From positions 1 through 44,420 of the IMG/VR virus record IMGVR_UViG_3300033143_001396: a stretch of DNA of 44,420 bases. The stretch is one strand, 5' to 3'. Position numbers and translations under genes: made by a program. This DNA comes from a virus. This document shows, piece by piece, positions 1 through 44,420 of this stretch (the first letter of the stretch is position 1; the number at the start of each line of letters is the position of its first letter). The notes beneath the pieces are model-generated. The model was not told the origin of the DNA. It did no database searches and saw only the letters and a list, made by a program, of their open reading frames with translations.

Positions 1-43
1 CAGAACTTTCAAGAACCTCGGTAGAGGATATTTGGCGTTTCAT
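1..43 (-). CDS. 5' end of a CDS that runs off the window
   Basis: Only the first 14 codons are present (MKRQISSTEVLESS). The start is supported by a purine-rich AGAGAG leader and an AT-rich spacer directly upstream, the same initiation module seen before several other genes here, and by a promoter about 40 bases upstream. Function cannot be inferred from this fragment. Confidence 0.7.
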   Translation of the reverse strand, partial: MKRQISSTEVLESS

Positions 44-81
44 AATATATGTTTTCTCTCTTTTTCAAATTAACAGACTCC

Positions 82-110
82 ATCATATCAACCCAGACTA
101 CGGATGTCAA
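82..110 (-). promoter_or_regulatory. sigma70-type early promoter
   Basis: On the minus strand TTGACA is followed after 17 bases by TATGAT. It fires toward the gene entering the left window edge. Confidence 0.75.
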
Positions 111-138
111 GACATTCTGTTTTGAGATAGAAGATGTT

Positions 139-177
139 GGTCACAAAAGAACACTCTAGGAATATTCTTTTGTGACC
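139..177. other. perfect 13-bp hairpin
   Basis: Arms GGTCACAAAAGAA and its exact complement flank a 13-base loop. It lies just downstream of the odd tRNA cluster. No U-run follows on either strand, so it is more likely a transcript-end or processing structure than a classical intrinsic terminator. Confidence 0.6.
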
Positions 178-224
178 ACACTAGGATAACCTTCCTAATG
201 TGATCTTCATCTATGTTATATTAG

Positions 225-390
225 ATCACGTATAAGGTGATTGCGGATGCCAATTTCGCCACCCCATCACTAATTAAACTTTATTTTACGACCTTCTAAC
301 CAACCTTCTGTTAGAACATCGTCTTTTTTAACTTTCTTAGATACCATTAAATTTAATTAGTGATGGGGGCAGGACTCGAACCTGCATTAA
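225..390 (-). tRNA. candidate circularly permuted tRNA (complete anticodon arm with UAU loop)
   Basis: Read on the minus strand, the 3' part comes first: T-stem GCAGG, loop TTCGAGT, CCTGC, acceptor CCCCATC and A73 (385-361). About 90 bases later comes the 5' part: acceptor GATGGGG, TG, a Leu-type D-arm (GCG/CGC, 11-base loop) and an anticodon arm ATCAC-CTTATAC-GTGAT (268-225). The acceptor strands are fully complementary, and the pairing continues to a 17-bp helix. No other partner for either half is visible nearby, CCA is not encoded, and the variable region would be the junction. The permuted reading is inference from base pairing; an ordinary tRNA gene cannot be drawn here. Confidence 0.4.
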
Positions 391-449
391 TTGTATTTAG
401 ATTGAACTTACAGATCTCGTAATTTACAAATGATTGTTAACGCTAAAGA

Positions 450-543
450 ATTGTCGCATTACCACTATGCCACACCTCACCAAAATATACTATCTCAAAT
501 ATGTTTTGGTTGAGGTGGATGGAATCGAACCATCGTCTACAAT
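450..543 (-). tRNA. candidate circularly permuted tRNA (split in the anticodon loop)
   Basis: The 3' half comes first: ATTGT, AGAC, T-stem GATGG, TTCGATT, CCATC, acceptor CACCTCA, A73 and an encoded CCA (543-507). A 27-base spacer follows, then the 5' half: acceptor TGAGGTG, TG, D-arm GCAT-AGTGGTA-ATGC, G and ACAAT (479-450). The acceptor pairs 7 of 7, and ACAAT pairs 5 of 5 with ATTGT, so a full cloverleaf forms only if the halves are joined at the anticodon loop. CTT lies next to the break on both sides, suggesting a Lys-type anticodon, but the exact joined loop is unclear. Confidence 0.45.
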
Positions 544-605
544 TTAAGCTGGTCTACTACCAGCAAAATCATCTAAATCTTGGATTACCCTTACGTTCTA
601 AAATT

Positions 606-696
606 ATTTCGGACAATACATTAAGTTTGAATCTAATGCCTACACGCCATATGCGCTCTTAGGACTTATTAAAGCTGATGCTAAACTTACCGAAAT
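606..696 (-). other. tRNA-like structured element
   Basis: Outer 7-bp pair ATTTCGG/CCGAAAT encloses about 77 bases holding a T-arm-like hairpin around TTCAAAC and a GCGC/GCGT hairpin. Between this element and the next 3' half lies a GCTGG/CCAGC hairpin with a 7-base loop. No clear D-arm or anticodon. It may be a decayed tRNA. Confidence 0.25.
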
Positions 697-701
697 AGTA
701 T

Positions 702-728
702 GGGAGTCTTTCGACTCCCGAATTTTTT
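702..728 (+). terminator. GC hairpin with U-run on the plus strand
   Basis: GGGAGTC-TTTC-GACTCCC is followed, after GAA, by six T residues on the plus strand. On the minus strand the hairpin directly follows the 731-1474 gene but lacks a U-run, so there it may mark the 3' end of that mRNA or protect it. Confidence 0.5.
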
Positions 729-730
729 AC

Positions 731-1474
731 TTATCCTTTATTAATGAAATCAAGAATTGACTGACCAATGTGACTGTCAACAACATCTACGTTGTTAGCA
801 CGCATACGTGCCTTCTTCACAGCAGTAATCATTGCATCAAAACGTTCAAGACGTTCTGCCTTCTCGAAAGGAGATACCATACCAGACCATTTGGTCAAGG
901 TGTACTTACCAACGTTCACAGTGGTTTCAAGTTGTACAACTTGAGCAGGGTGTTTGTCGGTTGCAGGTGCCGCGGTGCGGAACTCAATATCTTTCTTTGT
1001 CTTGAACTGAATGGTGTCATCAGCCTTGAAGATGTTCTCGCCTTGAGAGGCATCGAGGGTCCAGTTAATGCCTGGTGCCAGTGTAGGAATCGATTCGTAT
1101 AGTTCACGAAGTTTGTTCAACTTCTTTTCCATACCAAGTAGGAAGGTCGCAGGAATATCTTTTCCAAGAGTTACATCACCAACAACAAGGTCTGCCTTTG
1201 CAGTCTGATTGGTAGATTCTTTCTGTAGAACAGCGTCCCAGTATCGAGCGATAGGTTCAACAAGATAATCAAGATTATCGTCAACAGTGGTTGTAAGAGC
1301 AACCTCATCTTCCGTATCAGATACAGACTCGGCTTCATCAAAGTGTTTCAGTCTGCGAACCGAAGCACTGAATAGGTTCTCTTTACCGAATGTACGTGAT
1401 GACTCTGCAACAAGTTTGTTGGTGACCTTCTCTAGGTCGTTCTCTACTGCCAATAGTTCGTGAAGCTTACTCAT
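731..1474 (-). CDS. conserved protein of unknown function (247 aa)
   Basis: A soluble protein with no signal peptide or membrane segment. It resembles a conserved family I have seen in bacteria as well as phages, with the characteristic stretches KLHELLAVE at the N-terminus, DAVLQKE(S)TNQ(T)AKAD near residue 85, PATFLLGMEKKLNKL near 108 and VGKYTLTKWSGM near 188. I cannot name its function. It has its own promoter (1524-1552) and an AGAG-type leader before the ATG, and it is followed by a hairpin, so it looks monocistronic. Confidence 0.85.
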   Translation of the reverse strand: MSKLHELLAVENDLEKVTNKLVAESSRTFGKENLFSASVRRLKHFDEAESVSDTEDEVALTTTVDDNLDYLVEPIARYWDAVLQKESTNQTAKADLVVGDVTLGKDIPATFLLGMEKKLNKLRELYESIPTLAPGINWTLDASQGENIFKADDTIQFKTKKDIEFRTAAPATDKHPAQVVQLETTVNVGKYTLTKWSGMVSPFEKAERLERFDAMITAVKKARMRANNVDVVDSHIGQSILDFINKG

Positions 1475-1523
1475 AATATATTTTTCTCTAAATTAAATGT
1501 TAAATAATAAGTTTGAAGTATCT

Positions 1524-1552
1524 ATCCTATCAAACTATGTTTCGTATGTCAA
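1524..1552 (-). promoter_or_regulatory. sigma70-type early promoter
   Basis: TTGACA, 17-base spacer, TAGGAT on the minus strand, about 50 bases upstream of the 1474 start. It overlaps the last codons of the preceding gene. Confidence 0.7.
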
Positions 1553-1911
1553 GATTTTTTCTGAGAGTCTCCAAAAACAAGTTGGTCGTCACTCATAATC
1601 TGTTCAATGGTAGCGCCATCATAGTCGTCTGTGTATGGTTTGAATCCTTTTCCGTTGTTATTAGAATCAAAAAGGCCAAAGATGTTGTTCAACTCTTTAG
1701 CAATATCTTCTAATTCGGGAACTTTCCGTTCGACACCAAATATCTCAGTTTCCAATATACATTCATTTTGTTTTGAAATCAAAGCATCCATAGGAGTCTT
1801 TCCTGTTGGTATACCATTCTTATCAATGAATGTTACAGCACTCAATCCTCTAAGTCCCTTTTCGTTAATCTCTTTATTCATGTACTTGATGAATTTGTCA
1901 ATCTCGCTCAT
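1549..1911 (-). CDS. hypothetical protein (120 aa)
   Basis: Start MSEIDKFIKYMNKE is chosen because AAAGGAAT lies at Shine-Dalgarno distance. The ATG overlaps the stop of the upstream membrane gene (ATGA), implying translational coupling. Acidic, soluble, no motif recognised. Confidence 0.75.
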   Translation of the reverse strand: MSEIDKFIKYMNKEINEKGLRGLSAVTFIDKNGIPTGKTPMDALISKQNECILETEIFGVERKVPELEDIAKELNNIFGLFDSNNNGKGFKPYTDDYDGATIEQIMSDDQLVFGDSQKKS

Positions 1912-2204
1912 AATGATTCCTTTAATAATAAAATTTTCTCTTTGTTGCATTGTTTTCGTATTGAATTATACTCGGCATTTGTCAACTTGTCTCCGGAGGA
2001 AATCATTTCAGACAATACCGGTTTCAAACTAGGACAATCTGCCTTAGCCCTGTCAATGATATATTCGTATGATGCAACATTTACTTCTTTTGATCTTTGG
2101 TTCTCGACTATAGCTGCGGTGACTTGCCATAAAACAATCATCACAACAATGAGAACCAAAGTGGGCCATGTAGCATCAAAGAACATCTTTAATTTTCTTA
2201 TCAT
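1908..2204 (-). CDS. small single-pass membrane protein (98 aa)
   Basis: A basic N-terminus (MIRKLK) is followed by one hydrophobic segment at about residues 13-33. The remaining 65 residues carry two cysteines and probably lie in the periplasm. No family recognised. It overlaps its downstream neighbour by 4 bases, in an operon of small genes. Confidence 0.75.
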   Translation of the reverse strand: MIRKLKMFFDATWPTLVLIVVMIVLWQVTAAIVENQRSKEVNVASYEYIIDRAKADCPSLKPVLSEMISSGDKLTNAEYNSIRKQCNKEKILLLKESL

Positions 2205-2398
2205 TTTTGTAATCCTCCATAATAAATTGTACTAGACATCACTCTATAATTAAACTCAGTCCGACCAATAGGTTCGTTAAAGTCTTTTGGACCATAGGTA
2301 TTATAAAGGTCTCCTCCGCGCCAACCGTCTGGGTCCATTATGATAATGCCTCGTTCAGTTGCCCATTCGGTTGGTGTCTTTAGTTCTTCATCGGTCAT
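2201..2398 (-). CDS. hypothetical protein (65 aa)
   Basis: Start MTDEELKTPTEW is preferred over an ATG 12 bases upstream because GGAG lies 6 bases before it. The GGAG is inside the last codons of the HNH gene, so the two are probably coupled. No motif recognised. Confidence 0.7.
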   Translation of the reverse strand: MTDEELKTPTEWATERGIIIMDPDGWRGGDLYNTYGPKDFNEPIGRTEFNYRVMSSTIYYGGLQK

Positions 2399-2399
2399 T

Positions 2400-2681
2400 C
2401 TATTCTCCATGATACTGCCATAGAACAGCGTTACAATAGTTGTGTACTGCGCCGATTGTCATGCCGGTACGGTGGTCATGATGTAGGTGCACCGGCCATT
2501 TAAAGAACCCAGTTGGGAATAGTTTTCTATTCACCGGCATATCAGTTATCTTTTTAGGCGGATGACCACCAAGAGGCGAACCACAGTGACAACAGTTGCC
2601 ATCTTGTATCTTCGCATACTCTTCGCGTATAAGACGCCTTTGGTATTGAGGCACCTCGTTGTAATTAACAGGTAATTTCAT
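2400..2681 (-). CDS. small HNH-type nuclease-like protein (93 aa)
   Basis: Contains a zinc-knuckle pair CCHC at residues 30-33 and a core HLHHDHRTGMTIGAVH, then NYCNAVLWQYHG at the C-terminus. This is the pattern of a compact HNH/endonuclease VII-like family common in phages and bacteria; HHDH would supply metal-binding and catalytic histidines. It sits in an operon of small accessory genes. Whether it is a homing, packaging or defence-related nuclease cannot be told from context. Confidence 0.75.
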   Translation of the reverse strand: MKLPVNYNEVPQYQRRLIREEYAKIQDGNCCHCGSPLGGHPPKKITDMPVNRKLFPTGFFKWPVHLHHDHRTGMTIGAVHNYCNAVLWQYHGE

Positions 2682-2692
2682 TGTTCGTTCCG

Positions 2693-3127
2693 TTAAATGT
2701 GTTTGTCCATTTTCCCAAAGAACTTTTCCACATCAAGATATTTGTTCAAATTTGGAACATAGAATTGTTTCTCTTTGTCCCTAAAATCCAAATATTCTGA
2801 GTATGCAACAACATCAATGAGATTTGTTCTTCTGTTGTCCATCATCATTGGATTCCATACCGAAATCTTTTTGATACGTGTGTTGATAAATTTATTATCT
2901 TGTAACGCATCAATAGATTTAAGATACTCTTCGCATCCTTCTTGAATTATCCATAGACCATTCTGTATCTTTGGTTCAAGACCATTCCAGAAGAGATCTA
3001 CAGAGAACTTGTTTGTGGTGTCTCCACATATAATGCCTTCATCCGCTTTACTAAAAACAGTTCCAATAGCACTAAAGTAGTCATTTCTACAAAATTCTAT
3101 TCTATTGATTCTCGCATCTAGTTTCAT
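2693..3127 (-). CDS. hypothetical protein (144 aa)
   Basis: Soluble protein with no recognised domain and scattered cysteines. The start overlaps the stop of the upstream membrane gene (ATGA). Confidence 0.75.
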   Translation of the reverse strand: MKLDARINRIEFCRNDYFSAIGTVFSKADEGIICGDTTNKFSVDLFWNGLEPKIQNGLWIIQEGCEEYLKSIDALQDNKFINTRIKKISVWNPMMMDNRRTNLIDVVAYSEYLDFRDKEKQFYVPNLNKYLDVEKFFGKMDKHI

Positions 3128-3321
3128 TCTTCAAAAACCTTCGCTCCGAATACAGGCACACAATGTTTGTCTCTTGGTAATGATTTTTCACATTCTACAA
3201 TAGACTGATTTGTTTGTGTGCCATATTCATATACAGGCGTTTTTTTCATTATCCACATTCCAAAAAACATTGAAATGATAACCGCCCAGACAAAAGCGAG
3301 AAGGATTCCATTGTTGTTCAT
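3124..3321 (-). CDS. small membrane protein (65 aa)
   Basis: Start MNNNGILLAF is preferred because GGAG lies 6 bases upstream, inside the RNA ligase gene end. One transmembrane segment at about residues 5-25 is followed by a short domain with two cysteines, probably periplasmic. Unknown function. Confidence 0.7.
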   Translation of the reverse strand: MNNNGILLAFVWAVIISMFFGMWIMKKTPVYEYGTQTNQSIVECEKSLPRDKHCVPVFGAKVFEE

Positions 3322-4421
3322 TGTACTCTCCAATTAACATCTTTAAAAATAAACTCACGGTTCTTAAACACGAAAGTCTTGTAGTTAACATCTTTGCCTA
3401 ACCACTTCTGCATCACCAAGGAGAACACATCAGACATATCCTTTTGACCTTTGATAGCAAAGTCCTTACGTTCAAGTTCTTTGTTGTTCTCTACGAACTC
3501 TTCCACTCTAGCAACAATATGATTGTACTTGTGGAATACCATTTCTTCAAAGTCGTCAATGATCTTGATAGTCAATGGGTCATCATGGAACAATGAACGT
3601 AGGTCATCAGAACCTTCCTCAAGAACACAACCAAGAAGTCTCTTTGGATGATTCACATCGTCCTTAGCATGATGCAACTCAACGTAACGGTCAGTCTTGC
3701 ACTTCACCTTGTGTTGTGACACAGGATGTTGGAATACAAAACCTTCGATAACAGTACCATCTTCGCCTTTCATAGCGGCAACATCTTCCATCTTGATATC
3801 TGTTTCGTATTTTACCCAATACTTTTTTAGACTAGGAGATGGATCTCTCAAATATTTCGCCGGCATGTAATCGCCATATTTTCGATTACGCACATTCAAG
3901 ATAACAAGTTTTGTTTCTGGATAAAGAATGACGATACGGTTATTAGGAGATACAATCTCCATATTAATGGTGTAACCTTCTTCTTCAATCTCTAATAAGA
4001 TAGCTTTGAATTTTGGTTGTGTGTTTAACCAAATCTCAGCAAGATGTACTTGGTCAGAGTGTAGAGAACCTTTAGTCTTCAATCGAAGATTTCCTTTAAC
4101 GTCAAGATAGGTAGAGATAAGAGAGCCATCCTCTTTAACCATAATCTCGGTGTATTCGTCCCAGTTAGTCTCTTCATGTTCAGGCCATTGATTGCACTCA
4201 CCATGATTCCAAAACTTTTCCATCGGGCGAGATACAATCTCTCCGTCACGGAACATAATACCACGCGCCTCTATTGCGCCTGGTTCTTGGAAGTCGGTGT
4301 ATGATGCAAGACGATACAAAAAGATTTCGTATGTCGAACCATCATCACCAGATTGGGTGGACTTGTAGAACGCCTCGTTGTTTTCAACAAGGTCGTTTAA
4401 ATTTTCGTATAACGTTTTCAT
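3318..4421 (-). CDS. rnlA: T4 Rnl1-type RNA ligase
   Basis: ATP-dependent RNA ligase that seals 3'-OH/5'-phosphate RNA ends; in T4 it repairs tRNA-Lys cut by the PrrC anticodon nuclease. The nucleotidyltransferase motif I KEDGS puts the adenylated lysine at about residue 96, close to K99 of T4. Preceding RGIMF and SRPMEKF, the motif NMEIVSPNNRIV and the late KVKCK block all match the T4 family, and the length (367 aa) is close to T4's 374. No polynucleotide kinase gene is seen in this window. Its start overlaps a 57-aa gene. Confidence 0.92.
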   Translation of the reverse strand: MKTLYENLNDLVENNEAFYKSTQSGDDGSTYEIFLYRLASYTDFQEPGAIEARGIMFRDGEIVSRPMEKFWNHGECNQWPEHEETNWDEYTEIMVKEDGSLISTYLDVKGNLRLKTKGSLHSDQVHLAEIWLNTQPKFKAILLEIEEEGYTINMEIVSPNNRIVILYPETKLVILNVRNRKYGDYMPAKYLRDPSPSLKKYWVKYETDIKMEDVAAMKGEDGTVIEGFVFQHPVSQHKVKCKTDRYVELHHAKDDVNHPKRLLGCVLEEGSDDLRSLFHDDPLTIKIIDDFEEMVFHKYNHIVARVEEFVENNKELERKDFAIKGQKDMSDVFSLVMQKWLGKDVNYKTFVFKNREFIFKDVNWRVQ

Positions 4422-4591
4422 AGGTCCCTCTCAAGTACCTCTAATCTCTTCTCTACTAACCAGAACGAATCCCAGTCAAGCAATTTTGCCTTCTGTGCCA
4501 GAACTATATAGTTCAATGCTACATCACATTGTTCTTTTGTGATACAACTATCAACAACAGCAAGACATCTAATATATACCGATTGAGTCAT
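4418..4591 (-). CDS. hypothetical protein (57 aa)
   Basis: An intact frame from MTQSVYIRCLAVVDS fills the gap between its neighbours. Its ATG overlaps the upstream stop (TAATG) and its stop overlaps the RNA ligase start (ATGA), strong signs of a real coupled gene. Helical, no motif recognised. Confidence 0.7.
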   Translation of the reverse strand: MTQSVYIRCLAVVDSCITKEQCDVALNYIVLAQKAKLLDWDSFWLVEKRLEVLERDL

Positions 4592-4830
4592 TATTCTAAT
4601 ACCACCGGGAATTTTTTATGAGTCAACATATACATAGGATAACTGATATGTTCAAGTTTCATAACAATATCATTATCATCATAACCAAGATTTTCCATCA
4701 TGGCATACAGGTCGATTCGTGCCTTCTCAAGGTCTTTCAACAATCGAACAGGTACACAAACCTCTGTATTCCCATCCGTTCCATCAGTATAATCTTCTAC
4801 GCCATTAAGTGTTTTTGATACGTAGCTCAT
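4591..4830 (-). CDS. hypothetical protein (79 aa)
   Basis: Small acidic protein, no recognised domain. Overlaps both neighbours by 1-4 bases, so it belongs to the operon running from the lipoprotein gene to the RNA ligase. Confidence 0.75.
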   Translation of the reverse strand: MSYVSKTLNGVEDYTDGTDGNTEVCVPVRLLKDLEKARIDLYAMMENLGYDDNDIVMKLEHISYPMYMLTHKKFPVVLE

Positions 4831-5099
4831 CGTGTGACTCGGATGCTGGTGCTGGTCATCATTGCAATACCCAGCCAGAAACCGAAGTCATACCAACCGC
4901 CATTGTTATAGATTGCGTAGACCGCGATTGAATCCCAGAACAGTGAACCGAACCAAGCGAATCCAAATGTGACTCCGTGCCATAGTCCATACCAGAATCC
5001 TACAGGTTCCATTGTTGCAGCGCCAGCGAATGTTACGGTGTCTGCACAACCTGTCATTAGTAATAGTGCGCCCACTAGGGCAAGAATTTTGAATTTCAT
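4827..5099 (-). CDS. small lipoprotein (90 aa)
   Basis: An N-terminal signal ends in the lipobox LMTGC (Cys18), predicting lipidation and export. The mature part has hydrophobic aromatic segments and the stretch NNGGWYDFGFWLG, which resembles small bacterial envelope proteins of unknown role. It is the first gene after promoter 5132-5159. A superinfection-exclusion or envelope function is possible but not shown. Confidence 0.8.
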   Translation of the reverse strand: MKFKILALVGALLLMTGCADTVTFAGAATMEPVGFWYGLWHGVTFGFAWFGSLFWDSIAVYAIYNNGGWYDFGFWLGIAMMTSTSIRVTR

Positions 5100-5131
5100 A
5101 ATCTCTCTCTGTTTATTAGTCGATATACACC

Positions 5132-5159
5132 ATTATACAGGTATCATTGGGAGAGTCAA
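5132..5159 (-). promoter_or_regulatory. sigma70-type early promoter
   Basis: TTGACT, 16 bases, TATAAT followed by GG on the minus strand, upstream of the lipoprotein operon. Confidence 0.75.
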
Positions 5160-5194
5160 GAGTTTACGTAAGTGGTTGATTTTGCATAGTATTT

Positions 5195-5995
5195 CTATGC
5201 AAACAAGTCTTCCAGTGAACCTTCTTTTGTCTGATTTATGTTCTTGAGGTTGTATTTTGCGTCTTCAAACGTGAACGGCGGTTGGTCAATCTGAATCTTA
5301 GGTCGTTCTGTCTTGTCGAACCATGCTAGATCCTTCTCTTTAGGATAGTTCAATCCCCAAGTCATAGTAGAACCACGTTTCATCAGCTTCTTCGCCTTCT
5401 TATTCAGAGGCCAAATATATCTGAACATATAACCCTCAATGAACTTGATGTTTTTGGACTTCATAAAGGGTCTGGTCATCCAGAACAACTTCTCTTTGCC
5501 TTCAAAGATAGCGTTCTCTTTGAGTAATCCCTTTGTGCTTCTTGGATGCAACTTCTCGCCATTCTCCATCATATAGACTTGAGTGAGATATTTTTCACCA
5601 AAGTAGGCATTAGAGGCCTGATAGACATAACCTACCTTGCCCATGATTCCATCCGCCATGGTGTATAGGAATAACTTCTCTGGATATTCTTTCTTCAACC
5701 ACTTGATGGTCTGAGAGACCATCTGCGATTCACTATTGCGCGGCATATCATCATCCATGCACATCTTGCCGATTTCAAAATAAGATTCTGTGCCCAATCC
5801 GGGAAACATCTTATTGATAGTCTGTCGTGGTTGAGTTCCCCATCCTAAGGTAAGGACACCAACAAGTTCATCTTCAAGATAGAAACCAAGAAAATGTTTT
5901 GTGATTGAGGGGAATACAGGAGAATAGTGGTACTTCTGCACAAACTCCATGGCCTTCCATTTAGGAAGGTCACGAATTAAGAAGTTATACTTCAC
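5195..5995 (-). CDS. Mom-like GNAT-fold DNA modification protein
   Basis: Resembles the phage Mu Mom family, which modifies adenines in phage DNA to a methylcarbamoyl form and so blocks restriction. The 266-aa protein shows the GNAT-like strand pattern HFLGFYLEDELVGVLTLGWG (about residues 35-54) and the family stretches EFVQKYHYSP and EIGKMCMDDD. No com-like translational activator is evident beside it. Its start overlaps the preceding WYL_2-like gene by 4 bases. Family assignment is from motif memory; substrate is inferred. Confidence 0.75.
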   Translation of the reverse strand: MKYNFLIRDLPKWKAMEFVQKYHYSPVFPSITKHFLGFYLEDELVGVLTLGWGTQPRQTINKMFPGLGTESYFEIGKMCMDDDMPRNSESQMVSQTIKWLKKEYPEKLFLYTMADGIMGKVGYVYQASNAYFGEKYLTQVYMMENGEKLHPRSTKGLLKENAIFEGKEKLFWMTRPFMKSKNIKFIEGYMFRYIWPLNKKAKKLMKRGSTMTWGLNYPKEKDLAWFDKTERPKIQIDQPPFTFEDAKYNLKNINQTKEGSLEDLFA

Positions 5996-6276
5996 TCTTT
6001 ATTCGCGAACTCTTCGTATGCTTTGATGAAACGTGGGTCATTTCCGTCTGCCATTTCATATGAAATGATGTTATCATTCAACATCGAACGGAATCCATCT
6101 GCGACCAAGTCATACGCGACTGTTACATCTGGGTTTGGTTTTCTGTCTGTGCCTTCTTTCTTCTCAGGCAGCAAGTCAGAGTTTAGTGTACAGAACATTT
6201 CACGTTCATCGCCGTTCTTCTTAACGAATACGGCACGCACTGGTCCTTCGACCAACATCTCTTTCAATGATTTCAT
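5992..6276 (-). CDS. SH3-barrel WYL_2-like protein with a capsid-targeting-like N-terminus
   Basis: The 94-aa protein contains VRAVFVKKNGDEREMFCTLN (residues 13-32), typical of the phage WYL_2 Sm/SH3-like barrel family of unknown function. It begins MKSLKEMLVEG, which resembles the T4 capsid-targeting peptide with a possible protease cut after VE. First gene after promoter 6321-6349. Confidence 0.7.
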   Translation of the reverse strand: MKSLKEMLVEGPVRAVFVKKNGDEREMFCTLNSDLLPEKKEGTDRKPNPDVTVAYDLVADGFRSMLNDNIISYEMADGNDPRFIKAYEEFANKE

Positions 6277-6320
6277 AATCTTTCTCCAAGTTCATAATAT
6301 AATGTATTTCATCAACGACC

Positions 6321-6349
6321 ATTATCACATATCATGGCACTTTTGTCAA
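6321..6349 (-). promoter_or_regulatory. sigma70-type early promoter
   Basis: TTGACA, 17 bases, GATAAT followed by GG on the minus strand, directly after a terminator and ahead of the WYL_2/Mom gene pair. Confidence 0.75.
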
Positions 6350-6353
6350 GACA

Positions 6354-6378
6354 ATAAAAAAGGGACCGAAGTCCCTTT
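6354..6378 (-). terminator. intrinsic terminator
   Basis: On the minus strand AAAGGGAC-TTCG-GTCCCTTT is followed by a run of T. It ends transcription of the 6.4-7.5 kb genes. Confidence 0.85.
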
Positions 6379-6398
6379 CTAAGTTATTGATTTACTTA

Positions 6399-6866
6399 TT
6401 AAAAATAAGCTTTATCGATTGCTGCGTAGTCATTGAACTTCATTGCCTCAGCAATATCTGCATCATCAACAGTCCTATTAGACATTTGGCTAGCAAGTCG
6501 CGCATACTTGGCACCTTTAAGACGCATTTTCTTAATCTTGTTCATTCTCGATGGAACACCTTTTTGAACAACCGCTGGAGCAGGTTCTTCTGTCTTTTCA
6601 TTTGGAGCGCCGGTTTCGGTGGTTGTATCCTCGGTGATGTCTTCTTCCGTTTTAACCTCTTCGTCAACAGGTGTTGCAACTTCCGGTCCATCTGTTAAAT
6701 CAGTATCTTCTGTTATTGGGTCTTCATCTTGAGTTTCTTCTACAGCAGTCTCTTCAACTACTGGAGTTTCTTCTACAACAGTCTCTTCAACCACTGGAGT
6801 CTCTACAACTTCTTTCTTAACGGCAGCCTTAGTTGCCGATTTCTTTGTGCTTTTTCTTGCTGCCAT
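6399..6866 (-). CDS. acidic low-complexity protein (155 aa)
   Basis: A basic N-terminus (KSTKKSATKAAVKK) leads into about 75 residues of imperfect VVEETPVVEE-type repeats rich in Glu, Thr and Val. A basic segment near residue 108 (PSRMNKIKKMRLKGAKYA) and a helical tail close the protein. The acidic repeats look like a flexible linker or a DNA-mimic tract, but no family is recognised. It follows an 82-aa gene with a similar KKRSTK N-terminus and ends at the 6354-6378 terminator. Confidence 0.8.
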   Translation of the reverse strand: MAARKSTKKSATKAAVKKEVVETPVVEETVVEETPVVEETAVEETQDEDPITEDTDLTDGPEVATPVDEEVKTEEDITEDTTTETGAPNEKTEEPAPAVVQKGVPSRMNKIKKMRLKGAKYARLASQMSNRTVDDADIAEAMKFNDYAAIDKAYF

Positions 6867-6867
6867 T

Positions 6868-7116
6868 TTACTTTCCTATATGTGTTTTAATTTCAGTCTC
6901 AAAATAGTTGTTGACGAACTCTACGTTTGTCTTTCCTATCTTGCCGATTAATCTATTTATGTCGCCAGTATATTTATATATAGCGGACATACGTTGGATA
7001 TACTTAGGTAGAGAGTATCTTAATTCTTCTGCCTGCTTTACCAATTTGTGTACTTCTACAAGATGTGCATCAGGTAGAGACTCTACTTTGGTACTTCTTT
7101 TCTTTCTTGCAACCAT
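6868..7116 (-). CDS. hypothetical basic protein (82 aa)
   Basis: Basic, mostly helical protein starting MVARKKRSTK. Packed one base from its neighbours between the endolysin and the acidic repeat protein, suggesting shared late expression. A CATAAATA-like site lies inside it near 6951. Confidence 0.7.
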   Translation of the reverse strand: MVARKKRSTKVESLPDAHLVEVHKLVKQAEELRYSLPKYIQRMSAIYKYTGDINRLIGKIGKTNVEFVNNYFETEIKTHIGK

Positions 7117-7117
7117 T

Positions 7118-7546
7118 TTAATCTACCAACTCAAAGTGTATGCCATCGAAGAATCCATTGCGGTCAAATGCAAACTTCGCGTCTGCCTCTGTGGACCAAT
7201 TTCCTCCCCAACGCAACAAGTGACTAATCTTGCCATCAACGTACAATTGGTGTGCCACAGCCATAACGATGCCCGCGAAATACAATACATTCTCCATATC
7301 ATATGGGTCGTCACCTTTCTTGTATGGCGCAATGTCTATTCCCATTGAAGGAAGAGTATTGTGTGTGCCGTCTGGAAACTTAACCTGTGAAGTGCCGTTT
7401 GAATAGTACTCATTCTGTTTCTGTTCACCACGGTGTCCTTCTAATACAGAACAGTCGTGAATTTCTAATACCGTATTTGCGATTAGTTGGATGTCTGAGT
7501 GACAAGTATCCAGTTTTGCTTGTGATTTAGATGACCATTTTGCCAT
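7118..7546 (-). CDS. M15-type peptidoglycan peptidase (endolysin)
   Basis: Resembles VanY/M15C L-alanyl-D-glutamate endopeptidases used as phage lysins. The N-terminus KLDTCHSDIQ, then GHRGEQKQN near residue 38, THN with His62, GIDIAPY with Asp71 and a C-terminal HFELVD carry the expected zinc ligands and fold signature. At 142 aa it is a single catalytic domain with no cell-wall binding part. A GATAAATA late-type element lies 31 bases upstream. No holin is recognised beside it. Confidence 0.88.
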   Translation of the reverse strand: MAKWSSKSQAKLDTCHSDIQLIANTVLEIHDCSVLEGHRGEQKQNEYYSNGTSQVKFPDGTHNTLPSMGIDIAPYKKGDDPYDMENVLYFAGIVMAVAHQLYVDGKISHLLRWGGNWSTEADAKFAFDRNGFFDGIHFELVD

Positions 7547-7575
7547 AATATTTGCCTCTTTGCTTAATCGGTCTA

Positions 7576-8136
7576 TTATTTATCTTGGTTGTATTGTTCA
7601 AAACCAAGTTTGCATATCCAGTATGCATCAACATAGTCGGAGATAGGGTTGCCGTGGGCAATCATACCAAACCTCTCGGAGATGTTGTCCTTTGTGTCCT
7701 CAACGAACGACTCATACATCTTGTCTTTCTTTGAGTTTCCCTTACCTGTAGCATATTTCTTAATGACTGTAGGTGGGATTGCCTCAAGAGAGTAGTAATC
7801 TTTCCATATGAGATGTTTTATTAGTCCAGCGTTCTCAGCAATGTGAAACACTTTTCCTGTTGAACCAAACGAATAGTCCTCTATGAACACCTTGTCTGGT
7901 TGCACGTCCTTGATTACATCCATAAAATACACAGCAAGATTATAGAACCTTTCTTGTGCCACTGTCCAATCAGGTATGGTTGACATATTGAACTTGCCTG
8001 TCGGGTCTTGTAGTGGTCGTTTCTTTGTACTGTAACAATAGAATTTACAATTGTCGTATGACCATTCATCGCCATCATGTACACACATCGCTGGTGATGA
8101 CATACTATAATCTATACCAGCTATAATCAAATCCAA
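7576..8136 (-). CDS. RuvC-like RNase H-fold nuclease
   Basis: Probable Holliday-junction or branched-DNA resolvase. The first strand AGIDYSMSSPA carries the expected Asp9, the second acid is in VFIEDYSFG near residue 86, and a late PISDYVDAYWI supplies the third acidic cluster. KKYATGKGNSKKDKM between them fits the DNA-binding loop of phage RuvC-like proteins. Length 186 aa is normal. T4 uses gp49 for this role; this family is an unrelated alternative. Confidence 0.8.
   Translation of the reverse strand: MDLIIAGIDYSMSSPAMCVHDGDEWSYDNCKFYCYSTKKRPLQDPTGKFNMSTIPDWTVAQERFYNLAVYFMDVIKDVQPDKVFIEDYSFGSTGKVFHIAENAGLIKHLIWKDYYSLEAIPPTVIKKYATGKGNSKKDKMYESFVEDTKDNISERFGMIAHGNPISDYVDAYWICKLGFEQYNQDK
7577..7584 (-). 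promoter_or_regulatory. T4-like late promoter element
   Basis: GATAAATA on the minus strand, 31 bases before the endolysin start. Confidence 0.55.
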
Positions 8137-8327
8137 TTCTCCAACTTTCTATCCTTGTCATAGTTACCTGTACCAACAACAATCCAGTTATTATATCCTT
8201 CTTCGCCACAGACAGGACAATCATATCTAGCGACATCATCCATATTATATTCTCTTGAACTCATGTATAGTTTATGATTACACTTTCTACACAAGAAAAT
8301 GTTATCAACATTTGTTAAAATACTCAA
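8127..8327 (-). CDS. zinc-ribbon protein (66 aa)
   Basis: CRKC near residue 13 and CPVC near 38 form one zinc ribbon. The start is a TTG immediately after the stop of a 23-aa frame, and the end overlaps the RuvC-like gene. Binding partner unknown. Confidence 0.65.
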   Translation of the reverse strand: MSILTNVDNIFLCRKCNHKLYMSSREYNMDDVARYDCPVCGEEGYNNWIVVGTGNYDKDRKLENWI

Positions 8328-8399
8328 CTAAACGCCGGTACCTTCTTTAAAAGATGATCCATAACCACCAGGCATTTTCATTGTTTCTGTACTACTCAT
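8328..8399 (-). CDS. possible 23-aa peptide
   Basis: MSSTETMKMPGGYGSSFKEG plus three residues. The ATG overlaps the upstream stop, and the next gene starts directly after its stop. This tight packing is the main evidence for translation. Confidence 0.4.
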   Translation of the reverse strand: MSSTETMKMPGGYGSSFKEGTGV

Positions 8400-8562
8400 C
8401 TTCGTCTTCTCCTACATCAGGTAATTCTTGACCTTGTACTTCGATAGACTCACTACCACAAAAGGAACAGGTTGTTACCGTATATTGTGTGGTGTCCATC
8501 TCTGTGACTATCTCATACGAAGCATCACAGTCCAAACAGACCACCTCTAAACTATTCTCCAC
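8392..8562 (-). CDS. zinc-ribbon protein with acidic tail (56 aa)
   Basis: GTG start with GGAG at good distance, located in the end of the deaminase-like gene. CLDC and CSFC form a zinc ribbon; the C-terminus is acidic. Similar two-CxxC mini-proteins are common in T4-like phages. Confidence 0.65.
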   Translation of the reverse strand: MENSLEVVCLDCDASYEIVTEMDTTQYTVTTCSFCGSESIEVQGQELPDVGEDEDE

Positions 8563-8563
8563 G

Positions 8564-8995
8564 TTATTCTCCGTTATCTAATTTGGTGTACTTATCCACA
8601 ATAATGCCTTGGGATTTAAGAAATTCTTCATCGGTCTGCGATTCAATATGTTCATAAACGATTCTGATAATGCCTGATTGTACAATCATCTTAGAACATT
8701 CGATATTCGGATAGTTGGTAGTGTATAATGTTGAACCATCAGATGATTCGCCGGTCATGGCCAATCGCAGAATAGCATTGGTAGTAGAGTGTATAACGGT
8801 GTCCTTTAGATTGCCGCGTTCGTCTTCACAATCGTTTACCATACCTTTCGGTTGGCCATTGTATCCCGCAGCAACAATGTTTCTGTCTCTAACAATTACA
8901 GAACCATGTTTGTACTCCTCACAATAAGACATTTCTGCGAATCTCTCAGCAATGTCCATAAAGAGGTCGTCATATCGTTGTCTAGTTTCCATCAT
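8564..8995 (-). CDS. dCMP/cytidine-deaminase-like protein lacking catalytic residues
   Basis: Overall similar to phage dCMP deaminases: HGSVIVRDRNIVAAGYNG (residues 30-47), DCEDERGN and a QSGIIRIVY strand. However, the zinc/catalytic motif HAE is HST (His69-Ser70-Thr71), so the proton-shuttling Glu is gone. The second motif PCxxC is PNxxC (Asn97, Cys100), so one zinc ligand is lost. I read both changes directly from the DNA. It is therefore probably not a deaminase; it may bind a nucleotide or a protein. It overlaps the Acb1-like gene by 4 bases. Confidence 0.8.
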   Translation of the reverse strand: MMETRQRYDDLFMDIAERFAEMSYCEEYKHGSVIVRDRNIVAAGYNGQPKGMVNDCEDERGNLKDTVIHSTTNAILRLAMTGESSDGSTLYTTNYPNIECSKMIVQSGIIRIVYEHIESQTDEEFLKSQGIIVDKYTKLDNGE

Positions 8996-9468
8996 TTACT
9001 CCACGAAAGATCAAGGTCTTCCATATATTCTTTTCTTAGTTGTATAAAGGCAGCGAATCTAGGCAGTGTTGTGATATCAAAGTCACCAACGTTATATGAT
9101 AACGTCACATGAGGTTTATATTCATCAAAGTCATAGGTTGCGCCATGAGCATCCATCAGTTCTTGGTGTCTGTCAGTCATCCATTGTGACTCAACCTCCA
9201 TCACCAGTGCGTTCTCCCCGTCTTTATTAGGCCACACATCAAATCCCTTGAAGACTGCTTGTTCTTCGATAGGACCTAAAGGGACGTAATTTGGGAGATG
9301 TTTTCTTGAGAACAACAATGTAGAATGAAAGTCATCAACACCCATAGTAGATGGAATCTTGTGTGTCTTAATGAACCATATCAAATCCTTTATAGTATCC
9401 CATGAGAATCTAATACCTGCGTATGTTCCTTTCTGTTCCTCTGTGAGGAATTCCTTTACTGTCTTCAT
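8992..9468 (-). CDS. acb1: Acb1-like 2H phosphoesterase (anti-CBASS)
   Basis: Resembles T4 gene 57B product Acb1, which cleaves the cyclic oligonucleotide signals of CBASS. Two HxT motifs, H48-S-T50 in FHSTLLFS and H120-V-T122 in YKPHVTLSY, form the 2H active site, with the family block HGATYDFDEYKPH before the second. The ATG at 9468 is chosen over an upstream TTG because it gives the N-terminus MKTVKEFLTEE, a capsid-targeting-like peptide that other proteins in this window share. No strong ribosome site precedes it. Confidence 0.85.
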   Translation of the reverse strand: MKTVKEFLTEEQKGTYAGIRFSWDTIKDLIWFIKTHKIPSTMGVDDFHSTLLFSRKHLPNYVPLGPIEEQAVFKGFDVWPNKDGENALVMEVESQWMTDRHQELMDAHGATYDFDEYKPHVTLSYNVGDFDITTLPRFAAFIQLRKEYMEDLDLSWSK

Positions 9469-9473
9469 ATTTA

Positions 9474-9809
9474 CTAGTACCAAATTCTATGTTCTTCGTG
9501 GACACTTTCTTGACCACATTCGTTTTCAAATATGTACCAGTCTATATCGTCCGGCACCTCTACAATCTTTAGCTCACACCTTCTACTTATGTTATCTATA
9601 CCAAGTTCGTCAACAACTCGCATTAGGTCTGAGTCGTTCCGCTTAATGTAACATAATGAATAATAATCAAACGGAGATCCATCAGACATAATATCATTGA
9701 TAACGGCCATTTCTTCAATCGCAGCTGGATTACCTAGTTCGATGAGTCTATCAAAGGCTTCTTTGGTTACACCGAACCCTCCAATAGATGTGTTAATCAA
9801 TACTCTCAT
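9474..9809 (-). CDS. conserved phage protein of unknown function (111 aa)
   Basis: Opening MRVLINTSIGGFGVT and the later ELKIVEVPDDIDWYIFE match a small family seen in several phage groups; role unknown. Its ATG overlaps the stop of the MazG-like gene. Confidence 0.75.
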   Translation of the reverse strand: MRVLINTSIGGFGVTKEAFDRLIELGNPAAIEEMAVINDIMSDGSPFDYYSLCYIKRNDSDLMRVVDELGIDNISRRCELKIVEVPDDIDWYIFENECGQESVHEEHRIWY

Positions 9810-10129
9810 TGTTCTGTGTTTATCTCCATCATAGCGTCAAGTACATCGTGTGGTATATTGCTCCACTCTTTCAATTTGGTTAGTTTATTGTTTATTCCTC
9901 TGAAAAGTTTATCCTCATCCAGTTCATAAATGCCAGAGATAATGACCATCATTGCCATCAAATCAGCCATTTCCTTTCCTAAATTTTCTCTATTGGTCAC
10001 TTTATCAGCAGGATTAGTGTCATCTATACCAAATCGTTTAATCTTGGATGCAACTTGAATCACCTCAGCACACTCCTCTTGGAGTATATCAAGTGCTTCA
10101 TTTATTTCTTTATCTTTTAATGTTCTCAT
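9806..10129 (-). CDS. MazG-like all-alpha NTP pyrophosphohydrolase
   Basis: The EECAEVIQVASK segment (about residues 18-29) and the later GKEMADLMAMM give the ExxE...ExxD metal-binding arrangement of all-alpha NTP pyrophosphatases. Such enzymes hydrolyse NTPs or alarmones and may tune the nucleotide pool during infection. The exact substrate is not deducible. Confidence 0.7.
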   Translation of the reverse strand: MRTLKDKEINEALDILQEECAEVIQVASKIKRFGIDDTNPADKVTNRENLGKEMADLMAMMVIISGIYELDEDKLFRGINNKLTKLKEWSNIPHDVLDAMMEINTEQ

Positions 10130-10305
10130 CGTATCTGTCCTGTGCTTAGGTTTATTTCAACCGGTGCATGTTTCCTTTCATATTCAAGAGCCTTTCTAAT
10201 CTCATCACCAAGTCGTTTGTATCTGGCAACCTTCTCTTCATAGGTTTCGTTGACATAGAAATCTTCAAGTTTCTTGACCAGTTTTTCTTGTTCTGGGTTT
10301 AACAT
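10126..10305 (-). CDS. hypothetical protein (59 aa)
   Basis: Start MLNPEQEKLVKKLEDF is preferred, preceded by GGTGAT; a longer frame would overlap the upstream membrane peptide. Highly charged, helical. Confidence 0.65.
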   Translation of the reverse strand: MLNPEQEKLVKKLEDFYVNETYEEKVARYKRLGDEIRKALEYERKHAPVEINLSTGQIR

Positions 10306-10309
10306 AATA

Positions 10310-10459
10310 TCACCATTGATGAGCAGCATTGGCAACAATTGCCACAATGGCAACAAGTTCCAATCCCATCCATATTAATCTAATGTAACAACAGGTATCC
10401 GCTGTCTTCTTATCATCGGCACACTTAGGCGCCAGAGACTTACAGATTAGTCGTTTCAA
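10310..10459 (-). CDS. small single-pass membrane protein (49 aa)
   Basis: TTG start overlapping the upstream stop; frame LKRLICKSLAPKC then a hydrophobic segment GLELVAIVAIVANA near the C-terminus. The fit between its neighbours supports it; the start is uncertain. Confidence 0.5.
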   Translation of the reverse strand: MKRLICKSLAPKCADDKKTADTCCYIRLIWMGLELVAIVAIVANAAHQW

Positions 10460-10842
10460 TGTTTGTTCTTAGGAAGATTCTCCATCTTCTCGTCCCACGC
10501 ATCATCAAGTTTCATATCTCTAACGATAGGATATTGTGGCTGTAGATTATCCTTATAACAAATCCACTTGATAGAACCCCATTTCTTCGACGCTCTTGTG
10601 AGTTTATATAGGTCGAACATCTCATCAAGGTCAGCACAATCAAAATTGGAATATCCCCACGCGAACACATCACTGGTGTTAACATATAAGGCGGTCGTGA
10701 CAATACCAGTTTCATCATCTTTAACCGCATGAGGAACAAGATGTTCCTCGATAAGGAGAATCGCCAGCATCATGTTCTCGTCCGGTTCTTCTACTCCCTT
10801 ATATTCGAACATTACCTCATCTTCGTCTACACAATGTTTCAC
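10456..10842 (-). CDS. hypothetical protein (128 aa)
   Basis: The GTG at 10842 overlaps the stop of the Tad2-like gene and has GGGAG at good distance; an ATG five codons upstream is possible. Acidic, with the segment YVNTSDVFAWGYSNFDCADL. No family recognised. Confidence 0.7.
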   Translation of the reverse strand: MKHCVDEDEVMFEYKGVEEPDENMMLAILLIEEHLVPHAVKDDETGIVTTALYVNTSDVFAWGYSNFDCADLDEMFDLYKLTRASKKWGSIKWICYKDNLQPQYPIVRDMKLDDAWDEKMENLPKNKH

Positions 10843-11111
10843 TCTACAATCTCCCACTCATCCCAAAGCATATCAAGTTGCGATGGTGTCCAAGGCACAA
10901 TAGAACCATCAGCAGTACGCATATCGATATGACCGTTGTATGTAATCTCAGTATCAGCAGGATAGATGCCCAATAGAGGTGCTCTATTTACCTTAAAAGT
11001 GGAACCATCGACAAGGAAGACAAACATTCCAGTTCCGTTCCACGCTCGACTGGTTACTTTCTTGCCGGCTTTAATCTGTTTAATCGCCCATGCAAAATCT
11101 TTAAATTCCAT
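10839..11111 (-). CDS. Tad2-like protein (DUF2829), anti-Thoeris
   Basis: The 90-aa protein matches the DUF2829 family, which includes Tad2, a sponge that sequesters the cyclic ADP-ribose signal of Thoeris. Signature blocks are IKAGKKVTSRAWNGTGMFVF near residue 13, VNRAPLLGIYPADTEITYNG near 41, HIDMRTADGSIVPW and a terminal SQLDMLWDEWEIVE. AGGAG before the ATG at 11111 fixes the start. Family members are not all proven anti-Thoeris, so function is inference from family. Confidence 0.85.
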   Translation of the reverse strand: MEFKDFAWAIKQIKAGKKVTSRAWNGTGMFVFLVDGSTFKVNRAPLLGIYPADTEITYNGHIDMRTADGSIVPWTPSQLDMLWDEWEIVE

Positions 11112-11530
11112 TATTTTCTCCTGTTCCAAATATCTTTGGCTTCTTGTTCTGTGTAATAACTTCCTGTATGCACACAACCTCTTGTACAGGCAACATAATA
11201 TTCCATATCGCCTCCGTTCATCGTGGTCTTTATTGCGCCTTTAGCACCACACATAGGACACGATTCGAGTTCCTTTGGTATCCAACCGGCAATCCTACCA
11301 CATCCTTCACAAGGATGTGTCACATGACTTAAACATCCCGGATGACCACAAGGAAGACCGTCTCTTAATTCCTGATCACCATAGGCACAATCTGCACAAT
11401 GACCAGCACGTTTATCGCCAACAAAATAATCTCCACATTGCAGACACTTGTTTGAATAACCTCCAGGCGCCCACCAACCTCTAGCAGGTCGGCGGTCTTC
11501 TTTCATATTGTCCCAATCTTCTTTATTCAT
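11111..11530 (-). CDS. multi-zinc-ribbon protein with Lar-like C-terminus
   Basis: N-terminal CLQC and CADC pairs are followed by CGHPGC and CEGC, then a C-terminal domain with CPMCG, a later ACTRGC and YYTEQEAKDIWNRR. The last part fits the Lar family (restriction alleviation protein) fold. Many phage Lar-like ribbons have no tested activity. It overlaps the Tad2-like gene by one base. Confidence 0.7.
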   Translation of the reverse strand: MNKEDWDNMKEDRRPARGWWAPGGYSNKCLQCGDYFVGDKRAGHCADCAYGDQELRDGLPCGHPGCLSHVTHPCEGCGRIAGWIPKELESCPMCGAKGAIKTTMNGGDMEYYVACTRGCVHTGSYYTEQEAKDIWNRRK

Positions 11531-11532
11531 AA

Positions 11533-11697
11533 TTAATATCCATCATCAAAATCGATTTGTTCTAAAAGAAAGTGAGAATAGTCTACTAGACCTTTTATCT
11601 TCTCTTCTTCCTCTTTAGGAACAGTTATATAACCATACTCCAACAAAACGGTCAATGTGTCCATCATATCTTGAATCTTTTCATTATCAAGATTCAA
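11533..11697 (-). CDS. hypothetical protein (54 aa)
   Basis: TTG start (LNLDNEKIQDMMDTL) overlapping the end of the upstream gene, with GGAGAAGAG before it; in-frame ATGs ten codons later are alternatives. Acidic helical peptide; ends 2 bases before the next start. Confidence 0.55.
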   Translation of the reverse strand: MNLDNEKIQDMMDTLTVLLEYGYITVPKEEEEKIKGLVDYSHFLLEQIDFDDGY

Positions 11698-11863
11698 GAC
11701 TCTTCTCCATTATCTTTCCTGCAGCCTCAAGTTGTTCTTTAATCTTACCACATAGTATCAACTCATTAGAATCAAGAGCGATGTTTCCATGCTTAAGAAT
11801 CTCTATACGAGAATGACAATGTTTTCTATTAAGAGAACAAGTACATTCTCTCTTAATCTTCAT
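11687..11863 (-). CDS. small Cys-containing protein (58 aa)
   Basis: Start MKIKRECTCSLNRKHCHSR; cysteines in ECTC and KHC suggest metal binding. It begins 7 bases after the upstream stop with a GGATG purine stretch. Confidence 0.6.
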   Translation of the reverse strand: MKIKRECTCSLNRKHCHSRIEILKHGNIALDSNELILCGKIKEQLEAAGKIMEKSLES

Positions 11864-11870
11864 TGCGCCA

Positions 11871-12194
11871 TTACATCCAGCGATAAGTTTTTTCAAAGAT
11901 TTCTTTATCACAGATATATAGTTCATCATCAATTCCTCTCATAAGATAATCTCCAGGTTTGCCCTGTTTGTAATCGCCCTCAAGACTGTTAACTCTAAAA
12001 TGTTCCTCAACTTGCATTGCATGAACCTCGATTGGTCTCTTCATACAAGTTGACATATCATCAACGACTTCAAATGTTTCAAATGTTTTCATACTATTTT
12101 CCTTTTCTGGGTAACAACAAGCAGAGAAATGGGTTATACCTTCTGTCGAATGACAAGAACATGTACAACCGTTATATGCGGGAGGAAGTGCCAT
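11871..12194 (-). CDS. conserved phage protein (107 aa)
   Basis: The N-terminus has a CTCSCH and CC cluster; the C-terminal part KPGDYLMRGIDDELYICDKE resembles a small phage family of unknown role. The start overlaps the stop of nrdJb (TAATG). An internal ATG at residue 35 (MKTFETFEVV) could be an alternative start. Confidence 0.65.
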   Translation of the reverse strand: MALPPAYNGCTCSCHSTEGITHFSACCYPEKENSMKTFETFEVVDDMSTCMKRPIEVHAMQVEEHFRVNSLEGDYKQGKPGDYLMRGIDDELYICDKEIFEKTYRWM

Positions 12195-12781
12195 TAACTA
12201 CACTTCGAGTAGTCACACTCACCATTCACACATTCCTCACAACCATCACTCTTAATAAGTGACTTCTCGCCACATACATGACACATCACAGCGTTAGGTG
12301 GGTATATAACCTCTTTCTTCTCTGTATCTCTTAGATGTTCTTCTAAAGTGATACCAATTTCAGAGACAATAGACTTAATGTATTTGCCTTTTGACCAATA
12401 ACCTCCATTTGGGTCGACCACTGACTTGAGTTCATCAACAAGGAATTTGATATCTTCCTTATCCTCTTTACGCATCACAGCGGAGATAACTCTAGTGATA
12501 GCAGTTGTCCACTGGAAGTGAGTCGTGTCCTTTGAGTTAATAAAAATCTCAAAAGGATTTCCATCAACATCATCATTGATGGTGATATATGCTGATGCTG
12601 AACCCGGTGGTTTAATCTTATAAGTATAACCCTGTAGTTTTTCTTCTCTAACCTTTAGTACAGGTTTTACACGTTCGGCCGGTGCTGCCTCAGGCAACAC
12701 CTCCACTGGTCTTAGTTTGGATTCGTCTGCATTTACTTTTAGAGAGACAATCTTTCCACTTAGTTTTTTAATTTCTGGCAT
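12194..12781 (-). CDS. nrdJb: class II ribonucleotide reductase, small C-terminal subunit (NrdJb-like)
   Basis: Matches the separate C-terminal piece of vitamin B12-dependent ribonucleotide reductases: LQGYTYKIKPPGSASAYITI, PFEIFINSKDTTHFQW, TRVISAVMRKEDKEDIKFLV and DPNGGYWSKGKYIKSIVSEIG. The tail carries CHVC and further cysteines that would relay electrons to the active site. It lies directly after nrdJa. The split form is like NrdJa/NrdJb of Pseudomonas. Confidence 0.9.
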   Translation of the reverse strand: MPEIKKLSGKIVSLKVNADESKLRPVEVLPEAAPAERVKPVLKVREEKLQGYTYKIKPPGSASAYITINDDVDGNPFEIFINSKDTTHFQWTTAITRVISAVMRKEDKEDIKFLVDELKSVVDPNGGYWSKGKYIKSIVSEIGITLEEHLRDTEKKEVIYPPNAVMCHVCGEKSLIKSDGCEECVNGECDYSKCS

Positions 12782-12783
12782 TG

Positions 12784-14847
12784 TTATAGTTTCCCGTAGT
12801 ATCCTTCTTTGATGGCGTCATATAGATTCGCCGCGGTGGTTTCTTCGCCTTCATACTCAATGATGTCATCACCTTGGAAAGTGTGTTCTTCGCCATCATC
12901 CATAACAAATGTATATCCTGTATTCGCAAGGTCTTCTTTCTTTACCAATACCCCTTGGAAGTTTTCTGGATTGAATCTGAATGTTGTGCAACCCTTTAGA
13001 TTCTGGTCATAAGCATCCATGTAGATATCTTTAAATTCATCATAGTTAAAATCGGTTGGGATATTAACAGTCTTACTAATAGAGCTATCAATCCATTTCT
13101 GTGAAGCGGCCTGTACAGCGATGTGCTGTCTAGGAGAAATGTTGTCTGTTTCTCCCCATGTATCAGGAAGTTCTACAGATTCTCCAAACGTATGACGATA
13201 CAGCAATGCTTCATAACTCCACACATCAACATTTTCCTTTGTCTTCTTTCCAGGTTTGATGATGTTACGGGTGTAGTGATGTGCAAAAGATGGTTCGATT
13301 CCATTAGAACAGTTATTGTTAATAGATAACGCGATTGTACCTGTAGGAGCAATTGATGAGTGATGAGTGAAACGACAACCATCTTTACGAATATTGTCCC
13401 ATAATTCAGGATTGGCCTTGCGAATCTTCAACATATAGTAAGAGAATACGAATAGTTCCTTACCCTTTAGTTTGTCTCCAATCTTAACTTTCTTATCACC
13501 GCCGCGAGTCTGATACTCTTCAAGCATTTTATGGTCAAGAACAAAGTCTTCTTCCATAATAGGCGCAGCACCTTTCTCAATAGCAAGTTCGTGACCAATC
13601 TTATAACCAGTCATGGCAATAATCTTAGAAACTTTCTCGGTGAATCTAACAGAAGCAGCATCACCATATGCCATACCCATCATGTTCATTGCTGAACCGA
13701 GTCCGAGATATCCCATACCATGACGGCGTTTATGTGTGATTTCGTGTCGTTGACTCTTCAAAGGAAGACCATTGAATTCTACAACGTTGTCTAGCATACG
13801 TGTGAAGATAGCAACAATCTCTTCAAATGCTTTCCAATCAAATGATGCGCGGGATGTAAATGCGTCTTTGATGAATCTTGTCAAGTTGACAGAACCAAGT
13901 AGACAAGAACCGTCTTCTGGTAGAGGTTGTTCGCCGCATGGATTGGTTGCGCGGATGTTCTCACAGAACCAGTTGTTGTTCATCTTGTTCACTTCATCAA
14001 TCAGAATGAATCCAGGTTCAGCAAAATCATATGTAGATTGCATGATGATATCCCACACATCTTTAGCCTTCATTGTGTCAAAGATGCGGTGTGCTACAAG
14101 ATTAGTTTTCTCATCTCGTATAACATCACCTTCAACAACAGGCCAGTTTGGTTCTTTCCAAACATAGGCATCGTTCTCATCATATTCTTTCTTGTGTACA
14201 GGGAATACAAAGTTCCAATCTTTGTTATCTTTAACGGCGTCCATGAACTCTTTGGTGATCAATAGAGATAGGTTGAATTGTCTGAATCGACCATCTTCGC
14301 GTTTCGCCTTGATAAAGTTGATTGCGTCAGGATGTGAGATATCAAATGTTCCCATCTGAGCACCTCTACGGCCGCCGGCAGAACTTACAGTGAAACACAT
14401 CTTGTCATAGATGTCCATGAACGACAATGAACCGGATGTTGTTGCGCCGACACCACCAACATGAGCGCCGCCTGGACGTAACACAGAGAATTCATATCCA
14501 ATACCACAACCCGCAGCGAGTGTAATGCCTGCTTGTTTGACACCTTCGAGAATTCCTGGCATCGAGTCTTCGATTGTAGATGATACTGTACAGTTGATTA
14601 ATGATGTTGCTGGTTTATATTTTGATGCACCAGCGTTTGAGATGATGCGCCCAGCCGGTGTCGCGCCGCTTCGCAAGGCATATAAAAATGCTTCTTGCCA
14701 GGTGTCCTTTGACTTCTCGTTGGAAGCTAATGCAGCTGCAACTCTTAGAAAGGTTGCTTCGATATCTTTATCGATAATGTTTTCGTCTTTGTCTTTTAGT
14801 CTATACTTTTTATCGTATATGTCAAATGATGCTGGTTGTAAATCCAT
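12784..14847 (-). CDS. nrdJa: class II adenosylcobalamin-dependent ribonucleotide reductase, catalytic subunit (NrdJa)
   Basis: Reduces ribonucleotides to deoxyribonucleotides using a B12-derived radical, independent of oxygen. In the 687-aa protein, Cys86 in SLINCTVSS and the finger-loop N302-x-C304-x-E306 in TNPCGEQPLPEDGSCLLGSV give the active site; GGRRGAQM and APTGTIAL are family blocks. The start at 14847 is chosen because AGGAG lies 5 bases upstream; the longer frame runs into the preceding gene. A Cys-rich protein of a cobalamin-linked family precedes it. Activity would need host-derived cobalamin. Confidence 0.92.
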   Translation of the reverse strand: MDLQPASFDIYDKKYRLKDKDENIIDKDIEATFLRVAAALASNEKSKDTWQEAFLYALRSGATPAGRIISNAGASKYKPATSLINCTVSSTIEDSMPGILEGVKQAGITLAAGCGIGYEFSVLRPGGAHVGGVGATTSGSLSFMDIYDKMCFTVSSAGGRRGAQMGTFDISHPDAINFIKAKREDGRFRQFNLSLLITKEFMDAVKDNKDWNFVFPVHKKEYDENDAYVWKEPNWPVVEGDVIRDEKTNLVAHRIFDTMKAKDVWDIIMQSTYDFAEPGFILIDEVNKMNNNWFCENIRATNPCGEQPLPEDGSCLLGSVNLTRFIKDAFTSRASFDWKAFEEIVAIFTRMLDNVVEFNGLPLKSQRHEITHKRRHGMGYLGLGSAMNMMGMAYGDAASVRFTEKVSKIIAMTGYKIGHELAIEKGAAPIMEEDFVLDHKMLEEYQTRGGDKKVKIGDKLKGKELFVFSYYMLKIRKANPELWDNIRKDGCRFTHHSSIAPTGTIALSINNNCSNGIEPSFAHHYTRNIIKPGKKTKENVDVWSYEALLYRHTFGESVELPDTWGETDNISPRQHIAVQAASQKWIDSSISKTVNIPTDFNYDEFKDIYMDAYDQNLKGCTTFRFNPENFQGVLVKKEDLANTGYTFVMDDGEEHTFQGDDIIEYEGEETTAANLYDAIKEGYYGKL

Positions 14848-14855
14848 GCGGGCTC

Positions 14856-15209
14856 CTATTTTTGGTTCCAATATTTGGGTTTCTTTAAACAATTTTGAAC
14901 AACTTCCCATCCGCCCAATTCGTGCGTCAAGGTACATTGTGAACAATCTTTTCTTTTTACTCCTATCGGAGATTCAATAACTTCATAGTTTCCTGGACAT
15001 TGTAGAAATGCCAGAGGACAGTAACACATCAAACAATTCTGTTCTTGTCCTTCTTTTACATTGTGACAAGGATAGAACTCACACTCCTTATGAGAGAACC
15101 ATTTATACTTCTCAGTTTCAACGGTGTCTTTGGGTTCTACTCTTATCTTCATATATGGTACATTATATAGGTTGATGGGCGGGAATGTAAGGTCCGGCCA
15201 ATTAACCAT
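14856..15209 (-). CDS. Cys-rich small-domain protein (cobalamin-gene-associated family)
   Basis: Twelve cysteines dominate: CEFYPCH near residue 43, CLMCYCPLAFLQC near 59 and DCSQCTLTH near 88. This matches the Cysteine-rich small domain family (PF04071 type), often encoded with cobalamin genes in prokaryotes. Its position just upstream of a B12-dependent reductase fits a cofactor or metal link. Function of the family is not established. An internal start at MKIRVEPKD is possible. Confidence 0.75.
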   Translation of the reverse strand: MVNWPDLTFPPINLYNVPYMKIRVEPKDTVETEKYKWFSHKECEFYPCHNVKEGQEQNCLMCYCPLAFLQCPGNYEVIESPIGVKRKDCSQCTLTHELGGWEVVQNCLKKPKYWNQK

Positions 15210-15402
15210 TGTTACTAGGGTTGTTTCTTTCTATCAGACCTACTTCATAAATGTCTAGTCGAGCTCTTGCTTCGGTTCTAGTTTCACAGGTCATTAAGTA
15301 TTCTCCAACTTCGTCATAACAATCATAACAGTTATTTTCTTCGTCATAATGAATATGAGCATCTTGCCAGAACTCATAATCGCGTTCTCTATTTATACCC
15401 AA
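15202..15402 (-). CDS. hypothetical protein (66 aa)
   Basis: Acidic small protein between the primase and the Cys-rich gene, overlapping the latter by 8 bases. No motif recognised. Confidence 0.65.
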   Translation of the reverse strand: MGINRERDYEFWQDAHIHYDEENNCYDCYDEVGEYLMTCETRTEARARLDIYEVGLIERNNPSNNG

Positions 15403-16467
15403 CTAAACCTTTCTCCACTGATTAAATTTAGATAATCCCATTAAACCACTGAAAGCATTAGAGATTAAATATTCTGTTATTTTTTCTGGCGACCAATGAT
15501 GATTCAATACAATATCATTGATATCTTCTCCAGTCTTAAATTTCTTGTTCCATAGTACTACTTTATGGCCGGATTGTAAAGACTTTTTCACTTTATCTAC
15601 GATTGCCGTGTTTCTGGCGTCATTATCATACACCATGATGGCATCAGGGAACAAATCCATATACGACTCCAGATTGGAACCAGTGGCAGCGATGGCATTG
15701 TTCACGAATAGAGAGTTGAGTGGTCCTTCGAGAAGGAGGATTGGTTTGGATTCGTCCACGGTGTCTAATCCGTAGATTTTAGGCATCTCATCATCAATTT
15801 TGATAGTGATATACTTTGCTTTTGATTTAGGATTGAATGAACGACCTTGCATTGCGAACATCTTACCTTCCTTATCAAAGAACGGTATGACCAGTCTTGG
15901 TGTGTCGTACTTTGTTGATTCAAAGGAACCACGTTTACAGAAGTTTGCGTAATCTTTGAACTTGTTTGTGTAGTATAGTCTATCGAGATATGGTTCAAGG
16001 CCTCTTTCACGACAATATATTTTTGCTGGGTGATTATCATCAAGTCCAGATACTTTACGAACAAAGTTGTCTACCAGTAGATGATTGTATGTCTTATCAG
16101 ATGTGAAGTCTAGGGCATGAGACACAAATGTTGGTTTCTGGTTCGCGAATACAGAATCATCGTCTTCTTTTATTGTTACTCTTTTCTTTGGAGCTCCGAA
16201 TGACTCCTTGACGTATTCATTATATAGTGTATGGTCAATCTTCTTTAGGAAGGCACCAAACGGTAGAGATTCATTACATCTATAACAACCAGAGAACACC
16301 TGTCCTTTATATATTTGGAAGTTGCCTCTAGTTACGTCAAGTTTATCCTTAGAGTCCCCACATATAGGGCATCGAAATGCCCATACGTCTTTCTTGACCT
16401 TATGGAACTTCTCCAGTTTATGCGAAATCTTGTGTATATACTGGGTGTCTAGGAAAATGTCGCTCAT
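15403..16467 (-). CDS. DNA primase, T4 gp61 type
   Basis: Makes RNA primers on the lagging strand with the gp41-type helicase. An N-terminal zinc finger (CPIC at 33-36, CYRC at 61-64) is followed by a Toprim domain with ILLLEGPLNSLF and VYDNDARN carrying the acidic residues, and GEDINDIV near the end. Length 354 aa is close to T4 gp61. Its start lies near the point where coding switches strand. The helicase is 11 kb away. Confidence 0.88.
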   Translation of the reverse strand: MSDIFLDTQYIHKISHKLEKFHKVKKDVWAFRCPICGDSKDKLDVTRGNFQIYKGQVFSGCYRCNESLPFGAFLKKIDHTLYNEYVKESFGAPKKRVTIKEDDDSVFANQKPTFVSHALDFTSDKTYNHLLVDNFVRKVSGLDDNHPAKIYCRERGLEPYLDRLYYTNKFKDYANFCKRGSFESTKYDTPRLVIPFFDKEGKMFAMQGRSFNPKSKAKYITIKIDDEMPKIYGLDTVDESKPILLLEGPLNSLFVNNAIAATGSNLESYMDLFPDAIMVYDNDARNTAIVDKVKKSLQSGHKVVLWNKKFKTGEDINDIVLNHHWSPEKITEYLISNAFSGLMGLSKFNQWRKV

Positions 16468-16496
16468 AATGTAGTAATAAATAAATTCAAGTAGTA

Positions 16497-16700
16497 TTAG
16501 TTATGTTTGGAGTAATTGCTTAATCGCGCTCCATCTTGAAACCCAGAGGATTTAAAATGAAGATGTTCTATATATTTTGTGTGGCCACATTTGTTACACT
16601 TAACTACATGGTGGGACTCAGTTTTGATAATGTTTCCACACTCACAAATAACAGTGTTAGTTATAACACCCTTATCAACACCAATAGACTTTAATATCAT
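16497..16700 (-). CDS. zinc-ribbon protein (67 aa)
   Basis: Start MILKSIGVDKG has GGAG 6 bases upstream. CECG and CNKCG form a zinc ribbon. Its ATG shares the palindrome CATG with the ATG of the divergent gene on the other strand, so the two reading frames abut at their first codons. Confidence 0.7.
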   Translation of the reverse strand: MILKSIGVDKGVITNTVICECGNIIKTESHHVVKCNKCGHTKYIEHLHFKSSGFQDGARLSNYSKHN

Positions 16701-17097
16701 GTTTAACTCCGATAATTTTGAAAAACCATTAAACAGTAACACATATCTTATATATGCCGCGAAGAACTATCACAATAAGTTTTGTAACGGCCTTGATGAA
16801 TTCACACAGGATATCAAAACTCTATCTTCAATCAAAAGATCGTTGAGAAAGTATTCTAAAACTGGTGACATTAAGTTACAATTGACACTTAATCACATCA
16901 TTACGTTCAGGAACCTCTTTGGTTCAATACAAGCTGGACGTATATTATTCTATTATTGTGACACTTTTACATATCCGGCGCTCAAGACACTGCTTACTTA
17001 TCTTGAATGCTGTCCTGCGGATATTCCAGAGGTAGATATAGCTAACATCAAGTATGATGATCATTTGATAGACATAATTCGGACTTACAATAAATAA
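16699..17097 (+). CDS. conserved T4-superfamily protein (DUF7207-like, 132 aa)
   Basis: The first plus-strand gene. N-terminus MFNSDNFEKPLNSNTYLIYA and the later LNHIITFRNLFG, then LKTLLTYL, match a short protein conserved in T4-like phages and cyanophages whose role is unknown. No clear ribosome site is seen; the start is chosen by family resemblance. Confidence 0.75.
   Translation: MFNSDNFEKPLNSNTYLIYAAKNYHNKFCNGLDEFTQDIKTLSSIKRSLRKYSKTGDIKLQLTLNHIITFRNLFGSIQAGRILFYYCDTFTYPALKTLLTYLECCPADIPEVDIANIKYDDHLIDIIRTYNK
17089..17096 (+). promoter_or_regulatory. late-promoter-like element
   Basis: AATAAATA 40 bases before the 17136 start, overlapping the end of the previous gene. Confidence 0.4.
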
Positions 17098-17135
17098 TAA
17101 CATTATCAAACACTTTAGTCAAGAGAATATCTAAA

Positions 17136-17654
17136 ATGGGTCTACTTCAATCACTCGCAGCATATAAAATCATAAAAGCTCTTGCCACGCCGTTTCCTAA
17201 ATGGCCTGCATACAAGCTTGGTTTGATTGACGACAAAGGACGTACACTCAGAGAACCAAAGACCAAAGAAGAGAAAGATTCTCTATCTCTATTCGACAGG
17301 GTCATCAAAAACGTAAAGAAACTCATCATGAGAGCTCCTATGGGTTCATTTGCTGTTGGTTCACTCATTGTTGCACTAAAGATTCTCAAAGAAGATGCCG
17401 GGCATGATGTTACTGATATTGTACTTGAATACCTAGATGATAATGGTATTGTTTTACAACTGAATGAGGATGATAACTCAAAAGAACCTTTCTGTCAAGG
17501 CAAATACATAGATAATCTATCAGAGAAGATGTTTATTGTCAAGGAAGAGTTATTCCCTTGTGATATCATCATGGGATGCCCAGTTTACGAGGTTACAGAT
17601 GTGGTTGGTAAAGACGTATTATTCGTCACAAGAGATAATGTAAGAATGGTATGA
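17136..17654 (+). CDS. conserved phage protein, possibly virion-associated (172 aa)
   Basis: The start MGLLQSLAAYKIIKALATPF, then WPAYKLGLIDDKGRTLREP and a helix with RAPMGSFAVGSLIVALKILK, resemble a protein conserved across T4-like phages and often encoded near head genes. The role is not known. It follows a late-type element and heads a run with structural-like composition. Confidence 0.7.
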   Translation: MGLLQSLAAYKIIKALATPFPKWPAYKLGLIDDKGRTLREPKTKEEKDSLSLFDRVIKNVKKLIMRAPMGSFAVGSLIVALKILKEDAGHDVTDIVLEYLDDNGIVLQLNEDDNSKEPFCQGKYIDNLSEKMFIVKEELFPCDIIMGCPVYEVTDVVGKDVLFVTRDNVRMV

Positions 17655-17674
17655 CAAGATCCGTACCATAATTT

Positions 17675-17682
17675 GATAAATA
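17675..17682 (+). promoter_or_regulatory. T4-like late promoter element
   Basis: GATAAATA 27 bases before the 17709 start. Confidence 0.55.
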
Positions 17683-17708
17683 ATAATAAGATTTAATAGG
17701 AATAGTAA

Positions 17709-18299
17709 ATGAAGTCGTTTAAAGATTTTGGCAATCACCAAGAATTCTCTCTGGAGTTGAATAACATTATTGAATTAATGGAATTTGAGAAGATGGGAGT
17801 AGATACCCTAACAGAGGAAACACTGGACGAATTTAAGATGCCTGATATAACCGGCGCATTGAAGACCGCTGGGTTCCATGTAAAGAAGGGACGAGGCCTA
17901 ATGCAAATCATTGCTGCTTCTGGTACCCATATGGCGAAGATTCTATACCATGCTGTGAAGGCAGCGAAAGGTGATGAAGCTTCCGTCGCAGAATTAAAGA
18001 AATTACTAGCAAAGAAAATAACCAAAGAGGACATCATTGATGTTCTTTTAAAGATTGACCAATTAACATTACACGCATTGACTGGTCCTATTCATGCGAT
18101 TGAGGCGATTACAGGTTGGCATATTGCAGCTGCGATTAAGAATGTAAGAAAGGTCAGTGATGATATCAAGCAGAAGGTTGTTAATGTCATTGATACCTTA
18201 AAGACACTCGCAAAGAAGGTTGATAAGGCCATCGCGGCAAAGGTGACCTCTTTGACAACCGATATTTCAAACACATTCAAAGATTATACGGTAGCATAA
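17709..18299 (+). CDS. Ala/Lys-rich helical protein, possible internal head protein (196 aa)
   Basis: Starts MKSFKDFG and continues mostly as lysine- and alanine-rich helices with repeated motifs such as KKVDKAIAAKV. This composition is like T4 internal head or core proteins, but the N-terminus lacks the (L/I)xE cut site of the other candidates here. No domain recognised. Confidence 0.65.
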   Translation: MKSFKDFGNHQEFSLELNNIIELMEFEKMGVDTLTEETLDEFKMPDITGALKTAGFHVKKGRGLMQIIAASGTHMAKILYHAVKAAKGDEASVAELKKLLAKKITKEDIIDVLLKIDQLTLHALTGPIHAIEAITGWHIAAAIKNVRKVSDDIKQKVVNVIDTLKTLAKKVDKAIAAKVTSLTTDISNTFKDYTVA

Positions 18300-18790
18300 T
18301 GAGATCATTTAAGAAATGGGTAGATGATAATGTCATCGGCAATATTGTTTATTATATCGACAAGGGCGATAATGTAGATAAGATTGTTAAAAATATTAAT
18401 AGTCATACTGGTACCATTATGAAGAAGATGTTGAAAAAGTCTTTCTCAAGGATGAAACCAGAAGAGGTTTCAAAAACAACATATGATAAACTAAAACGTA
18501 TCGTATCATTGGTAGAAGAAGCATCAACAACCGTCGCAGGAGTCTCAGGAGGACCCGGTGGTTCGTTTGAACCTCACGGCATGGCATTCGGTAAGCCTTA
18601 CTTTGATGTATGTCAGGACACCTTCTCAGCATGTTACAAAGGTGGCAAAGAACATCGTAAACATTGGTTAAAGAAACTAGGCAATACGGAATCATCACAT
18701 CTGATTCGTAGATGGACGGCAAAGAATCCCGGCAAACAGTTTCTATTGAAGTTGAAAGACCAGAATCAATGGGTTAACGGTAGAGCATAA
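18299..18790 (+). CDS. basic protein of unknown function (163 aa)
   Basis: The start overlaps the previous stop. Basic protein with MRSFKKWVDD at the N-terminus, a central Gly-rich GVSGGPGGSFEP and a basic C-terminal half with HRKHWLKKLG. Operon position suggests a virion component; no family recognised. Confidence 0.7.
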   Translation: MRSFKKWVDDNVIGNIVYYIDKGDNVDKIVKNINSHTGTIMKKMLKKSFSRMKPEEVSKTTYDKLKRIVSLVEEASTTVAGVSGGPGGSFEPHGMAFGKPYFDVCQDTFSACYKGGKEHRKHWLKKLGNTESSHLIRRWTAKNPGKQFLLKLKDQNQWVNGRA

Positions 18791-19113
18791 TGATACTAAA
18801 ACCTAAAACGACCATTTTACTATCAGAGATAGGCATTAGCGCTCTGATGATTGCAAGTTGTTACATATTCCTTGTGGATTACATTAGTCTCAGAGAAGAC
18901 AACGAAATAGCCATGGAATATATTGAAAATTTCAGAACTGACCACGGTTCAATGAAAATAGAACTTCAAAATAAAATTAAGATAGTTGAACACAGCTCAA
19001 CGAAATTAAAAAATAGTAAATTACTATACGATGGAAGAATAAGTCGAATCAAGGAACTAGAAGAAAGAATAAAATCACTTGAGAAGACGGCACTTTCTAA
19101 TGACGGAACTTAA
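18790..19113 (+). CDS. membrane-anchored coiled-coil protein (107 aa)
   Basis: One transmembrane segment at about residues 12-30, then a coiled-coil tail (KELEERIKSLEK). The layout is that of an inner-membrane spanin, but no outer-membrane lipoprotein partner is visible beside it. It overlaps the next membrane coiled-coil gene by 14 bases. Confidence 0.65.
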   Translation: MILKPKTTILLSEIGISALMIASCYIFLVDYISLREDNEIAMEYIENFRTDHGSMKIELQNKIKIVEHSSTKLKNSKLLYDGRISRIKELEERIKSLEKTALSNDGT

Positions 19114-19678
19114 TAAAAACGATAAAGCGAACGACAACAATCAACAAAATATTTTCAATGACTTGCAAAAGCAAATTAAAGTATTAGAAGATGAACTCGT
19201 TGCGGTCTCAAAAGGAGATAGCGTATCAACCAAAGATGTTGTGAAAATAAATCGTCTTGTTAAATCTATATGGTCTCTGGCCAGTATCTTTCTCGCCTTG
19301 GTGTCCTCAACATCCTATATATACATAGAATCAAAAAGAGCACTAGATGCGATTGAAGAAAATAACACAGCAATCGTTGAAATAAGAAAAGAAGACAAAA
19401 AGGTATTAGAACTTGTCAAAAAAGCTTTAGAAAAGAACGACGAAGAATTATCAAAAATAATCAATATCAAAGTTGATGATAGATTATCAGATTTGGTAAA
19501 GATAACAAAAGAGGCCGCCGACGATGCGAAGGATTCCAGAGAGTTGGTTGAGGAATCTGCTCAGGCAATGGCAGGAATGAATGACTCTGTGAGAGCTAAC
19601 TATAAAGAACTTCTTAGATATAAGAAAGAGGTTACTGTTAGACTACAAAGAATCGAAAAGAAGTTAAAAGCTAAATAA
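19100..19678 (+). CDS. membrane-anchored coiled-coil protein (192 aa)
   Basis: Start MTELNKNDKANDNNQQ, then a first helix, one transmembrane segment near residues 60-78 and a long coiled coil ending RLQRIEKKLKAK. It pairs with the preceding membrane coiled-coil gene. Role unknown; envelope or lysis function possible. Confidence 0.65.
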   Translation: MTELNKNDKANDNNQQNIFNDLQKQIKVLEDELVAVSKGDSVSTKDVVKINRLVKSIWSLASIFLALVSSTSYIYIESKRALDAIEENNTAIVEIRKEDKKVLELVKKALEKNDEELSKIINIKVDDRLSDLVKITKEAADDAKDSRELVEESAQAMAGMNDSVRANYKELLRYKKEVTVRLQRIEKKLKAK

Positions 19679-19681
19679 ATA
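19674..19681 (+). promoter_or_regulatory. late-promoter-like element
   Basis: AATAAATA 33 bases before the secreted-protein gene at 19715. Confidence 0.4.
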
Positions 19682-19714
19682 CACAAAATAAGAATCGACA
19701 AATGAGAATCGAGA

Positions 19715-20170
19715 ATGAATTTATTAAAAGCAATAACTTTATGTTTTGTGATAAGTTTAGCTGGCAAACCATCAATAACACAGGCCGAGTTTTCCATACA
19801 ACAGAACGAACTGGTAGGACCAGTACCTACTAAAGATACAAATTCATTCATCACTCAATATGAACTATATAACATATTCAGTTTTAATGAGACAGAAAGT
19901 TGGAACGGAGGTCGTATTGTGGTTGTAATGTTCGACATACACTCTAGGGAACACAAGAATTTTGTAAAAGATACCATTCTGTATCCTTGGAAGTCCTATA
20001 TGAAGTACGCTGAACGTAGATACAAGTCAGCTGATACTATTATTGTTAAGAACTATAGCGAGATGATAGAAGCAATCACATACAACTTGGGTGCTATTGG
20101 TTACTTGCCAAAAGGTAGTGTGTTGTACAATAGCAAACATAACGGAATTGTAGAGGTGAAGATTAGATAA
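19715..20170 (+). CDS. secreted protein resembling a PstS-type binding domain (151 aa)
   Basis: A signal peptide (LLKAITLCFVISLAG...TQA) precedes about 125 residues. These follow the small COG0226 PstS-like layout: ELYNIFSFNETESWNGGRIV, a middle ILYPWKSYMKYAERRYK and GAIGYLPKGSVL. Known members bind phosphate in the periplasm. The match is to layout rather than strong motifs, so binding is inference. Confidence 0.6.
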   Translation: MNLLKAITLCFVISLAGKPSITQAEFSIQQNELVGPVPTKDTNSFITQYELYNIFSFNETESWNGGRIVVVMFDIHSREHKNFVKDTILYPWKSYMKYAERRYKSADTIIVKNYSEMIEAITYNLGAIGYLPKGSVLYNSKHNGIVEVKIR

Positions 20171-20871
20171 TGCCCGATTCATACATATATAAAATGGCGG
20201 ATAAACACAACGTAACTGTGGACAGAACAGAAGAGTTGTGGTTCAAAGCAAGAAAACTTGCTGCAGAGGCAGGTCACAAAGACGAATATGATTACATTAC
20301 AGGAATATTTAAGAAAATGATAGGCGAAGAGATGAACGAAGATTACTGGTCAGACTTTCCAGAAAAGATTGACGATAAGAAAGTACAACTATTCTTGGGT
20401 CGTATGCAACCTATCCATAAGGGACACGATGCAATCATTAAGATGATGAAGAATCCAGTCGTTGTTCTTGTAAAAGGAAAGGAGTCTTCAAAGGACAAGT
20501 CAAGGAATCCACTGGACGCGAAGTATCAGACCAAGTTGATACACAAACTCAACCCTAGAGCGATGGTCATTGTGGCGAAAACTGGTTACATTCCAGACAC
20601 TATCTCATTACTACGTGACCAAGGACTTGATGTTGATTTAGTATTAGCAGGCAACGACCGCATTGGTTCATATAAGAAACAGATTGATTCAGCGAATAAG
20701 AAACTTGATGACTGGCAACAAATGGAAGTTAAGTATAAGGAAACGCCTAGAATTACATCAGCTACAGATGTTCGTAACGCTATTAAGAGTGATGACAGAG
20801 AGACATTTGAAAAGCTTGTCCCTAAGAAACTTCATTCTGAATGGGACAAACTACGCAAACTGGTTAAGTAA
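20170..20871 (+). CDS. cytidylyltransferase-like nucleotidyltransferase (NMNAT-type HxGH) with N-terminal helical domain
   Basis: FLGRMQPIHKGHDAII (residues 75-90) has the HxGH signature of the cytidylyltransferase superfamily. The late RITSATDVRNAI matches the ISxTxVR phosphate-binding motif, as in NMN adenylyltransferases. The first 65 residues form a helical segment (YKMADKHNV...DYITGIFKKM) seen at the start of several phage virion-linked proteins. Substrate could be NMN or another nucleotide. Last gene of the plus block, convergent with the next. Confidence 0.75.
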   Translation: MPDSYIYKMADKHNVTVDRTEELWFKARKLAAEAGHKDEYDYITGIFKKMIGEEMNEDYWSDFPEKIDDKKVQLFLGRMQPIHKGHDAIIKMMKNPVVVLVKGKESSKDKSRNPLDAKYQTKLIHKLNPRAMVIVAKTGYIPDTISLLRDQGLDVDLVLAGNDRIGSYKKQIDSANKKLDDWQQMEVKYKETPRITSATDVRNAIKSDDRETFEKLVPKKLHSEWDKLRKLVK

Positions 20872-21924
20872 TTAGAACTTAATATTGTTATCGAAAGAAA
20901 CTAAAGGTTCTACTTGTAGAAAGTCCATAAGGTTCTTGTAACTTTTCTTTACCCAAGATATAATCTTCATTATAATGGACTTAATGAATGATTTTGCCTT
21001 GTTGAATATATCTGCGATTACGCCTTCTGTTAATGCATACTCTGGAATATCATCGATATCTTCTTGGAGTTTATCCACAATAAGACCTACAACAGACCAG
21101 TAACGGTAGTTCCCTGTCTTCTGTTTCTTTCCATCAATAACTTTCTTCTCTGAACCAGACTTGAAGCGTACAGACACCTTCATCTTCTTTGCGATAGATG
21201 AAACGTATGCCTTATCATTAACAGGTACGTGATGAATCTTTGAACCATCCCATGTTACAACAAGGAAACTTGAACAAGCACCATCGTTGCCACCAAACTT
21301 AACATCTCCTGACATTGCTTCATACGCAAATGCATCTCTGAACGATTGGTTGGTTGAGAAAACCTTGGTCAACTCTCTCATCAGGTCTTTATGTACAGCA
21401 TCGGCCTGTTTAACAAGTTCGTCTTTGCCGCTTTTTATTGCTGCGCGTAGATTCCCTTTTGTTACTCCTGCTGGAGACAACTGGTCAAATCCTTTTCTCA
21501 AGGTATCAGAAACTTTCTTATCGACACCCTTTAATTGATTCGCAGCGGCGTAGAATGTTGCGCGGGCCTCATTACGACCACCTGACATTAATTGTGCTGC
21601 TTGTCCCGTCTTGAGAGATATCTTATCCGAGCCGATGACGATATCAGTCTTAGGAGTCTTTGTGCCGCCTGGAACCTTACCTTCTGGCCAGTATGTTGAC
21701 CACTCTTTAGTAACAGGCATAGTGGAGGCGCCAAGAGAAGAGGCTTTGCCTGACTCGCCTTTACTCTTCAACTCAGCAACAATCTTTTCAACGTTCTCTT
21801 GTGTGATACGTTTATCTGTTATATCACTAGGAATCTCTTGACCATTCCATACCGCGATAATGGCATTCTCCATCTGTATACCAGGAGATGCTGCTTCGTT
21901 AATATATTCTTTGAAACCTTTCAT
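20872..21924 (-). CDS. capsid-targeted protein with PD-(D/E)xK-nuclease-like core (350 aa)
   Basis: Begins MKGFKEYINEAASPG, a T4-like capsid-targeting peptide with a cut site after INE. Residues 95-120 read KTDIVIGSDKISLKTGQAAQ, which looks like the Asp...(S)xLK core of restriction-endonuclease folds. A second possible cut site LTE-G lies near residue 301, before a basic amphipathic tail. Nuclease activity is inference from one motif. It is convergent with the plus-strand nucleotidyltransferase and touches the next gene. Confidence 0.6.
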   Translation of the reverse strand: MKGFKEYINEAASPGIQMENAIIAVWNGQEIPSDITDKRITQENVEKIVAELKSKGESGKASSLGASTMPVTKEWSTYWPEGKVPGGTKTPKTDIVIGSDKISLKTGQAAQLMSGGRNEARATFYAAANQLKGVDKKVSDTLRKGFDQLSPAGVTKGNLRAAIKSGKDELVKQADAVHKDLMRELTKVFSTNQSFRDAFAYEAMSGDVKFGGNDGACSSFLVVTWDGSKIHHVPVNDKAYVSSIAKKMKVSVRFKSGSEKKVIDGKKQKTGNYRYWSVVGLIVDKLQEDIDDIPEYALTEGVIADIFNKAKSFIKSIIMKIISWVKKSYKNLMDFLQVEPLVSFDNNIKF

Positions 21925-22208
21925 TATTTACCAACTTTTTTAATGTTCTTATCAATGAATTTTTTAACATCTTGGCGTTTAACTTTGTCTTTGAAAGCAG
22001 GTTCAAAATCATGTTCACCAGTTTTCATATCCAAATATACTGTCCAAATATTGTAATGATTTCCGTTCTCGGCCTTGGCACCTACCAAGTATATATCTCC
22101 CTTCACTTGTCGAACATACTCAACAACATCTGTATCAAATACATTTGACTCAAACCATTTTACATCTTTCTTTATGGATTCGTTCAAGAGTTGTTTTACT
22201 GTTTTCAT
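21924..22208 (-). CDS. small capsid-targeted protein (94 aa)
   Basis: N-terminus MKTVKQLLNESIKKD fits the capsid-targeting peptide with cleavage after LNE. The rest (KGDIYLVGAKAENGNHYNIW) looks like a small beta-rich domain. No family recognised. It overlaps both neighbours by one base. Confidence 0.65.
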   Translation of the reverse strand: MKTVKQLLNESIKKDVKWFESNVFDTDVVEYVRQVKGDIYLVGAKAENGNHYNIWTVYLDMKTGEHDFEPAFKDKVKRQDVKKFIDKNIKKVGK

Positions 22209-23449
22209 TATAGTCTCCAGACCAGATTTGTTATTTGGTTAACAGGCGCGAATACACCAGTGAATTTGAGTAGTTCGCCTTTGTAGAAGAATGTAATGCC
22301 TTCTGTAGGCATAAGATTCTTTATTCCACCAAGAGCATCTAATTTCTTTAGTTGTGCATCAAGCGTCTTTTTCAGACCTTCGTTATCCGAGGCCTTAATC
22401 TTGTTAACCGAATTCCACATATTGTCAGCAATCTTCTGCATAGACTTATCAGGATTAACGGTCATCATTGAAGAGATGGTCTTCATCAACTCTGTACCAA
22501 CACCAAGAAATACATTCTCGATAGGGTGCATCATCTCTTTCCATACCTTCTGCATAGACTTGTCAATCTTTTGAATCCAAGACTTCAACTCTGGTACCAG
22601 TTTATAGATACTAGTGATGGTCACAGACTTGTCGCCATGCGCCCATCTGTTAACCAATGAGGTATGTACATCATCAGGCAACGATGTCTTCTTGATCACG
22701 TTGTTGATTATGTAGTTTCGTTTATATGTAGAAAGTTTATCTGAATTCTTTACACCTTGAGACTTCATAATCTTATTGAGTTTGACAAGGTACTTGTCTG
22801 TACGTTTCTTGTGGTCTTTCATTGCACCAACTTTGACCTTAGATAGACCTTTCATTTCGAAACGCTTTCCTTTGTCCAGACCTTTACCACGTAGAATCTT
22901 CTCAAGATATCTGCCGTCTGATTGGTTCAACTTAGAAATAGGGTTGCCGTCTTCGTCCAGTTCGATAGTGCCGTGGAAACGAATCTCTGATACACCGTAG
23001 TGTACGATGTTCTCATTCTCTGGTACCATAACCTCAATAGAAATCCACTTGTGACCTTCATTGAAGAAATATTCTTTGTCGGCCGGACTAAGTTGTGACA
23101 TTGCATGTGATAGTTCATTCATCACATCAGAGTATGCTGTAAGTAATGCACCACGACCGGAGAACTTGGCAACAATTCCTGCTTTATCCAGTGCGTTCTC
23201 ACCAAAGTTCTTTTGATGACCCTTATTACGAGAGGCGATTAACTTATTGTTTTTCCAAGAGAACATCAGGTTTTGGCCATCGGTTTTCTCTGTGACTTGT
23301 TCAAGTCTACCTTGAAATGCTCTTACAATGATGCCTTTGATTTCGTTGAATGTGAAATCAATATCATATGGATGCGAAAGGTGACCGAAACCACCGCCTT
23401 CTGATAAGGTATGGGTTTCATTGTATTCTTTGAATCTAAGCACACACAA
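22208..23449 (-). CDS. ligase/nucleotidyltransferase-like protein (413 aa)
   Basis: Motif I of the covalent nucleotidyltransferase superfamily, EKTDGQNLMFSW (Lys55), is followed by ASRNKG, then ISIEVMVPENENIVHYG (motif III-like), EGITFFYKGELL (motif IV-like) and KFTG (motif V-like). This layout is that of an RNA or DNA ligase; it may belong to the phage DUF6267 family. The N-terminus RFKEYNETHTLSEGG has a possible head-protease site after LSE. It sits in the group of capsid-targeted genes behind a late element. Confidence 0.65.
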   Translation of the reverse strand: MCVLRFKEYNETHTLSEGGGFGHLSHPYDIDFTFNEIKGIIVRAFQGRLEQVTEKTDGQNLMFSWKNNKLIASRNKGHQKNFGENALDKAGIVAKFSGRGALLTAYSDVMNELSHAMSQLSPADKEYFFNEGHKWISIEVMVPENENIVHYGVSEIRFHGTIELDEDGNPISKLNQSDGRYLEKILRGKGLDKGKRFEMKGLSKVKVGAMKDHKKRTDKYLVKLNKIMKSQGVKNSDKLSTYKRNYIINNVIKKTSLPDDVHTSLVNRWAHGDKSVTITSIYKLVPELKSWIQKIDKSMQKVWKEMMHPIENVFLGVGTELMKTISSMMTVNPDKSMQKIADNMWNSVNKIKASDNEGLKKTLDAQLKKLDALGGIKNLMPTEGITFFYKGELLKFTGVFAPVNQITNLVWRL

Positions 23450-23511
23450 CTCCTATAAATGAATAAAGGCATCGGGGTGGTGGCAACCCCTGAGTACCTT
23501 CCTAATATAGT

Positions 23512-23519
23512 TATTTATG
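23512..23519 (-). promoter_or_regulatory. T4-like late promoter element
   Basis: CATAAATA on the minus strand, 63 bases before the ligase-like gene. Confidence 0.55.
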
Positions 23520-23531
23520 TTATCTTACCGT

Positions 23532-23783
23532 TTACCAACTCGGTCTACACTCATACAACGCTCTTCTAAGTTCTTCTTTGAAGTGTTGTAGTTTATATTC
23601 TTCTACTTCTGTACGGTATTCTGGGTCAATAATCTCATAGTTGTATACCTGTTCGTCATAATAGTCAATTTTTCTATCACATAATTCTCGGCTCAGTGGC
23701 GCGTTACGAACCAGTTCCTTCATCTCTCCAGCAGAGGATGTGTATGAGGTAAATAATAAGATGAATATTGCAATATATTTCAT
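23532..23783 (-). CDS. small secreted protein (83 aa)
   Basis: Signal peptide IAIFILLFTSYTSSAG then about 63 charged residues with two cysteines. Periplasmic. Together with the preceding membrane coiled-coil gene it might form a spanin-like pair, but it has no lipobox. Confidence 0.65.
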   Translation of the reverse strand: MKYIAIFILLFTSYTSSAGEMKELVRNAPLSRELCDRKIDYYDEQVYNYEIIDPEYRTEVEEYKLQHFKEELRRALYECRPSW

Positions 23784-23785
23784 GA

Positions 23786-24160
23786 TTAATGGTCGCCTTG
23801 TAGTCGTTCTATCCTTTTATTTAGTGTTTGTATTTGTAGTTTATACAATTCTACCTCACCAATGGTATCTGCACTACCTAAAAGGGTGTTCAACTTTGAG
23901 ATTTGTGAAGTGAGGTCTTCTATATATGTGGTACGAATAGTCACCGCCTCTTTTTCGAACCTCTCGGTGATGCGTGTTTCCATTGCGGACAGGTCTTTAT
24001 GAGTCACCAACACAGAATCAACAGCTGTAATCATTTTACTACCAAAACCTAAAATGGTAAAGAGAGCTCCTATCACCGCAGCAGTTGTTAGTATAGTTTT
24101 TACTGGGTTTTCTTTGACCTTGGCCAAGAACCCTTCTTTTTCTTGTGTCTTATTAGGCAT
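23786..24160 (-). CDS. membrane-anchored coiled-coil protein (124 aa)
   Basis: A short basic N-terminus, one transmembrane segment near residues 21-43 and a long coiled coil with leucine heptads to the end. Spanin or tail-assembly membrane role possible. A CATAAATA element lies only 6 bases before the ATG. Confidence 0.65.
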   Translation of the reverse strand: MPNKTQEKEGFLAKVKENPVKTILTTAAVIGALFTILGFGSKMITAVDSVLVTHKDLSAMETRITERFEKEAVTIRTTYIEDLTSQISKLNTLLGSADTIGEVELYKLQIQTLNKRIERLQGDH

Positions 24161-24165
24161 AAGAC

Positions 24166-24173
24166 TATTTATG
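24166..24173 (-). promoter_or_regulatory. T4-like late promoter element
   Basis: CATAAATA directly before the 24160 start. Initiation about 6 bases downstream would give an almost leaderless mRNA. Confidence 0.4.
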
Positions 24174-24174
24174 T

Positions 24175-24444
24175 TTATCTAATGAAATCCCAGTAATCCA
24201 TAGGTTCTATACCTCTTGGCATATCATCAATCCAATCATCAAACGCCTGCATTTCCTTTTTAGATGCATGGTCATAAACAATATCCGTAGCTTCTCCCCA
24301 CTCACCATCCTCAAGAGCAACAGATAATTCATGTGAGTCATTTGTTTTCTTAATCTTTTTGATTAGATTAAAAATAATCTTTGGTATATCTTTTTTATCA
24401 GCGCGCTTAACGGCCTCGTTAAGGAATTCTTTTGTTGTTTTCAT
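24175..24444 (-). CDS. small capsid-targeted protein (89 aa)
   Basis: N-terminus MKTTKEFLNEAVKRA is the clearest T4-like capsid-targeting peptide in the window, with cleavage predicted after LNE. The mature part starts basic and ends acidic. Unknown function. Confidence 0.7.
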   Translation of the reverse strand: MKTTKEFLNEAVKRADKKDIPKIIFNLIKKIKKTNDSHELSVALEDGEWGEATDIVYDHASKKEMQAFDDWIDDMPRGIEPMDYWDFIR

Positions 24445-24448
24445 TTAT

Positions 24449-25531
24449 CTACCTTATCATTTGTATGTCGTCTGTATGTATATTATCCAAAGACCATACT
24501 TCAAGGTCCTTTTTTAATCTATCCTCAGAACGAAGTTTTTCCCAACGCTTTACAGATTTCTTTTTCCATATCGATATCATCTCTTCGCTAGATTTACTGA
24601 TATTGTTACAGTAATAGTAATTCTTCTTGGTTGTTATATTAGACTTCGTTTTTATCATATTAGAGAATTCATGGTATTTATCTATATCATGATGTTTTAA
24701 TGAATTCTTTATTGTCCTGATAAGGCCATTAAATCTCTTTGTCTTTACTGAACTTGAGTTGACCGTTATGTTGACAACATGATTACCTTCATTCTCGGAT
24801 TTGATGATAATTGTTAACTTTTTGATAACATCATCAGAAGGGTACATCATCAGGTTTGAATCAGTTCTTACCTTAGACCTCTTTATAATGGGTTTAAGTC
24901 CATCGTATTGAGAAGACTGTTTAATGGAACCATATAGACTGGTCGTTTCGAAGTATTGTATATCAGTGTCATACTTGTTGTTGAAACGGTCTCTTATGTC
25001 TGTAGATGCCGCTATTAGTGCAAGTAGTTTGCCGCCGAGATAGTTAAAACCAAACGGTTGAACCGGCACGATTACGATGCCATTATAGAAGGTACGGTTC
25101 AATTCTTCTGGTTTTATGACATAATCCAACATCGTGTTACGAGGTTTCATATTGATTGTCGGGGAAGACATCTTAATAAAACCTAATAACTTTTTCGTGT
25201 TGTTCTCCCACACCTTAACACACAATGACCGACCCGGAGTGGGCCCGACGACAAACGACGAAACGTATTGTAACTGATTATAATACTCTCTGTTCTCTGG
25301 TGTATACTCTAATCTAATGTCCATATCCATTGGAGACATATCATAATCATTAAAATATATATCAGAATACATGTGATTACCAAAAATGTCATAGGATTCC
25401 ATATCTAATAACTTGATTCCTTTTCTAATTCTTTGGTATTGTTCTATATCAGTAATATCAGCGTAAGCATCCATTAATATATCATAACACCTAAGTGTGT
25501 TACGTTCGGACAATATTAGTTTATCTACCAT
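24449..25531 (-). CDS. DruA/DUF4338-like protein, paralogue 2 (360 aa)
   Basis: About half identical over its length to the protein encoded at 25852-27060. The core runs GRSLCVKVWENNTKKLLGFI, PEELNRTFYNGIVIVPVQPF, LGGKLLALIAASTDIRDRF, FETTSLYGSIKQSSQYDGLK and KKNYYYCNNI. The order resembles DUF4338, the domain of DruA in the Druantia defence system. It lacks the N-terminal extension of its paralogue. Function in phage unknown. Confidence 0.6.
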   Translation of the reverse strand: MVDKLILSERNTLRCYDILMDAYADITDIEQYQRIRKGIKLLDMESYDIFGNHMYSDIYFNDYDMSPMDMDIRLEYTPENREYYNQLQYVSSFVVGPTPGRSLCVKVWENNTKKLLGFIKMSSPTINMKPRNTMLDYVIKPEELNRTFYNGIVIVPVQPFGFNYLGGKLLALIAASTDIRDRFNNKYDTDIQYFETTSLYGSIKQSSQYDGLKPIIKRSKVRTDSNLMMYPSDDVIKKLTIIIKSENEGNHVVNITVNSSSVKTKRFNGLIRTIKNSLKHHDIDKYHEFSNMIKTKSNITTKKNYYYCNNISKSSEEMISIWKKKSVKRWEKLRSEDRLKKDLEVWSLDNIHTDDIQMIR

Positions 25532-25532
25532 A

Positions 25533-25847
25533 TTAGTAATCAGTGTGTTCTAGGTACCGTTCTTTATGTACTCTTTCGCTAATGATAGTTCCGTCGGTAA
25601 CTCTTGTTATAACAACTTTCTGTTCTTCCTCGACCCATTTTGTATTCAATTGGTAGTATTTCAGTTTGGCCTGTAGTTCTTTCAAGATTTGGTTATAGGT
25701 CTCATCTTCCATATAGTCAGGATAACTTTCAGCAATACGAATCAGGTAGTCGGTAACCTCTTGAAATTCATCATTCTCTTGTGATGTGTATTCCGATATC
25801 TGTTTGCACATCTCATACACATCATCTCTGTTCATTATATCTTTCAT
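25533..25847 (-). CDS. hypothetical acidic protein (104 aa)
   Basis: Lies between the two DruA-like paralogues, packed within 5 bases of each. Helical acidic first half, then a beta-like segment with VVITRVTDGTIIS. No family recognised; position suggests it works with the paralogues. Confidence 0.7.
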   Translation of the reverse strand: MKDIMNRDDVYEMCKQISEYTSQENDEFQEVTDYLIRIAESYPDYMEDETYNQILKELQAKLKYYQLNTKWVEEEQKVVITRVTDGTIISERVHKERYLEHTDY

Positions 25848-25851
25848 AGTA

Positions 25852-27060
25852 TTACCTTATCATCTGAATTTTGTCACCAAGAACCGTATCTAGATCCCAA
25901 ATCTCAAGTTCTGTACGAATTCTATCATCGGCTGCAAGATTGTCATATCGTCTTTGTGCCTTGCGTTTCCACCAAACAACCATTTCTTCAACGCTCTTAT
26001 TAATGTTGTTGCAGTAATAGTAATTCTTTTTGGTAGTAATCTCCTTCTTCACAGCAAGGAACTCTTTCAAGTGGTCGTGTTTCTCCATATCATGTACCTT
26101 TAGAGAAGCATATAGACGCGAGAACATACCGTTCATTCGTTTCAACTTGACAGAACCACTATTTGCCTCTACGGCGTGTTGACCATTATTCTCGCTCTTG
26201 AAGATTAACGCCATCTTTCCGAGAACTTCATCGGATGGGTACATCATAAGATTTGAATCTGTTTGTGCCTTACAACGGCGAATCATAGGTTTCAGACCGT
26301 CATACTGTGAAGACTGTTTGATTGATCCATATAAGCTGGTTGTTTCAAATGTCTGAATGTCAGTACCATATTTCTTATTGAACATATCACGTACATCAGT
26401 TGAAGCAGCGATTAACGCCATCAGTTTACCACCAAGGGCATTATAACCGAATGGTTGTACAGGTACAAGAATGATACCGTTATAGAACGTGCGATTCAAT
26501 TCTTCGGGTTCAACGATTCTATCCATCATCACATTACGAGGTTTCATATTGAGAGTAGGTGAACCCAACTTCATAAATCCAAGTGTCTTGCCTGTGTTCG
26601 CCTCAACAGCGCGTAGGTGCAAGGTACGACCCGGTGACGGTACAATCGCCATAGAGGACACTACTTGTATCTGTTCATAGAAATCTCTTGAGGAGAGTTC
26701 TTCCACGCGGATTTCCATATCATCTGGACGCATATCATAGTCATTAAACAGAATATCGTCATACCATTCCGTACCATCGATAGACTGTGAAGAACCGGTC
26801 TTCATCAACATCTCAAGTTTACGGAATCTCTGATATGATTCAATGTCGTGAAAGTTTGAGTAGTAGTCAATAAGAAGTTTATAACAGGCAATTGCCTTAT
26901 CCTTAGGGAGAATCAACATCTCGCCTTCTTTTCTATCAGATTCGAATAACGCCTGTGGTTTTTCTGGTTGGTCCGGTTCTTTGTCCGGACGTTTGAACTT
27001 TCCTACTGTACTCTCTTTCTCAACGGCAAGGTCTTCGCCGAATAAATCTTGTGAACTCAT
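25852..27060 (-). CDS. DruA/DUF4338-like protein, paralogue 1 (402 aa)
   Basis: Start MSSQDLFGEDL is chosen because GGGA precedes it. A charged 50-residue extension leads into the same core as its paralogue: GRTLHLRAVEANTGKTLGFM, PEELNRTFYNGIILVPVQPF, LGGKLMALIAASTDVRDMF, FETTSLYGSIKQSSQYDGLK, KKNYYYCNNI. The layout parallels DUF4338/DruA (RD...L..vvNN.RFLI.P...LaskvL...ETFVD). Driven by promoter 27087-27115, close to helicase and recombinase genes, so a DNA-metabolism role is plausible. Confidence 0.6.
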   Translation of the reverse strand: MSSQDLFGEDLAVEKESTVGKFKRPDKEPDQPEKPQALFESDRKEGEMLILPKDKAIACYKLLIDYYSNFHDIESYQRFRKLEMLMKTGSSQSIDGTEWYDDILFNDYDMRPDDMEIRVEELSSRDFYEQIQVVSSMAIVPSPGRTLHLRAVEANTGKTLGFMKLGSPTLNMKPRNVMMDRIVEPEELNRTFYNGIILVPVQPFGYNALGGKLMALIAASTDVRDMFNKKYGTDIQTFETTSLYGSIKQSSQYDGLKPMIRRCKAQTDSNLMMYPSDEVLGKMALIFKSENNGQHAVEANSGSVKLKRMNGMFSRLYASLKVHDMEKHDHLKEFLAVKKEITTKKNYYYCNNINKSVEEMVVWWKRKAQRRYDNLAADDRIRTELEIWDLDTVLGDKIQMIR

Positions 27061-27086
27061 AATATTTCCCATAATCAATTTATACC

Positions 27087-27115
27087 ATTATATAGTAAGC
27101 GAACGTATTTATCAA
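27087..27115 (-). promoter_or_regulatory. sigma70-type early promoter
   Basis: TTGATA, 17 bases, TATAAT followed by GG on the minus strand, ahead of the DruA-like operon. Confidence 0.75.
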
Positions 27116-27366
27116 GACATTCTTCGTTCAAACTCTGGAAAAGATGTTTTTCCGAAACCAGTAAACTTGTAATCTCTATGAAATGCGATCTTTGCTCTTT
27201 TGGTCATAGGTATAACAAGTTTCTCCATATGAAACGCCGGATTGAATCCTGGTTCCTCGGATGTGAACTCCTGTTCGGCCTCATTAGGTCGTAACAAATA
27301 AAATGCCACGACCGGAACCGTGTGGAGTTGATTAATCTGTTTTTTAAACATATCATATAGTGTCAT
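27112..27366 (-). CDS. hypothetical protein (84 aa)
   Basis: Small soluble protein just downstream of the helicase gene, with basic C-terminal RDYKFTGFGK. No family recognised. Confidence 0.65.
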   Translation of the reverse strand: MTLYDMFKKQINQLHTVPVVAFYLLRPNEAEQEFTSEEPGFNPAFHMEKLVIPMTKRAKIAFHRDYKFTGFGKTSFPEFERRMS

Positions 27367-27374
27367 AATATCTC

Positions 27375-28808
27375 CTAAACTATAAAGTCATCAAAAGGAT
27401 TTCCGTCCTTCTTATTATCACCGAACATCAATTCCTGTCCAGCACCAAATGTTGGTTTATCCGCTATGGTTTTCCCATCAGTAGTTGAGGCACCCATCAT
27501 CGTACCGGCAGTATCATCAAGGTCATAGAATCGCATCTGTTTGAAATCAACACCACACATAAACTTATTGGTGCTGGATATATCATAGAAACGGTTCTTC
27601 AACTGTTTGAACATCACCTTGCCCTGTTCGCGTAGCTCTTCTGTAGAAATCATACCAAAGAAAGTATCAACAGTATGTAATAGACCGGCTGATTCTGATA
27701 CATCAGACATTTCCATATCAGAGGCATTTAGTCCACCACGATTAACCTGTGTAGCACTAACAATAGGACAATTATTCTCAATTGCGAATCCACGAAGTTC
27801 TTCTGCGATACTCTTAACAAGTGTGTACGAGTTTGCGCCTTTTGCTGCACGACTTGAAGAACAAATATTAAGGTAATCGATAAAGATAATATCAGGCACA
27901 AAGTTCTGTTTGGTCTTTAGTTCTCTAACAAGATGTCTAAAGTGACCAACATGTGCCGATGTGGTAGGATATTCCTTAATCATCAATCGACCAGCGCACT
28001 TCTCTTTTACATCTTCGACCTGTTTGAGATACTTGTCTCTATCGATGCCGTGTAGTTTATTAAGGTCGACCTCTAAGAGATTGGCGTCGATACGTTCACC
28101 AATTCTTTCTTCGGCCAACTCTAATGAGATGTATAGAACATTCTTGCCCTGTAAATACAACTGACTACCGATATGAATCATAATGGCAGACTTACCAGAA
28201 CCGGCTCCGCCCATGAAAACATTCAATGTCTTGTCAACAAAACCACCACGGGTTACCTTATCAAGATAGTGTAGACCAGTGGCCAATCTATCTTCTTTCA
28301 GGTGTAACAAATCGTAACGCGCATCAGCATCATTGATATAGTCGTGACCTACAGAACTATCAAACGAAACACTCAAGGCATCTTGTAGCAGTTCAGGTAT
28401 GGCACCTTTGTCCATATCTTTCTTCTCACCATTGATAATGGCGATAGCAGTTTCAACAGACCTGTGAACGGCACGTTCAGAACAGAATTTCTCCGTTTCG
28501 TCCCTTAACCATTCTGAATTAGGTTTTTCTTCCGTAATGATTCTATACGAATCGAGTCTTGTTACTATTTCTTTGTATTCATCTTCGGTAATATTTTTAC
28601 GGTCACCTACCTGTACAATGATAGACTCTATTGTAGGTACATCATTATACTTTTCAAAGAAGCCTTTGTATTCTTCAAAGATAACCCTATATTGATCATC
28701 AGAGTAATATTCATCCTTTAGATACGGTAGAACATCTCTTACATAGGCGCTATCAACGAATAGATTCTTGAATAGTACATCTTCAAAATCTATATCAATC
28801 AATAACAC
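27375..28808 (-). CDS. replicative DNA helicase, DnaB/T4 gp41 family
   Basis: Unwinds DNA at the phage fork and cooperates with the gp61-type primase. The 477-aa protein has an N-terminal helical domain, a RecA-like domain with Walker A GGAGSGKSA near residue 200, Walker B IIFIDYLNICSS near 305 and ENNCPIVSATQVNRGGL. The start overlaps a small upstream gene by 14 bases. Confidence 0.92.
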   Translation of the reverse strand: MLLIDIDFEDVLFKNLFVDSAYVRDVLPYLKDEYYSDDQYRVIFEEYKGFFEKYNDVPTIESIIVQVGDRKNITEDEYKEIVTRLDSYRIITEEKPNSEWLRDETEKFCSERAVHRSVETAIAIINGEKKDMDKGAIPELLQDALSVSFDSSVGHDYINDADARYDLLHLKEDRLATGLHYLDKVTRGGFVDKTLNVFMGGAGSGKSAIMIHIGSQLYLQGKNVLYISLELAEERIGERIDANLLEVDLNKLHGIDRDKYLKQVEDVKEKCAGRLMIKEYPTTSAHVGHFRHLVRELKTKQNFVPDIIFIDYLNICSSSRAAKGANSYTLVKSIAEELRGFAIENNCPIVSATQVNRGGLNASDMEMSDVSESAGLLHTVDTFFGMISTEELREQGKVMFKQLKNRFYDISSTNKFMCGVDFKQMRFYDLDDTAGTMMGASTTDGKTIADKPTFGAGQELMFGDNKKDGNPFDDFIV

Positions 28809-29058
28809 TCTCCTTGGTCATAGATTCTAACTCAGAGATTATTCCGTTTGTGAAATTTGTTACAATCTCGCTGACCTCTTCTTTAATATTTTCGGGGATT
28901 TCAATCGCAATAGATTTGTCCCTCTCTACTAGTCCGTATTCGGCATTAACCGCGTACTGGCCAGTTTCGTCAGGTTCCTCGGAGAAGGACACATTAGTAA
29001 TAACAACATCAAAGTCATCACCAAATGCAATAACAACTTGTTTCATTTTATCACTCAT
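28795..29058 (-). CDS. hypothetical acidic protein (87 aa)
   Basis: AGGAGG precedes MSDKMKQVVIAF; the ATG overlaps the uvsX stop. It sits between recombinase and helicase, the position of gene 40 in T4, but no similarity to gp40 is claimed. Acidic, with a C-terminal helix. Confidence 0.75.
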   Translation of the reverse strand: MSDKMKQVVIAFGDDFDVVITNVSFSEEPDETGQYAVNAEYGLVERDKSIAIEIPENIKEEVSEIVTNFTNGIISELESMTKESVID

Positions 29059-30094
29059 CGTCATCCTCCTGCAACATTTTGATTTGTGCAACCTTGTATT
29101 TTTCTTCTATCGCCTTGGTGAAGTTTGTCTTCTCTAAGATAGGCATCCAGAAATCGGGAGTGTTCGTGTCCTTTGCGCGCCAGTTTTTGTCCTCTTGAAC
29201 AACTCCATCAGCATCAGGAATAATTCTTGTATACCAACCAACTTTTGGTTTCTCCACAAATCCCATTTCGGTAGCAATATCTAATAGACCAGACCATTTA
29301 GAGATGCCGCCTTCATATGTAACGGTGATAGGCAGTTTTGATTTCTCTTTAACGAAACGTGACTTCTCGATATTGATTGTAAAGTTATAACCAACAATTT
29401 CTTTGCCTTCTTTCTGTTGAGACTTGCCTACCATCAATACAGTATTGGCAGAGTACATTGCACCAGTACCACCAGACATCACCTGTTTACTGAACATCTC
29501 AATCGTTTGATATGAGTGGTTCACAGCAACCATTGGGATATCAAGCTTGGTTAGATATGGAGTCACCATTCTGAATAGAGACTTCAATTGTTTTGCGCGG
29601 GTCATATCGGCAACGGACTTTCCTTCAAGAGCATCATCAACTTCTTTCTTAGATGCAAGGTTACCGATAGAGTCAATGAAGATGAATACATTATCACTCT
29701 TCTTGAGACTATCAAGTTGTTTCATAATGTCCTGTTTCAGTTCTTCGATGTTCATAATAGGAACATGGATAACTCGGTCAGAGTCGATACCGAATGAATC
29801 AAAATAGTCCTTAGATGCACCAAACTCTGAATCATAGAATAGAATAACAGAGTCTTTCACTTCATCAAGATAGGCCTTTGCCATGATGAGCGCGTATGCA
29901 GTTTTAAAGTGACGGGAAGGTCCTACAACGAATGTTAAGCCAGATGACAGACCTCCGTCAAGGGAACCACTAAGGGCAACATTCAATAACGGTACAGATG
30001 TTCGTACCACGGTAGTTTTCATAAATGACGAATGAGTTAGCAACTCGGATTCTTTGATGGTACTATTTTTGATCAGTTGTTCCAATATACTCAT
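29051..30094 (-). CDS. uvsX: UvsX-type RecA-like recombinase
   Basis: Forms filaments on single-stranded DNA and drives strand invasion for recombination-dependent replication. Walker A is GPSRHFKT at residues 58-65, Walker B FIFIDSIGN near 137, and a QVMSGGTGAMYSANTVLMV block lies near 207. The acidic tail LQEDDDE resembles that of RecA-like proteins. Length 347 aa is slightly shorter than T4's 391. It is expressed from promoter 30132-30160 after a terminator. Confidence 0.92.
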   Translation of the reverse strand: MSILEQLIKNSTIKESELLTHSSFMKTTVVRTSVPLLNVALSGSLDGGLSSGLTFVVGPSRHFKTAYALIMAKAYLDEVKDSVILFYDSEFGASKDYFDSFGIDSDRVIHVPIMNIEELKQDIMKQLDSLKKSDNVFIFIDSIGNLASKKEVDDALEGKSVADMTRAKQLKSLFRMVTPYLTKLDIPMVAVNHSYQTIEMFSKQVMSGGTGAMYSANTVLMVGKSQQKEGKEIVGYNFTINIEKSRFVKEKSKLPITVTYEGGISKWSGLLDIATEMGFVEKPKVGWYTRIIPDADGVVQEDKNWRAKDTNTPDFWMPILEKTNFTKAIEEKYKVAQIKMLQEDDDE

Positions 30095-30131
30095 AGATTC
30101 TCCTGGCGTTAAGTATTAGTTTCGTTTGTCC

Positions 30132-30160
30132 ATTATAAGGTACCAGACCTTGAAAGTCAA
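30132..30160 (-). promoter_or_regulatory. sigma70-type early promoter for uvsX
   Basis: TTGACT, 17 bases, TATAAT followed by GG on the minus strand. Confidence 0.8.
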
Positions 30161-30172
30161 GACATTGAAACC

Positions 30173-30197
30173 GAAAAACCCTGCCGAAGCAGGGTTG
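30173..30197 (-). terminator. intrinsic terminator
   Basis: On the minus strand AACCCTGC-TTCG-GCAGGGTT followed by TTTTTC. It insulates the uvsX promoter from the upstream run of small genes. Confidence 0.88.
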
Positions 30198-30221
30198 GTG
30201 GTGTAGCTCAGCCGGGAGAGG
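30197..30221 (+). other. 5' tRNA-half fragment (relic)
   Basis: GGTGGTGTAGCTCAGCCGGG and the next 5 bases read as the acceptor strand and D-arm of a tRNA on the plus strand, opposite to every other tRNA here. No anticodon or T-arm follows. It abuts the terminator hairpin. Confidence 0.55.
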
Positions 30222-30236
30222 TCTACAGTAAACTAC

Positions 30237-30407
30237 TTATCCAATAATATAGGTCTTGCCTGTTCCTACCATTACATTAACACCATTCTTTGATAACAAT
30301 GCCTCGACTTCATTATCATAGTTGATATTATTTGATACATACTTGTAGTCAAAATCACAATCATTGATAGAGACTACTACACCGTTTTGTTCATATAGTT
30401 CTAACAT
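30237..30407 (-). CDS. hypothetical protein (56 aa)
   Basis: Frame MLELYEQNGVVVSINDCD... with GGGAGG upstream and an ATG overlapping the previous stop (TAATG). No motif recognised. Confidence 0.7.
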   Translation of the reverse strand: MLELYEQNGVVVSINDCDFDYKYVSNNINYDNEVEALLSKNGVNVMVGTGKTYIIG

Positions 30408-30622
30408 TAAAATGGCCTCCCAAGGTCATCAATTATTTCATTGAGTCTTTTATTCTCTTTCTCAAGTTCTTCAATACGTATGGCGGCCTCATATGAAATT
30501 GGAGGAATAAAGTCTGAGAATCCGCGCTGGCCGAATTCACCATTTCCGTTCTCATCGATAGGACCAACTTGGTAAATGCCGCGAAGGCGATCAACCAAGG
30601 TGTTTCTACGTTCTTCAAACAT
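30407..30622 (-). CDS. hypothetical protein (71 aa)
   Basis: Ends with a short coiled coil (EELEKENKRLNEIID). Coupled by TAATG overlaps on both sides. Confidence 0.7.
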   Translation of the reverse strand: MFEERRNTLVDRLRGIYQVGPIDENGNGEFGQRGFSDFIPPISYEAAIRIEELEKENKRLNEIIDDLGRPF

Positions 30623-30783
30623 TAGATAGTTACGCCGCGTTGCGCCAACACTTTCTTTGCTTTGGCACGGAACCTGTTAGGTTGTTTACTATCAACAAAA
30701 GAAATCAATTCTTTGTTGGACATTTGATTCGCATCGACAGAACCTTTTGCTTTGTTGCGGGTTTTTGATATTCTAAATTTCAT
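30622..30783 (-). CDS. basic protein (53 aa)
   Basis: MKFRISKTRNKAKGSVDANQ and a basic C-terminus; strongly positive, so nucleic-acid binding is possible. The frame fills the gap and overlaps the next start (TAATG). Confidence 0.65.
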   Translation of the reverse strand: MKFRISKTRNKAKGSVDANQMSNKELISFVDSKQPNRFRAKAKKVLAQRGVTI

Positions 30784-30800
30784 TTCTTTCTCCAAGTTTG

Positions 30801-30998
30801 TTATGAATGTTCTCTCGCGATTTCCGTTACGAAGTAATAATTCTTGTGATTCATATTACGAATATGTCCAGACCTAAGGAACCAACGAAGGTTCTCTGGT
30901 GTTGGTTGTTTCCTTTCATTAGGGATAACCATATCTTTTGTTAATCTTTTCCAACGGTCAACATAGTTGTCTCGTTGGTGTTTCTTGTGTGCGTCCAT
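30801..30998 (-). CDS. hypothetical basic protein (65 aa)
   Basis: Basic protein with the segment ENLRWFLRSGHIRN. No family recognised. Confidence 0.65.
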   Translation of the reverse strand: MDAHKKHQRDNYVDRWKRLTKDMVIPNERKQPTPENLRWFLRSGHIRNMNHKNYYFVTEIAREHS

Positions 30999-31010
30999 GT
31001 GACACCTCTT

Positions 31011-31259
31011 TTATAATTCATCACCAGTTTTAATCATTACGAATTTATCTGGCAACAATCTACCTTCTTTGCCGGTGATTCCTTCAATACCATTGTCAAT
31101 TTCGACTTCAAGTATAAAGCTTCTACTTCTAGGAAACACACCTTTATTTTTTTCTTTGGCCTCAATAGCCTTCCTTTCTGTTGAATAGATGCCAAGTAAG
31201 AGTCTTCCATTGCGATAATCTTTTCCATCATATGATTCAAGTAGATATACTTTGGTCAT
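31011..31259 (-). CDS. hypothetical protein (82 aa)
   Basis: N-terminal KVYLLESYDGKDYRNGRLLL, then IYSTERKAIEAK. The neighbour at 31264-31461 shows a similar pattern (KVYIVMDDY...GVYSTNGLAEKAVEEL), so the two are probably diverged paralogues of a small beta-alpha fold. Confidence 0.7.
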   Translation of the reverse strand: MTKVYLLESYDGKDYRNGRLLLGIYSTERKAIEAKEKNKGVFPRSRSFILEVEIDNGIEGITGKEGRLLPDKFVMIKTGDEL

Positions 31260-31263
31260 TATA

Positions 31264-31461
31264 CTAGAAATCTAAATACTCGGAACGGATGTCGATTGTT
31301 CCTTCTTCATTCATATTCCGACCATACTCATTGTCTTCTGACTCAAGTTCTTCAACTGCTTTCTCAGCAAGTCCATTGGTAGAATAAACACCATAGATTG
31401 TTGAACCAGCATCAGGAGTATAATCGTCCATTACTATATAAACTTTTTTTCTATCTTTCAT
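31264..31461 (-). CDS. hypothetical protein, possible paralogue of 31011-31259 (65 aa)
   Basis: Start MKDRKKVYIVMDDY; the longer frame would overlap the upstream gene. Shared layout with the downstream neighbour suggests tandem duplication. Confidence 0.65.
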   Translation of the reverse strand: MKDRKKVYIVMDDYTPDAGSTIYGVYSTNGLAEKAVEELESEDNEYGRNMNEEGTIDIRSEYLDF

Positions 31462-31642
31462 TATTATTTTTCCATTTGACACACATTGTATAACCTTCAA
31501 TTAACTTCCCTTTCTTATCGATATAGTCAATCAAAACAAGTGTTGCTTTATTACCTACCCTATCAACAAAAGGAACTTCATACTTACGCAGGAATTTATT
31601 TCCTTTTCGATAGGGAACAGGTATAAAAGGTTCTGTCTTCAC
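31451..31642 (-). CDS. hypothetical protein (63 aa)
   Basis: Basic beta-rich protein (NKFLRKYEVPFVDRVGNKAT). No family recognised; 1 base from the co-chaperonin gene. Confidence 0.65.
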   Translation of the reverse strand: MKTEPFIPVPYRKGNKFLRKYEVPFVDRVGNKATLVLIDYIDKKGKLIEGYTMCVKWKNNNER

Positions 31643-31643
31643 A

Positions 31644-31928
31644 TCAACTCACGATACCAATTAGAGACTTATGGCCGATGATGTGGTATGTACTACCGTC
31701 AATCTTTAGTGGCGATGCCGCAGCGAGTTTGAATAGAACTTTGTCACCTTTCTTAACTGGACAAGGTTCATCTTCGTCTTCAATTTCTTCTGGAACAGCA
31801 ATAACCGTGCCGGTAACTGGCGCGTTATCGTTAGAGTTCTCTCCTGTATATATTCCACCTTCGGAAAATTTCTCTTGTGCTATCACATCGTCAATCAAGA
31901 CGAAACCATTTAGTGTATCTATTGCCAT
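31644..31928 (-). CDS. GroES/gp31-like co-chaperonin
   Basis: Caps host GroEL for folding of phage proteins, as gp31 does in T4. The 94-aa chain follows GroES: GFVLIDDVIAQEKFSEGGIY (mobile loop region), TGTVIAVPEE, VKKGDKVLFKLAAASPLKID and a final IIGHKSLIGIVS. T4 gp31 is longer and very diverged; this one looks closer to bacterial GroES. Confidence 0.85.
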   Translation of the reverse strand: MAIDTLNGFVLIDDVIAQEKFSEGGIYTGENSNDNAPVTGTVIAVPEEIEDEDEPCPVKKGDKVLFKLAAASPLKIDGSTYHIIGHKSLIGIVS

Positions 31929-31945
31929 TTGTTTATCCTATTTAA

Positions 31946-32158
31946 TTATTTTACTGATTCTGTCCAATACTTACCGCATATTCCACATTTATAAGAACGT
32001 TCATAATGTGCGAATTGGTCCCAGTCACTATTTGACTGATACTCATCTACCGTTAGTGCTTCGTCTGGATGAGAACATCTTTCCTTCAGCGCCTTTCGGC
32101 GTTTTGCAACTTCTGCTTCTAATTTATCAATCTCTTCCTTCTCGACCAATAGACTCAT
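31946..32158 (-). CDS. zinc-ribbon-like helical protein (70 aa)
   Basis: Start MSLLVEKEEIDKLEAEVAKR gives a coiled coil, then CSH and CGICGKYW, a likely zinc site. Starts 2 bases after the upstream stop. Confidence 0.65.
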   Translation of the reverse strand: MSLLVEKEEIDKLEAEVAKRRKALKERCSHPDEALTVDEYQSNSDWDQFAHYERSYKCGICGKYWTESVK

Positions 32159-32159
32159 T

Positions 32160-32510
32160 TTACGAACCAAGATAAGCTGTTTTAAGACCAGAGAATCCAC
32201 GTTGCCATTCCCAATTATCCATTACATAACATTTAAAGTCTTGTTCTGATAACGTGGTTGTGTCATCAACAGACAATTCAAGCATACGAATAGTGTAATC
32301 ATAATCAGACACGTTTGATGTCGGTTGTGATGTCTGTAGACTCCATCGCGAATAATTTCCATCTTTAACTTCTTGAAGAGCTTGTTCGGCTTCTTCGACA
32401 ATCTTGACTTTGAACACTTTCATCATATCCTGATAATCAACAATATGTTGTTCACGATTACCGACAAGAATTTTAATCAATTCTTTTGTTTCGATAGTTA
32501 CTTCTTTCAT
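32160..32510 (-). CDS. hypothetical protein (116 aa)
   Basis: Helical N-terminal half, then WQRGFSGLKTAYLGS at the C-terminus. No family recognised. Confidence 0.7.
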   Translation of the reverse strand: MKEVTIETKELIKILVGNREQHIVDYQDMMKVFKVKIVEEAEQALQEVKDGNYSRWSLQTSQPTSNVSDYDYTIRMLELSVDDTTTLSEQDFKCYVMDNWEWQRGFSGLKTAYLGS

Positions 32511-32519
32511 TTGTATCTC

Positions 32520-32699
32520 CTAGTGAAAATCTTCTTGGGTTACCACAGCATCTCTGCCGATAAGTTCAATTAGTTCTTTTAGTTCATCGAGGTCATCTTG
32601 GTCCATATAAGATGACAGCATATAACGTTTATCCTTGGTTTCGCCTCTGACAACGATTTCATATCCATCGTGGGATATTCCTATAACAACATCAATCAT
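32520..32699 (-). CDS. hypothetical protein (59 aa)
   Basis: The ATG (MIDVVIGISHDGYEIV) overlaps the upstream stop and is preferred over a TTG two codons earlier. Acidic. Confidence 0.65.
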   Translation of the reverse strand: MIDVVIGISHDGYEIVVRGETKDKRYMLSSYMDQDDLDELKELIELIGRDAVVTQEDFH

Positions 32700-33075
32700 T
32701 TTCAAATGCCTTGAACAAAGCTTCGGCCGAGTCCATACCAGACTGTCGCATCATTAATAGATGTTCAACATCCCATCCCATGGCGGTCGTCATACGTTTC
32801 CAGAATTCGAGTTCAGACTCAATACGTGCGATATAGGTCAACACAGCGGTAGTGCCTTGTTTACCTGTATGTTCTTCAACACCTTCCATGAGTGCCTTAA
32901 TGGTACGGCGTTGTTCTTCCATTACCTCTTGTTGCCACTCAAGTTGTAGAACATGGTCTTTGTTCTTGCGTTGAAGTACATCAATCTCTACAACCTGATC
33001 AAAACTATCATCACCGAGGGCGGAGATAATATTCTCCAGAGATTCGATCTGAATCTTTAAATCTTTCTTTTTCAT
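32692..33075 (-). CDS. coiled-coil protein (127 aa)
   Basis: Long helical segments (LKIQIESLENIIS; VLQLEWQQEVMEEQRRTIKA). No catalytic motif. Confidence 0.7.
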   Translation of the reverse strand: MKKKDLKIQIESLENIISALGDDSFDQVVEIDVLQRKNKDHVLQLEWQQEVMEEQRRTIKALMEGVEEHTGKQGTTAVLTYIARIESELEFWKRMTTAMGWDVEHLLMMRQSGMDSAEALFKAFEND

Positions 33076-33077
33076 AG

Positions 33078-33299
33078 TTATCGCCTGTAGTATTGAATTC
33101 GAATATCAGGATATTCGTCATAGTTTTTAATACATTCTATTGCTGCTTGGGTGACATCTGCATGAGAATCTCTGGTGAAAAACATATCCGTTCCTCCATG
33201 CAATCCCCACGGCATTGCTACCAATCCCATTATATATTGTCTCCGCCACACCAACGAACTGCCATCAGCGGTGTTTACTCTAATCAACCATTGACTCAT
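33078..33299 (-). CDS. hypothetical protein (73 aa)
   Basis: Aromatic-rich small protein with GLVAMPWGLHGGTDMFFTRD. No family recognised. Confidence 0.65.
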   Translation of the reverse strand: MSQWLIRVNTADGSSLVWRRQYIMGLVAMPWGLHGGTDMFFTRDSHADVTQAAIECIKNYDEYPDIRIQYYRR

Positions 33300-33304
33300 A
33301 CCAT

Positions 33305-34036
33305 TTACTTCACTAGGTTAACAAGAAGAATCTTTAATGCGAAATCTGGAACACGACTAACAAAAACCTCATCGGTCAACATACTGTTGATAACAAGATT
33401 GTTAATCATTTGGTGTCTCATAGGGAAATGGCGATAACCATATCGCTCATCAGACCTATTTACTTTATCGATAAGACCAAACAGATTTGGGTCAAGAAGG
33501 ATATCTTCTTCATAGAATGGGTCACTAGTACACAACTCACGAGCAATCGACTTGTTGAAATTGTCCTTCGGTGAACAGATAGATACAGTATATGCCAGTC
33601 GTTGTCTATTTGGACCGGACACAGTATCATATATCTTGGCCATGACAGACACAACACCGTAGTCTTGGTTCTCGGCAATACGGAAGTATGTCATCTTGTA
33701 ATCGTCAGGTTCTTTTTGTTCCTTCTTTAGATGCGCTGGAATATAATATTCATCTTCCCATATCTTGCGAATCTCTTCCGCGGTCTCTGGACTAATCTCA
33801 AGTTTGTGCTGGAACTTTTCAAGTGATTTGTCATTTACAGGACCAGAAATACCTCTGCCACAGACACGACAAATAATACTTGCAGTTCTTATTAGAGAGG
33901 TAGTGTGTCTTGGTTCGCTATCTTTTCCGCACTGGCAGTATTTCATTTTGTTTCTCATAATGTAATTAGAATTCTGTAGAATGTAACCTATCGGGTCAAA
34001 GGAGTTAACATCAACTCCTACCAAACGGAAACTCAC
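33305..34036 (-). CDS. zinc-binding protein, N-terminus interrupted by an in-frame TGA
   Basis: The 243-aa frame from a GTG holds CQC and CRVCGRG, a likely zinc site, then a mixed domain. The same frame continues upstream without break to ATG 34144 (MLVNRQLVEFSNLND) except for one TGA at 34097-34099, followed by SRSITCNKRTTQSIVGTKIA. ATG 34144 sits 4 bases after the previous stop with AGGA upstream, as expected of the original start. So the gene is truncated, restarts internally, or reads through TGA. No function known. Confidence 0.65.
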   Translation of the reverse strand: MSFRLVGVDVNSFDPIGYILQNSNYIMRNKMKYCQCGKDSEPRHTTSLIRTASIICRVCGRGISGPVNDKSLEKFQHKLEISPETAEEIRKIWEDEYYIPAHLKKEQKEPDDYKMTYFRIAENQDYGVVSVMAKIYDTVSGPNRQRLAYTVSICSPKDNFNKSIARELCTSDPFYEEDILLDPNLFGLIDKVNRSDERYGYRHFPMRHQMINNLVINSMLTDEVFVSRVPDFALKILLVNLVK

Positions 34037-34148
34037 GGCAATCTTTGTGCCGACAATACTTTGTGTCGTCCTTTTGTTACAGGTAATCGACCTGCTTCAA
34101 TCATTGAGGTTAGAGAACTCAACTAGTTGGCGATTAACCAACATGTAC

Positions 34149-34445
34149 TTACAATCCTATCATAGAAACTATCTTTCTGGCAAGTCTTCTGATAGGTTTA
34201 TTCATCTTTTTCTCATAATAGAAGTCTTCAACAAACTTTTCCGAGAAGTATCTTTCATTAGGTAACCAATCATTTCTTGACGCACCACAGGCATGTTGAA
34301 CAGCTGTTGAGCAGTAGTATGAATGATAACCACATCTATCAAAAGTGCTTTCGTCCCTTTGACCGGACTTACGAGAACATCCTGAACAGTCGTCTGGTCG
34401 TTTATCTGGGTCAAACTTCTCTTTGTAATAACCATCAATCACCAT
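34149..34445 (-). CDS. Cys-rich protein (98 aa)
   Basis: Cysteines in DDCSGCS, DRCGYHSYYC and ACG suggest metal binding. Basic C-terminus (MNKPIRRLARKIV). No family recognised. Confidence 0.7.
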   Translation of the reverse strand: MVIDGYYKEKFDPDKRPDDCSGCSRKSGQRDESTFDRCGYHSYYCSTAVQHACGASRNDWLPNERYFSEKFVEDFYYEKKMNKPIRRLARKIVSMIGL

Positions 34446-34446
34446 G

Positions 34447-34989
34447 TTATTTCTCCAGTGACTTCACAATATTATCAGAGGTATTCTTCACGTTATCGGA
34501 CACTGCTTCCTTTGTGGCATCAGTGACTTCTTTCACAGACTCTTTGGTAGCGTCAACCACTTCTTTGGTAACATTGTTAACAGCATCTGAGATTCCATCA
34601 GCGTTCTCAAGGAATTTGTTCATTGCTTTTAGTACATTCTCTGGGATTCGTTTGGCATCTGGACTTCCAGCAACCCATTCAGCAGTATTCCACGCCACAG
34701 CACCACCGATAATGTACTTGATATTCTCGGTTGTTGGATAGAACGAATTCAGAACAAACGCAAAGAGAATAAATTTGAATCCTGTCCAAAACTTTATTTT
34801 CTTCATAGTCTCGGCGAAATATTCGTTGGTGCTGGAATATTTCTCTTTGACTTCTTTGGCATCGGCATTAACCGACGCAAAGAACAGTATCATAAAATAG
34901 AAAAATCCCACGGCAAACGCAAAAAATCCCGCGACATCCACAAGGTTACCAAATACAACATACAGATAAATCATTACTGCTTCAAACAT
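34447..34989 (-). CDS. membrane protein with amphipathic tail (180 aa)
   Basis: Two hydrophobic segments near residues 7-38 and 66-86, then a tail of repeated amphipathic units (VTKEVVDATKESVKEVTDAT). It begins after the AGAGAG-type leader. Likely inner-membrane; role unknown. Confidence 0.7.
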   Translation of the reverse strand: MFEAVMIYLYVVFGNLVDVAGFFAFAVGFFYFMILFFASVNADAKEVKEKYSSTNEYFAETMKKIKFWTGFKFILFAFVLNSFYPTTENIKYIIGGAVAWNTAEWVAGSPDAKRIPENVLKAMNKFLENADGISDAVNNVTKEVVDATKESVKEVTDATKEAVSDNVKNTSDNIVKSLEK

Positions 34990-35012
34990 AATATAGTTCT
35001 CTCTATTTCAAA

Positions 35013-35240
35013 TTAAACATTAAAATCATAGATGCCTTTCTGTCGCATCAAGTCTCCAATTACAACATTTAGGTCTTCGCCCTGTAATTTTACTCTCTTG
35101 AAAATCTCATCAAGAACGTCATCAGGTTCAAAAGGAACCTCTTCACCTAATTCGCCCTGTATGTACTCGCGGATAAATTCATTATCTATCCTTTCCAAGG
35201 CCTCAATATCATCAATGTCAACTTCTACTTCAATCCACAT
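35013..35240 (-). CDS. hypothetical acidic protein (75 aa)
   Basis: Very acidic (VEVDIDDIEALERIDNEF). No family recognised. Confidence 0.65.
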   Translation of the reverse strand: MWIEVEVDIDDIEALERIDNEFIREYIQGELGEEVPFEPDDVLDEIFKRVKLQGEDLNVVIGDLMRQKGIYDFNV

Positions 35241-35246
35241 ATCAGA

Positions 35247-35468
35247 CTACCGGTAGAGTGTGACGATTTCGCCGAACACTTTGTCAAACTCTTCGACAAG
35301 GTTATCGTAATCGCCGGAGGTCATACGTTTCTCAAGTTTGGTCCAGTCGATGCCTGTTTGGTCACACAAACGTTTAGCGGTACCTAATAGAACAAATGCG
35401 TTGCCATCAGGACCAGTTAGGTCAATCTCAATAGTATCTTTAACCAATTCTTCTGCACTACGTATCAT
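35247..35468 (-). CDS. hypothetical acidic protein (73 aa)
   Basis: Acidic, with DLTGPDGNAFVLLGTAKRL, a stretch seen in small phage proteins of unknown role. Confidence 0.7.
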   Translation of the reverse strand: MIRSAEELVKDTIEIDLTGPDGNAFVLLGTAKRLCDQTGIDWTKLEKRMTSGDYDNLVEEFDKVFGEIVTLYR

Positions 35469-35483
35469 AATATAGTTTTCCTT

Positions 35484-35696
35484 TTAGAAAGTATCAAAAC
35501 TTAGTGTGTCAATTAACTGCCGGCCTTTTTTATCCACAACTTTAAATGAGATATAGGCTGGAGTAATATCATTATAAGGAACATCAGAAACGGTTACTAT
35601 TCTGCGTTTCCAACCAATTTGTTTATTGGTGACTTCACAGAATAATGGGTCCAGTATTCCTATACCATTTGCTGTCTCAATCGTTATATCTTTCAT
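35484..35696 (-). CDS. hypothetical protein (70 aa)
   Basis: Start MKDITIETANGIG lies just after the upstream stop. Beta-rich, no motif. Confidence 0.65.
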   Translation of the reverse strand: MKDITIETANGIGILDPLFCEVTNKQIGWKRRIVTVSDVPYNDITPAYISFKVVDKKGRQLIDTLSFDTF

Positions 35697-35697
35697 A

Positions 35698-35970
35698 TTA
35701 AAACTCAACGCCGAGGTCTTTAAGGTCATTCACAGTCGCCTTGTGTTCATCTTCAAGAACTTTTTGTGTTGCTGCGGCAATCTTTGTTGCAACATAACAA
35801 CCTTCCATATTAATTTTTAAACCAGAACCATCTGAACATTCGGAAAGGTGTACACTATAACCACTAATCTCGGTGTTACTTACAACCACTTCTGCTTGTG
35901 AAATAGCCTGAGCGAGCCGGCCGAGTTTCACTGTTAGTTCAGTTACTTCTGGAAAATCTTGAAATTTCAT
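35698..35970 (-). CDS. hypothetical protein (90 aa)
   Basis: First gene after the 36.0 kb tRNA, with the AGAGAG...TATATT initiation module. Helical ends; no family recognised. Confidence 0.7.
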   Translation of the reverse strand: MKFQDFPEVTELTVKLGRLAQAISQAEVVVSNTEISGYSVHLSECSDGSGLKINMEGCYVATKIAAATQKVLEDEHKATVNDLKDLGVEF

Positions 35971-36000
35971 AATATATTTTTCTCTCTCTCTTTTTCAATT

Positions 36001-36088
36001 TGGAGCCCCATGTAGGAATCGAACCTAGAACCTCCACCCAACTTATTAATGGCAAGGCGTTAGAAGCACCTTGTCGGGAACATGGGAC
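36001..36088 (-). tRNA. tRNA-Arg(UCU), atypical
   Basis: Acceptor GTCCCAT pairs with ATGGGGC, T73 and CCA are encoded; anticodon arm AGGTG-CTTCTAA-CGCCT. The D-arm is reduced to about 10 bases, and about 26 bases lie between anticodon and T-arm. The acceptor is identical to tRNA-Arg(ACG) at 42821. Confidence 0.65.
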
Positions 36089-36103
36089 ATTGTTTGTTAC
36101 TTA

Positions 36104-36304
36104 TTAACACATACCTAAAATATGAACATCAGTTACCCGTTCACCTTTTTCAACATAGATAATGTTTTGAATTTCTTTTTCGACTTCTGAATTAGACATA
36201 TTGAATGTCTCGATATACATTGTGCCTTCGAATACTTGACCTTGACGGTTACAAGAAAAACGAATCTTGCCCTCTGTACCGAACCACTTTGTTAGTATAC
36301 CCAT
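36104..36304 (-). CDS. hypothetical protein (66 aa)
   Basis: Small basic-to-neutral protein overlapping its upstream neighbour by one base. No motif. Confidence 0.65.
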   Translation of the reverse strand: MGILTKWFGTEGKIRFSCNRQGQVFEGTMYIETFNMSNSEVEKEIQNIIYVEKGERVTDVHILGMC

Positions 36305-36492
36305 TATAGATTACCGATTTGAAGTTTCAGGATATCATTATAGATTTCAACGTTCTCGAAGCTTAGACGCCGTAATTCTTTAGCGTAAGCAACTGCTTCT
36401 GAGAATGTCAGGCCTCCTTTATCTGGTCGTAAGAGAATACAATGATCTGCTGATACTCGCCATGCATATGCTTTAAGACTTCGTTCACCCAT
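36304..36492 (-). CDS. hypothetical protein (62 aa)
   Basis: Start MGERSLKAYAWRVSAD follows an AGAGAG leader; a TTG start upstream would fall almost on the promoter -10 box. No family recognised. Confidence 0.7.
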   Translation of the reverse strand: MGERSLKAYAWRVSADHCILLRPDKGGLTFSEAVAYAKELRRLSFENVEIYNDILKLQIGNL

Positions 36493-36531
36493 CAAAATGT
36501 TTTTCTCTCTTAACTCAATCAATATAACCTA

Positions 36532-36559
36532 TTATACAGGTATGACCAATGGAGTCAAC
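36532..36559 (-). promoter_or_regulatory. sigma70-type early promoter
   Basis: TTGACT, 16 bases, TATAAT followed by AGG on the minus strand. Spacer sequence and flanks match the promoter at 41825-41852. Confidence 0.75.
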
Positions 36560-36560
36560 C

Positions 36561-36597
36561 ACTTATGCACTAAAGTTTTCTATATGGCCATAAGCAG
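36561..36597. repeat. copy A of a duplicated upstream promoter element
   Basis: ACTTATGCACTAAAGTTTTC then TATATGGCCATAAGC on the plus strand; nearly the same segment lies behind the promoter at 41825. Confidence 0.6.
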
Positions 36598-36600
36598 GAC

Positions 36601-36798
36601 TTATGTCCAATCAACAGAGAACACCAACTTGACTTCCGAACCTTCTGGAAATGGTCCAGAAACAGTAATAGGACGCGCCATGATTGGTAACAACTCACTG
36701 ATACCATCACGACCATCTTCATATACAAGTTCAACATCATCGCCGTGTCCTAAGTCTTCCATGACGCCAATTATCATTTTTAAGTCTTTGATATTCAT
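36601..36798 (-). CDS. hypothetical acidic protein (65 aa)
   Basis: Start MNIKDLKMIIGVMEDLG follows the upstream stop with GGGA before it. Contains GDDVELVYEDGRDG. No family recognised. Confidence 0.65.
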   Translation of the reverse strand: MNIKDLKMIIGVMEDLGHGDDVELVYEDGRDGISELLPIMARPITVSGPFPEGSEVKLVFSVDWT

Positions 36799-36799
36799 A

Positions 36800-37018
36800 T
36801 TAAAATCCCATATCTTCAATAGTGGTTAGGTGCGCCTGGAGGTGCGCCAGAGGGTATTTTATGTCACATTGACCAAAAGCACGATTCTTAATGTACCAGA
36901 ACTCGCCGGAGTGACTGTCCGTGACGATTAGGAAGTTCAGTTGGCGGAACAATTCACAGGAGATGTCACCACCTGAGTATGTCCGCGCATCGTTTATAAT
37001 CAGTATATTTGTAATCAT
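36800..37018 (-). CDS. hypothetical protein, possibly leaderless mRNA (72 aa)
   Basis: Start MITNILIINDARTYSGGD. The best promoter (37026-37054) places the -10 box only 7 bases upstream of this ATG, so the mRNA would have almost no leader. No family recognised. Confidence 0.6.
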   Translation of the reverse strand: MITNILIINDARTYSGGDISCELFRQLNFLIVTDSHSGEFWYIKNRAFGQCDIKYPLAHLQAHLTTIEDMGF

Positions 37019-37025
37019 AGGTAGG

Positions 37026-37054
37026 ATGGTACGATATACCACAGGAGATGTCAA
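37026..37054 (-). promoter_or_regulatory. sigma70-type promoter
   Basis: TTGACA, 17 bases, TACCAT on the minus strand; the -10 box is weak. Confidence 0.5.
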
Positions 37055-37089
37055 GAGATTTCAGATAAACCAGCCATTTTATCTGACAA

Positions 37090-37130
37090 GAAAACCTCCG
37101 AAACACAAGCAGGACTTGCATTACGGAGGT
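37090..37130 (-). terminator. intrinsic terminator
   Basis: On the minus strand ACCTCCG pairs with CGGAGGT around a 23-base loop that itself can form CAAG/CTTG, followed by TTTTC. Lies after the DUF458-like gene. Confidence 0.7.
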
Positions 37131-37142
37131 ATAGGGTTCTAA

Positions 37143-37622
37143 CTATACGTTAGGAAGTTGACCTCTTGCGCCTCTGTCTGCTGCGTAAGAAGCAGCAAAT
37201 GCGTCAGGCTTAGCTTTCGCTTCGATTTGAGTCATACCCATAATGTAACCAACCGCTTCACGTAAAACAAGAGATGAATTATGTTCAACTTGTTGGTTAA
37301 CATCGATGTGAATTTCCACATCGGTACCTTCAAGCAGTTCTCCGAACAGTAAGTATGCTTCTACAACTTTGTATGTTTCATTCATTAGACGCATACGTGG
37401 CTTATCTGCCTTAGGGTCGTAGTCTCTTTCTGTTTCTGAGTAACCGAATACTTTACAGCCGTTCTTTCCGGCAAGGTGTATTACGATAACAACGGTGTAT
37501 CTCGCATACCATTCTTTATTCTTCTTGAATTTCACTGAGTCACATCCAAGGTAAACATTGGATTCGTCAGGCATTTCAATTAAGAAGTTTTCGATTGTTT
37601 CAATTTCATCTTTAGTAAACAT
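37143..37622 (-). CDS. RNase H-fold DUF458-like protein (159 aa)
   Basis: Start MFTKDEIETIENFL is chosen for AAGGTG upstream. VYLGCDSVKF (strand with Asp), VVIVIHLAGKNGCKVFGYS, IHIDVN and the terminal KPDAFAASYAADRG match the DUF458/YkuK RNase H-like family of unknown function. Confidence 0.75.
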   Translation of the reverse strand: MFTKDEIETIENFLIEMPDESNVYLGCDSVKFKKNKEWYARYTVVIVIHLAGKNGCKVFGYSETERDYDPKADKPRMRLMNETYKVVEAYLLFGELLEGTDVEIHIDVNQQVEHNSSLVLREAVGYIMGMTQIEAKAKPDAFAASYAADRGARGQLPNV

Positions 37623-37742
37623 AATATCACCTTCCTTATAGGTATTGTACGTCATAAAGTGTCGGAAAAGTACTATTAACCGTCATAAAGAGTCTTAATA
37701 GTTCTTTTTAGTACTGTTATAAATTTAGAATTGTTATAAATT

Positions 37743-37817
37743 TGGTACGCCGAGAAAGAGTTGAACTTTCGACTCGCATGTTATGAGCATGGTGCTTTGC
37801 CATTAAGCTACCGGCGT
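37743..37817 (-). tRNA. tRNA-Met(CAU)
   Basis: Acceptor ACGCCGG/TCGGCGT, D-arm GCTTAATGGCAAAGC, anticodon loop CTCATAA, T-loop TTCAACT, CCA encoded. Could be elongator Met or a modified Ile tRNA. Confidence 0.88.
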
Positions 37818-37983
37818 GTTGTAAAAATGTTCCAAGATAGGTCGTTACCCTACTATTCGTCCAGTTAACCTCGTACTGCATCGCGCAGACTCAAACGGTC
37901 AGTGGGTCTCTTTCACTGGGATGTCCACCACTATATCTGATTGGTTTTACTAATTCCCAATCTTCATCTTAGAACTAAATCGG
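37818..37983 (-). other. non-coding stretch with several hairpins
   Basis: No plausible gene. ATTGG/CCAAT, CAGTG/CACTG and CTGC/GCAG hairpins and a T-loop-like TTTGAGT suggest a decayed tRNA or processing structures. Confidence 0.4.
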
Positions 37984-38076
37984 TGGGACCGAGAGGACTC
38001 GAACCTCTATCAAGGAGCTACCTTGTATCGCCAGATATACCACGGAATCGAACCGTTAACTCTTCCCGAGAGTCCC
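37984..38076 (-). tRNA. long-variable-arm tRNA, anticodon unclear
   Basis: Acceptor GGGACTC pairs 6 of 7 with CGGTCCC; T-arm AGAGG-TTCGAGT-CCTCT; variable hairpin CAAGG-TAGCT-CCTTG. The D region is enlarged and the anticodon stem GTAT/ATAC encloses 8 bases (ATCTGGCG). CCA is not fully encoded. Confidence 0.5.
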
Positions 38077-38077
38077 A

Positions 38078-38353
38078 TTATTCATTTTCAATGTCTCTTC
38101 TGAAACGTGCCATCAACATTATATACTCTGCAAAATTATCACAGTTATTTGTTAGTTTTGACATCTCGTTTATCTTGTGTCTTTTCTCTTCCGAGAAATA
38201 CTCAAAATGGACCAGCACCGCAGTAATTGATTGCGACATATATTGTTTTCTATCGAAACAAGAATCATAATCTGTTCCATATGGTTCAAGAGCACCGTAC
38301 GGGTTACAACCAGACAAAAGAACGACAATACAAACTAATATTAAATTTTTCAT
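38078..38353 (-). CDS. small lipoprotein (91 aa)
   Basis: Signal ILVCIVVLLSGC with lipobox Cys16, then a soluble helical part with two cysteines. Located inside the tRNA array, directly before a tRNA and after a terminator. Role unknown. Confidence 0.75.
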   Translation of the reverse strand: MKNLILVCIVVLLSGCNPYGALEPYGTDYDSCFDRKQYMSQSITAVLVHFEYFSEEKRHKINEMSKLTNNCDNFAEYIMLMARFRRDIENE

Positions 38354-38374
38354 AATTCCATTTATTACATATAC

Positions 38375-38414
38375 AAAAAAATCTTTCCATTATGTTTTCA
38401 CAATGGAAAGATTT
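38375..38414 (-). terminator. strong intrinsic terminator
   Basis: On the minus strand a 13-bp hairpin with arms AAATCTTTCCATT and its complement is followed by a run of T. It ends the 38.4-39.35 kb unit. Confidence 0.85.
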
Positions 38415-39353
38415 CTGATAGTGTTGAGATTATACACACAATAATTAGACTTTCGTTTTCGTACCACTCAGATGCGACTCTTCGTGTTAAAAACTTATCC
38501 ACTCTCACCAAGAGAGTATCTAATCATAACCGCCTTTTTTAAAGTGAGGCATTTCACTTGTCATAACAGGATATTCGACTTTCTAACTACCATCTACCGA
38601 TTAGGGCAGTGAAGATTCCGCTAAGAATCAATGTGCGTCTTTCAATCAATATTCGTCAACCTTGCGAGTTTCTGAATAACATACATTCTATTTCTAGTGT
38701 AGTATTAGGCTATTTTCACCTGTTACCGAGGACACCTTTGCGTTTTAATTTAAGTGTAAGGAGATATCGAAATCTCCAACAGTTTGCTTAAGAGGCAAAT
38801 GCTCTACCATTGAGCTATTACGAACCAACTACGATGTGCGTCCTCGATGTTTCATATCCCTTGCGGGTTACAAAATACACAACACCATATAGATTTTTGA
38901 CCGGCGGGTCTACTTCTCATTTTACTTCCCGAGTTCTTTGGAAACCCAGTTATAATGAACTATGCTTTGACCTGCAAAGGTCTGAAACTACAGTTCTACC
39001 GTTTATCATCTAATACTCAATGCTTAGAATATGCAGCGAGGTTTTCTACGCCTCTTCTCTCCTCAGAGTTACCCTAGAGATACTTACTACACGCATTGTC
39101 ATATTATATCTCCACCATTCAGGTGAAGAATCCTCGTAAGGATTGACTCAGCTTTTCTAGTTGAACCCATTGGGCGCGGTTATGTTGGAATCTCCGCTTT
39201 CATCATATCACTATGACTTATACTTTTATGTCTACTAGACTAGACAATTCTTTTGTTCTTCAATCAAACCATTTATGTGCAAAGCACAAGACACTTATGA
39301 TGTCAGAACATTTCGTTTAACTTTGAAAACTTGTTTTCTCAGTTGATAAATCC
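38415..39353 (-). ncRNA. transcribed region without substantial ORF
   Basis: Bounded by promoter 39354-39382 and terminator 38375-38414. It holds one tRNA-Lys-like gene (38753-38824) but otherwise only frames under 25 codons, for example MTMRVVSISRVTLRREEA behind GTGGAG and MTSEMPHFKKGGYD. Two related segments of about 45 bases (38625-38671 and 38829-38873) share CGCAAGG and GACGCACAT. It may be a structured RNA, a tRNA graveyard or a set of micro-ORFs. Confidence 0.45.
38753..38824 (-). tRNA. tRNA-Lys(CUU), degenerate acceptor
   Basis: D-arm GCTC-AATGGTA-GAGC and anticodon arm TTTGC-CTCTTAA-GCAAA are perfect. The T-loop has an odd size, and the acceptor TTCGTAA/TTACACT pairs in only 4 positions with no CCA, so it may be inactive. 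Confidence 0.6.
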
Positions 39354-39382
39354 ATTATATACAAAATCGTCAGACATTGCAA
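39354..39382 (-). promoter_or_regulatory. sigma70-type promoter
   Basis: TTGCAA, 17 bases, TATAAT followed by GG on the minus strand, reading into the ORF-poor 38.4-39.35 kb region. Confidence 0.7.
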
Positions 39383-39412
39383 GACATTTTGAAAATAATT
39401 TAAAACTTTATT

Positions 39413-39490
39413 TGGTACGCCTCCCCGGATTCGAACCGGGAACTCTGGGATCTTAAATCCCATGCCTACTGCCAATTGGGCTAGAGGCGC
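39413..39490 (-). tRNA. tRNA-Leu(UAA), short variable arm
   Basis: Acceptor GCGCCTC/GAGGCGT, anticodon arm TGGGA-TTTAAGA-TCCCA, T-arm CCCGG-TTCGAAT-CCGGG, CCA encoded. Variable loop only 5 bases, unusual for Leu. Confidence 0.82.
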
Positions 39491-39564
39491 ATTGAAATTT
39501 GGCGGCAAGAATCTCACTCGCCTCGCTTTCCCTTTGTTGCAATCTCCAGGTGCGTCTACATGTT

Positions 39565-39641
39565 TGGTAGTACCACCGAGAATCGAACTCGGATTTTACA
39601 CCTTATGAGGGTGTCGCCATTACCTTTTCAGCCATGGTACT
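39565..39641 (-). tRNA. tRNA-Met(CAU)
   Basis: Acceptor AGTACCA/TGGTACT, anticodon arm ACACC-CTCATAA-GGTGT, T-arm CCGAG-TTCGATT-CTCGG, CCA encoded. Confidence 0.88.
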
Positions 39642-39649
39642 ATAGAACT

Positions 39650-39919
39650 TTACTTTGCTTTAGGATAACAAGCAGGTCCACCTTTTTGGGTGCCTGCAAC
39701 TACAAAACACGACCATCTTGGATTGCGCGGTGCGTCGAACTCATAGAAACGAAAGTTACCGCCGTCTGCTTCAAGAGCAAACACTTGTGTAGGAATAGAT
39801 GTTCGCATTGCATTTCGGCCTTTCATCACAAGGTCACCAAGACCTCCGAATACAGTATCGCCAGCATTTGCGGTAGTCATGGTTGCCATCAAGGCAGTTA
39901 CAATCAATAGTCGTTTCAT
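39650..39919 (-). CDS. small secreted protein (89 aa)
   Basis: Start MKRLLIVTALMATMTTANAG has AAAGG upstream and forms a signal peptide ending ANA. The mature part has two cysteines and GGNFRFYEFDAPRNPRWSCF. Lies between two tRNA genes. Function unknown. Confidence 0.75.
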   Translation of the reverse strand: MKRLLIVTALMATMTTANAGDTVFGGLGDLVMKGRNAMRTSIPTQVFALEADGGNFRFYEFDAPRNPRWSCFVVAGTQKGGPACYPKAK

Positions 39920-39947
39920 TTTGTTACCTTTATTCATCATATAAAAT

Positions 39948-40021
39948 TGGAAGCGGGTGATGGAATCGAACCACCATCTGAGGGTTATGAGCCCAAAATT
40001 CTACCTTTATACCAACCCGCT
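39948..40021 (-). tRNA. tRNA-Met(CAU)-type
   Basis: Acceptor AGCGGGT/ACCCGCT with T73 and CCA; anticodon loop CTCATAA on a weak stem; T-arm GGTGG-TTCGATT-CCATC. Third CAU tRNA in the array; one may be the Ile(AUA) type. Confidence 0.75.
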
Positions 40022-40235
40022 ATTGTTAGTTAAATCATGTTCTCGGTGACTACACAAGGACGCTTCATCCTCAAGTCGGTTTCGAACCTTTTCGCTACTC
40101 CAAGTCAACTCAGTTTATAGAGAAGAACACGATTTAAAATTTTCTAATTGGAGGGATTCTAACCCTCTCTCTATTGAGTTTCAGACTTTCTTTAACTATA
40201 TGTCAAAGATAACGCTTTAAAAGCCTAATCACATT
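40022..40235 (-). other. tRNA-derived or structured non-coding stretch
   Basis: A long imperfect inverted repeat (40034-40046 with 40122-40136) encloses a TTCGAAA T-loop-like motif. Nearby, a T-arm-like GAGGG-TTAGAAT-CCCTC (40146-40164) lacks a matching acceptor. No plausible gene; looks like decayed or rearranged tRNAs. Confidence 0.4.
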
Positions 40236-40298
40236 TGGTAGCGAGAGTCGGATTCAAACCGACAGGTTCCACCTCATGGAAGTGGCGCGCTTCTCGCA
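40236..40298 (-). tRNA. D-armless tRNA-like element
   Basis: Acceptor TGCGAGA/TCTCGCT (6 of 7 pairs), A73, CCA, T-arm GTCGG-TTTGAAT-CCGAC and an anticodon-like arm CCACT-TCCATGA-GGTGG are present. Only 6 bases stand where a D-arm should be, and position 33 is C. Confidence 0.45.
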
Positions 40299-40350
40299 AT
40301 TGTTTGGCGCCGGTACGTCGATAAAAACGCATATCATCCGGCATTGAAAT

Positions 40351-40442
40351 TGGAGGAAGAGGAGGGATTTGAACCCCCGCACCCCGTAAAGGATGACCGG
40401 TTTTCAAGACCGGGACGATACCAGACTTCGTTTAACTCTTCC
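40351..40442 (-). tRNA. tRNA-Ser(UGA)
   Basis: Acceptor GGAAGAG/CTCTTCC, anticodon arm CCGGT-CTTGAAA-ACCGG, long variable arm, T-loop TTCAAAT, CCA encoded. Confidence 0.9.
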
Positions 40443-40444
40443 AG

Positions 40445-40537
40445 TTAATCTTTCTTTTCGTTGTTAATTCCACAACTTGCAAACATGATGAGTCCAATAA
40501 GAACCACACCAATCAAAATAATTTCACCACTAATCAT
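40445..40537 (-). CDS. 30-aa membrane peptide
   Basis: MISGEIILIGVVLIGLIMFA followed by SCGINNEKKD: one transmembrane helix with a short polar tail. AAGGAG at ideal distance and promoter 40564-40593 upstream make it convincing despite its size. Role unknown. Confidence 0.75.
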   Translation of the reverse strand: MISGEIILIGVVLIGLIMFASCGINNEKKD

Positions 40538-40563
40538 AAATTAACTCCTTAATAAGAGTGTCC

Positions 40564-40593
40564 ATTATAACAAATGGTGCGTCTTGGTGTCAA
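40564..40593 (-). promoter_or_regulatory. sigma70-type early promoter
   Basis: TTGACA, 18 bases, TATAAT followed by GG on the minus strand, ahead of the membrane peptide and tRNA-Ser. Confidence 0.75.
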
Positions 40594-40767
40594 GACAATT
40601 AAAAAGAAACTTAGATGATGACACGATCTGCATTTACAAGTCCCGGTTGTCACACCTCAACTTACGTTCAATGGCTCTTTTCAGATTACCACGAAGCGCC
40701 TTAGACCCTCATGCGGGTTGCTTTCGCCGGGTTTCTTATGTTTCCCAGTTCATCTATGTTTCAAACT
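40594..40767 (-). other. non-coding stretch
   Basis: No plausible gene. Contains the recurring AACCCGCA motif (near 40710) also found at about 38870 and 40977. Confidence 0.4.
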
Positions 40768-40839
40768 TGGTGGAGACATAGGAAGTTGAATCCTATCAAA
40801 GAATGTGCCACATTCTCTTAGTAGACCGCTACTATCCCC
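40768..40839 (-). tRNA. tRNA-Ala(GGC), shortened D-arm
   Basis: Acceptor GGGGATA/TGTCTCC, A73, CCA; anticodon arm AGAAT-GTGGCAC-ATTCT; T-arm TAGGA-TTCAACT-TCCTA. The D region forms a mini-hairpin GTAG-CGGT-CTAC. Confidence 0.7.
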
Positions 40840-40844
40840 GAATT

Positions 40845-40918
40845 TGGTGGAGCTACGGGGAATCGAACCCCGATCATCTACGTGCAAGGCAGATATAATC
40901 CCGTTATACTATAACCCC
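40845..40918 (-). tRNA. tRNA-Ala(UGC)
   Basis: Acceptor GGGGTTA/TAGCTCC, anticodon arm TCTGC-CTTGCAC-GTAGA, T-arm CGGGG-TTCGATT-CCCCG, CCA encoded. Confidence 0.88.
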
Positions 40919-41036
40919 AAAATACGCTATTGATTCTCTGATGACTACCCTCGCCCTTTGCCTTTCGGCTTCCAGACAATGCGGGTTCTGACCCCGTACA
41001 ACCTTCCATTCATCATTGATTAAAGGAAGAATCAAT
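40919..41036 (-). other. non-coding stretch with GNRA-like hairpin
   Basis: On the minus strand ACGGGG...CCCGC and GCC-GAAA-GGC hairpins; no canonical tRNA can be drawn. A 75-codon frame here overlaps tRNA-Ala and the next gene and is not credible. Confidence 0.4.
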
Positions 41037-41384
41037 TTAAAAATTTTCTTCGTCTGGTAACAACTCACAGACAAATCGGAAAATATCATTTGGGTCAACA
41101 TCCGACATTCCCCATTCCCAGTTAGTACCATCGTTCAGTACTAGTTCGCCTCTCATTGTCTTAACAGTGGACGAATCACAAAATGTTCCTTCGAATCCGT
41201 TCTCCATATCATCACGAACGGTGGACGTTTTGTTCCAATCGATACCAACCGACTTAATAAGTTTTCTACATTCTACAGAACTACCAACTTCGTTTCTATA
41301 ACTTGAGCCATAAAATGACCATCCTGTTATAATATTTCCTTTTTCTACAAGGAACTTCCATGCAATTTTATCTGCTTTATTCAT
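41037..41384 (-). CDS. hypothetical protein (115 aa)
   Basis: Soluble protein with three cysteines; contains NDGTNWEWGMSDVDPNDIFR. Overlaps the upstream gene by one base. No family recognised. Confidence 0.75.
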   Translation of the reverse strand: MNKADKIAWKFLVEKGNIITGWSFYGSSYRNEVGSSVECRKLIKSVGIDWNKTSTVRDDMENGFEGTFCDSSTVKTMRGELVLNDGTNWEWGMSDVDPNDIFRFVCELLPDEENF

Positions 41385-41641
41385 TAGACTTCTTCTATCT
41401 CATTTTCAATTAGTTCGATAATACTACCAACAAGAGAACGAAAATCTTCATCTTTGAGTTTTTCGTTATCAACATTCACTTTGAGCGTTGCCAAGAAACC
41501 AGAAACATTTCGTGATGTCTCATTCATGCCCAATTTGAACATTGTTTCAAAGTTGTTGCTCAGACAATCAGCGCCAGCAATAAAATTTGACATCTGGTTA
41601 TTTACTGCCTGTGACATATGGATTTGTGATAAACGTTTCAT
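41384..41641 (-). CDS. hypothetical helical protein (85 aa)
   Basis: Helical, ends in an acidic stretch (ELIENEIEEV). The ATG overlaps the stop of the upstream membrane gene (ATGA). Confidence 0.75.
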   Translation of the reverse strand: MKRLSQIHMSQAVNNQMSNFIAGADCLSNNFETMFKLGMNETSRNVSGFLATLKVNVDNEKLKDEDFRSLVGSIIELIENEIEEV

Positions 41642-41790
41642 GACAAAGAAGCCACAACGAACAATAAATTATTTGTTAGAAACAAACCAAACTGAAAAAC
41701 AGCATAACCATATTGTTTCTGATGTGTATACATTGATGAAAGTGTTAAAAACACTAGTGACAAGATAAACGCAACTGCTTCAACTTCCAT
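41638..41790 (-). CDS. small membrane protein (50 aa)
   Basis: MEVEAVAFILSLVFLTLSSM starts a frame with two hydrophobic segments. It follows promoter 41825-41852 and an AGAGAGAAAA leader and overlaps the next gene by 4 bases. Confidence 0.7.
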   Translation of the reverse strand: MEVEAVAFILSLVFLTLSSMYTHQKQYGYAVFQFGLFLTNNLLFVVASLS

Positions 41791-41824
41791 AATTTTCTCT
41801 CTCTTTTCTCAATCAATATAACCC

Positions 41825-41852
41825 ATTATACAGGTATCTATACTAAAATCAA
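41825..41852 (-). promoter_or_regulatory. sigma70-type early promoter
   Basis: TTGATT, 16 bases, TATAAT followed by GGG on the minus strand, ahead of a three-gene operon. Spacer, -10 and downstream leader resemble 36532-36559. Confidence 0.75.
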
Positions 41853-41853
41853 G

Positions 41854-41892
41854 AACTTATGCACATAAGTTTTCTATATACACATAAGCAAA
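41854..41892. repeat. copy B of a duplicated upstream promoter element
   Basis: ACTTATGCACATAAGT is a near-perfect inverted repeat, followed by TTTCTATATACACATAAGC; matches copy A at 36561-36597. May bind a regulator or RNA polymerase alpha subunits. Confidence 0.6.
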
Positions 41893-41958
41893 ATTAATGT
41901 CAAATAGTGACTTCCCTATCAAGGTGATTTACCCTAAACACATTTGACGATGATGAAC

Positions 41959-42033
41959 TGGTGCCGATAACAGAAATCGAATCTGTGACTCGTCCGTACC
42001 AAGGACGTATTTTACCTTCTAAACTATATCGGC
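41959..42033 (-). tRNA. tRNA-Thr(GGU)
   Basis: Acceptor GCCGATA/TATCGGC, anticodon arm CGTCC-TTGGTAC-GGACG, T-arm ACAGA-TTCGATT-TCTGT, CCA encoded. Confidence 0.9.
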
Positions 42034-42099
42034 AATGTCGGCTAAACTCTTTATGAGTGTCGTGAAGATGGAAGCCGTTCCATTTTCTTCACCATTGTT

Positions 42100-42175
42100 T
42101 GGTACGCCGAGCGAGTCTCGAACTCGCAGACTTTTGGGTTTGAACCAAAAGGGTATGCTTTCCCTCCACCGGCGC
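42100..42175 (-). tRNA. tRNA-Leu(CAA), short variable arm
   Basis: Acceptor GCGCCGG/TCGGCGT, D-arm AGGG/CCCT, anticodon arm TTTGG-TTCAAAC-CCAAA, T-arm GCGAG-TTCGAGA-CTCGC, CCA encoded. Confidence 0.82.
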
Positions 42176-42257
42176 ATTGAAATTTGTGACAAACTAAGGA
42201 CTTTCACCTCAACTGATTCCCGTAAATGCGCTTGTCAAGGCATTAAGTTATATTGTT

Positions 42258-42329
42258 TGGGTTCATATTCGGAGTCGAACCGCGAGGTGCTACCTCTATA
42301 CCTAGGATACCCACCACTGGGATATGAAC
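42258..42329 (-). tRNA. aberrant tRNA-like element, anticodon unclear
   Basis: Acceptor GTTCATA/TATGAAC pairs fully and CCA follows, but without a discriminator base. T-loop TTCGACT sits on a weak stem. The middle shows compact hairpins CCCA-GTGG-TGGG and GAGG-TAGCA-CCTC instead of normal D and anticodon arms. Confidence 0.45.
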
Positions 42330-42335
42330 ATTGTT

Positions 42336-42412
42336 TGGTGCCTCTGGTCAGAGTCGAACTGACAACACACGGATTCTTAGTCCGCTCCCTCTACCAATTG
42401 GGGCACAGAGGC
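42336..42412 (-). tRNA. tRNA-Leu(AAG), short variable arm
   Basis: Acceptor GCCTCTG/CAGAGGC, anticodon arm GCGGA-CTAAGAA-TCCGT, T-arm GTCAG-TTCGACT-CTGAC, CCA encoded. An A34 Leu tRNA is unusual in bacteria and phages. Confidence 0.75.
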
Positions 42413-42420
42413 ATTTTGTT

Positions 42421-42499
42421 TGGCGGCGGGTGACGGATTTTTACCGCCTTTGAGTCGTGGCCATGGAACTCACGTTCTCAGCAACATGCTATACCAACC
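42421..42499 (-). tRNA. aberrant tRNA-like element
   Basis: Acceptor GGTTGGT/ACCCGCC (one mismatch), G73 and CCA. T-loop TAAAAAT is non-canonical, D-arm AGCA-TGT-TGCT has a 3-base loop, and the anticodon region around TTCCATG has no clean stem. Confidence 0.4.
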
Positions 42500-42507
42500 A
42501 TTGTGTT

Positions 42508-42641
42508 TGGTGCCCAAGGCAGGATTCGAACCTGCAACGTACTCAGTCATGAACTGTCAATCATTTAACCGGTATTAGAGATTAGTGGTACATATCTCTC
42601 CGTTCTACACAGAGCGACTTTGCCAGTTTGTCCACTCGGGC
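42508..42641 (-). tRNA. tRNA with large insertion in the variable region (UAG-like loop)
   Basis: Acceptor GCCCGAG/CTTGGGC, D-arm GAC/GTC with an 11-base loop, anticodon arm CTCTG-TGTAGAA-CGGAG (G at 33), T-arm GCAGG-TTCGAAT-CCTGC, CCA. About 60 bases lie between anticodon and T-arm. They include an AGAGAT/ATCTCT hairpin, a second anticodon-like CAG-TTCATGA-CTG loop and two GTAC copies. Confidence 0.55.
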
Positions 42642-42649
42642 ATTGAAAT

Positions 42650-42723
42650 TGGAGCTACCACGGAGAATTGAACTCCGATTCGCAGACTGAAAACCTGCTG
42701 TCCTACCGTTAGACGATGATAGC
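42650..42723 (-). tRNA. tRNA-Glu(UUC)
   Basis: Acceptor GCTATCA/TGGTAGC, anticodon arm GCAGG-TTTTCAG-TCTGC, T-arm CGGAG-TTCAATT-CTCCG, T73 and CCA encoded. Confidence 0.88.
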
Positions 42724-42731
42724 ATTTTATT

Positions 42732-42814
42732 TGGTACGAGAGGAGGGATTTGAACCCTCAAGGGTACACGCTCTAAACGTGGTAGCTGTGCCAGTTTACA
42801 TTAACCACTCTCGC
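42732..42814 (-). tRNA. tRNA-Leu(UAG), enlarged D-loop
   Basis: Acceptor GCGAGAG/CTCTCGT, anticodon loop TTTAGAG between CACG and CGTG, T-arm GAGGG-TTCAAAT-CCCTC, CCA. The D-loop is about 7 bases longer than normal. Confidence 0.75.
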
Positions 42815-42820
42815 ATTGTT

Positions 42821-42893
42821 TGGAGCCCCATAGTGAAGTCGAATCACTGTAAGCAAGGTTCGTAACCTCGCCACCGGTTCCGCCGGATGGGAC
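42821..42893 (-). tRNA. tRNA-Arg(ACG)
   Basis: Acceptor GTCCCAT/ATGGGGC, anticodon arm CGAGG-TTACGAA-CCTTG, T-arm AGTGA-TTCGACT-TCACT, T73 and CCA encoded. D-arm GC-rich and atypical. Confidence 0.8.
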
Positions 42894-42945
42894 ATTGTTT
42901 GACTATAGTAACAGTCTTAAAGACCCTTTAAGCGTGTTAATACAG

Positions 42946-43533
42946 TCATTTTCTACAGAATGTTGTTTGTTGACTATTACAGTTTGGACACAACATTCTT
43001 AAATTTTTTAATCTATTATCGTTATTCGTACCGTTTATATGATCTAGTACCATAACAATTTCTTTTCCGTTCCACTCACTAATGTTACATACCGAACATC
43101 TGTTTTCAAGAACACCTTCTTTAATCAATTTTCTCTTTAGTGTTCCTCTTGAAACGGTTGAATTCTCAACTAAACATTCATCAAGTGTATATTTGGTATT
43201 ATTAGATGTTCCATGCGACTTACCAGTAAAGTGGTCTGTCGATAGTTTCAATCTAACAATATGTCTATTAACTGTATTGTAATTTCCTGGTCGAACGGTT
43301 AAGTTCAACTTTCTCAATACATCAGCCATTGTAAAAGAGGTTTCAGCAGATTCTATAAGTTCTTCATCTGTCCAAGTTCTTTTATTATGTACACTGTCAT
43401 AATATTCTTTTAGTTCAAGTTTCTTTAACCAATATCTCATTGGCGTATTGGTCAATCCGAAAAACTCTGCCATTTCTCTTATATTCTGGCCAGAGTCTAT
43501 CTGTTTTTTGGTGTTAAAATAATCTGGATGCAT
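42946..43533 (-). CDS. HNH homing endonuclease (195 aa)
   Basis: C-terminal HNH domain: CSVC, then VLDHINGTNNDNRLKNLRML and CPNCNSQ. The N-terminal 130 residues carry helix-turn-helix-like repeats (NIREMAEFFGLTNTPMRYWL; FTMADVLRKLNLT) for DNA recognition. It lies inside the tRNA array with its own CATAAATA late-type element. Likely a free-standing mobile endonuclease gene. Confidence 0.88.
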   Translation of the reverse strand: MHPDYFNTKKQIDSGQNIREMAEFFGLTNTPMRYWLKKLELKEYYDSVHNKRTWTDEELIESAETSFTMADVLRKLNLTVRPGNYNTVNRHIVRLKLSTDHFTGKSHGTSNNTKYTLDECLVENSTVSRGTLKRKLIKEGVLENRCSVCNISEWNGKEIVMVLDHINGTNNDNRLKNLRMLCPNCNSQQTTFCRK

Positions 43534-43565
43534 AATTGTTTTCCGTAGTTTTATTTGTATACTAC

Positions 43566-43573
43566 TATTTATG
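43566..43573 (-). promoter_or_regulatory. T4-like late promoter element
   Basis: CATAAATA on the minus strand, 33 bases before the HNH gene. Confidence 0.55.
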
Positions 43574-43606
43574 AAAACTGCACTCTACAATTTTAACTAT
43601 AGAATT

Positions 43607-43682
43607 TGGTGCCTTCTGTTGGTTACGCTCCAACTCCCGCGAGACTTCAATCCGCTGCTTCTACTAAGTTAGCTTAGAAGGC
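43607..43682 (-). tRNA. tRNA-Phe(GAA)-like, non-canonical T-loop
   Basis: Acceptor GCCTTCT/AGAAGGC, A73, CCA; anticodon region GCGGA-TTGAAGT-CTCGC with one mismatch; T-stem GTTGG/CCAAC but loop AGCGTAA instead of TTCRANY. Confidence 0.6.
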
Positions 43683-43790
43683 AAAGTTAAGAACATCATT
43701 TATCACTGACAGGTTCAAAGTGATGTTCTCTCATTCGGCACTCTCTGTTGCTGTCAGACAACATCAAATATACCTATCTTAAAAGAAAGT
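43683..43790 (-). other. structured non-coding stretch
   Basis: No plausible gene. AGAACATCA/TGATGTTCT (9 bp) and CTGACAG/CTGTCAG inverted repeats suggest a folded spacer or tRNA remnant. Confidence 0.4.
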
Positions 43791-43863
43791 TTATGATAAC
43801 GGGATTCGAACCCGTGGCTTCCCTCTTCTACGAGGGGCCTCTACCAGACTGAGGTACATCACT
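43791..43863 (-). tRNA. tRNA, anticodon uncertain (GUA/UAG region)
   Basis: Acceptor AGTGATG/TATCATA (6 of 7, two wobbles), D-arm CCTC-AGTCTGGTA-GAGG, T-arm ACGGG-TTCGAAT-CCCGT. The stem CCCTC/GAGGG leaves a 6-base loop GTAGAA, so the anticodon cannot be set. No CCA encoded. Confidence 0.6.
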
Positions 43864-43879
43864 CTTTCTTTCTTGAATT

Positions 43880-43956
43880 TGGAAGGGGAGATGAGATTCG
43901 AACTCATAAATGACAGGCTCAAAACCTGTTGCCTTAGACCGTTTGGCGACACCCCT
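43880..43956 (-). tRNA. tRNA-Gln(UUG)
   Basis: Acceptor AGGGGTG/CTCCCCT, anticodon arm ACAGG-TTTTGAG-CCTGT, T-arm ATGAG-TTCGAAT-CTCAT, CCA encoded. Confidence 0.88.
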
Positions 43957-43968
43957 ATTGTTACTAAT

Positions 43969-44049
43969 TGGAAACGTTGACTGGAATCGAACCAGCAATT
44001 TTTAAACTGGATTTGCAATCCAGGCCCTTACCATTCGGGTCACAACGTT
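43969..44049 (-). tRNA. tRNA-Cys(GCA)
   Basis: Acceptor AACGTTG/CAACGTT, anticodon arm CTGGA-TTGCAAA-TCCAG, T-arm GCTGG-TTCGATT-CCAGT, CCA encoded. Variable loop of about 10 bases. Confidence 0.88.
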
Positions 44050-44057
44050 ATTAAATT

Positions 44058-44131
44058 TGGTCCTCAGTAGAAGAGTTGAACTTCTGTCTATCGGTTATCA
44101 GCCGATTGCTCTACCGTTGAGCTAACCGAGG
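44058..44131 (-). tRNA. tRNA-Ile(GAU)
   Basis: Acceptor CCTCGGT/ACTGAGG, D-arm GCTCAACGGTAGAGC, anticodon arm ATCGG-CTGATAA-CCGAT, T-arm AGAAG-TTCAACT-CTTCT, CCA encoded. Confidence 0.9.
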
Positions 44132-44141
44132 AATGTTAAAT

Positions 44142-44215
44142 TGGCAGGCGATGAGAGAATCGAACTCCCGTTAAGGGATTTGGAATCCCCTGTGATACCA
44201 TTACACTAATCACCC
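44142..44215 (-). tRNA. tRNA-Trp(CCA)
   Basis: Acceptor GGGTGAT/ATCGCCT, anticodon arm GGGGA-TTCCAAA-TCCCT, T-arm GGGAG-TTCGATT-CTCTC, G73 and CCA encoded. Confidence 0.88.
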
Positions 44216-44224
44216 ATTGAAATT

Positions 44225-44297
44225 GGTGCCGGATGAGAGAATCGAACTCCCAACAAATGCTTACAAGGCAATTGTTATACCATTTAACTAATCCGGC
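44225..44297 (-). tRNA. tRNA-Thr(UGU)
   Basis: Acceptor GCCGGAT/ATCCGGC, anticodon loop CTTGTAA, T-arm GGGAG-TTCGATT-CTCTC, CCA encoded. Confidence 0.88.
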
Positions 44298-44309
44298 AAT
44301 ATATATATT

Positions 44310-44396
44310 TGGCGGAAGGTGCGAGAATCGAACTCGCATGACCCGTTAAGGTCAACAGATTAGCAGTCTGCGGCAATACCGTTATGCGAACCTTCC
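44310..44396 (-). tRNA. tRNA-Ser(GCU)
   Basis: Acceptor GGAAGGT/ACCTTCC, anticodon arm GCAGA-CTGCTAA-TCTGT, long variable arm TGACCTTAACGGGTCA, T-arm GCGAG-TTCGATT-CTCGC, G73 and CCA encoded. Confidence 0.9.
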
Positions 44397-44404
44397 ATTA
44401 AATT

Positions 44405-44420
44405 TGGTACCCAGTGTTGG
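44405..44420 (-). tRNA. 3' end of a tRNA cut by the window edge
   Basis: CCA and acceptor-type sequence (CTGGGTACCA) with the same spacing as the other array tRNAs; the rest lies outside. Confidence 0.6.

What the first reader, a model, noticed from the sequence alone, without database searches (positions are those of the whole stretch)
450..543. Candidate circularly permuted tRNA gene in a phage
On the minus strand a complete T-arm with 3' acceptor strand and encoded CCA comes before, not after, a complete 5' acceptor strand with U8 and D-arm. The two acceptor strands pair 7 of 7, and ACAAT after the D-arm pairs 5 of 5 with ATTGT before the T-arm. Thus the break is in the anticodon loop. Beyond the acceptor stem, CCAAAA pairs with TTTTGG across a 27-base spacer, as in permuted precursors. 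Permuted tRNA genes are known from some algae and archaea; I know of none in phages. An Rnl1-type ligase is encoded 3 kb away and could seal the halves.
Basis: partly seen in the sequence, partly recalled or inferred. Interest (0 to 1): 0.9.

Follow-up and report, generated by a model that had tools for sequence, protein, structure and literature searches.

The report
Permuted tRNA-like RNA beside DUF7873
A phage carries an inside-out tRNA shape that turns out to be one copy of an unannotated, widely conserved RNA family sitting next to one protein gene of unknown function in many phages and in Streptomyces; it is probably a tRNA mimic working with that protein rather than a tRNA used to read codons.

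Summary
In detail: minus strand 543-450 holds T-arm, 3' acceptor and ACCA before 5' acceptor, U8 and D-arm, with 7/7 and 5/5 pairing. It is not a private oddity. The adjacent upstream gene (731-1474) is DUF7873 (PF25283). Of 100 DUF7873 loci scanned (phages, a few actinobacterial replicons, IMG/VR), 83 have such a permuted module on the same strand just downstream (87 hits; 0 on the other strand, 1 upstream). All 80 Streptomyces loci retrieved have one or two. A covariance model built without the window gives 438-549 62.7 bits, E 2e-22, the best site in the window. All four tRNA helices covary, but there is no conserved U33 or anticodon loop; the anticodon stem continues through an internal loop into further covarying helices, and acceptor strands are often closed into one hairpin. 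No RNA ligase is linked. In relatives the modules align end to end, below cutoff, with YrlA, the bacterial Y RNA whose tRNA-like domain is a circular permutation of tRNA. Best reading: a Y-RNA-like tRNA mimic paired with DUF7873 instead of Ro60, not a permuted pre-tRNA sealed by Rnl1. Function is inferred. A 99.98%-identical relative lacks the whole cassette.

The parts
450..543 (-). permuted tRNA-like module A: 39-43 strand 543-539, T-arm 534-518, 3' acceptor 517-511, ACCA 510-507, spacer 506-480, 5' acceptor 479-473, D-arm 470-456, 27-31 strand 454-450
   Evidence: sequence, scan, independent covariance model
480..510 (-). capping loop: ACCAAAACATA..TATTTTGG closes the acceptor into one extended hairpin with bulged discriminator A
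   Evidence: sequence; MFE fold; same feature in 24 of 58 long spacers of relatives vs 4.8 in shuffles
567..578 (-). 5' strand of outer helix (AUUUAGAUGAUU) enclosing module A
   Evidence: MFE and constrained folds; inference, equivalent outer helices covary in relatives
548..564 (-). small hairpin GCTGGTAGTAGACCAGC in the 5' side of the internal loop
   Evidence: fold
422..435 (-). 3' strand of outer helix (AAUCAUUUGUAAAU)
436..449 (-). 3' side of the internal loop, TCTTTAGCGTTAAC, resembling the TTARNCTGAY-like motif of relatives; stands where an anticodon loop would be
   Evidence: comparison of D-side flanks
731..1474 (-). DUF7873 gene, 247 aa, co-directional and immediately upstream; presumed protein partner
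   Evidence: PF25283 E 6.4e-72; AlphaFold pLDDT 94, no known fold
243..385 (-). second T-half/D-half pair (module B): T-arm 385-369, acceptor CCCCATC 368-362, GATGGGG 268-262, D-arm to 243; at the position of module 2 of relatives but with a long spacer and no anticodon stem
   Evidence: scan; only 18 bits with the model; possibly degenerate
270..347 (-). 25-codon ORF in the spacer of module B, tail of a GIY-YIG-type homing endonuclease
   Evidence: blastn to Pseudoalteromonas phage XG4
139..177 (-). terminator-like hairpin GGTCACAAAAGAA..TTCTTTTGTGACC at the 3' end of the element
   Evidence: sequence and fold
115..1547 (-). whole cassette (DUF7873 + RNA); replaced by 758 bp with a homing endonuclease gene in a 99.98% identical relative
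   Evidence: blastn of L003 against the window, ORFs

Best explanation
The site encodes a structured noncoding RNA that mimics tRNA in circularly permuted form and works with the DUF7873 protein encoded just upstream. T-arm and D-arm form a tRNA elbow; the acceptor strands form a stem usually capped by a loop; the anticodon-stem side is the root by which the tRNA-like arm is joined, through a conserved internal loop, to the rest of the RNA. By analogy with YrlA Y RNA and Ro60, DUF7873 binds the body of the RNA and the tRNA-like arm recruits or blocks a tRNA-binding partner (a tRNA-processing, modifying or cleaving enzyme). Shown here: structure, covariation, conservation, linkage and the YrlA-like architecture. 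Inferred: that RNA and protein form a complex, and what the arm binds. In phages it can be a swappable cassette.
For: Linkage: 83 of 100 DUF7873 loci have the module downstream on the same strand, 0 on the other strand, 219-fold over flanks; 80 of 80 Streptomyces loci, whose other neighbours differ from genome to genome. Structure: anticodon stem, not used for detection, pairs 5/5 in 65 of 107 modules vs 9.1 in shuffles; all 21 pairs covary, score 0.85 vs 0.21 shuffled; in 13 actinobacterial and actinophage sequences 37 of 51 pairs have compensatory changes, including outer helices beyond the anticodon stem. YrlA model matches full length at 23-41 bits in these genomes; YrlA is a circular permutation of tRNA (PMC11472068). 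Window copy: top hit of an independent model; outer helix in the MFE fold.
Against: NCCA follows the acceptor in 69 of 107 modules, more than a pure mimic needs, though it could be inherited from the parent tRNA. YrlA scores stay far below its gathering score (69 bits) and YrlA does not hit the window module. No protein-RNA contact is shown; DUF7873 has no fold match. Lak phage L015 has DUF7873 but no module was found. The window's second module is poorly formed.
Confidence: 0.66

Rival explanations
1. Two-piece aminoacylatable RNA, as permuted tmRNA: RNase P and 3' processing cut out the spacer, the halves stay together by base pairing, and the CCA end is charged.
For: NCCA in 69 of 107 modules; A-rich, short spacers in many loci look like processed tRNA spacers; permuted tmRNA shows the route exists (PMC11915505); weak beta_tmRNA and tmRNA_permuted similarity at 472-534.
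Against: Spacer pairs CCA with UGG in many long spacers (24 of 58), and RCCA-leader pairing is reported to inhibit RNase P (abstract of PMC9433436); Streptomyces module 2 loops such as GCTCGA lack CCA; full D-stem, and matches stay below the tmRNA gathering scores.
Confidence: 0.18
2. Genuine permuted tRNA gene: halves are cut out, ligated across the anticodon loop by Rnl1 or another ligase, giving a decoding tRNA.
For: Complete cloverleaf parts, encoded CCA, 5/5 anticodon stem, RNA ligase gene at 3318-4421.
Against: No conserved U33 or 7-nt loop (37/89 vs 255/271); ligase in a minority of genomes and kept in the relative without the RNA; conserved outer helices.
Confidence: 0.08
3. Natural permuted intron-exon: flanks fold as a split self-splicing intron that circularises the tRNA exon.
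For: Conserved flanking sequence on both sides of module 1 in actinobacterial copies.
Against: No intron family match at gathering threshold in 13 loci or at relaxed threshold in the window or L018; flanks differ strongly between phage groups.
Confidence: 0.04
4. Debris of a tandem tRNA array in which outer halves were lost.
For: T-half of one tRNA followed by D-half of the next gives up to 35.7 bits with the model; tandem duplication is a plausible origin.
Against: Conserved order, covariation and protein linkage across very distant phages and Streptomyces.
Confidence: 0.02

Closest known systems
YrlA bacterial Y RNA (RF02553; PDB 6CU1) with Ro60/Rsr
   Same: tRNA-like module that is a circular permutation of tRNA, joined through the anticodon-stem side to another helix; full-length but sub-threshold covariance match in relatives; encoded next to a protein gene
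   Different: Partner gene is DUF7873, not TROVE/Ro60 (TROVE in 2 of 24 genomes); scores 23-41 bits vs 69 needed; often two modules per RNA; NCCA frequent
Permuted (two-piece) tmRNA (RF04321, RF01849-RF01851)
   Same: T-arm and 3' acceptor encoded before 5' acceptor, spacer between
   Different: Full D-arm, model scores below gathering threshold, matches cover only the tRNA-like part; no dedicated search for a tag reading frame was made
Circularly permuted tRNA genes of red and green algae and archaea
   Same: Same half order and pairing acceptor strands with a spacer between
   Different: Those are spliced at a BHB motif to a normal cloverleaf with anticodon (PMC3978253); here no conserved anticodon loop and no linked ligase

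Membership tests
Circularly permuted tRNA gene | T-half precedes D-half with pairing acceptor strands | tested here: met
Circularly permuted tRNA gene | joined halves give a canonical anticodon loop (U33, anticodon) | tested here: not met
   no conserved U33: 37/89 vs 255/271 ordinary tRNAs
Circularly permuted tRNA gene | ligated, circular intermediate | not testable with these tools
   needs RNA from cells
Circularly permuted tRNA gene | a ligase to seal the halves, consistently present in the phage genomes | tested here: not met
   Rnl1 6/28, RtcB 4/28; host ligases not excluded
YrlA Y RNA | circularly permuted tRNA-like domain on a stem | tested here: met
YrlA Y RNA | score above Rfam gathering threshold | tested here: not met
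   best 41 bits vs 69
YrlA Y RNA | Ro60/TROVE partner encoded in the genome | tested here: not met
   2 of 24 DUF7873 genomes, in TM30 with separate YrlA-like RNAs near the TROVE gene
YrlA Y RNA | binds Ro60 | not testable with these tools
   needs binding assay
Permuted tmRNA | Rfam tmRNA_permuted match above threshold | tested here: not met
   22.7 vs 47 bits; none at gathering threshold in 13 loci, where the only tmRNA hit is a standard one elsewhere
Permuted tmRNA | tag-peptide reading frame | not tested
   no dedicated search was made
DUF7873-linked RNA (defined here) | same strand, downstream of PF25283, R1 model match | tested here: met

The most novel reading that the evidence does not exclude
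DUF7873 and its permuted tRNA-like RNA are a previously undescribed ribonucleoprotein, independent of Ro60, spread between phages and Streptomyces chromosomes, which uses a tRNA-shaped arm to control tRNA metabolism or to counter tRNA-cleaving phage defence.
Probability: 0.4. Interest if true: 0.9.

Novelty: new variant of a known kind. Interest (0 to 1): 0.77.

Why it matters
It turns one strange phage locus into a conserved RNA-protein pair present in at least 184 viral contigs (protein counted) and in hundreds of genome matches, the 80 retrieved all Streptomyces, with no function known and no annotation of the RNA. It suggests that permuted tRNA mimics are more common in bacteria and phages than the Ro60-linked Y RNAs imply, and gives a tractable handle (Streptomyces genetics, one protein, one RNA) on what such mimics do.

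Tried and rejected
Hammerhead-like CTGATGA...GAAA around one Streptomyces module: not conserved, dropped. Group I split intron: no model support. Nucleotide search for the window in the phage collection: nothing near, one partial homing-endonuclease match. Single-protein scans of viral and genome collections with the window DUF7873 found nothing; alignments did. Fold search of DUF7873 gave no significant PDB or BFVD match. Defence-system library: no match.

Full report
What is there. On the minus strand at 543-450 the parts of a tRNA lie in the order T-arm, 3' acceptor, ACCA, 27 nt, 5' acceptor, U8, D-arm, with an anticodon-type stem ATTGT/ACAAT closing the outside. Acceptor pairing is 7/7. 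ARAGORN and the Rfam tRNA model do not report it.

The neighbour. The next gene upstream on the same strand (731-1474) is DUF7873 (PF25283, E 6.4e-72). A contig 99.98% identical over 10.9 kb (L003, UViG_3300033142_000627) matches the window from 12421 down to 1548 and again from 114 to 1, but in between has a homing endonuclease gene instead of DUF7873 and the RNA; it has no DUF7873, no match to the RNA model and no tRNA. So gene and RNA form one replaceable cassette. The RNA ligase gene is present in both.

Relatives. DUF7873 occurs in 82 phage records of Vibrio, Rhizobium, Klebsiella, Serratia, Gordonia, Arthrobacter, Rhodococcus, Pseudanabaena, Microcoleus and Prevotella phages, in actinobacterial replicons, in at least 184 IMG/VR contigs, and widely in Streptomyces. 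I scanned 100 loci (some near-identical; 90 distinct) with a strict rule: T-arm, then a 7/7 acceptor partner, then U8 and a D-arm with GG in the loop. 83 had a hit within 1.2 kb downstream on the same strand; 87 hits in all, against 0 downstream on the other strand, 1 upstream and 0 upstream reversed. On the distinct loci this is 0.87 per kb against 0.004 elsewhere, and 0 in 490 kb of shuffles; three of the four hits elsewhere lie in phage TM30 in the gap before a TROVE/Ro60 gene. All 80 Streptomyces loci have one or two modules, with one reverse-strand control hit. Actinobacterial, actinophage, Klebsiella and Pseudanabaena copies mostly have two modules about 145-200 nt apart; many other phages have one.

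Structure. The anticodon stem was not used for detection; it pairs 5/5 in 65 of 107 modules, against 9.1 when partners are shuffled (maximum 17 in 300). There are 87 distinct acceptor sequences. On 39 representatives all 21 pairs show two-sided changes, covariation 0.85 against 0.21 (acceptor, T- and D-arm pairing was partly selected for, and rows were chosen with at least 4/5 anticodon pairs). In 13 actinobacterial and actinophage sequences, RNAalifold finds 37 of 51 pairs with compensatory changes, including two helices outside the anticodon stem of module 2. Thus the place of an anticodon loop is taken by an internal loop leading to further helices. The window copy folds in a similar way: the outer helix 578-567/435-422 is in the unconstrained minimum, and forcing the tRNA-like stems costs 1.2 kcal/mol. 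A covariance model built without the window puts 438-549 first in the window at 62.7 bits; junctions of ordinary tandem tRNAs reach at most 35.7.

Is it a tRNA? Against decoding: U33 is T in 37 of 89 modules and in 255 of 271 ordinary tRNAs of the same loci. CCA follows the acceptor in 69 of 107 modules, but in 24 of 58 long spacers the bases after the discriminator pair across the spacer (4.8 in shuffles), and Streptomyces second modules end in loops such as GCTCGA without CCA. RCCA-leader pairing is reported to hinder RNase P (abstract of PMC9433436). Rnl1 and RtcB are found in few of these genomes.

What it resembles. The Rfam YrlA model aligns end to end with both modules of a Streptomyces copy (28.3 and 26.5 bits). 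In the DUF7873 genomes its full-length hits of 23-41 bits include the DUF7873 RNA of most of those I placed by coordinates, far below the 69-bit cutoff; some other hits lie elsewhere or on ordinary tRNAs, control genomes also give sub-threshold hits, and the window module itself is not hit. YrlA's tRNA-like domain is a circular permutation of tRNA (PMC11472068). TROVE is present in only 2 of 24 of these genomes. I therefore do not call it a Y RNA, but say that it is built like one and probably works like one, with DUF7873 in the protein's place. DUF7873 is predicted with high confidence (pLDDT 94) and matches no known fold significantly. I found no paper on DUF7873 and none describing permuted tRNAs in phages in the held library, which lacks most subscription journals.

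Limits. No expression, processing or binding data exist here. The second pair in the window (module B) has a long spacer with a homing-endonuclease tail and lacks the anticodon stem; it may be degenerate. The function of the pair is inference.

Noticed in passing
37700-44420 minus strand: tRNA array with very divergent tRNA-like units that ARAGORN misses, some with nearly no D-arm (for example 40283-40219, 40845-40770, 42330-42255).
   Followed up: no
L004 11581-12384 (Rhizobium phage TM30): Three more permuted tRNA modules in the gap before a TROVE/Ro60 gene, two with YrlA scores of 36-37 bits; likely phage Y RNAs.
   Followed up: partly
270-347: 25-codon tail of a GIY-YIG-type homing endonuclease inside the spacer of module B; a full gene of that type abuts a tRNA-like sequence in phage XG4 (L001).
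   Followed up: partly
L003 10876-11538: The relative carries a homing endonuclease gene at the site of the cassette, on the opposite strand.
   Followed up: partly
L015 (Prevotella phage Lak-B6): DUF7873 without a detectable permuted module downstream.
   Followed up: no
control genome Deinobacterium chartae: A Deinococcota chromosome also has DUF7873, the same control genome that has TROVE.
   Followed up: no
L011 572-1100 (Gordonia phage Phendrix): A standard tmRNA gene in the same tRNA array (89 bits).
   Followed up: no

What the first reader, a model, noticed from the sequence alone, without database searches (positions are those of the whole stretch)
20872..24444. Cluster of proteins with T4-like capsid-targeting peptides
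Three genes here begin MKGFKEYINEA, MKTVKQLLNES and MKTTKEFLNEA, and a fourth has RFKEYNETHTLSEGG. All resemble the T4 internal-protein signal (MKTYQEFIAE) with an (L/I)xE cut site for the head protease. Similar N-termini occur at 5992-6276 and 8992-9468. Such proteins would be packed in the head and injected with the DNA. Established part: the T4 signal and protease rule. Inference: that these proteins use it.
Basis: partly seen in the sequence, partly recalled or inferred. Interest (0 to 1): 0.75.

Follow-up and report, generated by a model that had tools for sequence, protein, structure and literature searches.

The report
Phage proteins tagged for head packaging
A T4-like environmental phage carries several unrelated proteins that begin with the same ten-residue address tag T4 uses to load proteins into its head for injection; two of the tagged proteins belong to families of known counter-defence enzymes, which suggests that this phage delivers its countermeasures together with its DNA.

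Summary
Genes at 20872-21924, 21924-22208 and 24175-24444 (all minus strand) and the Acb1 gene at 8992-9468 start with a ten-residue T4-type capsid-targeting sequence (CTS): 4 hits against 0.085 expected. T4 returns its internal proteins in the same scan; SPO1, which has no gp21, returns none. A 77-kb contig of the same virus adds a tagged S-adenosylmethionine lyase.

Two tests outside the window support the packaging reading. A profile trained only on T4 and this virus ranked all S-CREM2 cyanophage proteins; the top five are all in that phage's published mass-spectrometry virion list, including a tagged SAM lyase of the same Pfam family. The tagged S-SCSM1 NMNAT is virion-detected too. In the 350-aa family (183 relatives in IMG/VR, 21 aligned) the tag varies in sequence and length but keeps [I/L]xE (I/L 21/21, E 19/21). 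A second LxE is also conserved (E 21/21); the model is disordered at both sites.

5992-6276 looks like the normal start of a WYL_2 domain. The LSE|GG of 22208-23443 lies in a conserved domain motif.

The CTS is known. The marine extension, and Acb1 and SAM lyase as cargo, are what is new. Packaging in this virus itself is inferred.

The parts
20872..21924 (-). 350-aa cargo candidate (here called P1). Tag residues 1-10 MKGFKEYINE|A; second putative cut L298-T-E300|G before a C-terminal helix. Basic (pI 9.4); possible PD-(D/E)xK-like nuclease core
   Evidence: I/L8 21/21, E10 19/21, E300 21/21 in 21 relatives; AlphaFold model: pLDDT below 50 at 1-10, 291-301 and 346-350; structural match to uncharacterised cyanophage proteins; no PDB relative
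21924..22208 (-). 94-aa basic protein of unknown function; tag MKTVKQLLNE|S
   Evidence: no convincing Pfam or PHROG family
22208..23443 (-). KxDG nucleotidyltransferase/ligase-like protein (GTG start 23443, or TTG 23449); MLRFKEYNETHTLSE|GG, doubtful tag
   Evidence: conserved KxDG, RNKG, E, EG and K motifs; LLxE/MGGAYGH is part of the conserved domain in relatives
24175..24444 (-). 89-aa protein of unknown function; tag MKTTKEFLNE|A
   Evidence: top-scoring start in the window, 25.3; found elsewhere only in the sister contig
8992..9468 (-). Acb1 anti-CBASS phosphodiesterase family, tag MKTVKEFLTE|E outside the domain, HxT motifs at 48 and 120
   Evidence: PF23474, 1.1e-37, domain starts at residue 13; solved Acb1 7T26 aligns from residue 14
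5992..6276 (-). WYL_2 (T4 gp31.1 family) protein; its MKSLKEMLVE start is probably native domain sequence, not a tag
   Evidence: PF10902 aligned from residue 2; Ac42 gp31.1 LKTILSTGLHEVVFTKANGD aligns ungapped
20170..20871 (+). Cytidylyltransferase/NMNAT-like protein without a tag; its tagged cyanophage counterparts are virion proteins
   Evidence: tagged counterparts; PMC3037559, PMC10665884, PMC9602691
17709..18790 (+). Two genes starting MKSFKDFGNHQEF and MRSFKKWVDDNV: possible long-form tags (aromatics at 4 and 7, no LxE at 8-10), unproven
   Evidence: score 9.6 for the first
15403..28808 (.). Locus between primase-like gene (15403-16467) and gp41-like helicase (27375-28808) that holds the cluster; same place as in HTVC008M, Melnitz and Syn9, and as the 41-61 island of T4

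Best explanation
At least four proteins in the window (P1 at 20872, the small proteins at 21924 and 24175, and Acb1 at 8992), plus a SAM lyase on the sister contig, carry a T4-type capsid-targeting sequence. As the prohead forms, residues 1-10 (mainly positions 4 and 7) would bind the scaffold core. The gp21-type protease would then cut after E10 ([I/L]xE|), leaving the mature protein in the head, and the protein would be injected with the DNA. P1 would also be cut at L-T-E300|G, removing a C-terminal helix, as T4 Alt is cut at both ends. The cargo probably prepares the cell before phage genes are expressed: Acb1 would destroy CBASS cyclic nucleotides and the SAM lyase would deplete SAM, hampering SAM-dependent restriction. 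Shown here: the tags, their statistics, their conservation in the P1 family, their position outside the domains, and their predictive value for the S-CREM2 virion. Inferred: packaging, cleavage, injection and function in this virus.
For: Statistics: 4 strict hits at starts against 0.085 expected; T4 internal proteins recovered, SPO1 none. Same determinants as T4 genetics, where residues 4 and 7 target and 8 and 10 process (PMC9026906): across 15 tags residue 7 is F or Y in 14, residue 8 L/I/F and residue 10 E in all. Virion proteomes: a profile trained on T4 and this virus alone ranks 213 S-CREM2 proteins, and the top five are all among the 52 found in the virion (P about 7e-4). These include SAM lyase MKDFDSFLEE, same Pfam family (PF23780) as this virus's tagged MKTKKEFLSE protein. 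S-SCSM1 NMNAT, virion-detected (PMC9602691), begins MKSFLQFLKE|A. Conservation: in 55 distinct P1 relatives the start sequences and lengths vary but nearly all keep [I/L]xE. Structure: the model of P1 is disordered at both predicted cut sites. Domains: Acb1 and DUF6267 domains begin just after the tag. gp21 is present in relatives with P1.
Against: No virion data for this virus, and no gp21 (PF03420) match on either contig. The 21924 and 24175 proteins have no relatives found outside this virus, so conservation of their tags is untested. Position 4 is V or T in three of the four window tags, not aromatic. The Acb1 tag is degenerate or absent in T4 57B and RB49. T4-type late promoters are not clearly enriched. 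The parts of the S-CREM2 paper read here do not report N-terminal processing. P1 has no known function.
Confidence: 0.77

Rival explanations
1. The similar N-termini are common short amphipathic helices of phage proteins, native to each fold or used for protein-protein contact, and have nothing to do with the head.
For: Probably true for 5992 (WYL_2) and possibly for the LSE|GG of 22208. Some Acb1 relatives have only loose versions.
Against: Unrelated folds share exact spacing to E10; SPO1 has none; in S-CREM2 the best matches are all virion proteins; the tag lies outside the Acb1 and DUF6267 domains and is disordered in the P1 model.
Confidence: 0.12
2. The tagged proteins are packaged but act in head assembly or DNA compaction (core or scaffold-like roles), not as injected counter-defence.
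For: P1, the 94-aa protein and the SAM lyase are basic after the cut, like many internal proteins; P1 is very widely conserved (183 relatives), more like a house-keeping virion part than an accessory.
Against: Acb1 and the 89-aa protein are acidic. Acb1 and SAM lyase belong to enzyme families with no structural role that I know of, and S-CREM2 packages a SAM lyase, a kinase and a nucleotidyltransferase.
Confidence: 0.3
3. The tag marks proteins for head entry, but they are only passengers in the virion and do their work in the cell where they are made.
For: T4 57B (Acb1) lacks a proper cut site at its start, so the enzyme can evidently be used without a full tag; low copy numbers could reflect incidental capture.
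Against: A dedicated, conserved, cleavable tag would be costly for a passenger; T4 internal proteins are injected and IPI inhibits the gmrSD restriction system (PMC9391042).
Confidence: 0.15

Closest known systems
T4 internal proteins IPI, IPII, IPIII and their capsid-targeting sequence (MKTYQEFIAE)
   Same: Ten-residue N-terminal sequence, K2, aromatic or hydrophobic 7, I/L8, E10, small residue often at 11; unrelated mature proteins behind one tag
   Different: Mature proteins are not recognisably homologous to the T4 internal proteins; cargo includes Acb1 and SAM lyase families; position 4 is less constant; packaging here not measured
T4 Alt (head-packaged ADP-ribosyltransferase processed at both ends)
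   Same: P1 has a conserved LxE site near each end
   Different: No ADP-ribosyltransferase match for P1 in the family searches
Cyanophage S-CREM2 virion-associated enzymes (PMC10665884)
   Same: SAM lyase of the same Pfam family with the same kind of tag; cytidylyltransferase found in the virion
   Different: The paper's text holds no mention of capsid targeting; the window's own cytidylyltransferase is untagged
Acb1 (T4 57B, solved as 7T26/7T27)
   Same: Acb1 domain and both HxT motifs
   Different: Extra cleavable-looking tag ahead of the domain; T4 57B has only MMEFKDFST
Phage P1 DarA/DarB-type head-packaged anti-restriction proteins
   Same: General strategy of loading counter-defence proteins in the head (from own knowledge)
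   Different: Different phage lineage and targeting signal; no homology tested

Membership tests
T4-type CTS-bearing internal head proteins | Signal at the extreme N-terminus, 10-19 residues long | tested here: met
   Start codons and lengths; five exact 10-mers in the window, one of them (5992) probably native domain sequence
T4-type CTS-bearing internal head proteins | Residues 4 and 7 (targeting) and 8 and 10 (processing) conserved | tested here: met
   position 7 F/Y in 14 of 15, 8 L/I/F and 10 E in 15 of 15; position 4 aromatic in 10 of 15 (weaker)
T4-type CTS-bearing internal head proteins | gp21-type prohead protease (PF03420) in the same genome | tested here: inconclusive
   Not on this fragment or its sister contig, both incomplete; present in G005, HTVC008M and Melnitz, which carry P1
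T4-type CTS-bearing internal head proteins | Protein present and N-terminally processed in virions | not testable with these tools
   No virions; tagged proteins of related phages are virion-detected (PMC10665884, PMC9602691), processing not seen reported there
T4-type CTS-bearing internal head proteins | Mature protein homologous to IPI/IPII/IPIII | tested here: not met
   No match in Pfam or PHROGs; the CTS, not the cargo, is the shared element
Acb1 anti-CBASS nuclease | Acb1 domain with two HxT motifs | tested here: met
   PF23474 E=1.1e-37; 7T26 match 1.2e-22; HST48 and HVT120
S-adenosylmethionine lyase | PF23780 domain above its curated cut-off | tested here: met
   42 bits against 28, sister contig L038:4777-5376:-
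PD-(D/E)xK nuclease (for P1) | Recognisable nuclease fold or profile match | tested here: not met
   No Pfam, PDB-sequence or PDB-fold match; only the invariant pattern E19, D94, S103-L-K105, E119 suggests it
WYL_2 (for 5992-6276) | PF10902 domain | tested here: met
   42 bits against 26.7, from residue 2

The most novel reading that the evidence does not exclude
The T4-type CTS is a portable packaging code across marine and freshwater T4-like phages, by which unrelated counter-defence enzymes, among them an anti-CBASS nuclease and a SAM lyase, are pre-loaded in the head and act the moment DNA enters. The locus between the helicase and primase genes would be a conserved cargo island.
Probability: 0.45. 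Interest if true: 0.78.

Novelty: new member of a known kind. Interest (0 to 1): 0.62.

Why it matters
If it holds, a ten-residue sequence rule can be used to read off the injected proteome of many uncultured T4-like phages from DNA alone, and to find new counter-defence proteins among unknown genes. It would also give the first case I know of in which an anti-CBASS enzyme is delivered with the genome, before CBASS can be triggered by phage replication. The full-text search found a single paper holding both 'capsid targeting' and 'cyanophage', a T4 head review, so the link appears unmade in the held literature; most subscription papers were not searchable.

Tried and rejected
gp21 (PF03420) in the window and sister contig: not found, both are fragments. 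Late promoter ATAAATA: 13 matches against 14.6 expected overall; 5 against 2.2 expected in intergenic DNA, 32 of 500 shuffles reach it; not conclusive. Function of P1 by fold: no PDB match, best E 0.18; only uncharacterised cyanophage proteins in the viral library. A PD-(D/E)xK reading is left as a suggestion. PADLOC: only weak matches, none taken as real. 22208 as a firm CTS case: dropped after 80 relatives showed LLxE/MGGAYGH as a domain motif. 5992 as a CTS case: dropped. Relatives of the 89-aa protein and of the SAM lyase in IMG/VR by single-protein scan: only the same virus.
Full report
WHAT IS THERE. The window is a complete IMG/VR record of 44,420 bases, a fragment of a T4-like virus with UvsX, gp41-like helicase, T4 RNA ligase 1, ribonucleotide reductase and 18 tRNA genes. 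A second record of 77,279 bases is 99.99% identical over 30 kb and extends it by about 46 kb.

CHANCE. I asked how often a strict T4-like pattern occurs at start codons compared with its density inside proteins. The window has 4 hits against 0.085 expected; the gene at 5992 also fits but was lost to an overlapping ORF in my simple gene caller. With a position-specific score the T4 genome returns IPI, IPII, IPIII and gp61.1, while SPO1, which has no gp21, returns nothing. The sister contig adds MKTKKEFLSE|S on a 199-aa protein, which is an S-adenosylmethionine lyase by Pfam (PF23780, 42 bits against a cut-off of 28).

DOES THE TAG PREDICT PACKAGING? Two published virion proteomes allow a test. 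For cyanophage S-CREM2 the paper lists 52 virion proteins with coordinates (PMC10665884). I translated them and ranked all 213 proteins with a profile trained only on T4 and this virus. The five best are all virion proteins: cytidylyltransferase MKNFSSFLTE, kinase MKRFDAFLTE, ORF13 MKDLHSFLTE, SAM lyase MKDFDSFLEE and ORF136 MQTFSMFFSE (probability about 7e-4 if the ranks were random). ORF12, annotated as a Cas9-like nuclease and also found in the virion, has RFASFMAE|A near its start. The S-CREM2 SAM lyase is in the same Pfam family as the one on the sister contig. The authors suggested that these enzymes may be encapsulated; the words 'capsid targeting' do not occur in the paper. In S-SCSM1 the NMNAT is virion-detected (PMC9602691); the match to the S-CREM2 cytidylyltransferase in that genome begins MKSFLQFLKE|A, and I take it to be the NMNAT because the paper gives 39.8% identity between the S-SCSM1 NMNAT and a cyanophage cytidylyltransferase. 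The cytidylyltransferase cluster T4-GC190 is virion-detected in S-SM1 (PMC3037559); the Syn9 cytidylyltransferase begins MKKFSAFLSE|A.

THE 350-AA PROTEIN (P1). It has 183 relatives in IMG/VR contigs and matches in HTVC008M (51%) and Melnitz (37%). Among 55 distinct relatives the first residues differ widely and the length before the cut varies, yet nearly all end in [I/L]xE: MKTYRQFINE, MKSFKSYIAE, MLSFNGYTNLSE, MKEFNDLYEQAKFCYKLNE. In 21 aligned members residue 8 is I or L in 21, residue 10 is E in 19, and a second site L-x-E300 has E in 21. The AlphaFold model is confident through most of residues 11-290; the stretches below pLDDT 50 are 1-10, 291-301 and the last five residues. This is what a protein cut at both ends should look like; T4 Alt is processed at both termini (PMC9026906). 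The core has an invariant E19, D94, S103-L-K105, E119 pattern that recalls PD-(D/E)xK nucleases, but no search supports that assignment, so it stays a suggestion.

ACB1. The protein at 8992-9468 is Acb1 (PF23474, 1.1e-37) with both HxT motifs. The Pfam domain begins at residue 13 and the solved Acb1 (7T26) aligns from residue 14, so the tag is extra. Some relatives have a plausible tag (Astolliot MNFKEMLPFLIE|G, Citrobacter Ci1 MKTFAQLVE|E); T4 57B and RB49 do not have a proper cut site.

CASES THAT FAIL. 5992-6276 is a WYL_2 protein whose Pfam match starts at residue 2; Ac42 gp31.1 aligns ungapped with the supposed tag and lacks E at the cut. The 22208 protein is a KxDG nucleotidyltransferase-like domain. 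In relatives, most of them long fusions or open frames with more than 120 residues upstream, the motif LLxE/MGGAYGH precedes the domain; 53 of 80 have a [hydrophobic]xE in the 14 residues before it and the other 27 do not, mostly having Met for Glu. The LSE|GG may therefore be domain sequence, although F4 and Y7 do match and T4 IPI has a similarly long propeptide.

LOCUS. The cluster lies between a primase-like gene and the gp41-like helicase (the primase by resemblance to the HTVC008M and S-CREM2 proteins at the same place; no Pfam match). The same interval holds P1 relatives or cytidylyltransferases in HTVC008M, Melnitz and Syn9. In T4 it holds dmd, tifA (61.4) and adfA (61.2), called an anti-TA island (PMC9391042), and gp61.1, which itself begins MKTFKEFIKE|D.

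LIMITS. No virion of this virus has been seen, no protease was found on either contig, two of the tagged proteins have no known relatives, and the promoter evidence is inconclusive. The gene calls outside annotated records are mechanical. The S-CREM2 test is one phage with five top hits. Statements about restriction-enzyme-like motifs and phage P1 Dar proteins rest on memory.

VERDICT. The targeting sequence is long known from T4. What is added here is support for its validity in marine T4-like phages, tested against published virion data, and its presence on an anti-CBASS enzyme and a SAM lyase.

Noticed in passing
window 5195-5995 (-): Mom-family DNA modification protein (PF25680, E=4.6e-53), another anti-restriction function next to the WYL_2 gene.
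   Followed up: no
window 24449-25531 and 25852-27078 (-): Two nearly adjacent proteins with a DruA domain (PF14236) beside the helicase; HTVC008M has a similar-looking protein (I899_gp122) near the same place.
   Followed up: no
window 115-1547 against sister contig 46561-47318: Cassette swap between two otherwise 99.99% identical genomes: a DUF7873 gene (731-1474) in the window, a different ORF in the sister contig.
   Followed up: partly
T4 NC_000866 18966-19130: gp61.1, of unknown function, begins MKTFKEFIKE|D, a near-perfect CTS, inside the T4 anti-TA island.
   Followed up: partly
L221-L300; L208:2323-4242; L210:1474-4221: KxDG ligase-like domain usually sits at the C-terminus of long proteins; in L208 and L210 these carry an N-terminal cytidylyltransferase-like domain.
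   Followed up: partly
L103:7704-10313 (S-CREM2): Virion-detected protein annotated as Cas9-like has RFASFMAE|A about 25 residues from its annotated start, so the start may be called too early; no Pfam match was found.
   Followed up: no
window 37743-44396 (-): Eighteen tRNA genes clustered at the end of the fragment.
   Followed up: no
L165:5304-6020: A PAP2 (phosphatidic acid phosphatase) domain protein with a long-form tag-like start MKSFKSYISLQEQ next to P1 in a relative.
   Followed up: no
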